Source of the DNA: Aquila chrysaetos chrysaetos
Taxonomy: Eukaryota; Chordata; Aves; Accipitriformes; Accipitridae
Length of the DNA stretch: 64,000 nt
NCBI RefSeq assembly: GCF_900496995.4
Contig: NC_044004.1
Coordinates: forward strand, 55,768,224 to 55,832,223
Direction of reading: 5' to 3'
The notes beneath the pieces are model-generated. The model was not told the origin of the DNA, did no database searches, and saw only the letters and a list, made by a program, of their open reading frames with translations. This document shows, one piece after another, positions 1 to 64,000 of this stretch (positions are counted from its first letter, which is position 1; each line of letters starts with the position of its first letter). Position numbers and translations under genes: made by a program.

Positions 1-1920
1 TATAGCTACAAGGTTCCTCTGTTACTCAGCATGAGGATAGAACTGGCAGTAAAAAGTTAGATTTTCCCAACAATAAAGAATTTAGCGAGACATAAATCAG
101 GTAACTACACAAAGCGAAGACACCATACTGTCACAGTATGGTCAGCAATCTTTTTTGACTATTTGTTTGCTTTTGATTATTTGATACTAATTCACAACAG
201 ATTTCATTAAAATATAATTTTCTTCAAATAAAGGACATAAAAAATGAAAAAAACTGCTCAAAAGTTTCAAGGTAAGATCTTTGATGAAGTTGGCAAGAGA
301 AATTCCAGGAGACTAAAAGTGATTATATTTGCACAGACTTTGTAATCTAAAATATAACCTCAGGGAGAGTGCTCAATACAACAGAAGAGTAGTACTACGT
401 AGCTCGAGATCTAAGAAAAGTACCTTGCCTAACACCAAACTCAATTCTGTTTTCTAATGTGACCTTTCCTTAAAATAAAGCATTACTATGAAATAATAGC
501 TATTATTCTGAAACTCCTTTTCTCAGCTAGATGTTAGAAACTCATCAGACACCTTTAAAAGCAAACTAAATCATAAATTTACTCAGCCATACAAAAAGAT
601 CACAATCATTTCAATGCAAGAAAAATGCTAATTTCATTAAATAATTTTTAGTCAACAAGATTCCCCTACAAAATTTTCTGTTCATTTACTCATCTAGTTA
701 AGAACCAGAAAGTGAAATTAAGCTGAAGACATCAAACCTGTACAAAGTGCTAATGTTAAATAAAAGATTAAATAATAAGAAACTGATTTCTAACATTTTA
801 AAGATTATTTAAAATACTATTAACAAGGAAGAATTATTTTATTCATAGGGCTGGAGACAATTTTATAAGAATAATATCTTTTTTAGATAAAGCCATCACA
901 TAGATGTATTAAAATAATCATGAGCAATCAACTTTCCTGCTATGTTCTAGCTACTTTTCATCTGAAATTGTTAATATATTATTATAATTACCCCTTTAAG
1001 TCTGTATTGGAAGTCTTGCTCAGGACTTTTTTTTTTTTTTCTTTTTTTCCCTCCCCTAATTTAAGAGTTTTACCCAATTGATTTTTTCAAATGTCTGCAT
1101 GTAAACCTCGCACAGGAAAAAAATAAAAAAGATGTACCACAATCAGATTGTTTATTTATGCATGATCATTTCTTACAGGTTCACATTTTTCTTCATCTGT
1201 GTCTGAGATGAAGGTGTAGTTTTCTTTAAAAAGCTTTTCCTTAACAATTTCCCTTGTGCAGCGCTAAGCTTGGCAGCCTTAAATCAGGTCAAGTCAGATT
1301 GTAAATTTTACCTAAGAAATAGTTAAAGCCAACTATTAATAAGGCCATGGTTGAACCCAAGTGTTTTTGTGTGCAAAAAGTAGTAAAACTACACACATAC
1401 AAGGAATTCTAAGGAAAAGGTAACTTAGCGTGGCACATGATTCAGTAAAAACTGCATTTTTGTATCTAGTATTACTCTGGTTTTTTCAAGCTCAAGTACA
1501 GTAAAGATTCAAAATAGTAAGATTCAATTGACTACATTAAGTCAGCAAAAGTAAAAAAGTGCAATTGGGTTTCACAGATCAAGTATTCGCTTCCTGTACC
1601 TGAAAATTACAGTGAATCCTCTGAAACTGAACCCTACTGCAAAAGTCCATGTTATTTATCTATACTTATAGGTATATGTTAAGATAATAAAGGTCAAATA
1701 TTTCTTTGGATAAAAATGTCAGTTTAATATTAGCTACAAAACACCACATTGACAATTTTGTAAAAAGACAAGTGATCAATGCAGATGAATTTCTTTTAAT
1801 CTGACAAAGTTTAATCACCAAAGAAATTTTAAATTTTATTTAAATAACAAAAATTAGTATTTTATAAATAATAAAATAATATTTTATTTAAATAATAATA
1901 AAATAAATTTAAATTTTTAC
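1..1920 (-). other. DNAJB14: DNAJB14 intron 3 (partial), AT-rich
   Basis: This AT-rich sequence lies downstream of DNAJB14 exon 3 on the minus strand. The next coding exon (residues after the J-domain core) was not found here, so the rest of the gene lies beyond position 1. A T-run with a C-rich flank sits at about 1027-1055. A short open minus-strand stretch at 1156-1263 is described under findings and is not accepted as an exon. Confidence 0.7.
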
Positions 1921-2066
1921 TTTTAAAAGCCTCTGTTGCTCCAGGTGCATGGTTTTTGTCTGGGTGGAACTTCAAAGCAAGTTTTCTATAAGCCTTCTTT
2001 AGGTCTTCTTCACCTGCATCCTTTGACACCCCAAGGACTTCGTAATAATTTTTACATTTCTTTATA
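1921..2066 (-). CDS. DNAJB14: DNAJB14 exon 3 (J-domain core with HPD)
   Basis: The acceptor is TTTTGCAG before TATAAAGAAATG, and the donor is A|GTAAAA. It encodes residues 103-151: helix I (NYYEVLGV), helix II ([15 protein letters not shown]), the HPD loop at 137-139 and the conserved [12 protein letters not shown]. It ends in phase 1, as expected for the following exon that begins the KIGNAY segment in human. Confidence 0.96.
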
Positions 2067-5000
2067 CTGCAAAAGAATACGAAGTAAAATGTTGTAAACA
2101 AAAAGATGTAAAAGTAGTATGTTAGAACACAGCTGCACGAGGTAATACATTGCACTGATGCAATACATTACATCTCTCACTTTCAATATAAAATATTTTA
2201 AAAAATCCACTCTAGAAACAAAGAATGGCATTTTTTGTAATAAACTCACTATTGAGCACAATAAATTATTGTACTCAAAATTACTTACTACAGACATTTA
2301 TTTTACTTCTTCTACTGTAGAACTACTACAGTTGTAAGAAAAGGTTTCAGTTTGCAATTACTGTAGCATTTCCTCACTCTCAATTATATGAATATTGCTG
2401 TTAATAATGCATAAAATGAAGATTCCAAATTTACTTCACAGAGCTAGTGGGCAGGAAGGCCTGTTTTGACTGTCAACAGCAAATGCACTTTGGTATGCAT
2501 GATATGAAACAAAACAAATAATACCTCCCTTTCTCCAAACAAAAGTCAAGTCATAACACCATTCGAGCATTCACTTTTCAGGGAAATAAGGCATATTAGA
2601 ATAACTCTGCTGCTGGGAATGCACCTGGATCTTAATAAACTTTCTGTAAGTGTTTATATAAATGCAAAGAAACAACAACAGCTCCAGCAATTACAGATTC
2701 AGCTCATCTCATATGTTCAAGGAAGCATTTTTTAAAACTCTGAAAACTTGGAAATATTCTTCCTGTAGGCTGTCTCACCCAGACAGGAAAAGCAAAATCT
2801 GGTAATGATGTAATTATTTGGTATGCTTTACAATAACCAGAAGAAAGAGTGAGCAGTTACAGGGGACAGAGAGAACATTAATTCTATGTGGGCAGGAAGA
2901 ACTGACCAAACCTATAAATACACCTTAAAACAAAAAACCCAAGTTACTTGGGTAAGAATTCAGAAACTTAGAAAAATAAGGCCAAGTCACAAACTTGCAC
3001 TGCAGATATGAGCCACACTGACATTTGGTGCATACCACAAGAAAAGGGCTGGTCTGAGCAAGAAATAGAAATTACATCCATAAATATTTTAAAAGCTCTG
3101 TGCGAGTCTCTTCACATAGCCGTAACTGTGCCCACATTCCCTTAAATGCACAGACTTCTACGTAAATATGGGTTTAGTGTTGCAAAGACCATACACAGGG
3201 CGGCCAAGTGGAAAAAAAAGGGGGTAAGCAAGCCTTTCGCATTTTCATGAAAGAAGAATGGGTACCCTGTAATTAAGGGAATGCTAGCATCAGAAGTACA
3301 ACCACACCGTTGTGTGTGGTCCTTCATAGTTCACAGATTGATCAAATCAAGTTTCATTTGAGGGATCCCTTTTCCGGTGTTCAGAGAACACGAGCTTTTG
3401 TGGAAGTCTCGGTGTAATGCTCACAAGAGCACTGAATTGAATGTATGCAGGCAGCTGCCAACACAAACATCCTGTGAAATAAATATAGCTCATTATAGTG
3501 AAGTAACATTTAATAAGCTCCAGTTAGGAAGCTGATAAAGCTAACTAAAAAGAACACAGTGAAAATCCATCATCAAGAAAGAATGGGAAGAAAATACATT
3601 AAATTATACTCTAAGTACTGCAAACTTTTGTTTGTTAATTTGTACAACAAGAAAAAGTTTTGGTAGCGTACAGATCCCTTCAACCTTAGTCTCAAGACCT
3701 GGATTACTTATGAACTATATCAAGAACAGATAGCTTTATTTAAAAGTGTAACAGTATCAGATCAAGCTTTTATTTCAAGAAATTGCTATCTCAGCATCCA
3801 ATCTAAGTTCTTCTCTTCAATAATTCAGTATCTGAATTATCTGTTTGTGGACCAGACTCTTCAGAACTTTGGTTGATATAAAATTAGGTAGTGAGTCATC
3901 AATGTTTAGCAAAGTTGTTATTTTATTAGCATTAAAACTGTAGCGTTAAACATTTGTTCAAGTGATTTTAAGCGCTGTGCATCCTCAACAACTTTTCCCC
4001 CCAACAGCATATGGTCATTTCTAATGGAAGTAACAAACATGAAAAAAAAACCCGTGAGAGTTTACTTGTTTGCAGACCTGATATGCATTTATTTCACAAC
4101 TCTAGGATGCAGAGAGGAGAAAAATGGAAAAAAAAAAAAAACCACAAAAAATGCCAACCTGTTCTTCTAACCCCCAAAAACTCACCACAGAGTTTCCTCC
4201 CATTCACAACCAGTCAAAGTCCAACAGTGGGAAAGCCTCATGGGAAAGGCAGGAATGGTGGGTGTCAATCAGAAGACATTCAGGTCAGCACATGACCCAC
4301 CAGCTTCTGACACCACAATCTGCTTAGAGTCAGTGCATCAAACCAGAGCTATTTCCTCACGAGAAAGTGCAGGGAGAAACCTGCCTTGTGGGTCATACAT
4401 AGCACTTGCCCTCCAAAGGGATGAAGGCAATCACCCTCCGTGCAACAGCTATCCTGAACCTAGTCCACAAATCAGCTATTGTTATTTATCAAGAAACTAG
4501 TGTTCAGCCAAGGTATAACATTTTTGTTTTCTCTTAGCAAGTCTTTGCTAGTGATTGCTTTGTTAAACAAAAAATTCTACAAATACACAAGCATCTCTAT
4601 TCCAACATTCCTGATTTTCTATGAAGCTATGATTTAATATTTCAAGCACATCTCCTATCAAATCACCCTCATACCCTGACCTGCTACCCCAGGCTAAACG
4701 GCCAGTCTCAAACAAAGAACCCTTTGTGGATTTGTGACAGCCACCCCTGACTTCTATTCTCCCTTGTGTGTTCTTGTTAGGATGGGCACGCTCACAGCAA
4801 CACCACCTGCAACAGACCTGTAACCAATCCTCCAGATCATTTACATTGACCTCCTTTCTACTGCACAGGATCAATGCTGAGATACATAACCCCCTGCATG
4901 CTGTTTAGCTCGTTGCTGTCTTCAGATCTCAACCAAGTCAGTGCTGGCTCTTACAAACCTCAGCAGCAAACATAAGCTGCAAGTACTCTGCCTGATAGCC

Positions 5001-8000
5001 TGAGGAGCACTGCTGCATGTGACTTCATGGTGAATCATGTGGAATACGCATATACATATGGCAATTTTGCAGAGTTTAGGAGGACTTTGGATTAAGCAGA
5101 TAAAGCTTTAAAGCTAAAATACATTAAATGATTGTACAAATGCACAGCGGCCAAAAAACTGTACCTAAGCCTGGAATTCTCAGCAGTGACCTTGTGCTAT
5201 GTAGCCCTTGATACACCCTGCCATTAGAGAACAGTTTCATACCATTGCTTTGCCACTTCAAGGCAAAAAGCATCTGGACTGTAAGTAGCTAGCATGTAGT
5301 TAATGCAAAGTTTCCTACAGGGAGGGAGTTAGTGACTTCTGCCGGGAGGTCCCTTACGGAGCACAATTCAGGGCAATCATTACAGGGTAACAGCTCGTTT
5401 GTTTCCCCCCTCAGCAAAGTCCATGCAAGTTTTGCATCAAAACTTGTACTGCAGCAGCTTTGCACTGGGGACAACAGGACAAGCAAAGATGATTAGAAGG
5501 TGCTTTCCAATTAAACAAAATCATCAGTGTTTCTGGTGCGCTCCTGAGAGGCAAAACTTTAATGCACCACAAACTCAATCTGGTAAGTCAGTTTATAGCA
5601 GGACAAAGTGTATGGTATCACCACGACAACCCACCAGATCCTCAGGTCATATATATGCTGTGCAGTCAACAGGCTTCTCAAACACTGTTGGAGCACACAG
5701 CCCACCCCACCAGGGCCTGACATGCCACATCCCTCCTCCACCTTAAAGAAATGGCGATCACGGGCTTTGCACAGAGAGTCTCCAAGACTTAAGTCCTCTT
5801 CCCCCAAACTGCCAATGTCCTGATGAGAAATTTCACTCCAGCTGCTGGTAGCTGTGGGAAGCCATGGCCAACCTGATCCTTGCCCCCCAGCGGAAGCAGG
5901 CCTTTTTGGACATATTCCTCACCCCTTGTCCCTAGTAGACTGATGTCTGACAATCCTCACTCTGCCAGAATTCCTCACCTGGAGCATTGAACTGTCCTGC
6001 AGAGATTTGTCACGGGAGGGCAGATGGACAGAAGGAACCATCCCCTTCCCAATCGTCTCCTATTGCAGGCCACACAACATCAGCCAGCAGAGGCTGGGAA
6101 AAAGTTAAGAGTAAAACCAGCGGAGGTTTTGGAAAAGACCAATCACTGACATTACTTACAGCTTTTAACCACACCTGAAACGCATCCTGCAGCACTCTCA
6201 GCATGAACAAGTAACTTTCTGAAAGCTGCATTTCAAATTGTTGTTTGGTTGGCTTTGCTGCACTTAAGGCAGTGTAGTCCCTAGTGCCAATTTTCTTGCA
6301 TACGTAAACTCTACACAGATGTTTCTTTTTAAAATTGCAATTTACATATCACTTGCTTAGGGACTGTCCCTTTTGTATTGAATTGGGTTTTTTTGTTGTT
6401 TATTTCTGGCTTATTTGAAGTTTGGTGCTTCCACTGTTAATTTGTTTGGAGTTTAGTTTTTTGTGAATTGCTTTTCTTGTGTTTTTCATTCCTGGCTGGA
6501 TCACCTCTGTATCTGAATTACTATCAAATTATTTCTGTCCTTGCTGAATTGTTAGTCCCCTGCCAGCACCTTGGCACTGTCCTTCTGGTTAACAGATTTG
6601 CTGGCTGTTTTAGGAGGGCACGTTGCTGGATGTTCCTGAAATAATATCTGACTTTTAGAGAATAGAATTCTCAAACAGCATGAGGGAAAGTGATGGCCTA
6701 CATTCATCCACAATCTGTTGACTGAGGTACCTTGTCATGACTTGCAAAGCTCCACTATCCTAGCTTGCAGTTGACAAACCACCTGCAGTAGAACTGGTCA
6801 GCCAGCTTCACACTGCAGCAACAGCCACTTCTGCCTGACACCGGGCTCCTCTCCATGCTCTGACAGCTGAAGGCAGATGAAGCCCTTCAGGTCCTGAAAT
6901 GTCTGCTGTCACCCACAGAAATTCTGGGGCTACCACCACTGGTTCTCCTGTGACTACAAAATGACCTGATCCTACTTCTGTGCTTCTTGTTTCACTTTTC
7001 AAATCTACAATTCAGATTAGGTCAGCATCAACAGCTTTTATCAGGTTAACAAAACCTATCAGAGACGCTTGCATTTCTGTATCGAATACCTGCAGTGATC
7101 CATAATCATGAAGTTTTGAGTATGACTAGGTATTTCAAAGGGCCTTCCAAAGCCTCCGTCTACATGCACAGGGATAGCCCAAATGACAAATACTTCAACC
7201 TCAAACTCCAAAAGCTTGTGATGGGTACCACAATTATTTCTCCCAATGGTAATCTGAACTGAGCAGCACAGTGAGCAGCAATGTGAATGTTAGCAACGAA
7301 GAACTGAGCAAGAGGAAGCTATACTGACTTCTGATCCCAGAGTTGAGCAGAAAACCATAGTAAAACACAGACCAATTTCTACATAGGTCAAGTTTCCAAT
7401 GACGCCAGAGGGCCTGATGCAAATGGCATCTTGCAGCTGAATTGAGAACGTGCCAGTCACAGTTTGGATGACGTAAGTGTGGTCTGCAAAAGGTGCTCTA
7501 GATTGGGAAGGGAAGGTCACAGTGTTGTCGAAGAACTCAAGCTGGTACCAGCATACCCCTAGTTTCTGAAATGAATGCATCAGAAGTTGCAGATCTCTGT
7601 TTTACTGATAGATTCAACAACACATTAGGGCACTTGTTTTAGTACTTTGCTCTTGGATGTACCTGGTCAGTTTGTTTCTCTTGTGTGTATTACAAGAAAT
7701 ATTCAAGGCTGTGTTTACATCAGCATACTTTTCTCCAGATTTTGTTTAAGCTTTTATTTTAGCTATAAAAAGCATAGATTAAAGGCAGGAGCTTTCTGAC
7801 AAAGTCCACCATAACTTCTGTGCCACTTTTCCATGACAGGCTCTATGACTGTGATTTCCACCTTGACTTACTCAACCATTCAACTGGATATTTCAACAAT
7901 TCACAGTAGTTCTAGCAGCCTAATTAAAGGCATGACCTGATTTCTTCGCTTTGGTTTTTTTTTTTTTTTTTTTTTTTCCCATTTTAGCACATGTTGATGG

Positions 8001-11000
8001 CTCTTATTATTCCACTTTCAGTTAATTATCTTCTTGACCCCATGTTAAAAAAGTAACAATATATCTCTTTTTGCTGAATTCACAGAAGTCTCAGCAGAAG
8101 GCCTGGAAAAAGTCAATCACATAACTTACATTCCTTCTAGTTTGATCCATGAAATGCGTAGAGGCAATTTTTTGGTTTACTCCATGAATTCAAATCAAGT
8201 TGCTGATTATTCTTGACCACTACTGGATGACACTTAATCCTACCTTGCAAGGTTCCTGCAGAAGTCAAGCCTCTATTGGTTTGTTTTGGTTCCATCTCAA
8301 AGATCCAAATACAAAATTTCATTCTTGTGCTCTCTTCCAAGGGGCAGGCACTGGCAGGGCAGGAGAAGCAGTATTCCACCACAGTTTTCACAAGACAGCA
8401 ATCCAACTTTAGCATACTACTAACCACGGCAGTTATCTCTCAGATGTCAAAAGGTAATATGGAATATATGCTATAGCTTATTTACTAAAAAAGGAGACAT
8501 CAGACATGATATGAATTTTAAGATCATTTAAAGGGAGCCTGTATAAACTGTACTACCTATCTATATCTCTGTAACTATTTTTTTAAAATTATGTAGTAGA
8601 CAACAGATAATACACACTTCACAGCATAAAAAGCAATGGGAAATATTTAATACACAGCAGGCAAATGATCTTTTCTTCTTTTTTTTTTAATTTCATGCTA
8701 GTCCACAAAACCTTTCCAAAGGGTCTGCACACTCGGTATGAGTAGGCAGATACGATGAATAGAATTTGTTTGAAAATAATTAAGAACTCTTTGGTAACTG
8801 TAATCCTGATCAGCACTTCTTCAGTTGTTTTAAGTGAACTAGAAGGAAAAAAAAGTTTAAATTTTCTTTCTTACACAAACATTTCATTTCTTTATCTCAG
8901 CAAAAAATGCCAATAACCTACATCAAACAGTGAAGGAATTGCTTTAAAGCAAAGACCACAGAATCCAAAAGCAAATTCTCCCTTTTTTGTCGTGCACATG
9001 ATTCTGATGCATTTATCTTAAGTTGACATTGCTCAGACAGCTTTCAAACACCTAGAGACTTCTAGGGCACTTGCTCTAAAAAGACTTAAGTCTACTGTGG
9101 GTCCTAACATATTTCTGATAGTCTCCTGTCAATCTCTCTGGTATGCAGGTCACCTAAAGTGTTAAGGCATCCTGATCCAGCCCTCAGTGACAAGATAAGA
9201 ATCATTAGAAGATGCATGTACTATAGATGGTATTTTCAAAGCATTTCAATTCAAAAGTAACAAAGTGCTTTTGGATATCTCAAGCTTCAAACTGTCACAA
9301 TGAAATAGTAAGCACTGTTCCCACAAAGAACAGAGCATCACCCAGCACTTATACAGTGGAAAGGTATTGCATCTTATGCTTCTCCCTGTTGAGCAACTTG
9401 TTTGCAAGCTCATGTAATGCTCTACAGAAGTGTTGTGGTAGCTTGCTAGTGATCAGTGTCCCCTGTGTATATGGAAAAGATAAAAACAGCACAGAGGTGC
9501 TTGTTTGTACTCATACCTACTCACATTACTAGAGTAACCCTGATGAAAATTAATGCAGTTAAATTAGTTATATTGCTCCAAGCATGTCTTCACTATGTTT
9601 CTTAAATCTATTGTCACAAGCAAATTCAAGATAGCCAGACAACTCCAGGAACATGAATCAGCGATCAAAGTCAGAGAGCTCAGAGTCAGTCCCCTGTCCA
9701 ACTGCTCACCAGAGCTTATAAAAAAGCATTGGAAATGGCATGTGTAGTTAAATCAGGAATGCTTTCTCTCAGTCTATATTAAATTTCTAATAGGGAACCA
9801 AAAACTCCTAAAGGGAAGAATACTTGAGGATAATGATCACCTTTCAAATTATAAGCATACAAAACAACTTAGTTTGACAGTCAAATTCATTGCAGGATTC
9901 AGAATTTATTAAAAATTGAAGATTTTGCTACCTTGCTATCTAGAAATTTCTTTCCTTACAGGAAAAAAAAATTAAAAATCAGGCATGAAAGACTATTTAA
10001 AACCACCTCTTTTCACACAGCATTTCTTTAACCAATTCAAAGGTCTGAAAACCATTCCCATGCGGTATGGCAGAAGCATATGGTGGTGACAAGCTCTACT
10101 CTCTGAAGAATACCCTCCCCAGAGGGGCACATTTCATTTAATTGGAAAAGCCTGGGGCCTGACTGAAGCAATAACATATACACATCATGTTTCCAACTAG
10201 AAAGCTCATTCTCACTGTGGTTTAAACATGAACTTTCCCTCAGCTATCATCACTGAATGTGTTACATTTTCCTAAGAAGTTTTAGCCCACTGTTTGTATT
10301 TAATCCTTGGCAAGGCACACACATTTTTTAATTCTTAACCACAGATTTTCTAACTGGTGTGTTGATGTCACTGACCACAGGACAAACTTTTCAAGACTTC
10401 CAACAAGAACTGGAGACTTGCTTTGTTGATCACTGCTTATCTAAAGCAAAATTTAGTCTCTCTCCAAAGGTTTATAAACTGCTATACTAAAGGATGGTAG
10501 CATCACTCAAGCTAAGGTTGAGATTTTTTTTAACAGCTGATTTTTAACTGGTACGTAAAATACAAACAAACATGTGTTGTTCTGCAAGCTATTATGATTG
10601 CTTATTTGCAAAGATCGGGGTAGGTTTTAAAAACCCAAATTTAATATTCACCAAACAGGTACTAAGAAGCAATGTTGCATCAAGAGCATCCTCAATGTGC
10701 AACTTCTGTGAATACCCCTAACACTGGTTCTGATCTCAACAAACTGCATTTTTATCTAGTATCTAGTGAATCCCTTCAAGGAAGCAATACTCAATACCAT
10801 GAAAGCATACCGGAGGAAAAGTTGGCTCTACAACATCATTTTACTCAAGACAAAGTAGGCAACATACTTTCTGGTAAAACAAAGAAAAAAAAGAACTTGC
10901 TGGGAGCCTGATGTCAAAGCAGACTGCAGCTCAGAATGGCGTGTCACGGGTGAGTGAATACTGGCAGTAATACAGCCTTCCTTGTAGCAGCTTTCTGAGA

Positions 11001-14000
11001 ACATGTTACGTGTCTTAATTCGATCTAAGCCTCATTTTACACAGGACTTCCTTCTGGCTATTTTGTCTCACACACATGTGCACACACCCCCACACATTTT
11101 GCATTCATTTTAACAGCTAGTAATCCAAGGTAGCCAAAAATGTACACGCTTATTCAGGTTTTAGTTTAGATGTATCATGAAAAGCAATAACATTAAGCAG
11201 AGATGATGGTAAATGAAAAGCTCTAGTAAATAGCAACAACCAGAGGATAAGCATGTGTGCTGCTTTTGGCTGGGATAGAGTTAATTTTCTTCATCATAGC
11301 TAGTATGGGGCTATGTTTTGGATTTGTGCTGGAAATGGTGTTGATAACACAGGGCTGTTTTTGTTACTGCTGAGCAGGCCTTACACAGAGTCAAGACCTT
11401 TTCTGCTTCTCACCCCACCCCACCAGCGAGGAGGCTGGGGGGGGCACAAGAAGTTGGAAGGGGACACAGCTGGGACAGCTGACCCCAACTGACCAAAGGG
11501 ATATTCCAGACCATATGATGTCATGCTTCAGCATATAAAGCTGGGGGAAGAAGAAGGAAGGGGGGGACGTTTGGAGTGATGGCGTTTGTCTTCCCAAGTA
11601 ACCATTACGCGTGATAGAGCCCTGCTTTCCTGGAGATGGCTGAACACCCGCCTGCCGATGGGAAGTGGTGAATGAATTCCTTGTTTTGCTTTGCTTGCAT
11701 GTGTGGCTTTTGCTTTACCCACTAAACTGTCTTTATCTCAGCCCACAATTTTTCTCATTTTTACTCTTCTGATTCTCTCCTCCATCCCACCTGGACGGGA
11801 GCAAGCGAGCGGCTGTGTGGGGCTTAGCTGCCAGCGGGGGTTAAACCATGACACCATGAACAGAGATGCTGCTGTCTACCTGCCTGAATGCAGAGCTGCT
11901 GTATCAAAAAAGAAAAGCTACTTTTTCCTCACTGTTAGCACAGCTGAACAGATTATTGAACTTCAGGAAGAGATCCCAAGATAATATCAACAGCAACATA
12001 CATTTCACACACACACACACACAAAAAAAAGTCACACACAAATTTCTGTTTTGCACCACAGTTCAACTGATCTACACAAACTAGGAGAGAAGGACCCCTT
12101 GATCTCCCTTCTTCCAGCTCCCTTTAAAGTATTTGGGCTAGGCTTATCTAGTGGGTTTTGAGGTGTTCAATTTTACAGTGGCTGTATCCATGTTTCTTTA
12201 GCAGAAATCAGGGCACATATCAAAAAAAATTTTTCTCACTCCTACAGCCAACAAGTGTGTAATGATAACATGACTTAAGAGTTACTCGCCTCAAAAGGAC
12301 ATTTTTATTCATCTTTGTTTCTTTTCACACATCCTCCTTCCCTGATGTCGCCCCATCTTAATACTATCATGCTGCATGAAGTCCAGACAGAGTTTATAAT
12401 GCAACTTAGACTATGTGCTTCAGTGCTTCTCAGATACCTGTACTTCCAGAACGAAATAGTTTTAACACTTGTCTAAGACCAGCCTGTACCACAGGATTAG
12501 CTTGAAAATAAACTTCAGGAGTGAGCATGTATCTCAAGTATAAAAATATTTAAGAACAGAAACACTGCCCTGCAAGTTGTACTACAGAATTTTCATCACT
12601 TCTTCCATTTACCATGAGATCTACTTAATAACTATTTTGAGTATTATCTTTTTATAAAGTAACCTTGATGGTTTAAAAAGAAGAGTATCATCTTTCTCAC
12701 AGAAAGTGACAGTGTCTCATGCTGTGTTTAAACACAGCAAAACTCTCCACCTTTTAGTCACAGTTCAGTATAAGTAACCCCTCTCAGCTAACCCTGAATT
12801 TTCTGTTGCAAGAAGCAACAGATGCTAGAGCTGAAAGCATAAGTACATAACACACAGAATGAAAAGCAGTGATGTATTTAAGCAAGGCCATACCTGAATA
12901 CTCCTTCCATTTGGTCTTTGGTGTAGCCTTTTCCACTTTCACCTGCAGCAGATGCATTGCTCTCCTTCGTGCTATTGGGCTTACTTTGATCATTGCTACT
13001 GGCTGGTTTTCGGCAGTAAGCGCCTCCCCCAGCAGTACTTCCATTCTTCATAATAGCTTCCAACAAAACTATAAAACAACAGTATATCATAGTATCATTA
13101 TAGGCATTAGCAATTAAGTCGGGGCTCTCAAGTATCTTAAATGGGAGCACCACATTAAAAAAAGACTAGCTGCTATATCCTCCTTCCTTATTGATCATCA
13201 CTTTGTACCACAAACGTTTCTGAAACAAGTCTAGCAACTGCTTTTTGTGGCAAAACTATGGAAAAGTGTTTCAAAATTAGTGACTGGACTCCTCTCTACC
13301 TCTGCCAAGGTAATTTAATACTGGAGATAATTTGTCCTGTTCCTTCACTTCTAGATGGTTTTTAGAGGCACTGAACCCATGCTTTGGGGTGAAAAGCATC
13401 AGAATACCTGAATAAGCAACTGTAAATCGAAAAGAGGAACTAACCTAACACTCTAAAGAACTTGCAAATTATTCCATACAGACACCAAGCCCATCTCCAG
13501 CACATTTCAGATGCTACAGTACATGCCTATTTGTAACCTGAGCCATTATTGGCCACAAACTGATGCTCTATACCCCTCCAGGCAATACCAGCTGAAATTC
13601 AAACTACTGTTAAAATGCCACAAATAAGTCAGGACCAGGCAACTATACCCAACTCTTGAGACCTCAACCTTGAAAACCAGCATGCTTTTGCTAGATCTTG
13701 AAATCTTCTTTCCTGCCATGTTCCAATAGATCTCAAATTTAGCAGTTTTAATAAATCATCAGTCATTAAGTCTTCTTTTTTCTTTCTGGACATAAGCCTG
13801 TATTTTGGGGATATGCGTCTTACCAAAAAATCAGAAACAGTACCATTCTAACTTAAGGGACTGCACACAAAGCATAATGTAGAACAAAGATTATAAATAG
13901 TCTATCTTTCCTGAAAAGAGATCCCTTCAGAGCAAGATGGCAAACTACACAGGCCAAATTTGTTTCACAAACAACTGAGAGTTACTATTTGCACAAAAAA

Positions 14001-17000
14001 TGCCCTAATAAAAATTCCCAAAGAAAAATGTCCCACTTACTGTAAAAGCATGTTATGGCTTTACTGTTAAAAAACATTTTCATCTAGAAGCTAGTCAGAA
14101 GAATCCTAAGGATTTTCTCCTAAATCTAATTTAAAAATTTCTCCCCTGACTAGTATGGTCCTTCTTAGAGCAGCAGCAAACTGGGATCCTACACATCATA
14201 GCTTGTATCTCACAGAAGCACAGGAAAGAAAAGAAAGCATAGATTTGTTTAAAAGGAGAAGAACCACTTCCCTAAGATGTGCTTCTTAAAACTCTCTAGT
14301 ATTTGCTTTTACTTACTAATTCACTTACTACCCACTGGCCACAGCAGTCTGAAGTACTGCAGATGAATAGCTATACTTGGCCTGAACAAGAAAGTCAGCT
14401 GACTTCAGTGCCAGTCCTGTACTCGTACCTCCCTCAGCAAGACTCATCAATTGATCAGATCAGGCTTTTTACTGCAGAAATAAAGAAACGACTAACATTC
14501 AGATGCCAAATTGCATACTGAGGGGTGTTTTCACTATGAATGAAATGATGTTCTTGAAAACAGGTGAGCTATAGTTGCATTATGGATTATAACTGAAGCA
14601 CATATCCAAATATTTGCAATAGTTTATTCTAATATCATCTGTTATGGCATTTAAAGTTCTGAGGTAAATGAAGTAATAACAACTCCAATGAAGTGACTGT
14701 GTCTACAGGTGTCCCGGTTTCAGCTGGGATAGAGTTAACTGTCTTCCTAGTAGCTGGTACAGTGCTATGTTTTGAGTTCAGTATGCGAAGAATGTTGATA
14801 ACACTGATGTTTTCAGTTGTTGCTAAGTAGTGTTTAGTCTAAAGTCAAGGATTTTTCAGCTTCTCATACCCAGCCAGCGAGAAAGCTGGAGGGGCACAAG
14901 AAGCTGGCACAGGACACAGCCAGGGCAGCTGACTCAAACTGGCCAACAGGGTATTCCATACCATGGGACGCCCCATCTAGTATAGGAACTGGGAAGTGGG
15001 GCGGGGGATCGCCGCTCGGGGACTAGCTGGGTGTTGGTCGGCAGGTGGTGAGCAATTGCACTGCGCATCATTTGTACATTCCAATCCTTTCATTATTGCT
15101 GTTGTCATTTTATTAGTGTTATCATTATCATTATTATTTTCTTCTTTTCTATTAAACCGTTCTTAACTCAACCCACGGGTTTTGCTTCTTTTCCCGATTT
15201 TCTCCCCCATCCCACTGCGGGGCTGGGGGGGGGAGTTGGTGAGCGGCTGCGTGGTGTTTAGTTGCTGGCTGGGGTTAAACCACGACAACAGGCTAAGAAC
15301 TAATCAAGAAGAGAGATTTGAACAGACAGTGCCCTCAGAATGAAGCATTTTCAGTCCAGATGTGCTCCAGACAAGCGATAACAGAAAACCAAATTATTCT
15401 TTTTCTATCCCATGATGTTTGATATTTAATAACGGTATCACATGGGATCCTACAGAACATGTGACCCTGACTTGCCCTCTAGAAATAATGCTTACTCAAC
15501 AGTTTTGCAAATCCTGCCTTTATAGTGGTATTGCTCTAGAAATTCCCTATCCCTGCACTAATGCTTGTGCAAAATCAGTAGTAGCACTAAGGGTACAAAT
15601 GCAGGTATAGACAACGGTTTGCATTTTTAATGCCCAGTGTCTCTTCACAGCAAGTTTAGCTGGTAAGTCTTTTCATGAATTGGTTTGGCTGCACTATGCT
15701 TTCAACATTACTACTTCCTAATCACCTTCTCAGACCTCCCATCCCCATAATGGAGCTACATGGCTGAGAAGACAATGCAGGATGCTTGCAAAAAAAAAAA
15801 AAAAAAAAAAAAATCAAATTCGTAAATGTTAAATTCTTAAAATAGCAGGACACAGCATATACAAGCAAGCTATTCTTCTATGTTGAAAAAGAAAACCATA
15901 CAAAGGGTCTGGGGCCATTGTCTTCTTCAAATAGAAGATACAGTTCAGATATTCAGAAACAACTTTGACTCTTCCATGAACTGCTGGTGATAAAACAGGC
16001 TGTTAGAACTGTAGTACTAAGAGTGTATTAAAGAAAACTTTCACTGTGTATCTAGGTATTTTAAAATAGGACATACAAGGAACCAAAGACTTATTTTGTT
16101 AGCAGGTAAGGCAACAAATCTTATCTCCAAACATGTCTGAAGGCTCTCTTGTGTGTACTGTTACCTGCTGCTGAATGAAAGATCCTTGCACTGCATTTGA
16201 TTCCATTATGCATTGAACATGACCCCCCACTTTCACTAATGGAAGAACTGTTTAATTCAGAATTTGTACTAATGCAACAGCCTAAAAAACTAAGCTGACG
16301 TACTCCTCGAAAGTTTGTTTTTAAAGACAGCATCAGAAACAGTGCAAGAAAATCCTAAGCACTGAAAAATAAAGTTGTCCTTAACATCATTTTCTGCCAT
16401 CAACTCCAAACAGAATGGCACCTAAGTTTGAAAAGGAGATCTTGTCCTTTGTTATCTTTAAATCCACTCTTACAAATCTTTTCCAGACAAGCAATTAGTT
16501 TCCATTCAGTTGCAAAATGAATCATTAACAAAAGTCATCATCAAACAATATTTTGAACAGCTGAATTGTAAAACAATTTTCTAGCAGAGTGACGTCAACA
16601 TGAACACTGCTACTATGAAGTCATTATCTAATTATCATTAAATAAGCACTGACCTTACACTTAACACTAGTAAAGCCTTAAAATAGCACTGCCGCAGTCA
16701 GCGTATTTCAGGCAGAAGCTTTGTTTAGCAAAACTAAACTTCACTGATGACTGAACTAGTGCTGAATGCACTTTAAATGCAAGTGTTGCCAAAACCAAAC
16801 CACACATAGGATTGTTTTAGAGACAATAGTTAAAACCTGCTCTCTGTCCATTTATAATCCGCTATAACATCAGGAGGAGGAAGCTCCCATCAGTAAAACA
16901 TTCAGCGCTACCGTTCTCATTGCTGTTACCACTCATTGAACATTATTTGTGAAATGGTGGGCAATTGTTCTCAAAACGATACTAAAGATACAACCTATGA

Positions 17001-19870
17001 AGAATCTGTGACTTCAGTGAGAAATTAGTATGAACTACCTTCTAATACATACCCCGAAGAGAAAACAAGTGAGCACAGTAACACCTGCGGCTGCACCATA
17101 TTGTCCTATCACCATATAAACCCAACACATTATGACCGTAAAATAAGAATTTGTGTTAGAACTGAGAGAGCTCACAAAACCTTAACTGTTTCCTTCTCTT
17201 CACTATGTGCTGACACACTTTTAATTACGTAATGAATTACTTTTTTTTTTTCTCAAGTGGACCCCCCTGCTTTATTTATCTAAAAGATGACAAGGAGATA
17301 ACAAAGCAGTCATTTTGTTTGTTCTTAGCCAGTGTAAAATGCCAGTTCTAATTCATTGCACAACTTCCAGTTCCTGTCCTGAAAAAAGGACATTCTGTGT
17401 GTCCTTGCAGCTTACTGCACTTTTAACAAGGCTATTTAAGTGCCTCAAAAACTTAAAAAAAATAAATAAAAAAAAATTTGAATGAGTTGATGTTGTTTTG
17501 GGAGGAAATGGGATGAGTTGAAAAGAATTACCAACCTCCACAGCTAGAAAACTGAAGCACAGGGATATTACAAGTTTAGAGAGTCCCCTAATTTCTAAGT
17601 ACCTAGTTCAAATCAGGCCTAGGGCCTGATTTTTTTCAGTGGTATTAGGGCATCTGCAATTCTCATTAGCTTCAGATGGAGCTTTAACTGCCCACCAGTT
17701 CCACAAATCAGGCCCTTGTTTCAAGCTGAATACCTGAAAAATGAAGCACAAACAATTAGCCGTCACTAATGGAAACAGAGTGAAGTGACTTATTTAACAT
17801 CACAGAGAAATTCTGTGAAGCATTTAGTTTCAGTACACAGTTCCCCAGATTACAGTCCACTACCACAAGACCATCTTTTCACCAGATCTGTACCTCATTT
17901 GTGACACACTTTGCTAATTTCCACAGTGAATAAAACAAGTGTCCTACAGACAATAGCCTAATTAGCCATCTATTTCTTGCACTGAATACTTTACAATGGT
18001 GGTTTTGTAGTAGCAGTCCTACTTAAAAAAAAAAAAAACCAAACCCAAACACTCAAACCATAAATCAGATGGAGATTTTCTTTTTTTCCTGAAAGCTACT
18101 GTAACTCTTGGAGGTATTAGATGGTAATAAGCTACGTGAAGCAGACAAGGCTGTTTACTCTCTTTGGTAGAAGAAGCTGAATTGAAACCCTCAGCCTTCC
18201 TGCCTCCTGACCAACACAGCTTCCAAAAAGCTGAAAGTATTTTCATGCATGTTATCTTTTCAAGCCACAGAAATTTAGGGGAATATGGAAAACTTCTGCT
18301 TGTTTTTATTTCAGAGAGGTACGTCACGTAGCAAGAATATAAACAGTGCCACGTTCTTGATCCAAAGCAATGGTTACCTTCTTCCAGGTGATTTATCAGC
18401 AACTTCCATCCTGCCTTGCAGGAGAGAAAAAAAAAAAACAAACCACCACACACAAAAAACCTATTTACTATAAAAAAGAAAAGCACTGATGAGACCTTCG
18501 TTTTTTGTTTGCATATAAAAAGCAGTCAGGAGATAAGAGAGGCCAGAAAACATTCACTGGATCTGCTCACCTGACTTAAAGGCTTCACTACAGAATAAAA
18601 GACAGCGCAGAACACTTCCAGTCAGGATTTCACTCCAAAGTCATGTTCCAAAAATGGCAAATGCTGAGGCCTTTAGGTCAGTACAGAGCCCTGAAGACTT
18701 TCGTATTCCTTCCACGGCACAGACAATGTAAGTGAGAATCAGAGAAACGCAACAAGTCACTGCTGCGTTCGAAGGTATTTCAAGCTGACTTCTGACACTG
18801 TGTGACAGAGGCTCCAAGACAGGTAACAGCTCTGCATACACTGAAACCTTACTATTGCTCCTTTTAAAAAATAATTTCTAAACACCTTTTGCTAGAAAGA
18901 CGCCAATTATTTTTCAGGTTTTAGCACAGAAGTGTCTGAAGAGCCAATTAAGTCACGGGGGGAGCCACCGATCCCATTTCCTCTAAGAAAGTGAAACCCG
19001 TGTGCAATTCCTACGTAGCTACTGTACAACCAAAAGGGAAACGAAACCAAGAAACCCGAAATCAAACGTAAATTAGAGCATGAAGGCGCTGCCCAGTCTG
19101 GAGCAGCAGCTCTTACTGCAAGCTGTTAGTGAGGGGTAATTCACGGTGACAGAAGAGAAGCCAACCCAGCCTGTCTTGGCCTGGGGCCTGAGGTGTCCTG
19201 CTGTTAATCGGGTCTAAGCCTAGTCTGTACGGCTACAATTCTGTCGATGGCCGAGGGGAGAGGGGAAATGCAGGCGAGGAGTCGGGCTGGCCCAGAGCGA
19301 ACCCCTTTGGCGAGGGGGGAGGCAACCCCGCTCCTCCCCACCGCCTGACGCCAGAGGCATACACCGACGGTGGAAATGCACCTGCCCTAAGCGCTCCTCC
19401 CGGGCACTTCCATCACCGCTTCGGCCTTTTCTTCCCCGCCGAGCCCCGCACGCCGCCGGCGACCCCAGCCCGGGCTGGTTTAGGAGCAGCGTCGCCCCGG
19501 CACGGCGCAGAGAACGCACCGCCGGCTCCCCCTCGCCTCAGCGCCTCAGCCTGCGGCGGCCGGCCGCGCGGGCTAAGAGCCCCCCGGGGTGAGGAGACCC
19601 CCCCGCCCGCCGGCCGGCCCCACGGTCCCCCTCGTCCCGACGGAGCAGGGCAGCGGAGAAGCGGCAGAGGGGAGGAGGGACGGCCGCGGCAGCAGGGCCG
19701 ACGGGGCGCCGGGCGCGGGGAGGGGGCCGGGCTTCACCTCGGGCCGTCTCGGTCGGGTAGAGCTTCTGGGCCTTGCCGAGGAAGCGGAGGGCGCGGTCGC
19801 GGTTGCCGGCCTCCAGCGCCTCCCGCGCGATCCCGATGCACTTCTCGGCCTCGTCCCGGTTCCCCTCCAT
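1921..19870 (-). CDS. DNAJB14: DNAJB14, DnaJ/Hsp40 family member B14 (5' part: exons 1-3)
   Basis: DNAJB14 is an ER-membrane J-protein that stimulates Hsc70 ATPase activity in quality control of membrane proteins. Seen here: three minus-strand exons, 19738-19870 (133 bp), 12894-13068 (175 bp) and 1921-2066 (146 bp). They join in phases 1 and 2 through GT-AG introns of 6.7 and 10.8 kb and encode the first 151 residues. The start [11 protein letters not shown] and the exon 2 start with MKNGSTAG closely match human DNAJB14 as I know it. The J domain begins near residue 108, and the catalytic HPD is at 137-139 within [11 protein letters not shown]. The human protein is about 379 residues, so the distal J domain, Gly/Phe-like linker, transmembrane segment and DUF1977 domain lie outside the window. 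The paralogue DNAJB12 is less likely, given the exon 1 and 2 sequence and the H2AZ1 neighbour. No frameshift or missing key residue is seen. Confidence 0.96.
7955..7977. repeat. poly-T homopolymer (23 nt)
   Basis: An uninterrupted run of 23 T, which is poly-A on the DNAJB14 transcript strand. No target-site duplication or retrocopy body was recognised next to it. Confidence 0.9.
11256..11853 (+). mobile_element. Solo LTR of an avian endogenous retrovirus (copy 1)
   Basis: A 598-bp element that starts TGTGCTGC and ends CATGACA. It is flanked by GCATG (11251-11255) and CCATG (11854-11858), a 5-bp target-site duplication with one mismatch. It shares many blocks with the LTRs at 14710 and 57117: GGCTGGGATAGAGTTAA, the GTTGATAACAC region, CACAAGAAG, GACACAGC and GGGGTTAAACCA near the end. 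A TATAAA at 11534-11539 and an ATTAAA-like tail region give plus-strand sense, antisense to DNAJB14. A 5-bp duplication fits an ERVL-type (class III) element, but the family name was not checked. No internal retroviral genes are present. Confidence 0.88.
12894..13068 (-). CDS. DNAJB14: DNAJB14 exon 2
   Basis: The acceptor is TATAG before TTTTGTTGGAAG, and the donor is TTCAG|GTATGG. It encodes residues 45-102, including [17 protein letters not shown], a Ser/Asn/Lys-rich linker and [12 protein letters not shown] just before the J domain. It enters in phase 1 and leaves in phase 2, matching its neighbours. The linker is the part most diverged from the mammalian protein. Confidence 0.95.
14710..15287 (+). 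mobile_element. Solo LTR of the same family (copy 2), perfect 5-bp TSD
   Basis: A 578-bp element running from TGTCCCGGTTTCAGCTGG to GGTTAAACCACGACA. It is flanked by perfect ACAGG duplications (14705-14709 and 15288-15292). The AT-rich 3' part carries TTATTATT-type repeats and CTATTAAACC, a likely LTR polyadenylation region. It lies in intron 1 of DNAJB14, antisense to the gene. The exact duplication, compared with one mismatch at each of the other copies, is consistent with a younger insertion. It has no coding content. Confidence 0.92.
15790..15813. repeat. poly-A homopolymer (24 nt)
   Basis: An uninterrupted run of 24 A in DNAJB14 intron 1. No upstream retrocopy was recognised. Confidence 0.9.
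19738..19870 (-). CDS. DNAJB14: DNAJB14 exon 1 (coding part)
   Basis: The start codon is the reverse complement of CAT at 19868-19870. Forty-four codons follow, rich in Glu, Arg and Ala ([25 protein letters not shown]), the N-terminal helical region shared by DNAJB12 and DNAJB14. The donor is GTGAAG, leaving one base (phase 1). The exon sits inside a CpG island. Longer ORFs in other frames of this GC-rich block were discarded because only this frame matches the family. Confidence 0.95.
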
Positions 19871-20114
19871 GGGCTTCTCCTTCCGCCGCCTCCGCCCGCC
19901 GCAGCGCAGAGAGAAGGGGCCTGAAGCCAGAGCGGAGCCGGGCGAGGCAGAGAAGAGAGGAGAGGAGCGGAACGGGCAGGAGGGCGGCGGGCGGGGGCTG
20001 CCCTCACTCCGCAAGGCTCATCCCGCCGCGCCGCGCCGGCGGTACCCGCAGCCCCAGCGCGGCGCTCGGCCCCGGCAGCCAGCCCGGCCCGCCGCCTGCT
20101 TCCGGGGCGCCCCC

Positions 20115-20124
20115 GCGCATGCGC
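20115..20124. promoter_or_regulatory. NRF1-type palindrome in DNAJB14 promoter
   Basis: GCGCATGCGC is the consensus NRF1 palindrome and is common in TATA-less CpG-island promoters. Binding is inferred from the motif only. Confidence 0.6.
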
Positions 20125-20560
20125 CGCCGCCGCCGGGGCCAACGAGCGCCTCGCCCCCTCCCCCCCTCCAGCCCCGGGGTTCCGGCAGCTGCCCCGGCGA
20201 GGGGCCGCGCCGCAGCCGGCGCCGCACTCGTCCCCGTCCCGATCGGGAGCGCCGCCGCTCGCCCGCAGGCCCCTGGGGCCCTGCCGCCGCCTGGCAGCAG
20301 CCCGAGGGAGCCGGCTGCGATGGAAAAGTACCGGGCGGGCGGCTGCGTGCTACCGCTGCACTGCGGCCCGGGGAGCGCCGCGGCCCTTGCGGAGAGCGTA
20401 CAGAAGCGAGAGGAGCCCGCGCGTTGTCATTCGCTACGGTGCATTAACTATGCGCTAAGGCACTTGTCGGCACCTTGTAACTGCTCACCGGCATTAGCGA
20501 TCAGACCCTGCCCAGGACCGCCTTCCTGGGGAGAAAGCACCCGCGCCAGCTCCAGAGGAT

Positions 20561-21569
20561 GAGCACAGTTAAAACCCGTCTAACCAACCTCTACAATCTA
20601 GGTCAACACCTTCCAGCTACAGCACTGCAGCAGAGATTTTACCCGAAAGGTGTTACAGAAACGGAATAGCCTGTTCACTGCAGAAGGATCTTTATTTGAA
20701 GTCTTTCCCTGCTGGAGGAGCAGTTCTGGGAGGCATGGAGCTCACTGCCCCCAGCCCCAGGAACCAGTCTTGAACTCGGGAAGCTAGAGCACAGCTGAGG
20801 GAGAGGTGGAGCAGAACCCCTTTTCCTCTGCTGCTGCTGAGGGTGCTACTGCACAGTAGAAGTTAAAGCCGTAACTTTAACCCTTCATCCTTAAACTCTT
20901 AATTGTGTAGTTTGGACACTCATCACCACCCTCAGACTAACAGAAAGCAAGTGCTTTCCAGTTCAGATCCCTGCAACCAAGCAGAGGTAAAGCCCACCCG
21001 TGGAGAAGCGACACCAAGACAGAGCTATTTGACTGCGGCCTTGGAAGCAGGTTTTAGACTTTTCCCCAAAGCTCACACACCAAGCACCAGCAGAGGCTGC
21101 TGCAGTACAGCCCCTGCCTTATGGACATCCCTCCCTGGTCTCTTAGGAGATGACAGAGTGAGAGGGGTCAGGCTCTACCATAAAGAAAAATCAACTGAAG
21201 TTGTGGATTTCCAGCATCCACCCAGCTTACCTTCTTCCTCCTCCATGACAGACCCCTTTACCATGTGAAGGCTGACATCAAGTACAACAGGCCCCAAGCA
21301 GCAGCAGCTGCCACCTTACACCTGCCCTGCCAAAGGCAACTGCCACCCCACACCACTGGCTCCCTTTGCAAGAATGTAACTTTGCGGGATAAAACCCCCA
21401 GGCCGTTTCACCCAATGGTATTTACCAAGTGCAGTGTGCTAGGACCTTGCTTCCAGACACCCCAAGCACAGCTGACAGGATTGTCAGAGTTGCATGTTCT
21501 TGGAACGATTCGTTGAGAGCTGCATAGTTGAGACCAAATATTTTTCAGTTAGTGGACAAGAGACAATCA
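20561..21569. other. H2AZ1-DNAJB14 intergenic spacer
   Basis: About 1 kb lies between the DNAJB14 island and the H2AZ1 polyadenylation site. It has moderate GC content. The overlapping 121- and 83-codon plus-strand ORFs show no domain or splice context. I see nothing else in it. Confidence 0.7.
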
Positions 21570-21583
21570 GTCTTGATATAACA

Positions 21584-21589
21584 TTTATT
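21584..21589 (-). terminator. H2AZ1: H2AZ1 polyadenylation signal AATAAA
   Basis: TTTATT on the plus strand gives AATAAA on the minus strand, about 310 nt downstream of the H2AZ1 stop codon. Cleavage is expected at about 21560-21575. It fits H2A.Z mRNA, which is polyadenylated and does not end in the histone stem-loop. Confidence 0.85.
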
Positions 21590-21901
21590 GAATATTTCCA
21601 CTCTAGTGGATGAAAAGTCTGTACAAAACCAAACATTTCCTTTACTTAAACCAATCTAAAAACAGTCAGCTCAATCAAAACCCACTACAAATACAATAGC
21701 TTCTTTGAAGCCATGGTAACACTTAAATACGGTTAAGACTTCAATGCAGAAATTTGGTTTGTTAGAAAGCTCAAGGGAGCTTTAGCTTCTCAAAGTTACA
21801 AAAAGGCAAAATCGTGTTTCACAGATACAGTCCACTGGAATCACCAACACTGGACAATTAAGTACTTAGAGTCCTGAGATAACAAGGAATCCTGGTATCC
21901 T

Positions 21902-21963
21902 TTAGACAGTTTTCTGTTGTCCTTTCTTTCCAATGAGAGACTTGTGGATATGCGGTATTACAC
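21902..21963 (-). CDS. H2AZ1: H2AZ1 exon 5 (coding part)
   Basis: The acceptor CTTAG precedes GTGTAATACCG, and the TAA stop is at 21902-21904. It encodes [20 protein letters not shown] 3'UTR of roughly 0.3 kb follows to the AATAAA at 21584. Confidence 0.97.
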
Positions 21964-23773
21964 CTAAGAAAGAGCAACAATTAAGACCATGTTATTTCTC
22001 TTCAACAGTTCTCCTAAACTTTGCACTTCAAATAAAACAGCAGCATTAAGCAACCTCTAGTCTGTTCAAGTTCCTGCCACCCAGCTCATCACAGAGAGTC
22101 AGCAAGCAATTTACATACCACCACCAGCAATTGTTGCCTTAATGAGAGAATCCAATTCTTCATCTCCTCTAATTGCAAGCTGCAAGTGACGGGGAGTGAT
22201 ACGTTTCACCTTCAAGTCTTTGGATGCATTTCCAGCCAGCTCAAGAACCTGAGGACAAGACAATTTTTAAACCGAGTTACACAAACCAAGTGAAACCAAC
22301 TGCATGGCCTTGGCTATTTTATTCTCTATGCCAAATACGCTATTAGTGACACCAAGATGGCAAACAGTGCCTCTTTTGAAAGGGTTCCTTCCTTTGGAGC
22401 TCTACATTTGGTTTTCCCCAAGAACAGAATAAGTGTTTTAGAGCAGATAGGACACACTGTAATAGCACATTTCATAAAATACTTCACACTTCCATCTGTC
22501 CTATAAGTCACAGCGCTTTGATCTGCACAAAATGCAGAGCAAAACGTCCCATGTGTATTTCATGGTCTCCTGATGAGGCACACATTTAAAACTGGCTCAA
22601 AGCAAGCGAAGAGTTCACAGCCCAGTCCAAATGGGCAAAATACAGCAGGCTCCGGTCATTGCACCCTTTTGGAGTTGACCAACTTGCTTGCACCCCATTG
22701 CAGGAGCATTACCTCAGCTGTCAAGTACTCCAGGATTGCAGCGCTATACACAGCAGCTGTGGCTCCTACACGCCCATGGCTGGTAGTCCTAGACTTCAGG
22801 TGCCTGTGGATGCGGCCAACAGGGAACTAGAAAACAGCAGAAGTATGACTAGGCTGTGATGACAGACAGAAAAAGAAAGCCACTACTCTAAACCACATGC
22901 CGGGCAACAGAATCCCAGTGGCAGAAGCACGGACTATATTTCAACACTTCAGAATCCAGCTAAGGACACTGTATGCCAAGTTCACATCAGCAACTTCACA
23001 ATTCTAACCGCAAGCAGTAGCAACAGCCACAAGGAAATTCTCTTCCCTCCCACACAGACATGCAAAAGTCTAAAAATAGTCACACCAGACATTAACAAGA
23101 CTCCAGTATCAAACAGATCCTTACACCATTCTGGACGACAGACCGTGCCGGTTTCACAAGGCACAACCAACCAAGAGATGGAGGGCCAATCTGCCTTTCA
23201 TTCACCCATGCCCCAGTCTCTGCTCACCTGCAATCCAGCCCGCTGAGAACGGGACACTGCTTTGGTCTTGGTCTTTCCAGAGTCCTTCCCAGCTTTACCA
23301 CCAGCCTACCAAAGAGATGCGTGAGAGCTGCCGCGCCCGCCGTCCCCCCTCAAGAGACACCGTACCTGCCAGGGACGGCGGCCAAGGGCCCGCGCCGGCA
23401 GCGCCGCGCATGCGCTCCCCCCCTCCTCCTCCGCCCCTCCCTCCCTCCCGCAGGGCGGCACGCGCGACCGCAAGGCGCGTGCGCGCTGCCCGCTACACCT
23501 AGCGGCACAGGCCGCTCCGGGGGCGCATGCGCGGCCGCCACGCCCTCTCCCCGGCCGCACTAGTGCGCGTGCGAACACCAACCCCCCCCCCCCCCCCCCC
23601 CCCCCGCCTACCGGCAGGTAACGCGCCTACCGGCGCGCGCCGACCGCGCTCCCCTCCCCTGCGCGAGCTCCCACCTCACGCCAACGGCCGCATCAGCTCG
23701 ATCCCCTGCCAGTCCCCGGCAGCGCGGCCGGCCGGCCGCCCCCACCCCAGCGGCCCCCGCGGCTCCTCACCAT
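21902..23773 (-). CDS. H2AZ1: H2AZ1, histone H2A.Z variant 1 (complete, five exons)
   Basis: H2A.Z replaces H2A in nucleosomes around start sites and is deposited by SRCAP/p400 complexes independently of replication. The coding parts are 23771-23773, 23228-23305, 22713-22826, 22119-22248 and 21902-21963. They total 387 nt, which is 128 residues plus TAA, the usual family length. Splice sites are GT-AG and all phases fit. The start [11 protein letters not shown], the histone fold ([35 protein letters not shown]), the acidic-patch segment ([16 protein letters not shown]) and the C-terminal docking region ([19 protein letters not shown]) are intact. Without counting Met, Thr14, Ser38 and Val127 identify H2A.Z.1 rather than H2A.Z.2. 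Residue 12 is Thr where the human protein has Ala. Exon 1 contributes only the ATG, directly against the donor, as in known H2A.Z genes. Confidence 0.98.
22119..22248 (-). CDS. H2AZ1: H2AZ1 exon 4
   Basis: A 130-bp exon encoding [35 protein letters not shown] and IKATIAGGG. The donor is GTATGT. It includes the extended acidic patch (Asp/Glu of GDEELDS) that chromatin remodellers recognise. Confidence 0.97.
22713..22826 (-). CDS. H2AZ1: H2AZ1 exon 3
   Basis: A 114-bp, phase-0 exon encoding [35 protein letters not shown] and TAE. The Ser in HLKSRT is the H2A.Z.1-type residue 38. The donor is GTAATG. Confidence 0.97.
23228..23305 (-). CDS. H2AZ1: H2AZ1 exon 2
   Basis: A 78-bp, phase-0 exon encoding [18 protein letters not shown] and RSQRAGLQ, the N-terminal tail with its acetylatable lysines at 4, 7, 11, 13 and 15. 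The acceptor is GGTAG and the donor is GTGAGC. Confidence 0.97.
23306..23770 (-). other. H2AZ1: H2AZ1 intron 1, CpG-dense with NRF1-type sites and a C24 run
   Basis: A 465-bp intron directly after the start codon. It holds two perfect GCGCATGCGC palindromes (23406-23415, 23523-23532), a GCGCGTGCGC variant (23475-23484) and 24 consecutive C (23582-23605), which are G on the transcribed-RNA strand. An intronic regulatory role is inferred. Confidence 0.75.
23582..23605. repeat. poly-C homopolymer (24 nt)
   Basis: Twenty-four C in a row in H2AZ1 intron 1, giving G24 in the pre-mRNA. It could form a G-quadruplex. Its length may also be unreliable in assembly. Confidence 0.9.
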
Positions 23774-24030
23774 GGCGAACCGGAGCGCAGCGCCGCGCAG
23801 GGGCAGACAGAAGAGGAGAGCGTCCCGCACACACAGAGCCCGGGCGACAACACCGACCCGTCCCGACCCGCCGCGATTCAAACTGCGTCCGCTCCCGCCT
23901 TCCCCCGGCGCTTTATAACGGCCGAACGTGCCTGCATCCGGGAACCCCAGCCTCGCCCCTAGCCAATGGCTGCGGGCGGGGGCGGGCCGCTCTGCCCCAG
24001 CGACAACCAATGGCGGGGCGGGGAGGTGCC
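23774..24030 (-). promoter_or_regulatory. H2AZ1: H2AZ1 promoter: TATA box and two CCAAT boxes
   Basis: Reading the minus strand towards the gene, CCAAT-type boxes occur at 24007-24011 and 23963-23967 (plus-strand CCAAT), with GC boxes between and around them. TATAAAG follows at 23917-23911. A start near 23885 would give a 5'UTR of about 110 nt before the ATG at 23773. TATA plus tandem CCAAT elements is the known layout of vertebrate H2A.Z promoters and supports strong, proliferation-linked expression. The exact start is inferred. Confidence 0.85.
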
Positions 24031-24960
24031 GGCCTCGCGATGCGGAGTGAGGGAGAGGTCCCGCCCCCCTTTAAAAGGACAGGCGCTCGGCGCGGGGGGC
24101 GGGGCACTGACGGCCCGGGAGAGCGGCGAGGGAGGGGGCGGAGTCCCGGGCGGCGGCGGCCCCCAGGGCGGGAGGCTCCGCCCGCCCCGGCTGTGGCGGC
24201 CGCGGCCTGCCGCCGAGCCGACGCCGCGGCTCCGCCTGGCGTCCCCGTCGAGCTGCCCGGCCCGGATTCCCCCCCCTCACCCCCCTTCCGCCCTCCGCCG
24301 TTGTTTCACGGGAACGGAGGCGCAGTCCCCGCTCGTCCCGGCCCGGGGACGCGCTCCCGCGGCGCCGGTGGTGCCTGGGGTGGCGCGGAGCGTCTCCCGC
24401 GGAGGAGCGGGCCGCCCGCCAGGCGGGTCCGGCTGGCCGCCCGGCGGCGATCAGGGCGGGCTTTCTGGCGTGCCGGCTGCTGCCGGGCGGGGGAGTCGCT
24501 TCACGAGTCTCACCCTCTGAGAGCTAAAGTCTGACTGAAATAATAAAATAAAATAAAATAAAATAAAATAAAATAAAATAAAATAAAAAAATATAAGCGT
24601 ACCTAGAGCGTGCTGGGAGCCGGAGCAGCCGCCCGAGGGGCAGCTGCCCGCTCGTCGCCGCAGGCCGCGGTGCCGGCCCTCCCTCAGCCCCACGCCCCTG
24701 CGCGCCCGCGGCCGCCCTGCCCCGGAGCCGCCCGGCCCCCACTCGCCTCCCCTAACCCGAGGCGTGAGGGCCGGGTCCTACCGGCCTCCCCCCCGCCCGG
24801 GGCCTTCCGGAGGGGGAGAGACCCGGCTGCCGCTTCGGGGAAAGGCGGCGACGGCCGCCGCTGCTGCCCAGGCAGGGGATGGGGTGTCGGGGCGCGGTGG
24901 GGTCGCCGGCGGCAGAGGTGGGTGCCTGAAGTCACCGAGCGCCCCGACTCGTTTATTAGG
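24031..24960. promoter_or_regulatory. Upstream part of H2AZ1 CpG island, possible divergent promoter
   Basis: A GC-rich, CpG-dense block continues about 1 kb upstream of H2AZ1. It includes TTTAAAAGG near 24070 and many GC boxes. Long plus-strand ORFs here (for example 23527-24534 and 24610-25131) are proline, arginine and glycine-rich and reflect base composition. Divergent plus-strand transcription from this island is plausible but not shown by the sequence. Confidence 0.6.
24541..24594. repeat. (AAAAT)n microsatellite
   Basis: About ten copies of a 5-bp AAAAT unit, ending in an A-run, set inside an otherwise CpG-rich island. Confidence 0.95.
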
Positions 24961-26657
24961 GCTTATTTATTGCCAGGTCCCATGCCTGTACCGAGCCTAG
25001 CTCTGCCTCGCCTTTTACTCGAGTTGCTTTGGGTCTGCCGGTTGAAGGCTTCCCCAATAAAGTTAATTGACTTGGCGTACAAGGCACCTCAGAAGCAGCC
25101 TGAAGGAGATTACGTCCCGGGCTTGGGATGAGGAGCTCCTACACTGCATTAGCGAAGACACGAGGTCGCCCAGTGCCTTGAAGGAGGACGAAGTCGCGTC
25201 TGCTCTTCATGATGCTGGGGGCAGGGAGGTGCCAGCACGGCCAACAACTCCACGCACGTGCACTGGTTTTTATTTTTACCTCCATCTTATGCAAGAGATG
25301 CGTGATTACCAAGGGCAACCCTGCCTCAGACCCATTTGTCTCACTGGATATTTCACAAACCATGGTTAAAAACTGTTCATCGTTAATTTGGTTCCAAATA
25401 TAACATTTAATTAATGCAGTGCGGATCTTTGCAGCTTGGGCACTTCAAATCCCTGCCTGTATTTCCCTGAAATGAAGCCTTAGCCCTGTTGGTTTTTAGT
25501 TTCTTTTTTTTTTTTTCAGGTGCCATTTTCAGTACAGCATTATTACTTCTACTTCAGGAAAAAAGCAGCCTAGCCATTTAACCTCAGAGCTCAGCTGGGG
25601 GTGTTCTCAGTTAAACCACCTCCTTCAACTCCAAAAAAGTAACAATTCATTGTGCTTTTCCAGAACACCATAAATCTCTGTTATCTGAGAGATACCCCAT
25701 TCATCTGTGAGTATGCAATGCGCCCAGGGAGAAACCCTGGCCCTTCAACGGCTGAATAGCTCTTTAGAAGGAAGACTGTATCTGTCATGTGCTTTACCAA
25801 TCTAATCACAAAACCGCCACATTAGATGTTCATGTATTTCCTTTACCTTGATATTGAAGGGGTCCCAAGCACGATGAGTACTCTTACAGACAGATGTTTA
25901 ATGGGAGATATTGCTGAGGGCATAAATCTGTTATGAGGATTCTCTCCTCGCCATAACTTTTTCACTTTTTTCAGGTCTACAACAAGCAAAATACTCAGAA
26001 CTCTAAGGAGGGTATGTGCGGATCCCTAGAGCTCCACTTCAAGGTCTTTCCAGCTGTTCAATGAAATAGTAAAGATGTAAAACTTTGTGGCTCTTCTGCT
26101 CCTTCGGCTGACCCCAAATACTTGGTCCCCTGGTTACAAAGGACCCTTTGCTCGAGCCTCCAGACAGCCTCAGGCCACATCGTCAATGCCTTCAACACCC
26201 GAGTTTCAGTTCAGGCATTTTGTGTTAGCTGCCGCTTCAGGGTGGGGAGACCTACTTCCAGGCACAAGCACAGAGAGGCAGGATGGAATTGAGAGCAGAC
26301 ACTCCTACATGCAGGAATCTGGCAGTTTGTTTTTATGTAACTGTCTGATGCCTCTCTCTATTTGAAGCATTAGTTGTTTATGTTCTCCTTCAGCAAGCAA
26401 GAAGAGGGCTTGGGGTTTTTTTTTTAAAGTTTAAAAACAAACCTCAAGATTTTACAGAAGCCTGCAGAAGTTAAGATTTCGTTCACCTTGCTATTTTAAA
26501 AATGATTTCTGTCCAAAGTGCCTACAGCAAGGATCCATTTGCCCTTTTCCTTATGAGGAAGAAGAGCCAAGTTGCAGGCCATAGGACCCTCTGGGAACAG
26601 CATTTGAGATCTAGAAGGAAAAAAATTGATTTTTTTCTCCCTGTTTTCTGTCCACAG
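24961..26657. other. Intergenic spacer upstream of the Sel1-repeat gene
   Basis: Ordinary-composition sequence. An AATAAA occurs at 25056-25061. No coding exon with supporting splice sites was found. A non-coding first exon of the downstream gene could lie here or in the CpG island, but I cannot place it. Confidence 0.5.
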
Positions 26658-26809
26658 AAGTTCTAGGAAGCAGAACAAAAAGGTCTCCTACCAGATGGAG
26701 ATAATCCTTGCCACAGACCTTCCCCGCTTCCCACGTGAGCTTCCCCGACAGCTCGCTTTGGCTGCACGCTTTCAGCTGCCCAGGGCTCCCTACAGCTGGG
26801 ATTACACAG
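26658..26809 (+). CDS. Candidate first coding exon of the Sel1-repeat gene
   Basis: A 152-bp segment between a strong acceptor (TTTTCTGTCCACAG) and a near-perfect donor (ACACAG|GTAAGG). It is open in the frame that ends in phase 1 and includes ATG at 26695-26697. Peptide from the ATG includes MEIILATDLPRFPRELP and ends APYSWDYT. No domain is recognised, and it could instead be a non-coding exon. Translation upstream of the ATG stays open, so the true start may lie in an earlier exon. Confidence 0.5.
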
Positions 26810-29800
26810 GTAAGGCAGCCTAACACTGAAGGTTAAGCTAATGCAAGAACATGTATTTACCAAACACATCAGGTTAGGGACATGTCAGGTAGAGTACATG
26901 AAACTAGCCTCACATCACCCTACGCTAGCTAACTAGCCTCTCTAACGAGCACAACCTGAAGTCCCCCCCGCCCTGATATTTAATGAGAGAAATTAAAACT
27001 AACTTAGGTATACCAGGAGCAACCCCAAAGCAACTTCAGACGCAGCTGTGAGCACACATAACTCAACCTCAATCCCACATACACAAAGGGAGCACTTAAC
27101 TATCTCTATCTTCTTAATGAAACCAGTACCCCAAGCCTAACCCCCCAAGTGTCTTACCCAGTTTTTCTAGTGTAACCACCTCATAGGGGAGAAAGAAGGT
27201 ATCCTTCAAGGGGGGCAGAGCAGACTAACAGGCTTTCATTTGTCCAATTAACATTAATAGGTCCCTTTAAAAAGGTGAAAAATCCCTCTAAAAGGAAAGG
27301 TTATGGGGAACCTCGTGAGGAAAGATGTAGTCATGTAGTGGGTCTAGAAAGGGAACTGCTGATAGTCGGGCTTGTGTAATGGTATTCATACCCTGTGGTC
27401 TCAGTGGCGAGGCATGCTGGTGTATCTTTTTATTATCTTTGAAGGCCACAGCGGTGAAGGGCTTTGCATCATTTACCCAGCCTTTGTGCCACTGCTTTAT
27501 TAGTATTGAGTTTTTCTGATGCTTCTCATTACAAGATGTTGTATCTGTACAAAACCATTGTCTGTGTTAGGTATCTTGTGACTTGACCTCCTTTCGTTGT
27601 AGTACATTACACGCAATCCAACAGACAGGCTGCTGATATGGTGTTCCTGGACCGCAGGCGCTTCACACCCACCCTGTGAAGCTAGACAGCTTTGCCAGTG
27701 GTACGCCTGCCAGCTCTGACCGAGCGCTGTGCCCTGCCTTAGCAGGCTTTGTGCACGTCCTTGCTGAGGGGCAGTCAGCCTTGCAGTGTGAGCAACCAGG
27801 TAAGGATTACCTCCCCTTTGGAGACGGAGGGTTGTAGCTGAGGGACATTCAATCACCTGGCTATGTTCTCAGACCATGTTTTTCAAAACATCTTAGGAGA
27901 ATTGTAGTGTAGTACTGCTTTCCTTTCTATGCTTTCTACTACTTCATATGATTTCCTTGGACACTAACAATCATTTCCACTTGCCTCCAAAATATGGACA
28001 CATTCTCTAAAGCAGGGACCACTTCTCACCCCTCACCAATTACTAGGCTATGAACACGGTATTATTTGGACTTTCTCTTGACTTTGTTTCATGCAGCATT
28101 TTAGTTTCTGCAGAAGTGGTGGGGATCATCCTCATTAGTAGACTAATGGATGAAGCACTTGCAGAAAGCTCTTTGTATCACGTCCCTCAGGTAACTTGGC
28201 AGTTTCTGGATCCTGAACGAGTTTATGTGGAAGATACACACCTAGATGCTCAGCCCTGCCGTGGTGTTCCTGGGATGCAAATTTGAGTATCTGGGAAACT
28301 TCAAAGCCACACAGGAGAAGGCATTTGAAGAATTCATTTTTTTAGGTGACAGATAAGCAGAGACAGCTTAGTTTTTAGTATACAGTTTTTAGTCAGAGGT
28401 TTTACTGTGCCTAACTGTGACTTAACTCCCTGTTAGGTGAGTAATTCAGTTCGTTGTTTTTTTTTTTTTTTTTTTTAAGTCTGTAACCACCGCTTACATT
28501 CATTTAGGCTCTATTTTTGTGGTGAGATCAATTACAGTACAGCTTGTATTTACCCCTGGGGTCCTCCCCCCTTGCAGAAGGCTTCCCTGCTGCCCTTTTG
28601 CAGGACCTCTATCAAATAACAGGGTTCTGCTCAGTTGGGTCTCTCTGCTGGCTGCTGTGTTTGGGTTCAGGAAAATCACATCCTCTCTGGTTGCACTGTG
28701 GTGTTGTGCATAGTGATGAATGGATGCAACTGTTCGGTTTAACAGATACGTTTATTAATCTGGTATCTGGAAACAGCTTCGCACGTCTCCATAATAGATC
28801 TACGGATAACACTTGCATACTGATTTCAGACAGACTTGAACTGCCCTTATATCTACGCTGGTGTTCATTGTATGATCTTGTATCAGCTATTAATAGTGTC
28901 ATAATGACTAGTCTGAATAGATTTTTATCTTGTTCTTGTTTAGCCAGCTGCGAAAGGAAGCTATAGCTAGTTAGGCAAAATGAAACGCGAGTCTGTCAGA
29001 GACAGTGCCAGCCAGAACTCCTTTCCCTCATCCTTCCCATCGTCTTACACAGAAACTTATCCTCCCCCACTCTCTTCTTGTTGCTGCGTGCCTCTATCCT
29101 CCCTGTTAGCCACATTTGAGCTCCATCCAGTGTAGTTACTGCAGTAACATTTATTTGTGTTGTGCTATAAAGCCATATGCAAGTACCTACTCCAACTGTG
29201 TTCAAGTTGGGGAACTCTCAGGGTGGATCTAATTTGCCCTGTGATGCCTATGCCCAGAGGATGTTGTAATTAAATAGGCTTGTACCAGTTGTAGCAATTT
29301 GGTTATACCGATTTCTTTTCCTAAGAAAGCAACCTGGAAAAATCTTTTTGGGCTAATCGCTTCTTGTTGTTTAATCTACCATCGCTCTTAGACTAAGCCT
29401 AGACTGTAAAGAGTCTGCATCTGAGGTGGTATTGTGTTTGCTTTGAACAGGCGGTGTGCTATGAGCTTGTCTTATTTTGGTTCATTCTTTCAGTAATATA
29501 TATTATATAATTCTTTCAATAATGGTGTGTTTCTTCAATCAGTTTGCTTACTAAAAGATTTAAGTTAATTTGGAACAGAGAGTAGTAAATGTTAAAAACC
29601 AAATGAGAAGGGATGAATGCAATGTTTCACATCTGTCTTTCAGTGCAATCCTTTGAAAAGAAAAGAAAATCCTTTCTTTTCTCTGTGGGACACCAGCTCT
29701 CCCAAACAGCAACTTTGTCCTATTAACTCTTTACACTCACAGTCACCCATTCTTCTTCCAGCACTTGACATCAACCTTTCAACTGAAGGGGAGTATCTGA

Positions 29801-32800
29801 GCGCTTCTAGCCCTGACCTTGCCAATGCTCAAGGAAGGAAAGAGAAACTGTCTGATTAGAGAAGTCCTTTATGTGAAAAAGAAAAAGGAAGAAAATTGTG
29901 TTTTCCTGAACATGGCTGGTTCCAGGTTTTCAATCAAAATGCTCCTTTGCAGGAGCTGGAAATGGTTCTTCACAACTTGTTCTGTGAAGATGAAAGGGAA
30001 AATAGAAATGCCACCTGCCCCTTGAAAGAGCAGAGAGAAAATTTACTGGGGGGCTTGTCCTTTCCTTGCCAAAGTTGTTGCAGGTAGAAGGGATCCAATT
30101 CTTCTTTGTTGGCAGGAGGCAGCTACTACAGCCATCCTTTGTTTCTAGACTGGCAACCTGGTTTACTTCTTCCTTGTGGTGTAAGTTGATTTTTGTAGAG
30201 AAGTAACTCAGGCTCACAACTGGAATGAGACCCTGTACCACACCTGGCATAGCCCTCACTGAATAATGCATAATTAATAACAACAGGGTCTCATTTTTAG
30301 TCATCTGCAACAAAGAACTGCAAGCCCCAGGGTCTGTTTTATATTGAGAAAAGTACCGATTTCACAGAGCTAGGCGAGATGTCAGTATGAATATAACTAT
30401 TACCAATACGCCTTTACAAACAACAATAAGAATAACTCAGGAGCTTACTTCTGCCAAAATTTGGGATTGCAGCTATAGGATGGCTCATTCCCAAGAAGAA
30501 TGACTCCTTGAGAGGTTGGGTTTTTTTTAATCTTTAAATTCTAATAATAGTAGCTAAAAAAGGAGAAGGGTAAGTAGGCGTTAGACTCCTCACCTTCTTT
30601 CATCTCTTCCTGGCTCTTTGCTGCAGTAAAGGTCCTTCTGCTCTGGACTCGTTTAGAAGTTTCTGAGTTATTTTAGTTTCCTTAATGCAGAGTTTTGCAC
30701 TTGGAAGCGATTGATCCTGCAGTATGACTATTAATGTCCAATTAAATTTGATATACTGTGAAAATGGTTCACACTTTGACCAGGGGCATAAAGATGGATC
30801 TCTTCAACCATAACGGGGCTGTGACTGAGCAAATGAAATTGGCCCAATGGTGGCAGCATAACATAAGAAATAAAATACAAGAGTATGAAGGGTTTCCTCT
30901 TCAGTAAGGTTATTAGCCTGAGTCATCACCGCCAAGAGGTATCCTTGTTCTTTGGGGGTGGGGTTGCCTTTAAAACCAAAGCATGCCACTTATCTTGCTG
31001 TAAAATTGGAAAGAAAACTATTTTATTTTTACTGTCAGGCAACCAGGCAAGGTCAGCACTTCGCATGAGATGGACCTTGTCTGACGGCCATCCGGTTAAG
31101 ATCCTGTGCTAGGACTTCAGAGCAGGCAAGGCAACATGCATTAGGGATCTTGTGTTAAAAAGAGATGTTTTCTTAGATATGAAGGGAAAACAGAATTTAG
31201 TGTCCAAAAGTCACTAGGTGGAGTTACTGCAGATGAATAGAAGCATAATTATACAGCTATGAAATGACTGCCTTTAACAAGTAAGCTCTTTTCTAGCTTA
31301 AAAAAAATAATCCGATCCTGTTGAATTTTGTGGGGGTTCTGTATGTTCTGATAATTTCCCAGTTATATATCATTGCACTTTTTCTAATTTTCTCACCTGG
31401 GACTCAGCCTGCATGTTCTTGCTTTTGTCCAAAATCCAACACATCACACCCCATGTGCCTGTGGAGACCATGCAATTGAAATAACAAGATAAAGAACTTT
31501 TGCAGTGGTGGGTAACGTTATCATTGCTTGTGAAGCGCTTTCCTTCTCATGCAAAAAGCAGAAAGAAAAAAACTTCAAGTTTGTCAAATACAACGATTTA
31601 CTGGTGGGGGCTTGCAACACCTGGGGGCAGGCTGAAGGAAGACAAATATTCAGCACAGAGAGAGTTAAACATCAATGGTTTGAAAGGATTTTGGCAGGAG
31701 CATCTTCTTTTCTATGGCTCTGCAAGGGGATGTGTATCCGTCCCTCTTTTATCTTAGTGAAGCAGCTGGGCTACTGCTGCCATAAATCAGGAGCAAAACT
31801 AAGGGACAGTGATGGGGAAGACTTATGGCAGGGCGGCAGCGCGTGGTGAGACAGGGAGCAGACCAGGTTGAAATGAGGCGCTCAGACCTCCTGCAGGAGG
31901 GAGAGATGGGGGACGCAAATCCTGCGGCGTGGCGGCAACGGGAGGGTAGGGGCAGTGCTGGTACCTCCCAGGCAAATCCTTCTCCAGGGTCTGGGACCCC
32001 CCACCCCCCCGGCTCAGCGTGGAGCAGGTGGGAGGTAAGTGTGGGGATGGGCTCAGGGTGGGAGTGCTGGCACCGGGGTGTTACGTGACGGCCTGGACCC
32101 CGCAGCTGGCTGGGCACACCGGGAAGCAATGCCAGCCCCTGAAAACCGCCGGTGCCAGGGTGGGTCGAAGCACGGGGAGCTGCTTGCACACCACAGCCCC
32201 TCAAATGGGAGTCTTGCAACGCCTTTCTCAGTGCCATGGCCTGGAGCAGACCCAATTGCAATGCCACCGAAGCATCTGCAGAGTCCCTGCGGCTTTCTGC
32301 TTACCAGCATAGGGAACGCAACGCAGGACTCGCCGATAGTTGTTGCAGTGCGGAGTTTGGGGAGCGGGGGCTTTTGCTAGCGCACAGTAACGTGTGGCAA
32401 CTTCCAGTGCAGTCATTATGGGTGGGATTTTTAGGCATTCCTCTTGATCACCTTTTTGACCTTGACCACCTGGCTTTGGCATATGGGTGACGGTGCAGGT
32501 GACACACCGAAGCTGCCATAGGAACCGGGTCACTTAAATACGCATGCACAGCCTGGTCTGGCTCCCTCACTGCCCTGTTCACTGGTGTAGCCCCACCGAT
32601 ACCACTGGGCTTCCTCTTGCTTTAGAGCAGCCCCAATGATGCAACATCTGAAACATGCAAAGTAGTTTCCCAATGAGTCACCACAGAAGAAAAGGGTGGG
32701 ATGAACAACCAAGAGCTCCCCCCAAGACTGTGAGGGTGGTTTCAGGCCAGTGGTCCGCTTCCCCGCCCTGCGTGAGGCAATGCAACAAGCTCCCCACGTT

Positions 32801-35800
32801 CCTGCGTTTGAGGTGGATGAATGCTCGTTGCCCAGCTGGGGTATCTGAGGAGCTGTCGGTTTCAGGGACCGCTGGTACACTGCGCCTTAGGTCCCCGGTG
32901 CCAGCCATGAGGGCGAAGGGCTGCGGACAACCAGCCTGGATGAAGCCCAGGGGACTCGCGCCTCTCTCTTGCATCCCTCCTGCGGGGACATCTCACTTCA
33001 GGGTGCCCCCTCTCCATCAGCAGCTGCTTCTTGAGAAGCATCATTATGTTTCCCCTCTCTCTTGGTCTTGGAGACATTTAAAACAGCACAACATTTACCT
33101 GAACACAGATGTGGCCACAGCCACAGCAGAGGGCAAAGGAGTATTCTTGCTAACTAATGATGAAAATGTGTGCTAACGTCTCTGCTTGCTGCGGGACTAG
33201 CTGTGTGCTTTTAGATGCCTGTTTGGATGTTGGTGGGCAGCCAAGCGAGGACTGTTTGTGGTGCCATCTCCCAAAGCTGGGATCAGTGCACTCCAGCACT
33301 TTGTGCATCTGCCTTTTGCCATGCATAGGTCTGTCTTCCTCACCCTTTAGGAAAGCTCAGGAAAAGAAAATAGACACCACCACCACCCCCCTCTCCCAAA
33401 ACCCCAAAATCAGATTAGGGATGCTCAGTGGGCCATTTCCAAAGGAACTGCCTGTGAAATGTTTTACTTGCTACATCTGCCAGTGCCTACACAACTGCAA
33501 AAAGCTGAAAGCCTCCCCACAAAAACCAGCCTGGGACAAAAAGTGGAGCCAGGAGCCAGGTACAGTGTCACCGCAGCGGTGAGGGTGGGAGCTGCCAGCA
33601 GCGGATGGCTGATGGTCACAGACATCGCCACGGAGAGGTGGTGTCCCACAGGGAGTATTCGTGTCAGGATGTACCCCCGTGGCAGTGGTGCACAGTCACA
33701 GCCCGTCTGTAGAGATTTCCCCCGTGACCTGCAGCAGCTTTACCGCCACATCCTTTCCCCATTCATTTAGAAATAGTTGGTTGGTTGTTTGCTGTTATGT
33801 GTAGCAGATCTATTGCAGGTCTGGTACAAACAGCTCCTCCCAAACACCACGTCTCCCACTCCTTTCCCGAGACTTCAGGCAGCCTCACGTGGAACATAAA
33901 GGAGATGCCACAGCCATGAGCATCTTGCAGCCCCCAAACCTGTACCCACAAAAACACCGCTGCTGCCTCTTACAGCATTGTGCAGCCTGTCTCCTGCAAT
34001 CACCTGAAACATCCCCCGAGATATTCCAGCCACTGCAACAGTGACAAAATAGCACAGTGACAGCATTATACAGTGCACGGTCACTGTGTGAAACCAGCCT
34101 CTTACTCAGCAGCCTTTGCTCTTCTTCAGAAATGCTGCCCTTCCCTTCACCAGAGATATGCACTCAGCTTCGCCTGAGCTGGACCCTTAACATCAGCCAT
34201 GTCTCCAGCAAGGAGCGCTTCTTACCATATTTCTAGCCATCGTAATTTTTTTCAGGACTATCATTTCCTCCTCTTAAATAAGAGCAAAAGCATTCAGCAG
34301 TAACTGGATCAATCTATGACTACATTTCCTCTTGGATTTGCCATTGGCTTACAGGGATTTACGTACCCATCAGTGCTTTCAGGCCCTGCAGGTCCCCATT
34401 GCATCACAGGAGAGCTGTGTTTGTCAAAATGTCTGGCAATCATCCTTGCCTGAGCAACAGCATTGCATGGGCTAAATGGGAGGGTCTCAAACAGAACAGC
34501 AAAATTTCCTACATCCCTAAGCTCATCAGCCAGAAAATCAAATGTTGGGGCATTTGCATGTTATTATTGCTTACCTATTTTATCTAGTTAGCCTAATTAG
34601 CTAACTAGGCTCATTTAATCCTCAGCATTCACTAATCCCAATTAGAGTTGGGCCTGAACCAGGACCTGCGTTCCAATTAGGAGATAACAAACTCTTGGCA
34701 ACCTGCTGCCTCCAGCGGTTGCTGCATCTGGTTGTGGTGTGTGGGAGCGCAGGAGCCCCCACGAAACAGCAAGGAAGTGCCAGACCCACACCACCCCTGC
34801 CTTCAAGCTCTACAGACAGCTGAGAAGCAGATCAGGACCTAAATGTGCTGTTTGCTTTGCAATGGTCTGCATATACATCGTGTGCTATACCCCCCAAAAA
34901 GATGAGGGGGAGTTGGTTTTTGCACCCATCCGTACCAGTTGCATCAAACCATCTGCAGTGGCCAGAGGAGCCCCCAGCTGTTAAAGCTCCTGTGTCTCGT
35001 CATCCTTTCCAGCTGCTTCTTGTCCCCTTGGCTCATTCTGAGCATGGCATGGTGACAAACCCACATACACACTGTAGCCCCTATTCACAAGTACACATAG
35101 CAATAAATTACTCCCAGATGAAAAAGGGCCCTTGTTCTGTGGCAGCCGCTGTTACCCGGAGGGACCTCAGGATTTGTTTCTGACTTGGCCATCGAAATGG
35201 GGCTGCTCGTCTCTGCTCTGCTCCTGCATCCACAAGAGAGGGAGAGTGGCATGCAGGGGGCCTGCAGGTGCTTCGGCACGTCCCCGTGAACATCAGACCC
35301 AAGAGTCCAGCATTGCTTGCACCAAAGCTGCAGAGCTGAAGGATGAGGTATTAGTGGTCTCCTCTGGATCATGCACCATCGGCGTGGTTTCTCTCAGCAC
35401 AGGGTCACACTGAGAAAGATGATCAGCACTTGCCTCCGGTGTTGTTTTCGAAGGCTGGTGTCTTCCATCCGGGACTGTCCCTGGCCTCTGTCTCCCCGTG
35501 TAGTAGGGAAGGGTTTTACCTTCTGCAGTGCTGGTGCCATTGGCGAGACACACTGCTTTTCCCTGCGGGGAGGCAAAAGGCTCCTGGTAAATTGTGTGGG
35601 CAGGAGGCTCCGTGTGGGGCTCCTGTAGCCTTTTCCTAACTCCGCTCTTCTTTCCCCTGCCAGGGATCTCTGACCCCGCCAAGATGTGGTTGCTCAAGTT
35701 GCCAGCTCCTTTCACTGGAAGCTAATAGCTAGCTCACTGAACAAAGAAAATCCAATTTGGCGTCAAAAAGCAAACAGCCCAATTCTGGTCTCTCATCTTT

Positions 35801-38800
35801 TTTTCCCTGCTGGTGCAGTACAGCAGGCTTTTTGCTGATTTATACTTTGGATGCAAGAAGAGTTTCAGACCCAAGGTTATTTTCTTGTCAGGGGTGGACA
35901 CTGGTGATGTGTCCTCACTGTAACATGGGATGAAAGGGTTTATGAACCAGGGATGTTCACAAAGGGAGTGTTCACATCTGTATGGCGATGCTGCGGTCAG
36001 TGGTGGGCAGCGGTGGGCTGAGGACCCGGCTGCCCAGGGAATGAGGCTCCTTCTGGCAAGCCTCTTTGATGAATTGCTCATAAAAGCCTGATGCTGCCTT
36101 CTGATTTTTTTTTTCTTTTCTTCAAGTGGACCACTAGAAAATGAAATGATTGTAGTTTCCTTTGCTGTAGCAGAGCTTAAAGCGGATATTAACTTGGGAG
36201 CTGATCTGCTGCTCGCTGAAGTCAGTGGCACCTTTTCTGCCAGCTTCAGTGGGTGCTGGAACCGGCTCTTTATCAAAGGTGACTTTGATTTTCTGTGGTT
36301 GTGTGAGCCTTTCCTCCCATTTCTCTGTGGGGAATAGCTTTTGGAGGCTTCAGAGCTCAGATGAAATTTGCTGTAGCTGGTTCTCAGCTTCTTTTTCTCC
36401 TTGCATCATGACTGCTCCTCTCTTTACAGTTGGCAGCTGTAATCACTGCTGGCCTTCTCCTGCTCTACATCCTGCTGTGCTACGAGGACTTCCATTTCCA
36501 CGTGGCTCATGTGTACGCTCACCTGGGGTACCCCAACGCCCAGCACATCCTGGGACAGAGGTATTTGCAAGGTAACATTTCTCCAAGCCGTGGCTAACTT
36601 GCTGCCAGAGTGCATATAGGTATAAGCCAGAAGCACAAACGTGGCTCTGCGCTATGCAGTACACCACCACACTGCTGCATTTTGGACACATATAGTTAGT
36701 TTATATGCTAACTATGACTTTGCTACTTTGTCTCACGCTCAGGAGCTGGAGTGGAAAAAAATGAGGACATGGCCATGCACTGGTTCAGGTGAGGTGCAAA
36801 AAACCAAAACCTAACTCCTGCCATGGGAAATTGCCCTCTCCTGGGGAAAGGCTGCTGTGGTGTGGGAGGAGGAAAAAGAGCCAGCAGTGCTTTTGTGGGG
36901 AGAGCCATGCTGAGCTGTCCTGCGCCGGTGGGAGGGAGGTGCACGGGGCAGCAGCAAGGAGACCAGGAGCTCCCAACTTCTTGCTGTGGGTCAGATGTTT
37001 TGCTCCGCTTTCCCCACCTGCTATTGCTATTTCTTAAATCAGTGGGAGGCAAGTAAGTGTCTCGACAGTGAGAGTGCAGAGGGGTGCTGGTGCTGCTGTA
37101 CAGCCTTTTGGAGAGGTTCGAGCTGCAGGTGGGCAGTGGGAAAAATGCACTGCCGCAGGAGTGGAGAGGGCCAGAAGCTGCTGAGGCAACAGAAAATCAA
37201 GTTATGGCAGTGTATTAATCTCCTGCTCTTGGCACACGCTCCCAAGAGGTTTCTGCCACTTAAGTGAGGCAGCTGTGCATTTGCTGCGGTACCTGCAGTG
37301 GTTACACCCGCGGTGGGAGCCTGGGCTGCGTCCCCTAAAACCCTCCCGCTCCTGCTGAGAAACAGGAAGGATGAGGGATGGGGAAAGTTACTGCGCTGCC
37401 CAAAAAGTGAGGGGGAAGGGGGGGCAGGTTGGATGTTTCCTCTGTGACTGCTCATGGCGTAGAATAGCATCAGGCTGCAGGATTTTTAGGGCTGAAATAA
37501 CTGTGCTTGTGAGCGCAGGGGTTGTGAACCAAGAAGGCATCTTTAAGGACATCCCTACTTAGACAAACACTGAAGTGTTGGCACCTTTCTGAATAAGGAT
37601 GTTTCCCCGTTCAGGGCCTGAAAATTTTAAAGGGGTCACATTTCAGGACACTGATTTATACATATCTTTTTCCTTCTTTGCTCTTACCTTGCTTTAAAAC
37701 ATTCAAACTCAGGTTTTCTTCTTCCGTACTTTCTCTTACCACTGTCTTTCCTTCCCTCTTCCCCGCTGTAGGCAGGCTGCGGGGCAGGGCCATCCCCACT
37801 CCTCCTTCAACCTGGCGGTTGGCGCACTCAGAAACATGACTGTGGCACTTGAAGAAGGGTAACCTGAGCTATTCCTCTTCCTTTCCATTACAGCTGCATT
37901 CCCAGCTCCTCCCGGGGAGGGCGGGAACCTGGTGCTGTAGATACTCCACACATGAAGCTACTCCAGCGTTTCTAATGCCCTCTCCTTGTATTGTCAGTAA
38001 TGCAGCCCTACCTGTGGCAAGAAAACTGAAAAACTCAGTTAGCCCAATGAGATTTTAAAAATGAGGTGACACAGTACCTAAAATGCCTGTGGTCTGATTA
38101 CATATGTGTTTCCATCTGTGATTTCCCAGTAAAGGCAAGGGACAAGACCTATACTGGTATAGACAGAGCTGTTGAAGCGACATGTGAATTTTCTGCTACA
38201 AAGACCTGTCTTTCTTTCTGGGGGAGCCCCCTTTTCTCTCTCCTTCCCGTCCAGCGAGGTCAATGAGAAGTTTCCTGTTGACTGCCCAGAGGTTGGGTTG
38301 AAACCGTCCAGGACACGTTTCTCTCCCTGACGTGCCTGCGCACACTGCATACCAGCATTCCCAGCAAGGCCCACAGCCAAAGAAAACTTGCCTTGTTCTT
38401 TGTACATTTGATGTGGTGACTCATCCTGGGGCTAAGTGAAGCTAAAACGACTGATGAGCTCCCATCACAATGAAACCTAGTCCTTTTTTTTGTTATTGTT
38501 TTGAGTTTTGAGTTTTTTACATTTACTCTGAGTCTGAAAATTAAAATTGAGGTTAGAGAAAGCAGTCTTAAGGTAACTGAAACTAAAAAAGCAATGTTTG
38601 GGCAAATCCTGTGAGTTAAAGCTAGCGCGTTTCATTTCAATCTCCACTGCATGTCGCATGATTAGGCAGACTCATGTATTGATTGGTGAAAGGGGCATGT
38701 ATTTCAAGAGGTCCAAATCCATCTTCAATTCAATTAAGACAAGAAGATCACCAAACCCAGAACATACATGCTCAGACCACAGAGAAAAGCAGAAAGAAAA

Positions 38801-39053
38801 TCAGATCATTTTCTGAATAGTGGAGAGTTAACCTTACAGATGCTTTCAGATCCAGTAGCTGTGGTCCTCTTATAAAAGCCTGGGTAAATAAAATTTAGCT
38901 AGGAATGAATCAAACCTCCTCCTGGATTTTCTTGATGAAGGTTTCATGTCCTTTAGGGAAGTGGAGAAACTCCTCAGTGTGGCAGCAGCCCATGGGCTCC
39001 GAGAAGCTCAGCAACTTTTGGAAAACATTCTCAAGAGCAGAAACCTTCACTGA
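26695..39053 (+). CDS. Unnamed single-pass membrane protein with Sel1-like repeats (six-exon model)
   Basis: I do not recognise this gene by name. The model joins 26695-26809, 28114-28190, 36430-36571, 36743-36788, 37772-37858 and 38957-39053 (564 nt, 187 residues plus TGA). All introns are GT-AG and all phases fit. Residues 66-81 form a hydrophobic transmembrane segment (AAVITAGLLLLYILL). A clear Sel1-like repeat follows at about 96-133: ILGQRYLQGAGVEKNED, then AMHWFRQAAGQGHP. A degenerate repeat at 134-175 ends with LLSVAAAHGLREAQQLL. Sel1 repeats are alpha/alpha scaffolds for protein-protein contacts, often in ER or mitochondrial quality control. The last four exons are well supported. The first two rest on splice signals and phase only, and the ATG at 26695 has a weak context. 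An earlier exon is possible. In human the gene following H2AZ1 is DDIT4L, so a mammalian counterpart is not obvious. Confidence 0.7.
28114..28190 (+). CDS. Candidate second coding exon of the Sel1-repeat gene
   Basis: A 77-bp segment with acceptor TTTAGTTTCTGCAG and donor CCTCAG|GTAACT. It enters in phase 1 and exits in phase 0, matching both the candidate exon at 26658 and the exon at 36430. It encodes VVGIILISRLMDEALAESS and LYHVPQ, giving a short hydrophobic stretch before the main transmembrane segment. Confidence 0.5.
28191..36429 (+). other. Large intron of the Sel1-repeat gene model
   Basis: 8.2 kb with no convincing further exon. The content is a 20-T run (28457-28476), a GC-richer block at about 31.8-33.0 kb and many overlapping chance ORFs on both strands. 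A donor-like GGAG|GTAAGT occurs near 32036, but no matching coding exon was established. Confidence 0.5.
36430..36571 (+). CDS. Sel1-repeat gene exon: transmembrane segment and first repeat
   Basis: A 142-bp exon. The acceptor is a long pyrimidine tract ending CTCTCTTTACAG, and the donor is CAAG|GTAACA. It encodes LAAVITAGLLLLYILLCYED, FHFHVAHVYAHLGYPNAQ and HILGQRYLQ. It starts in phase 0 and ends in phase 1. The hydrophobic helix followed by A-x-LG-Y-NA-LG-Y-G spacing is typical of a Sel1 repeat. Confidence 0.88.
36743..36788 (+). CDS. Sel1-repeat gene exon: GAGVEKNEDMAMHWF
   Basis: A 46-bp micro-exon. The acceptor is CTCACGCTCAG and the donor is TTCAG|GTGAGG. It encodes the conserved G-GV-K-x-x-x-x-A-x-x-W segment of the repeat. 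It enters in phase 1 and leaves in phase 2. Confidence 0.88.
37772..37858 (+). CDS. Sel1-repeat gene exon: AAGQGH motif
   Basis: An 87-bp exon preceded by a very strong pyrimidine tract (CTTTCCTTCCCTCTTCCC) and GCTGTAG, with donor AAGAAGG|GTAACC. It encodes RQAAGQGHPHSSFNLAVG and ALRNMTVALEE, starting with the canonical AA-x-x-GH end of a repeat. It begins and ends in phase 2. Confidence 0.88.
38957..39053 (+). CDS. Sel1-repeat gene terminal coding exon
   Basis: The acceptor is TGTCCTTTAG. It encodes GEVEKLLSVAAAHGLREA and QQLLENILKSRNLH, then TGA at 39051-39053. The AA-x-HG-x-x-x-A signature completes a second, degenerate Sel1 repeat. A 3'UTR of about 0.4 kb follows. Confidence 0.88.
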
Positions 39054-39468
39054 ATGACTGCTGCAACACCGACGCTTGTCCAACCTTGCCTTCTTCTGCA
39101 CTTAGCAACCCCGCTTTTTCCTTGCCGAGTGTCTAGTCTTTAGGCATTTGAATCATTCATCAGGCATTACATTTGCTTTGCACTGGATCTCCATGCTCAG
39201 ATCTATGGCAGTGATGTGTTGCTGCTCCTTCTCCTTTTGCTGCCTGGCTCGCCACTTCTGAACAGCACTGGAAAGGTGGGGTGGAGGAGACAAATAGCCT
39301 TCAGGACTGCACTGACAATGGGCACATGAATGTTACTGAAAAAGCACCACCAGTGTTGTACCAACTGATCTGCTAATACTAAGTTAGATCCAAATATTGA
39401 TCTGGGCTTGATGTGGTGTTGCTTGTGCATTTGTGCTGTGTGTATTTCATGCTCTGCTTATGCATTAC

Positions 39469-39474
39469 AATAAA
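39469..39474 (+). terminator. Polyadenylation signal of the Sel1-repeat gene
   Basis: AATAAA, 416 nt downstream of the TGA stop, with GT-rich sequence nearby. It is the first canonical signal after the stop codon. Confidence 0.75.
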
Positions 39475-42400
39475 TGATCATGACCGAGGCTTTATCACTG
39501 TAAATCAGCATGACATGCATGCATGATGTCATTTATAATAGAAATGACAGTGATTTAATAGAAAATATAAATAATGCCCTCACTTAATAGCTATCATTCT
39601 TTATCAGTGTTACCCCTGTCATGCCAGTTTTGGGGAAAAGCAATTCAATTTAATGGAAACTACCTTAATTTTCAGGGTGGTCTCGGTTTAAAACCACAGT
39701 GGGAGCAATTGCATTTCACGGGAAGTGCACTCACTAAACGAAGATCCACAGTGTTTTGCTAGCAATAAATTTTTTTCCCAGGGTTGCCTTTGTTGGTGTG
39801 CAATCTTTCTTTTTTTCCTACCGTGATTATCTATCTCACTTATTGCATTACATGATGTCTTGTGCTCCCCCCAGGTGCCTGAGGCCACACTAGTGAGCCC
39901 GAGACCCCGGGGCTGCCACCAAGGGAGCAAATGGGACAGCAAACCCGTGGCAGAGGCCAGGCTTTGGTTGCCAAGAATTGCTTTTGGGCCATAACTCATA
40001 GGCAAAGGCGTGAAGGATTTTGCCCAGGCTCCTGTTTCCCCGTCCCCTCTCGAGCGTGAGCCCCAGTATCTTTCTAGGGTGATGCTGGCAACACCCGGGG
40101 TGCATCCCGCAGGCACAACGTGCCGGCACCCAGCGCAGCGGGGGCTGGCAGGGGCCGGTGGCCACACATTAAGCATGGAATGGCCAGGCTTTGCCTCTGC
40201 TTTGCCTGGCTGTCCCCAGGCTGGGCTCCTCGCGGCCAGCTCTGCGTCTTGCTCCCAAGAGGAGAGGACAGAGCGGAGGAGACCTGGGTCCTGGCCATCC
40301 TTCTGCCTCCCCCAGCTCGTCCCCGGCAGCACCTCCTGCAGACCAATGCTCTCTGCAGTGCAGCCGCCTGCTCCCCCCACTCGCTTTTCTCCTTTCTCTT
40401 TCCCTTCTGCACTCCCTCCCACGCATCCCTTTTTATTAAATCTGGTACCACAAAACTTGCAGCAGAGCAGAGCAGAGCACCAGGCGAGTTTCTCTCTTCC
40501 CTCCCCCTCAAACAGAAAAGCAAGACAGCTTTTGCCAACTCAAAAAGGAGCTTATTTCCATGGCCTCTGCTGTGGCTGCGGACTGGGGCCCCGAGCCAGG
40601 ACCCTTCAAAGGCAGGGGAATATTTCCCTTGAAGTGAGGCTAGTGCTGCATCATGTCTCATACATGCTTTTTTTTCTCATACAGTAAACATGCATGAGCT
40701 GTAGCTCCTGATTTGGAAACTAGACCTATGCTATATGTCTCATATATAGAGAGATGCACCAGTTAAGTGCCCCGGGCATCCTTTTCAGGCCTGTGGTACC
40801 CTCCTTTTTGTGCCTGTGGGTGGGAAAACCTTGTATTTGTCCCTGCAAAACAGCATCCACCAGGTGAACGGCATGAGGAGCTGTGTCAAAAGTTCTGCTG
40901 AAACCCACACCTGTGGTGTCTGCTGCTTTTCCTTTACCACCAAAGTCATCCTCCTTGTATTCTCCATCCTCCCTAACTACAGCAGCCGACATCAGAGGGG
41001 CATTCAGGCATGGTCAAGGAGAGCCGTGCCCTGTTGTATGCCTCCACCAACCGGTGATGGCCGAATTCACACGCCTTTCCTATTGCCACTGGGTCCAGGA
41101 TGATGCTGTTAGCTGCCCAGGTTTGGCGTATGGCACTACCTCAGTGAGCACCAGGCATACTAACCTAGGTATTTGAATAACGAATATGTCGAGGGCCCTG
41201 TTGGCAGGGTCATTGTATTTCACAAGACTTAAGAAATCACCTTTTCTGTCCTCCAGTCAAAGCGAGTGAGCAGGTTTTTGTGTGCTGATCAGTTTTTCCC
41301 ACCTGAACTGTGTCATTGCTCAGCACCAAAATGGGCATTAACACCGACTGTGAGACACTGCAGCTACTGGTCAACAAGTCAGCCTTGAGGTTCACTCTGC
41401 CTTCACTTCGGTAGCAAGGTGTAATACCAGTGTGGCACTCATTTGCTGGTTCTTTTGTTCACTTTTTCAAAAAAGCTTGTTTGGAATATGACATTTTTCC
41501 TTTACCTCAGCTCTGGTTTCCTTACTGGTGCACATGGTCTCGTACAATGGGCAAGTGACTTATCATCCAGCGCTTTCCAAGTGGCCTCTTTTTTAATAAG
41601 GAGTAGTAAGAGCTGGACAATAAATCACGAGCAACCTTGCATACATTTCAGCAGAAAAAAAAACCTGTTGATTTAATAAAGCCGGTTATGAAATAGCAGC
41701 AGGAGGAGGCTATTGCAACTCAATGCAGTGCTGAGACTTCACCAAGAAAAGATGTTCACTGGTTTCATGCAATTTGCAGAATTAGCGCTTGCGTTTTTAC
41801 CCTCGCACCACCTCCCCTGAGACACGAACGTCTCCCACCCTAATTGCTGTCTGTACGATTTCACCCTGGATTTTCTTTCACTCCAATCCTACAAAACATG
41901 GTTTTGCGGTTGATGGCCGAGGGTGCACACATTTGCATTCCTCCTACCTTTTTCTCCACCAACCTGCCTCGCTGGGGCTGCGCTGGCTCCCGGTGGGTGC
42001 AGACACCCTGTCCCCCCCGAGGGAACAGCCCCTGGTCGCAGGGCACTTGTCCCGCATGGCACTGGCTGGACCTCCCCAGCAGCTGCCAGCCCTCTCCTCC
42101 TTGGCACTGCCTGTACACAGGCAATTAGAAGGATTTTCTTTCCCAAAACACAGCTCTAATTATAATCTAATTCAGCTTATTTGAAGTACATTTTGGTAGC
42201 ATTTCCATTATGCAAATATCAATTTATTATCCTCACATTATGTTTTGACTACAGTTGTGTTGCTAATTAGAGGCAATTTAACTGCTTTAAAAAAACCCCC
42301 ATCCTTTCCCCTCCATGCACCCTTACTTCCTTGCAAACCACACAGAACAGACACTTAGCACGGAGTCAGTGATGAAAACCTGCAGTTATCAGCTCCGTTT

Positions 42401-43463
42401 CCATCACTCTAATTGACTTTCATTATGTTAGAAGCCACTTAGAAAGCACGGATTTTTCCAATTTACTTGGGTTTGGGGATGGAGGTGTGAAAGAGAGGAG
42501 GGCGACTTACTCTAATTGCATTTCTAACATTTTTCTGCCCAAACGTTTGAGTGGGTTTGGTGTGGCTGCCTGCTCCCAGTAACCAGCCATCCTGTTGCCT
42601 TTGGCTGTGGGGGAAATATTATAATGATAATAATGCTGGTCTGGGAAAGATGACATATTTCTGCAATAACAGGGAGGAAATCTGACCCCAGGGATGTGGG
42701 ATAAACCCCCCCTAAACCAGGCTGTAGTGGAGGTATTTGTGTGTCCTGCTTGGCCCCATCAGCAGAGGCACCAGGAAACTGGGGCAAAACCCCAAGAAAG
42801 CAGCAATTCCCATCTGCCCAGGCTGAGCGCAACGGGAAGGGACTGTAGGTTTTGGTCATGGAGACTGCCCAGCTGGGTGTGGGCCTTTGAAGGTGGGCAG
42901 TGGAGGGTTTTTTGAGGGGGGGAGAAGTGAGACAGCCATGGGGAGGTGTGTGGGAATAGAGACTAGGTAGTGGAAGTTTATGGAGGGCTAAGCGCCTGCC
43001 AAGCTGTCACCGATGTCCTTAAAAATCCCCACAGGGTTATTCCTCCCAGCGCCTTTCACAACAACTGTGACTTCTAACCACTTTTCTTCTGCAGACTTTT
43101 CTGTTGGGCATATTAGACGTGTCTGCTACCACGGCTCAGGTCAGGAAGGGATCCTACACGCTATGCGGGTGGCACAAAGGTTTCTGTCTCCCAAAGCATC
43201 TCCAGGGGCGTCCCTGTTTGATGCGGCTGGCATGTTTTCTGACTGTAGAAATGTTGTTTTACCAAACGTTTCAAGAAGCTCTCAGAGCTTCCCAGAAAGA
43301 TGACTTGGCAGGGGGAAGGGAGTGTTACTGCCTGTAATAAAAGCCCATCGGAATGATCAAACCCATAGATGGCTGAAGAAGCTGCGCAGCTCTGGCTTTG
43401 AAGAGTGTGCTGCAGCAGCAGCTGAACATTAGGGGTCCCCAGTGGACTTTCAAAAGCTTTGGC

Positions 43464-43478
43464 GGGGGGGGGGGGGGG
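43464..43478. repeat. poly-G homopolymer (15 nt)
   Basis: Fifteen consecutive G in intergenic DNA. It could form a G-quadruplex or be prone to length errors. Confidence 0.9.
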
Positions 43479-44343
43479 AAGACTGAAGCCTTCCTGAATT
43501 TCTCTACAATATAAATCCCAATACCCCAGCCACCTACCAGGCAAGCTCTGTTGATACCAGGGGCGAAACAGCAGCATTAATGCTCTGACGTAAAGCGAAG
43601 ACAGCAGCCACCGAGCTGTGCCTACAGAAACCCGGGGCTCTCGGGGAGGGCCTTTTCTTCCTGCCCAAAGTCAAGCTTCAGAGCTTTCTGCTCTGTTTCG
43701 TTCTTAATTGCAAGCGCTACTGCAGTGCAAAGGGTTCTTTTTGTTTTGCTCCTTTTTTTTCCCCCCTTTTAATTTATTTTCCTCAGGAGACATTATCTTT
43801 CATCCGTGGAGCGAATTCTGCGTTCCTGTAATAGAGACTTAATGGCCACGGGCAGGCGTGGGGGAAGCTCTGCCGCGGCACTGCCACGCTGCCCCAAACC
43901 TCCTCTGGCCGGCGAGGAGCCGGGCTTTTCCCGTGGGAGAGGAGCCGGCGGCGCCATCAGGCAGCTCGTTTGCACTTCTCGCCTCCATCAGATGTCTTAA
44001 GTGCATGGGACACCCCGGCTTACGGAGAGGCACCAAGGTCTGTCTGGCCTCGCACCCTGCCCCAGATGTACAGGGAAGAAAACCAGTGTGACACAAAAAC
44101 CAGGCTGCATGGAGATCCCCATCATAAAATAAAATCTAAATATTTTCAGGTTGTGTCAGTTTCCCTGATGCTATCAAGGTGCCTTTGAGGGAAGTTTTCT
44201 TCTGCCCCCTGTAACAGCAGGTTACCAGCTATTCCTCAGGATGGTCGATGCCTTCCCATATACCCTTATGCGCAGTGCAGAGCCTGCCAGCTCCGAGCGC
44301 CAAACTGTCTTTATATTGAATTAGGCTGCAGTTCTACCTCACC

Positions 44344-44407
44344 AGAAGAAAGATGTGGATCCACACCTGGGGGACAGAAGAAAGATGTGGATCCACACCT
44401 GGGGGAC
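44344..44407. repeat. Tandem duplication, 2 x 32 bp, perfect
   Basis: The units at 44344-44375 and 44376-44407 are identical and begin AGAAGAAAGATG. Each contains the 12-bp palindrome TGTGGATCCACA. The identity implies a recent duplication. Confidence 0.95.
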
Positions 44408-47400
44408 AGAATTTGTCACTAGACAGTAAAATAAATGATGGATATTAACGCCAAATGCAACCATCCTTGGGGTATTCCCAAAGGCAGTAAAGCATCTGTG
44501 ATTCCCTGGCTCTGTGAACTTTATCACTATCGGATATGTCAATACATACTCCTGAGCATTCAAAGCCAAAACCTGTCTGGGAAATGGCTTAAGTGCAGGC
44601 AGTATAAGTGTCTTCCAGTGCTACATATCTTAACCGGGACTTACTGAAAACCTGAAAATACAACATCATCCTTGAAGTTTTGAACCTGGAACCACCTTTT
44701 CACACCCATTTCTGAGCGGCTGCTTCCCTCAGCCACAAGCCGGGGATCAAGGTGCCCTCGCTAGCTGTGAGCTTTACCTTGTCCCAGTAAACAAGGATTC
44801 ACTACTTTTTTTTCCATGCTTGAGGGATGGGGAAGGAAAGGCATGGCGCCTTCCCACCCAAGCCTTCCTTAGCTCTGCGGGTAATTGCCATCTGTTTTCC
44901 AGTTTGCTCATGATTAGGCAGTGGGATCGGATAAAAACCTGCTGCATGCCGCACAATCTGGCTGGAAAACACCTCTGACAGGTCACTAATATTAATCAGC
45001 TGTGACCTACTCCCTCCTTTGCAGGAGGGGGTGAACAGTGGACCCCCCAATTCACCCCTGTCTCCTCCACCAAGTGCCCCCGGTGCACGTCCTGTGGCCA
45101 GGGCTGGGAGGGGGGGGCGATGGCCTTGGGAATAAATAGGCTGCAGCACAGGAAAAAGTTCCAAAGCAGGATTTTCAGGAGGTTTTTAGGAAATCCCCAT
45201 CGCTTTCAGGAAAGCCTGAGTCCAGACCCTCTCCAGGAGATTTCTGGGGCTTGCTTTGGGCACATGCTGCAGCAGAGTGTCAAGGAAGATGGATAGCTGT
45301 GGCCAGGAAATCTTAGGGATAGCCACAGCTTAGAAGAAACACAGTGATGAACAGTACAGCAGTTTGTACAGTCAGCAGCCCCCCTTAAAAACAGACGATG
45401 CTAGCACCTATTTTGCCATCGGCTGCCATCCAAATATCCATACATCCCTGCCCAGAGGCGGTGATCCAGCCTTGAGGCTGCCAAGCAGGTGAGATGGGCA
45501 GGAGGGAAAGGGAGGAGGTGGAAGGAGCCCTGGCAGGAGCTGTGTGGTGGAGGCAGACCTGCAGCCCCAGCCTCAGCACAGGACTGCAGTCCTTCACCCG
45601 GCTATCTTTGCGGAAGAGCTGGGGGTGACTCAATCACAAAAACCTAAGGGAAATCTTTGGCAGGCCACAAAGGAGGGACCTAAGCGAGATATTAGATGTG
45701 GGAGCAAGGCAAAAATCAAGTGCTGAGGAAGGGGACGCGTTGCAGCCGTAGCGGTGACTTCCCAAGAGTGACATGCTATCAAGGTTTTGTGTAAGACAAT
45801 CTCTATATTTATAAGCTACAAAGCTCTGAGTGTTCTAATAACACAATCCGTATAAAGGTGCTACCCTAATTTTTTACTGTCTTCATCAGTGTTAATTTTC
45901 CATACTTCAGTCAATCAGAAATTATTAGGTAAAACAGGATCACATCCCTGTAGTGGCTTCTAATTCCTGTGAAAATTTCCCCAATTACCCAAAACCATAA
46001 TCTGGAAAATAATCCATGCACATACAAGTCATTACCCAAATGCATGTGATCCTGGTCCTGGTCCTCCACCGAAATGTAGTCAAAGCTCCACCGATTTCAC
46101 TGGCCAAGGAAGAATCAAGAAGATGCAACATGCACCTTATTAAGAGGTGACGTGCAACACAGGAAATGTGTCATAGATTGATCTAAACATGTCTCTATCC
46201 CACTTTTCAGGGAACTATGTCAGTATTTCATGGAATATAAATGTAAATCCTTACAGAAAGCCATGATCCTTCTTACCGTTTTTCTGCCTTAAGCCTAACA
46301 AAGAAAAGAGACAGGAGCAGCTATGAAAATAAGAGACCCTATGAGATCCATGCAGCAGCAAGGCACGACTGTAAAGAAAGGCCATGCCGCATCCTGCAGC
46401 CAGAGCCTCCATTTTATGGTGCGAGACCCACGAAGCTGGAACAGAGGCGGAACCACAAGCATGAAAAGTAAGAGCAATATAAAACACGATGGCCGCGAGA
46501 AGCGAGCTGCTTCCTGCGTCGTATCAATCATTGCTTTGGCAAGATGGCTCCAAGCAAGAAAGCGCGTTATCAGTAACGGAACAGCAGATAAATGATGTTT
46601 GTAATACCTCATCGTGCCGAGGGTTAACAGCATAGTAAAACATCAATGTGGCGTTATTACCTCCAAGACATAACCGCGTGTTATATTGCGTGGCACCTGC
46701 TGAGGATTAAGCATCTCAATAAAGTCACCCCCCGACACAAAGTCACTACAGCAGTCATTACTGACCGCGCCACCTAAAAGTGGCACGAAATACGGCATGC
46801 TGAAGCAGCAGCGCTGCGGCTGTGGTTGGCCTGGAGGGGAAGACTTTCCCCACCAGCAGCACTAGCCTCCTCGCTGCAAGGAGCTTTTCTTTTCCTTGAG
46901 TTGCCCCAACAGCTCAAGACCAGAGTCCACAGCACTTTATAAACCCGCAAGACAGAATAAGAATCCATCCTCAGGGGATGGTGTTATAATCCTATTAAGC
47001 GAGACAGTGCCATGTATGGGGTGAAGGGCCAGCGGTGCTAGTCTTAAATAGCGAGGCAGCGGCTTGCAGGGAAGGACCCGATGGTATTTGGGGTGCTTGA
47101 AGCCAGTCGTCTTGTTGCAGATAAGCTGTAGGCATTGGCTGGGCAGAAGTCCCTCCAAACTCACCAAAAAACCGAGCCAGCTGTGCAGAGGTCAACAGCA
47201 AACAAAGAGATGGTACTTTATTCATCTTTCTGGATGTGGTACCTGCCACATAATACATCAGGTGTTTTGGCTGAGAGTAATGCAGCAACATGGAGCCTAG
47301 GGCTGAGGAGATCCTGTTTTAAAGTTAATCATCTCCTCCACTGAGCCTGGATAACTCTGCCAAGGGCAGATGATGCTTTAGTTCAGGGGCCTTAGAAATA

Positions 47401-50400
47401 ACAGGTCCATTTCTTCCAGGCTTCGGCAATTTTTCTTTCCCTGCCTAGGGTTTGCTGAACAAAACAAGCCACGTACAAAGCACACAGCTCGTCCCAGGGA
47501 ACACTGCGGCTGAGCCGTACTTGGCAGAGCGCCAGCTGCGATGAAGAGATATTTAATTTATTTTAAGACAGAAGCCAAATGTGAGATCCAGAATAGCTCT
47601 GAGTGCTGTCTGTGTACTCGCAGGTCACTGCTGGCCCACCATCCTTGCAGGTACACTCCAGGCTCCAGCACTGGCTGGATCTGCCATGGACCTTATTGCA
47701 AATCTGGTTTTCCTTCCCCAAAATCGCAGTCTGTCATCCAGACGTCAGCAAGAGGCAGCGGTTACACACATCAGCAATCGCATCAGCTACGGCAACGGGG
47801 TAAACTGCTGAATTCACTGCCTGCATGTGCATCACACGCATGCAGGCAGATGCAGGCACCTGTTGCTTGAAGTTTCACCTGGACATGGTTGTTTTCCCCG
47901 GTGAGGAGTGACTTGTGTGAAAAACCTCGGGTTCCCATTACTGCCCCATGTGAGCTGATGGAAACCGAGCACCAGGGACCTGCAAAATCCAAACTGTGCG
48001 GGAAACCATCCCTGCTCTCTCCGCTGCCGCCGATGACTCTGAGTTTGCTGTATGCCTTCAAGGAGGACAGCTTCAAGGTTTTCCAGTTGACCATTTTCCC
48101 TGGTAGTCTCATCCATGGAGGCAATCCCAGTCCTGTCCTGTCAGTCATATTTGCACTGCCAACCATAGAGATGACTTTCCAAAAAAGTTGCTTTTAAGTT
48201 ATGTAGACTCAACGTTGCATCTTAGCAGTGTAAAGATATGAACAACAATATTTCTCATACTTCTGAGGTTTATATCAATCCTTTTGGAAGAACACTGTGA
48301 GGTGGAGGAGCTGCTGAGTTGAGACCCAGAGAAAGCCCTGGGCATAGGGAGAAGGAAACAAGACTTTCAGCAAGGAAAAAAGCAAACTGTAGCTCTTTTT
48401 CCACATCCTTACTATGCTTGCCTTTGATATGGGATTAATAAAAGGCATTGAAACATAGCCACATTATAGCCCAAAATAAGTCCAGGAAAGGAATTAAGTT
48501 GTCCCTTAGGAAAAGGCAAATGCCTGGGTGCTGTTTGAGAACCAGAGGCAAAATTATCCTCCATAGCTGGGGTACAGCAGCAGGCGGCCACAGTGGGAAG
48601 AAGGGGACCTTCCCTTCTTCCTGCTGCAGCCGCCCAGGGAAGGATAGGTAGATTTTGGGAGAAGAGCCTCTCAGAGGTGGCAAATGTTTTCTCAACATTC
48701 AGAAAAAAATAGGTGAATTGGGATGGCAGCCTCCACCTTTCATTACCACACAGCCAATACTTCTACTCCCTGTAAAGCAACCGTTTAATTAAGGAGTCAG
48801 CTCAACAAAATTAGAATAAACACTGCCAGAGCTTAATGCTGACCAGATCCCTTTTACTGCCAATTTTCCTCTGAAATAAATAGCCGGCCATCACATTCTC
48901 CACCATGGCTGGCTCTCGCCTGGCTCTCCTCCGTTTGCAGCTCGCATCGGCATGGCTGACTGCCTTAAAAATAGCAAAATTAGCCAATTTTCTCCCTCTC
49001 CCGTATGACCCATCCAGCACAATGCTGGTTGATCCTCATTTGTTTCCCAAAATGCCTGTGTGCTGGTGTTGAAGTTATCACCAACAGGATTTTTATGAAA
49101 TACTTTAAGCAACACGCCAGTGGCTTTGCTCAAGCTCTGATAAATACCTGCTTAAGATGAACTGAATCCAGCAGGTTTTGCCCCAAAGTCCCAATTCAGC
49201 AACACACTTAAGTCCATGCTTAAATTATTTTATATTTAATTATTTTATAAAACGGGATGAACAACTGAGTCGGGGCCTTGGGTCTCTGGCACGTTCAGCA
49301 GTTTGCAGGCCGTTTGCCCAAAGCTTGTTCACAAAACAGCAGTAACAACAGTAATATAACTCACTTTTTCAGAGGTGGGGGGAAAAACCCAGGCGCACAC
49401 ATTTTCCTTCTTACATGAGGTGGGAACCTGACCGGGAAGTAGTGTCCTGAAGCCATTTGCAAGATACGCTTTAGGATTTATTTTTTTCTATATATATTGG
49501 CTGAAGACCTGTGGAATGGAAAGCCTCTTGCAGATGCTCCAGCATCTGGTATTCTCGTCACCCAGAGGATGAGTGCTCAGCTTAGGGAAAGTGCAGAGGG
49601 GTGGAGGACAGGCTCCATAGCCACCGAGGACCAGCTCAGCATTGTCAGTGCTGCCAGAGTCAGCCGAGCTGGTCCTTTCCTGACCACCTTTACACCCGGC
49701 TGTATGATGGGAGCAAGTTTTGTGAACAAAACCCATGTTCACAACCTGTCAGGCATGCAGTCCGGTGCTCTGTAAGTCTCATTTAATAGCTAATAAAATT
49801 CAAACCGAAGAGCAGATTCCTGTTGGTTAAGTAAACATGGAGCCGCTGCGATGCATTTCCATGCAAACTCTGCTGGTGCATTGACAAGTTGTCACTCAGA
49901 CATGAGTACAAAGATCCCGCAGATCCCTGGGTTTCTAGCCCATGTATAATGATAGCACCTGCCTTTGCTATTCTCATATTCACTTATAGAAATGGCTTGC
50001 CTGGAAGTTGGCAAGTACTCAGCTAACCAGGAATATCAGCCCATCACTACCTTATAAACAGGTAGCTCAGATGGCGCAAAATTTCTTTTCAGATATTTCT
50101 TCCGCGTTCATCTTGGCTCCTGAGCACGGAAATTTTTTATCTTTTTCTCTATAGTGCTCTAGCACTCAGGTCACCTGGCCAAATAGCAGGAGCACACCGC
50201 AGCAGATGAGTGGAGCAAAATCCATCCACCACGGCACTTGGCGTAACGCCTGCTGGAAACTCCTCTCAAAGCTTTCTCGATCTAACTTGCTGAGTCAAAA
50301 CAACCACGTCAAACACCCCCCACCTCCCCACCATGGCGCTAATGCTAAACAGGACCAGTCCTCACAAGCAGTGGGTCTGAGCAGTGATTTGCTCCAGGAA

Positions 50401-52934
50401 GGTCTGGGTACCTTGGGAGCTGCCCCGATTCAACCAGATGAAATAACGTAGTCCCAGTGAGCTTTAAACATCTTAAAACCAGCACAGGCACGTAAACATC
50501 AGAGATCACCGGTACATTCACCAGCATCCTGTTGCCTCCTCCTAGATAACAAAAAGGGCAGTTTTCAACATAACAGGAGCCCAGCATGCAGCCAGGGTGG
50601 CAGCAGCATTCATGAACGAGATGCACTTCCTATATCATATTACAGGAACTATTATTACATTTCCTAACTCCCAGCTGCGTACGCCCTCCTGCATCCCTGT
50701 GCCTGCCCTCCCTGCTCCAGGAGGCCAGGCGGGCTGTACAGCAGCCACCGGTGCCTTGGCCCTTGCGATGGGAGACTCACCCAATTTTCCGGTTTGATCT
50801 GACCACCGTTTGCAGCCCCATGGCAAAACATGTCCAGCTTTTTCTTCCTGGTCCAGGAAAACACTCCTGAAGTGTTTCTCTACCCTTTCCCACTGCATTC
50901 GTTCAGCAAAGAGGCAGAGGGTACTTGTGTTGGTGAGAGCAGGGGGAAGCAGATTCAGGCAGAGGGGAAGACAGCAGGAGACCGTAAATTTTCTAAGCCT
51001 CAGCAGAAGCATCACTAAGGTGATTACAGTGACGCTTCCCATCACTAAATGCAACAGCACATCTGCAAAGTGGGAAGAGTCTTTTGACTATCTACTTTTG
51101 AATAAAAGGTGCTGCTGCAAGAGGCCTGTGCTTGTGACTGCTCCCTAAAACAACCAGCCTGAATATGTAATTAAAATTGCAGTGTTGCAGGGTACTGGCT
51201 TTCCCCGATAAGAGAATTTTATCAGCTAAAGAAATGCAATGAGGCCACCGAAGATCCATCCAGGATCTCTGGTGCAAACCCTTCCTTTGAAAAAAGATGA
51301 GCAAGTTACAGGTGCGTTAACGCCCACAGCCACAAAGACAGTGCCTGGCTGCCCACAGCCCAGGCTCTCTGGCAGCAGAAATCTGGGCTGTGGCTGTAAA
51401 GCTGATATAGCAACTGCTGAAACCGCATACAGGCTTTGGGTGCAGGCAGAAGAGAGGGTACCGAAACATGTCCCTCCGGCTGCTGCTGCTGCCAACCCTA
51501 ACCCCACCAGCTCCTGCCGATGAATCGCATCCTTACACGACCTTGATGGGTTTTGCCATGCAACATCTCAGCGTTGCAGAAGTTGCTTGCAAACTTAGGC
51601 ATCCCTCTCCGCTGAAAGGCAGCCCTCTGCTTCACGTTCCTGTCCTGCTGCCTGGGGAAGTGTGAGCTGAGGTACAGCCGTGGCTCGGCCCTGCTGATAC
51701 TGCTGTCCTGCTTTGGGGTTGGTTTTTTTTGTTTGTTTTGGACATATGCAGGCAAGGAAACATTTAACCTAGAGTAGATACCAAGGGAAAAGTTTCTTCA
51801 TGACTTTAAGTCTAAAGTAGTGATGAGGAGGAAGGGGAAGAGAGGTGCACACTGTGGTTTTATTACACACACACCCCATTGAAGTCACATTACTTAGACG
51901 GTACCTAAAACTCCCTGAAGTAACATCAAGCTATCTGTTGTCACACATTAGGTTGCTGACCCACAGGTGGGGCTAAGACCTGCTTTAGGAATGCAAGAGT
52001 ACGATGGCACTGAAACGCCTCTCGAGTGGTATTTACGGATGAGGGAAAGAGAAAAGCCTTCAGTGCACACTGCTGCTCAAAGCTCAGTGGAAACTCGGGG
52101 AGGCAACCTGATGTCGGGGGGACAGAGAGCTTGCCTTGCTTGCTTCATGGGGAAAAATCTCCCCCATGGCGTGGCTGCCTCTTTCCCACTCATCCCTCTT
52201 GCTCTGCCCCATACAAGTCAGGATGTTAAGCAGCGCATACAAATCCCTCCTTACACTCTTCTGTCTTCCTCAAAAGTAGTTCTTGAGGAGTTTCTTTTCA
52301 TCCTTATCCCACTTTCAAGCCTAGATAATCAGTGCCCGGTTTGCACTTGAAAAGTTTGAAGAATTCCCCCCTACCTGTAGGACGGAGGAGCGCAGCAGCC
52401 AGTATCTCAGGTGTCTGATTCACTTATTGGAGACGCAGCTGCCTTCCCGGTGTCCCAGCGAGCCACGAGGCTGTGGCACAGAAAACCCTTGCTATCGGCA
52501 ATGTAATTACTATTTTTTGTGCACATTAGACTGAGCTCCAGAAAATCTTCTTTCACATTCATGATCCTCTGGAGTAGGGTGGCGGGGGGAAAGAAAAAAA
52601 TAAAAAATGGAGCCTCCCAGCCTGGGGTCCCCACAAACTGGCGTGGCAGCTCAAATGGCGGGAGCAGCGGGGAGGTGCAACAGGGATGCCCCCAATCTGC
52701 GCGAGCATCCCCTCGCCTGTGCCACCTCCACCCTGAGGCTCGTGTAGAAAATGCGTAAAGGGAGATGGGCACCTGCAGTGAGACCTGCTGGCCCTGTGAC
52801 TGCCTGTGGGGCTGCATGCTTGGAGATCTTGAGTGCATCCTGGGGGTGTCTGGATCCAAACTCGCCTTGGAAAGCCAGGGTGAAGGAATTGCAACTTAAT
52901 AAATTTGGCTTTTCTTTTTGAAAAGCTACTGGGA

Positions 52935-52955
52935 TTTTTTTTTTTTTTTTTTTTT
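52935..52955. repeat. poly-T homopolymer (21 nt)
   Basis: Twenty-one T. Read on the minus strand as poly-A it follows no recognised retrocopy. Confidence 0.9.
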
Positions 52956-55900
52956 CCCATGCACAAGCAGAATACTGTCTGTGTTGGAGCCAGAAGGGAG
53001 GACGCAGCATTGCAGCTGGTGCTGCAGTGCAGTGCAGTCACTTCCAGCAGGTATGGTACCCGACATCTTCTTTACCTCCCAGGATCTCTGTCTCATTTTG
53101 TTCATGGGGTGGCTTTACAGGGATGGAAGACTAAACCTGCCCAGGGGAACTGTAAATGGCTGTTCTGATTGTTCAGGTACTCACCCTTCAGCGCAAATAA
53201 TCTGTTCACATGCAACATCTGTTGAAGGCATCATCAACCAACACATCCACACCTCCTTTCTCACCCATGAGTATGTCTGGTTGAAGGACCTTTGCTAGGA
53301 GGCAGGGACCTTGCTGATGTTGCACTTCATTATTTGGCTCTCCTGATCACCTCCTTCGGCCTGGTTTTCTTTTCCCCCAACCCCATTAACCAGCCCGCTG
53401 GCACACCTAGGAGAAGTCTCCAAAAAATCATGGCATGGCAGGATGTCGCTTTGAGAAGTGAAGGCAGCGTGAAGCCCCGGCCCCTTGAGCTGCTCCACTA
53501 GCAGGTTGCAGTGTAGGCACTCCTGCACCAGGGAGCTCTTTAAAAACATTAACTTAGCTTCAGACTGATGGGTAGAGGATGAGCGCAGTGGATGTTGGAG
53601 CTCCAGGAGGGTTTTTCTCTGCTTGATGTTTTGTTTGCTGGAAGAGAGATGACGGATTGGTCCTCCCTTGGCAATGTGCTGTTTCTGTCTTGCGAGCAAA
53701 TCCCTTTTGTTTTCTTCTTTCTGATGCCCCATCGGCAAGGACCATCACGTCCTACTCTTTCCAGAGGATGAGGAAATGAATTCAGGCTGAGGAAGTAGAT
53801 AGAGGGTTGCCTCATCCTGGTAGCCAGCTCAGACAGCGGGATTTGTTTCTCACTTCACAACGTGAGGGTGCGTCGTGCTGGTTTCTGTTCTCCAGTACTA
53901 GGCATGCTAATGTACTTCAAACTGAAGTAGGCTGCTCCAAGCTTAGCATCACTCTGATTGCTGTAGCGTCTGCAATCTCGAGTAATTATAATTTCCAAGG
54001 GCTCCTCAGAGCTTGGTGTGAGGACCGCTGAAGCCATGGTGCTAGACAGCAGTCTCCCTCCCCGCCAAACCCCCTCTGATGGGCTCTTGTGTTTCTGACC
54101 CTGAGAGCAGGGCGGAGGAGGTCAGTTCCCAGTACCTGGGCAGGGTAAAGAGCTTCATCATCCTTTGCTCTGTTTCGAGGCTGCAGCACTAAGGCACTGA
54201 GTTGCCCTGCTCGTTGCAGCACTTCTCAACTCCACTGTTCACAGAGCAGCTCGTTAAGGGAGGAGTTGTCCCCGCTGGCTTGGACTATGATGCATGTCCT
54301 TGGTGGTAAGCAGGATTTCACACTGCAGACACCCTATGTTGAAAACCAAAAATGTAGTCTTTAGTCTCAACACAGACAAGCTTGTTTCTTGTATCTAAGG
54401 GTAGGGCTATGCCAGCAAGCAACTGCCATTGTGAAACTAGAAAGATGAGGGTGGCGGAGGAGGCTAACAACACATGGCAGTGCAGGAGATCCAACCTCTG
54501 CGAGTGATACCACGCTTGAAGACGCTGCTTGACATTAAAACCATCACGAGTGCAAAACCCACTTGCACTCAGGGGGGAATAGGACATTTTCCCATAGCTT
54601 GAACTGCAGCTCAGCTGTGACTCTTTCCCAGCAGCTCAAAAAAAGGGGGATTTGCCAGATACTTCAAAAACCGAAGAGAGGAAAAAAAAGCAGGCACCAG
54701 CATGCGTTTTGGGGACTGAACCATTAGCTTGAACTGCCAAAGAAGAACAGAGAAACCCCTGGGGATGCTCTGGGAAAAGCCCGCAGGGAAAGGCCAAATT
54801 ACTGCTGCACCCTGGTGAAGCTGAGGGATGGATGCCCAGGGCGAAGCTGCGGGCATGCCTCAAGGCCAGAGGGTTTAGTTCCTCTGCTCAGGAGCTGCCT
54901 TGCACTTAGTCCTGTCCCCGAGTTGTGCTGGGGCAAGCTGCAGAGTCAGGAAACCCACCCCGAGGGCACCCCTCTGATGCTACCCCCCCAACACCGGGTC
55001 CCTCCGCGCCTGGGGAGCACCACAGCAGGGGACCGCAGAGCCCTCCCGCTGCCAGCATCCCCCCTTGCCCCCAGCACAGCACGCTGGAGCTAACTCACCT
55101 CTGAAGTGCGCTTTATTGAGCTGCGCTTCAGCTGATTAAACTAATTATTTCTCCAGGCTTAATGAAGTCATTTGCCACTCGACTTTATTATAGCCATTAT
55201 TAAGTATTTACCTTCTCTAGGTGGCAAGAGGTTCACCTGGAAAGCCCACAGCGTTAGCCTGTGTGAAGGGAAGGCTGTAGCTGGGTGCTGAGAGCATCCC
55301 TGTGCCAGCCCCGAAACGCAGGCAGGGGCTGTGCCGCTGCGGACAGTGCTGCCGCCATGCTGGGTGCAGTGCTCAGGCTCCACAGGCATATTTGGGCTCT
55401 TCTGGGTAACCAGGGGCTGGGGTTTTTACAGGGTCCTTTCCCAAAAGCCTTCAGCCAGCTCAATGAATTACAATTCCTCCGCCACTGAGAGCCATTCGGG
55501 TGGATAGGTGGCTGGAACGGTTCCGAAAGAATAAAAATTATTAGTCCGTGGCTCATTAACCTAACATTACTGCTCATCTGGAGCACAGGAGTCTGCTCCT
55601 CCAGGCCAGGAAGAGCAAACTCCTCATTTTAGGCACCAAAAAGTCTTTCCACGGTGTCCTGCTGGAATAACTGCGGCCACTGAGCAGTAAATCCACTTCC
55701 AGGAGAAAATGCTCATGAGTCCATGGGGATTCACAACTATATTATGGAGAAATGAGCCAAAAAAAAAATTAATGTTGAAAGTTACAGGTTTTTAGGAAAA
55801 TAAACATTTGTTCTGCCTCCCTCTTGGAAAGAGTGGAAAAAAGAAACGTTTAGGCAAACAATTCTATGAATATTTACATAAAACATAGGCAGATATTTGT

Positions 55901-57116
55901 TCCATAATGCGTTAGCTGAAGAATGAATAGGTTGCAGCCCCCAAAAAAGTGAAATACCAGGGGAGAGTGCCAAAAATCCCACCAAAAGTCTCCTGGCCTG
56001 GTACAGACCCAGATCAGGGAGGAGGGGATGGGGCCACCCTGCTGTTATCCCTTTGGAAATGGTTCCAATTAGCAGCAAGGGTTTCTCTCCTCCCTGAAGC
56101 CACCTGTGGACAACCCCCATCAGAGCAGCTCCCCTAATTGCAAGCCTGGGTTTGTTCCCCTTGAATTGAAAACCAGTTTTGCCACCGGCTCGACTGGGGC
56201 CACATGGAGCATTACGCTCCTGTTACTTATGTTATAGCTTTTAAGGGAAGCCACAGTGATTTACCTGCGAATGCCTGCCATGTCCCAGCGGTCTGCCAAG
56301 GTTTCCAGGCATGAACATGGTCCTGGGAACAGAAGTGATGGGCACAAGTGCCCAAGGAAGAAAAGCGGCGAGGTTTTGTTGTTGTTTGGTTTTGTTTTTT
56401 AAAAAATAAAACTTCTGCTTAAGCAGAAGGAAAATCTGAATTTGTGGCCAACCCACCTGCTGACAGCAGCAAACCTGGACCCCTCTCTGTGCATCATTGG
56501 GCTCGGGATATGCAGCTAGTTGTGATGAAGCATGAGCTTTCAGGAGGCCTTGTTTATCTTATGCTTTCCCCTCTGTAAGAATAAAAAGCATTCCTGGTGT
56601 TTCGCTGGAATCTGTTGAAGTATTTAAGAGGTTGAAGTCATCGACCACAATTTTTGACAGTATATTCAAAGCAGGTTATAGTCTCTCTCTATGAAGTGTT
56701 GCATTGCTGAATTATAACAAATACTTATGCCTTTGGGGGCAATAAAAATAACTCCAGTATGCGACAGAAAATGAATTATAATTCAGAATAATTCTTGGTA
56801 GAAAGCATACATTTTTTAATTACAATCATAACCACTTTTTGATTCTGAGATAAGAAGTGGTTACCATAGTGACCCAATCCTTAAAGATTATTTTTGCCCA
56901 ATGCTGTATAAAACACTATATGATACCTGCCTTCACAGAAAGCAATTTACGAAGATGAGTTTTCCAAGTGTTAGGCCTTGGGTATGAAAAAGCAACGTAG
57001 GCTATATGGAAAAATAATACCCTTTTGGTAACCGCCTGAAAAGCCTTATACACATATTTCCCTGCAAGTACACTCATAGATGTTGTCTCAGATTTGGTGC
57101 AAGCTACAAATCTTGC

Positions 57117-57712
57117 TGTCGTGGTTTAACCCCAGCCAGCAACTAAGCACCACGCAGCCGCTCACTCACTCCCCCCCACCCAGTGGAATGGGGGAGAAAA
57201 TTGGGAAAAGAAGTAAAACTCACCCTTCCTGTGGGTCATCGTGAGATAAGAATGGTTTAATAGAACAGAAAAGAAGAAACTAATAATGATAACGATAACA
57301 CTAATAAAATGACAACAGTAATAATAAAAGGATTGGAATGTACAACTGATGCACAGTGCAATTGCTTACCACTCGCCGATCAACACCCAGTTAGTCCCCA
57401 ACCAGCGATCCCCCTCCCCCACTCCCTCCCCGGTTTATATACTGGGCATGATGTCCCATGGTATGGAATACCCCTTTGGCCGGTTTGGGTCAGCTGTCCT
57501 GGCTGTGTCCTGTGCCAACTTCTTGTGCCCCTCCAGCTTTCTCGCTGGCTGGGCATGAGAAGCTGAAAAATCCTTGACTTTAGACTAAACTCTACTTAGC
57601 AACAACTGAAAACATCAGCGTTATCAACATTCTTCTCATACTGAACTCAAAACATAGCACCGTACCAGCTACTAGGAAGACAATTAACTCTATCCCAGCT
57701 GAAACCAGGACA
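57117..57712 (-). mobile_element. Solo LTR of the same family (copy 3), reverse orientation
   Basis: A 596-bp element that reads on the minus strand from TGTCCTGGTTTCAGCTGG to GGTTAAACCACGACA. It is flanked by CTTGC (57112-57116) and CTTGT (57713-57717), a 5-bp duplication with one mismatch. It is closest by eye to copy 2 at 14710, sharing the TGATAACAC block, the CCATGGGA region, the TTATTATT tract and the end. A TATATAAA on the element's sense strand (plus-strand 57433-57440) is a probable LTR TATA box. It is intergenic and has no internal coding region. Confidence 0.92.
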
Positions 57713-57719
57713 CTTGTTC

Positions 57720-60700
57720 AGTTTTCAAGCCCATGCAGACTTTGCAGAAGAATTTTAAACCCCTGTTGGAGAATCAGAAAAAGTGGAGAGGAGAAAATCA
57801 GAGACGTGTTTGTCCTGCAGAACAAACCACCCACTATTGCCTACCATAAGGGGGGTTAAAAAAACCCATTTTCACTTACTTTTTGAACAGTCTTAAAATA
57901 TATTTCTCTAATAAACCATCTACCAGCACTTCCCTGTGAAGATTTCGGGAAACATATTCTGAAGTCACAAGCATTGCTATAGTCAAGCAAAGGCATGTTT
58001 TTAATGCATGAAGTGAAATGCAATCCTCAGTGAGACTAGTACAAATTATTATTAGTCAATAATATCATCTTCTGGGGGCTTCTTTTGGTAATCCTTGCCT
58101 ATCTCCCTGCATCTCTCCTGTGGATTTAGAGGGACTGGTCTGCAGGGTTGCGTTGGGGATGCTCCCGGTCCCAAGCCGTGTGGGGAGCCGGGTGCCACTC
58201 TCCCTCCCATCGATAACTCCCTGCACGTCCCCGGCAGCAGCAAGGGTGATGCAGCCTTCTTTCGCTTGGGTGCCCCTGGTAGCAAAACCAACTTGTAGGT
58301 GGGGAGGCCCCCTGTGGACAACCCCAGCCGTCGTCTGTGGCTAGTCACTGGATCTCTGCCGCCTCGTGGAGTCCAGTCATTTGCCTACACGCAGCTCGAA
58401 ATCATTTTGGTTATTTAAGCTAGTGAGTCAAAGGGAGAGTCAGCACCGACCCAACTGGGGTGGCAAGAGGGTTTTCTCATGGCATTGTAGAGTTTCTTGT
58501 CATCAGTGATAGCCCTACAGCAAGCTACTTGGGTATACGACATCCTATATTATGTTCACTCTGCTTAAATTACTTTATGACCCTTGCTCTGATCCCCAGG
58601 GTACCCCTGATTTGGGAGAGTACAGAGGTGACAACCCCTGGCTAGCGAACCCTGGGTTTCTCACCTTCTGAGCTGTCTTCTCCTGCTGAAAAATCCTGCT
58701 GAACCTTAGCCATCATGTGAAAATCCTGATGCTGTAGCTCCAGGTGATTAATATACCAAGCCAACTCAATCTGGGCTTAGTTTAGGCAGTTGGCTTTAAT
58801 TAACCTTTTATTTTTGGAAGTTAATAGGTGCAAACTTTTTCCTACCTGAAATGGTAAGGGAGGGGGTGTTTCAGAGGTGTTACACCTTGCTTCAAAGCTG
58901 GCCCACGTGGGAGGAGATAAAACAGGTATGTGGCCTTTTCAGCTTCCCTGTGATGTGCGTAGAAGGGGCAGGAGGTTTCTCTCCCTCCCAGCACCGAGTG
59001 ATGAATATTTTCAATAGCGGCTTTAATTAAAAAGTGTTGAGCGTCTCTCATTCCCCTGCTGAGATCACCTAGCAGCAATGAGGAAGATTAAGCCTGATCA
59101 CCTTGAAATGCCCCACTTACTAAAATCTGCCCCCCCCCTTTTCCTCAGTGCTCCCTTCTCCCTCACCCCTGATAACACGCTCCTGCTAAAAGCCAGCCAG
59201 TCCTGCCCCAAAATACAAGTGGAGCTGAGTCTGCTTGGCCAACCTCAGCTGTCCTTGGAGCATGCATAGACAGGGTCCCTGCTTTAACATGTGGGACATT
59301 TCAAACTCTAGTAAATCCACTTGTGCTTCATCTCAGCTTAAAAGCTTTTGCTTTCCAAAAATGTTGGCTCCAAAGGACAGAGGTTTAGGTAAGAAAAAAG
59401 CCTAAAGGAGATTTAACGCTTGATATAAAAATGCTAAGGTACTAGAGCAATTCCAAATATATATTTAATATATTAATAATTACCTCATACCAGTCTCCAG
59501 GCACTGAGCATGAGAAGTGAAGGATGCGAATACGACAACCAAAATGAGCCTTTGCTTCAACTCCCAGGCACAGGACTGGGGAAAATGGGAGAGTCATCTC
59601 CACCCATCCTTAAACACTCAATACTTTGCCAATAAAAGCAACGGTAGTAATAACAAAGACATTTGTAAGAAACTATCCTCCTCAGGTAGAGCATGAGCTA
59701 AAAATATCCTTACACTCTCTGCAGCGCTGGATGAATTTCCACCATCTTCCCCAGAACCAAGAGTGCCCATGGGATCAGGGCATGAGGAGCATCCCTGGAT
59801 CCGGCAGGGCTGGGACGGGGTCACTGCCACTCTCAGGAGCCCCTGCCGATCCCTCCAAACACAGGTCTGGTGGCAGACTGGTGAGAAGGTAAACCAAATT
59901 TTAATTTCACTTTAATTTCACTTTTTTCACTGTGTCACCTCTTGATCCATGCCCTTTTTCATACCGGAGCAGAGCCTTGGAAGGAAGGAAAGGTGCCATT
60001 CCCTTTGCCAAGGAGCAGAGCAAACCTCGTCCCAATCCTGTTGTGAAACACGGGCAGAGGAATAGCCAAGCAGCTGAAAACTTCAAGACTTCAGAGACTC
60101 GAAATAAGGATCTAAACTGTTAGTTTTTCACCAGTTATGGGGGAAAAAAAAAAAAACCAAAAACAAAAAAAAAACCACCTTTGATTTCATTTTAATTGCT
60201 ATTCAGTAGGGTTAAAGTTAAACCAGTCTCATAAGAGTTTTCAGCAACAGACTAATATTCAGGAGGAGGGTTAAGGAAGGGTTTCATTTTTGGGTTTTGG
60301 GGGGTTTGGTCGTTTGGGTTTTTTTTAGCTACCAAACTAAAATCTGCACGTTTAGAAAGCACGAGCCCTTCCACAAGCCAAAGACTTACCTCAAGACTAG
60401 CACTGCCAGCTCCCGTGACACTCTTCCCCTTCTAAAAAGCCTGTAAGCTTAAGGGCAATCACAAGAATATAGTGGCATAAACTGTTGTGTTCAACAGGGG
60501 GAACTTTAATTAGTGGAGCAAAGACCTTAAGCAACCCATTGGGGAGTGCACCATCACCATGATCATTACCATCGCTATCATCTTCATCACCATGACCATC
60601 TACCTTTCCCACTGAAAAAGCAAATTGTCTCCGGAGGGAACGAGGAGCCAGCAGCAGCTCCCAGTCCCAGGGTGCTGACGTGGGCTGGCAGCAAGCGTCC

Positions 60701-63700
60701 CCGTCAGTCACAGGGAGGTACACGGCACTTCACCGGCGAGAGCCGACGGCATCTACCCGTCCATATTTTTGGAAGAAAGCATTGTGCTGAAAGCACGGGT
60801 CTTTTCTCTAATTGCCTGCAGGGCTAAGTGAGACCTACACGTTTCCCAAGCTCTGGTTTCACTGCTTGCGAACATCTCCATCTGCCAGCTGGCCACGGCG
60901 CTTCACAGCTCCGGGGCTGTCGCTGCTGAAATATCGTTCCCCGCGTGGGAGCCCTGCACAGGGGCTTCACGTCTTGCATTTCTCCTTGAAAAATTCTTCT
61001 AGTTCATCAGTGGGGTTTTTGGTTTCTGGGGATGGAATCCTCAGCGAAAAATAAACCGGCATGGACTTGAGACACTGTTACCTACCCACTGCTGCTGGAT
61101 GCAGCGCACCCAGGGTTGACCTAAAGGGCATTTGCAATCAGAATGCCAAATTTCTTTCTGCCTGGGGAGAAACAAAAATGAAAGATGGTTGCATTGTTAC
61201 ACTGACATTTCTGGTCCATTTGGATTAAAAGATAAAGGTTTGTTGCAAGTTGTCCTATACAAAAAGCACTGCTTTCTCCTGTGAAGCAACTTTTTAATAG
61301 GTATTTTTAGGATAGGAATTATTTCGTCCTCTACTGCAGTTTATGGATTTCACAGGTTGTATATTTGGTAAGTTATACATTTACTTCTTCCAATAAATCT
61401 CACGGAAGTTCAATCCAAACCACTGCTTCGATTTTGTTTGCTTGTTTTACACCTGCTCCAGCAGCAGCCTGTCACGCAAATGGGCCTTTCCCCAACCTGT
61501 TAAACCAAACGTAAAGCCGATGTGAACAGAAGTCACCTGGACAGGCAGGGGCCAGCAGCCAAGCGGGGACACATTCCCAGTCCCACCCCAATGACCCCCT
61601 CAGGGCATCACCTCAAGGCAGCCCACATGTTCAGAGTGGGGGGAAGCTGCTGCCTCTTCAGAGATGTTTTACCCGGCAAACTCCTGCTGTGGCCCTGGCA
61701 CAACGCTCCCAAAAGCACGTACAGGTTTGTGTGGCTCTTGGCATCTAAATGCTCTCTGTTCACATTGGTTGCTCAAGCAGGCAATATAGCTGGGAAAAAA
61801 ATAAAAAAGAAATTGTAAATATTCCCTTCTCGGTAACCATCCTGTTTTCAGAAGATGGCAAAAAAAAATTTCCTTTTCAAGCAAGAGCCTAGCAAACACT
61901 CCAGCTGAAAAAAAAAATAAAAAAAATCACACCCATGAGACAGCTGTGGTGTGAAATGCAGGTTGAGAGCTACTCCCCAGAGCATCTCCCAGGGGAAATG
62001 TCATAAGGAAAAAAACCCCACCAACAAACAGTGGGATGGAAACAAGACACCAAACTACCTTAGGGAAGGAGAACAAAAGCAGAAAGCATTATGATTTTGG
62101 TTGGTGTGTTATTGCAAATAGCTCGTTTCACATCTGTGTTATGAGGTAACTGTGGTAAAATGGATGGATGTAATGTTTTAGTCAAGCCCAGTTGTCTTTG
62201 GGAAGATTATCTGCACGGCAGTAGGTTTATAAATGGCTGTTAGGGAACAGAAATGGTTTCTTTGCGTACAAAATGCTCAGCATGCCTGGTTGCAATTCTC
62301 AGTTAAGGTTGTTCAGCTCTTATAATCACATGTCTGCTCCCTCCATCTCTGCCCCAGGGCTGAACTTCGTTAACGCTTTGGGCTGTTTCCCTTCTCCCAC
62401 TTCAAGACGTCAAATCCCTCCGGAAAAAACTGAGACCTCTTGACAAGTCTTTTTGTCCTCATGTTCATATCCAGAACTAACTCAAAGCAAATTCAAAGCA
62501 CTCCCTCCCCTCCACCACATGTGCTGAATAAATGACCTGAAAAGGTAGCATCTCCATCCTGCTTCAGTAGTATTTTTCAGGCAGGTATGAGCTTTTTTTT
62601 GAGGAAGGTGGTGGTGCAGAGAGAGGGCTCTGCTTGCAGGGCTGGAGGCCCTTGACCTCCAAGAGCCGACGTGCAGCTCAGGAACCAGCTGAAGTCCTGG
62701 GTAAAGACACAGGATGGATATCTCTTTCAGTGGGAATGATACTTTTTTCTTTCCTTCTTTTTTTCCTTTCTTTATAAGCAGGCCTGGAGAGATCACTTAA
62801 GACAGCACATTCAGGCTACTGGTGTTATTTTTGATTGTAGACCCAAAGCAATGGACCTGCTTGCAAATAAATAGCCCACCGAGAAATGCACTAACACTTG
62901 AGTTTTGTTGTACATCACGTTAGAAGAAACTCTTCATTCCTTTGCAGCTGTGCTGCCTAAACTTGAGGCTTTGATGCAAGTGAATTTGGATGAGGAAAAA
63001 ACACACAGAAATTTCATTTTGCATATAAAATTACAGCCAGCATCTTCCTCCCCAGGAGCACGACCGGCAGCAGGGTAGCCGTGCTGGCGTAGCAGCTCCC
63101 AGGCTCACCGCCTGGCTTTGCAGCGCACCGCCGGCACAGCACCCCAGCACGGGCAAAGCCTTTCGCGTTTCGGAGCCAGCTCAGGTATGGCAGCGTGACG
63201 CCGGGCTGCTCGGCACAGAAACCAGGCCTGGGAAATCATCTGCTGTCGCTTGAGCATTCATCAGCGGGCTGGGCTGGGCTGCTCACTGGTCCTCACTGCT
63301 TTGTGCTGCCTGCTGGAAACCGCGCTTGCTCTTTGCAGCCCAGCATCACACCAGCGCTGGGGTGGCAAACCAGGGAGGGTTGTGCTGCTTTGCTGCTTTT
63401 GCAAAGGCTGATGAAACTCCTTGCTGATGTTTCTCACAATGAGAGAGCGTGTGCTGGGCATCCCCATCGTTCATATGGCAGAGTCTTTTCTAGTGCCCTG
63501 CCGGAGCAGCTGACAGGCTGGGAAAACCCGAATCCACCTGCTGCAACACCTGCCGCCTACGGCCAAACCCAACGGCACTGTTTTTACAGCCCCGCACAAC
63601 CCGACAGAGTATCGGTACAGTGATGGCTGTCAACCTCCTGGTGGTCTCTGCCGGCAAAGATGAAATACTGCCCGGCATCATGGGCTGCGCATACCAAAGG

Positions 63701-64000
63701 CAAAGATTATTATTCGGCTTTTTTAAGATCTCACAAAGTAGTAAAACAAGAAGGATGTGAGCTCGTTGAAGCAGTTCAGCTGCCATCCATGCCTTGAAGG
63801 CATTTCGGGAAGGCTGTACAGCAGGTAGCAGGAAGCCATGCTGGTTAAAGTCGGAGCACCAGCTGTCGTTCCCTGCAGTGCGGTGAAACAAAGGCAAGAA
63901 ATTGTTGGTTTGTTGAGAGTCTAGAAATCTGCTTGGGGAGTTTGGTACAGAAAAGAGACCCCAATGTAACCAGAGGTGATGTTCTTACAAAGAACATTAC
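57720..64000. other. Intergenic region without supported genes
   Basis: 6.3 kb with no recognisable coding exon or RNA gene. It contains an imperfect ATC/ACC trinucleotide stretch at 60547-60604, A-rich runs near 60148-60175 and a G-run cluster at 60292-60317. ORFs up to 142 codons show no family features. Confidence 0.6.
60547..60604. repeat. Imperfect (ACC/ATC)n trinucleotide repeat
   Basis: A run of CAC, CAT and ATC-type triplets with interruptions, giving His-rich translation on one strand. It is low-complexity and is not interpreted as coding. Confidence 0.7.

Follow-up and report, generated by a model that had tools for sequence, protein, structure and literature searches.

A five-exon golden eagle gene near H2AZ1 encodes a probable type II membrane protein with a minimal Sel1 domain

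The stretch of DNA analysed here, 64,000 nucleotides of the golden eagle (Aquila chrysaetos chrysaetos) genome and referred to below as the window, holds what is virtually certainly a real gene with five coding exons. Its product is very probably a type II membrane protein whose Sel1 domain lies in the secretory lumen. The best explanation taken whole, in which this minimal Sel1 solenoid serves most likely as an adaptor in the ER or early secretory pathway, is given slightly less than an even chance.

The first-pass annotation had proposed four consecutive exons of 142, 46, 87 and 97 bp, and these were recovered exactly at 36430–36571, 36743–36788, 37772–37858 and 38957–39053. Each of the three intervening introns is GT-AG, the phases chain to the TGA that ends at 39053, and an AATAAA indeed follows 416 nt later; the first of the four also has an AG acceptor. 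Joined, they give a 123-residue frame that in a protein search is 100% identical over 123 aa to the golden eagle protein LOC115343928 (P0002). The proposed span was correct in its 3′ part and missed a coding exon upstream. When 28000–36400 was scanned for exons that open with ATG and run in frame to a donor scoring >3, three candidates emerged, and the one at 31825–32034 has the best donor (7.8). Counted from the ATG at 31906, the final 43 codons of this candidate encode exactly the first residues of P0002; two further in-frame ATGs lie upstream, at 31825 and 31873, and the peptide of this exon resembles the exon-1 peptides of P0007, the house sparrow orthologue, and P0014. When a 108-bp cassette is included, the exons of the window rebuild the whole 202-aa LOC115343928 exactly. 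Because of this rebuild and of the 123-aa identity, the exon set is not due to chance. With exon 1 and without the cassette, the eagle protein has 166 residues, the same length as P0007. The cassette peptide was recognised in none of the other records inspected besides P0002, and the exon may be eagle-specific or a prediction artefact. On present evidence the gene is probably single-copy. Its features are the following.

31906..32034, + strand: coding exon 1, MGDANP...SAWSRWE, 43 aa, predicted cytosolic tail; donor gtaagt
36171..36278, + strand: optional in-frame cassette exon, 108 bp, 36 aa, AG/GT sites, needed for the exact rebuild of P0002
36430..36571, + strand: coding exon 2, 142 bp, AG/GT; transmembrane helix, then the FHFHVAHVYAHLGY helix and the opening part of the canonical Sel1 repeat; 100% identical to P0002
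36430..36483, + strand: transmembrane segment LAAVITAGLLLLYILLCY, single anchor; Kyte-Doolittle mean 2.15 over 19 residues, AlphaFold helix 41–59 in the sparrow
36743..36788, + strand: coding exon 3, 46 bp, AG/GT; middle part of the canonical Sel1 repeat
37772..37858, + strand: coding exon 4, 87 bp, in frame and skippable, AG/GT; the canonical repeat ends here and the degenerate second repeat begins with its first helix
37833..37841, + strand: N-glycosylation sequon N-M-T, after the first helix of the second repeat; N-x-S/T kept in 107 of 109 relatives other than sharks and invertebrates
38957..39053, + strand: coding exon 5, 97 bp, AG acceptor and in-frame TGA; remainder of the second repeat and capping helix
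39469..39474, + strand: AATAAA polyadenylation signal, 416 nt 3′ of the stop; another AATAAA at 39764

A junction of the exon-4-skip type (exon 3 to exon 5) occurs in five of the 153 sequence files (P0069, P0082, P0086, P0089, and P0097). These come from jay, turtle, alligator, lizard, and koala, the jay and koala records being named as isoforms. Skipping of these 87 bp would delete part of the solenoid together with the glycan site.

The gene had been placed between H2AZ1 and DDIT4L. We located H2AZ1 at 21905–23305 and the J-domain exon of DNAJB14 at 1922–2023, both on the minus strand, whereas DDIT4L could not be placed, its query having no convincing match within the window (best E 0.93). 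There is also a long open frame on the minus strand at 19541–20017, which we take to be the first exon of DNAJB14. A tandem repeat of AATAA (11 copies, 24542–24596) adjoins the CpG-rich stretch near H2AZ1. The 1-kb bin starting at 32000 is only moderately GC-rich (59%, CpG ratio 0.48), in contrast to the CpG island at 23000–25000. No Rfam family matched the window at its gathering score. In the literature, the legend of a gene-neighbour figure shows DDIT4L, H2AFZ, and DNAJB14 as adjacent without any Sel1 gene (PMC4028059), and a set of candidate genes at human 4q23 also includes these three and names no Sel1 gene (PMC3814312). The main text of a work on unitary pseudogenes mentions none of H2AFZ, DDIT4L, Sel1, and 4q23 (PMC2864566).

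A Sel1 HMM match of the joined peptide had been required of the proposal, and Pfam Sel1 (PF08238) matches it at E = 4.5e-10, with 40.1 bits against a cut-off of 30.7. The match spans peptide residues 35–70, i.e., exons 2 to 4, and all 52 family members examined match Sel1 at E up to 1. No Pfam domain besides Sel1 was found in the 123-aa peptide or in P0007. The plural of the earlier description (Sel1-like repeats) holds in part: HMMER finds a single stretch, hence one canonical repeat, and only the structure model has more (about two and a half). In the AlphaFold model of the sparrow orthologue, the membrane helix (41–59) runs into a minimal Sel1 solenoid with predicted helices at 61–74, 78–90, 98–110, 114–126, 136–146, and 150–162. 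Sel1 structures are at the top of the fold matches to this model, which thus has the helix pairs of a Sel1-type solenoid. The fold does not single out a compartment, because the mitochondrial proteins COA7 and DELE1 match it at similar Z (11.5 and 12.1). The domain is of a known kind, and the sequence shows no departure from known Sel1 biology.

Hydropathy and the structure model agree with the single-pass anchor followed by a Sel1 domain that had been described. Lysines and arginines are in excess before the anchor (mean 3.24 in the 20 preceding residues and 0.38 in the 20 following ones). The count covers the 79 sequences, the window protein among them, whose stretch before the anchor is 25 residues or longer, with isoforms and doubtful first exons kept. 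By the positive-inside rule, this excess places the N-terminus in the cytosol. The eagle tail itself has a single K/R in these 20 residues, many birds have 0 or 1, and several have none. The second line of evidence is the sequon, surveyed in 152 relatives with a search pattern that leaves the N position free. After 22 sequences without a pattern match were dropped, there remained 5 from sharks, 16 from invertebrates, and 109 others. Among these 109 the N is present in all and S/T at +2 in 107, counts that refer to records, including isoforms and near-copies, and not to independent events. Intact sequons have M, I, T, R, K, L, or V in the middle, and the sequon is broken only in one pigeon record (NMR) and in one aberrant record from a squirrel (NSR). 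The basic residues before the helix and the kept sequon together argue strongly for a type II protein with a lumenal Sel1 domain. None of the 5 shark and 16 invertebrate sequences (13 of the latter named and 3 placed by sequence) has the sequon, which means that the glycan does not represent the ancestral function.

The first protein search gave 108 matches at E up to 1, with named sources that include birds, crocodilians, turtles, squamates, tuatara, platypus, marsupials, placentals, and one barnacle (52% identity). A profile of 21 sequences gave 1168 matches at E up to 0.001; the best 120 of these 1168, those listed, add caecilians, lungfish, sturgeon, sharks, bivalves, gastropods, the annelid Ridgeia, and a second barnacle, among others. 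A profile of 15 mammals gave 162 matches, and the 120 of these 162 that were listed add, among others, Xenopus and one primate, the gelada. Human, mouse, teleosts, and insects are not named among the matches listed. With its reach to molluscs, an annelid, and barnacles, the gene is far more widely distributed than the suggestion of a lineage-retained gene implied. The alternative suggestion, that it is poorly described, was correct: its relatives are mostly "uncharacterized" or bear names borrowed from other Sel1 proteins ("EsiB-like"). In keeping with the earlier statement that no named human gene of this kind was known at this position, no fitting gene name occurs among the matches listed, and a literature search found no paper that could be tied to the gene.

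Most bird records that span 95% or more of the peptide, ostrich and tinamou among them, are 84–100% identical to it; lower values occur in quail (79%), in kiwi (74%), and in one jay isoform (72%). Many residues held in common with molluscs are unchanged in the window protein. In the alignment of 52 members the anchor is N-terminal, and behind it come HFHV-like, YAHLGY-like, GQRYL, and GHPH motifs. In a quick tree of 54 rows (53 of the 152 relatives and the window protein), the 11 invertebrate and the 43 vertebrate rows are split with support of 100; placentals, sharks, turtles, marsupials, and caecilians are recovered as starred groups, and squamates at 84. The tree requires 12 changes for 13 taxon groups, which is the minimum, and so fits a single orthologous gene. 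Its weak spots are the 25 of 51 inner branches that are left open and the long branches of sturgeon and lungfish.

Six histidines (H65, H67, H70, H82, H113, and H115 in sparrow numbering) are each kept in 44–52 of the 52 members and in 11 to 13 of the 13 invertebrate rows. They are encoded in 36430–36571 and 37772–37858 and surround the membrane-proximal helix and the first repeat. To our knowledge they are not within the general Sel1 pattern, and a role in metal or pH sensing is possible. At the C-terminus, 15 of the 16 invertebrate members, from molluscs, the annelid, and barnacles, have two cysteines four residues apart, e.g., VCTRGGC (P0093, P0128, P0129, P0131, P0134–P0137, and P0139–P0145), the sixteenth being truncated. 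Among vertebrate or unassigned rows, 82 of 94 have no cysteine after the anchor, in a lumenal part of 95–130 residues.

The gelada is the sole named primate among the matches listed. Its record (P0147) is missing AHFGYPSAQHIVGQRYLK, which belongs to the most conserved region (the Sel1 repeat core), and has unrelated residues instead, which suggests a gene model steering round damage. A fragment, P0108, is damaged in a similar way. Both are damaged or rearranged copies that look like gene relics in mammals, consistent with loss in primates. The gene would accordingly seem to have been lost in primates, as judged from protein records, among which a human orthologue could sit in a 90%-identity cluster or in a row without a species name. 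The fullest version of this history is an ER adaptor family, undescribed so far, that predates the split of vertebrates and molluscs and whose six histidines form a surface responsive to metal or pH on a minimal Sel1 platform; in this history, bony vertebrates would have gained a fixed glycan and dropped the C-terminal cysteine pair, and primates would have lost the gene. We regard this as speculative and, with all its parts together, improbable.

Among known systems the closest is SEL1L, the lumenal subunit of the HRD1 ERAD ligase, and especially its SLR-C module. The two-repeat SLR-C of SEL1L binds the N-terminal lumenal loop of HRD1, and the mouse protein is anchored at its C-terminus and contains 11 repeats along with a fibronectin type II domain (PMC4746701). 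The eagle protein, in contrast, has 166 aa, about two repeats, and no other Pfam domain found, and model and hydropathy put its anchor on the N-terminal side of the repeats, in a type II arrangement. Its short N-terminal tail would lie in the cytosol, a single helix would cross the membrane, and some 105 residues would be lumenal, these forming a minimal solenoid of one canonical repeat, one degenerate repeat, and capping helices that would begin right at the membrane and carry, in bony vertebrates, one conserved N-glycosylation site. At its size the lumenal part could not form a channel, and Pfam shows no catalytic domain in it. The two-repeat groove might then clamp a loop that a membrane protein, perhaps an ER ligase or a client, exposes to the lumen, and the protein would work like a cut-down SEL1L. 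The HRD1-like role is an analogy. For an adaptor of the ER or early secretory pathway we see about an even chance, and ER residence, adaptor function, and partner are only weakly suggested by these data, so that the quality-control or adaptor role of the first-pass annotation is at present a conjecture.

Other compartments have to be weighed against the ER. The evidence on topology suits any secretory compartment and no KDEL-like ending was found in any of the 153 sequence files, as one would expect if the protein were instead a type II scaffold or receptor subunit of the Golgi or the cell surface. Basic runs can serve as ER retention signals, and several vertebrate tails have them (e.g., RKRKGRS or RSKKP); moreover, SEL1L, a lumenal Sel1 relative of known role, is an ER protein. 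A Golgi or surface location is thus unlikely, if far from implausible. Still less probable is a Sel1 protein of the mitochondrial inner membrane or intermembrane space, comparable to COA7 or DELE1, with the basic tail as targeting signal. The N-x-S/T survives changes of the middle residue and from T to S, which would be pointless in mitochondria, and of the 16 invertebrate members 14 have between 4 and 12 acidic residues in the distal tail (the two barnacles have 2 and 0, the tail of one of them being too short to judge). DELE1 has a longer solenoid and acts in a mitochondrial stress relay, whereas here there are about two repeats and a conserved N-glycosylation site. COA7 is cysteine-rich, while most vertebrate or unassigned rows of the eagle family have no cysteine after the anchor, and the aligned sequences share only 11% identity. 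LRP2BP, another animal Sel1 protein, is similar to the family profile (E = 9.1e-11), but it is soluble and its structure was solved in the axonemal doublet microtubules of bovine sperm.

Two further explanations deny the gene a role in birds or an animal origin. To judge by the damaged P0147 of the gelada, the gene is able to decay, and in birds it might be an unexpressed relic in which the open frame merely persists; this is very hard to reconcile with an open frame and splice sites that are all intact, with the 84–100% identity of most near-full-length bird records, and with the many unchanged residues common to molluscs. Bacterial contamination, or a transferred bacterial gene, could be suspected from automatic names borrowed from bacterial Sel1 proteins (EsiB-like, YbeT-like) and from the mostly bacterial Sel1 matches in the PDB. 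Yet introns lie within the repeat, the locus is near H2AZ1 and DNAJB14, the tree (of animal rows, with no bacterial ones) groups by animal taxon, and bacterial equivalog models score far under their cut-offs in the 5 proteins scanned (at best 31.4 bits against 330), so that this explanation is hardly credible. EsiB, YbeQ, YbeT, and other bacterial Sel1 proteins, which have more repeats, share with the family a generic Sel1 repeat similarity that is the probable source of the database names. Names of the EsiB or YbeT type carry no functional information for the eagle gene.

The Sel1 kind of domain was already known and it is the family that is new; the label EsiB-like, as used in databases for vertebrates and molluscs, misleads and needs replacing. 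If the distribution holds, this is an ancient animal gene, nameless and with no intact primate record among the matches listed, and a gene shared by clam and eagle is over half a billion years old. Chicken and cattle have gene records, which makes direct tests possible in their cells. The protein preferred here, a lumenal Sel1 adaptor, would if confirmed be an ancient component of the secretory pathway hidden from human genetics; and if the loss in primates is true, human-centred ER research would never have met this family of ER adaptors.
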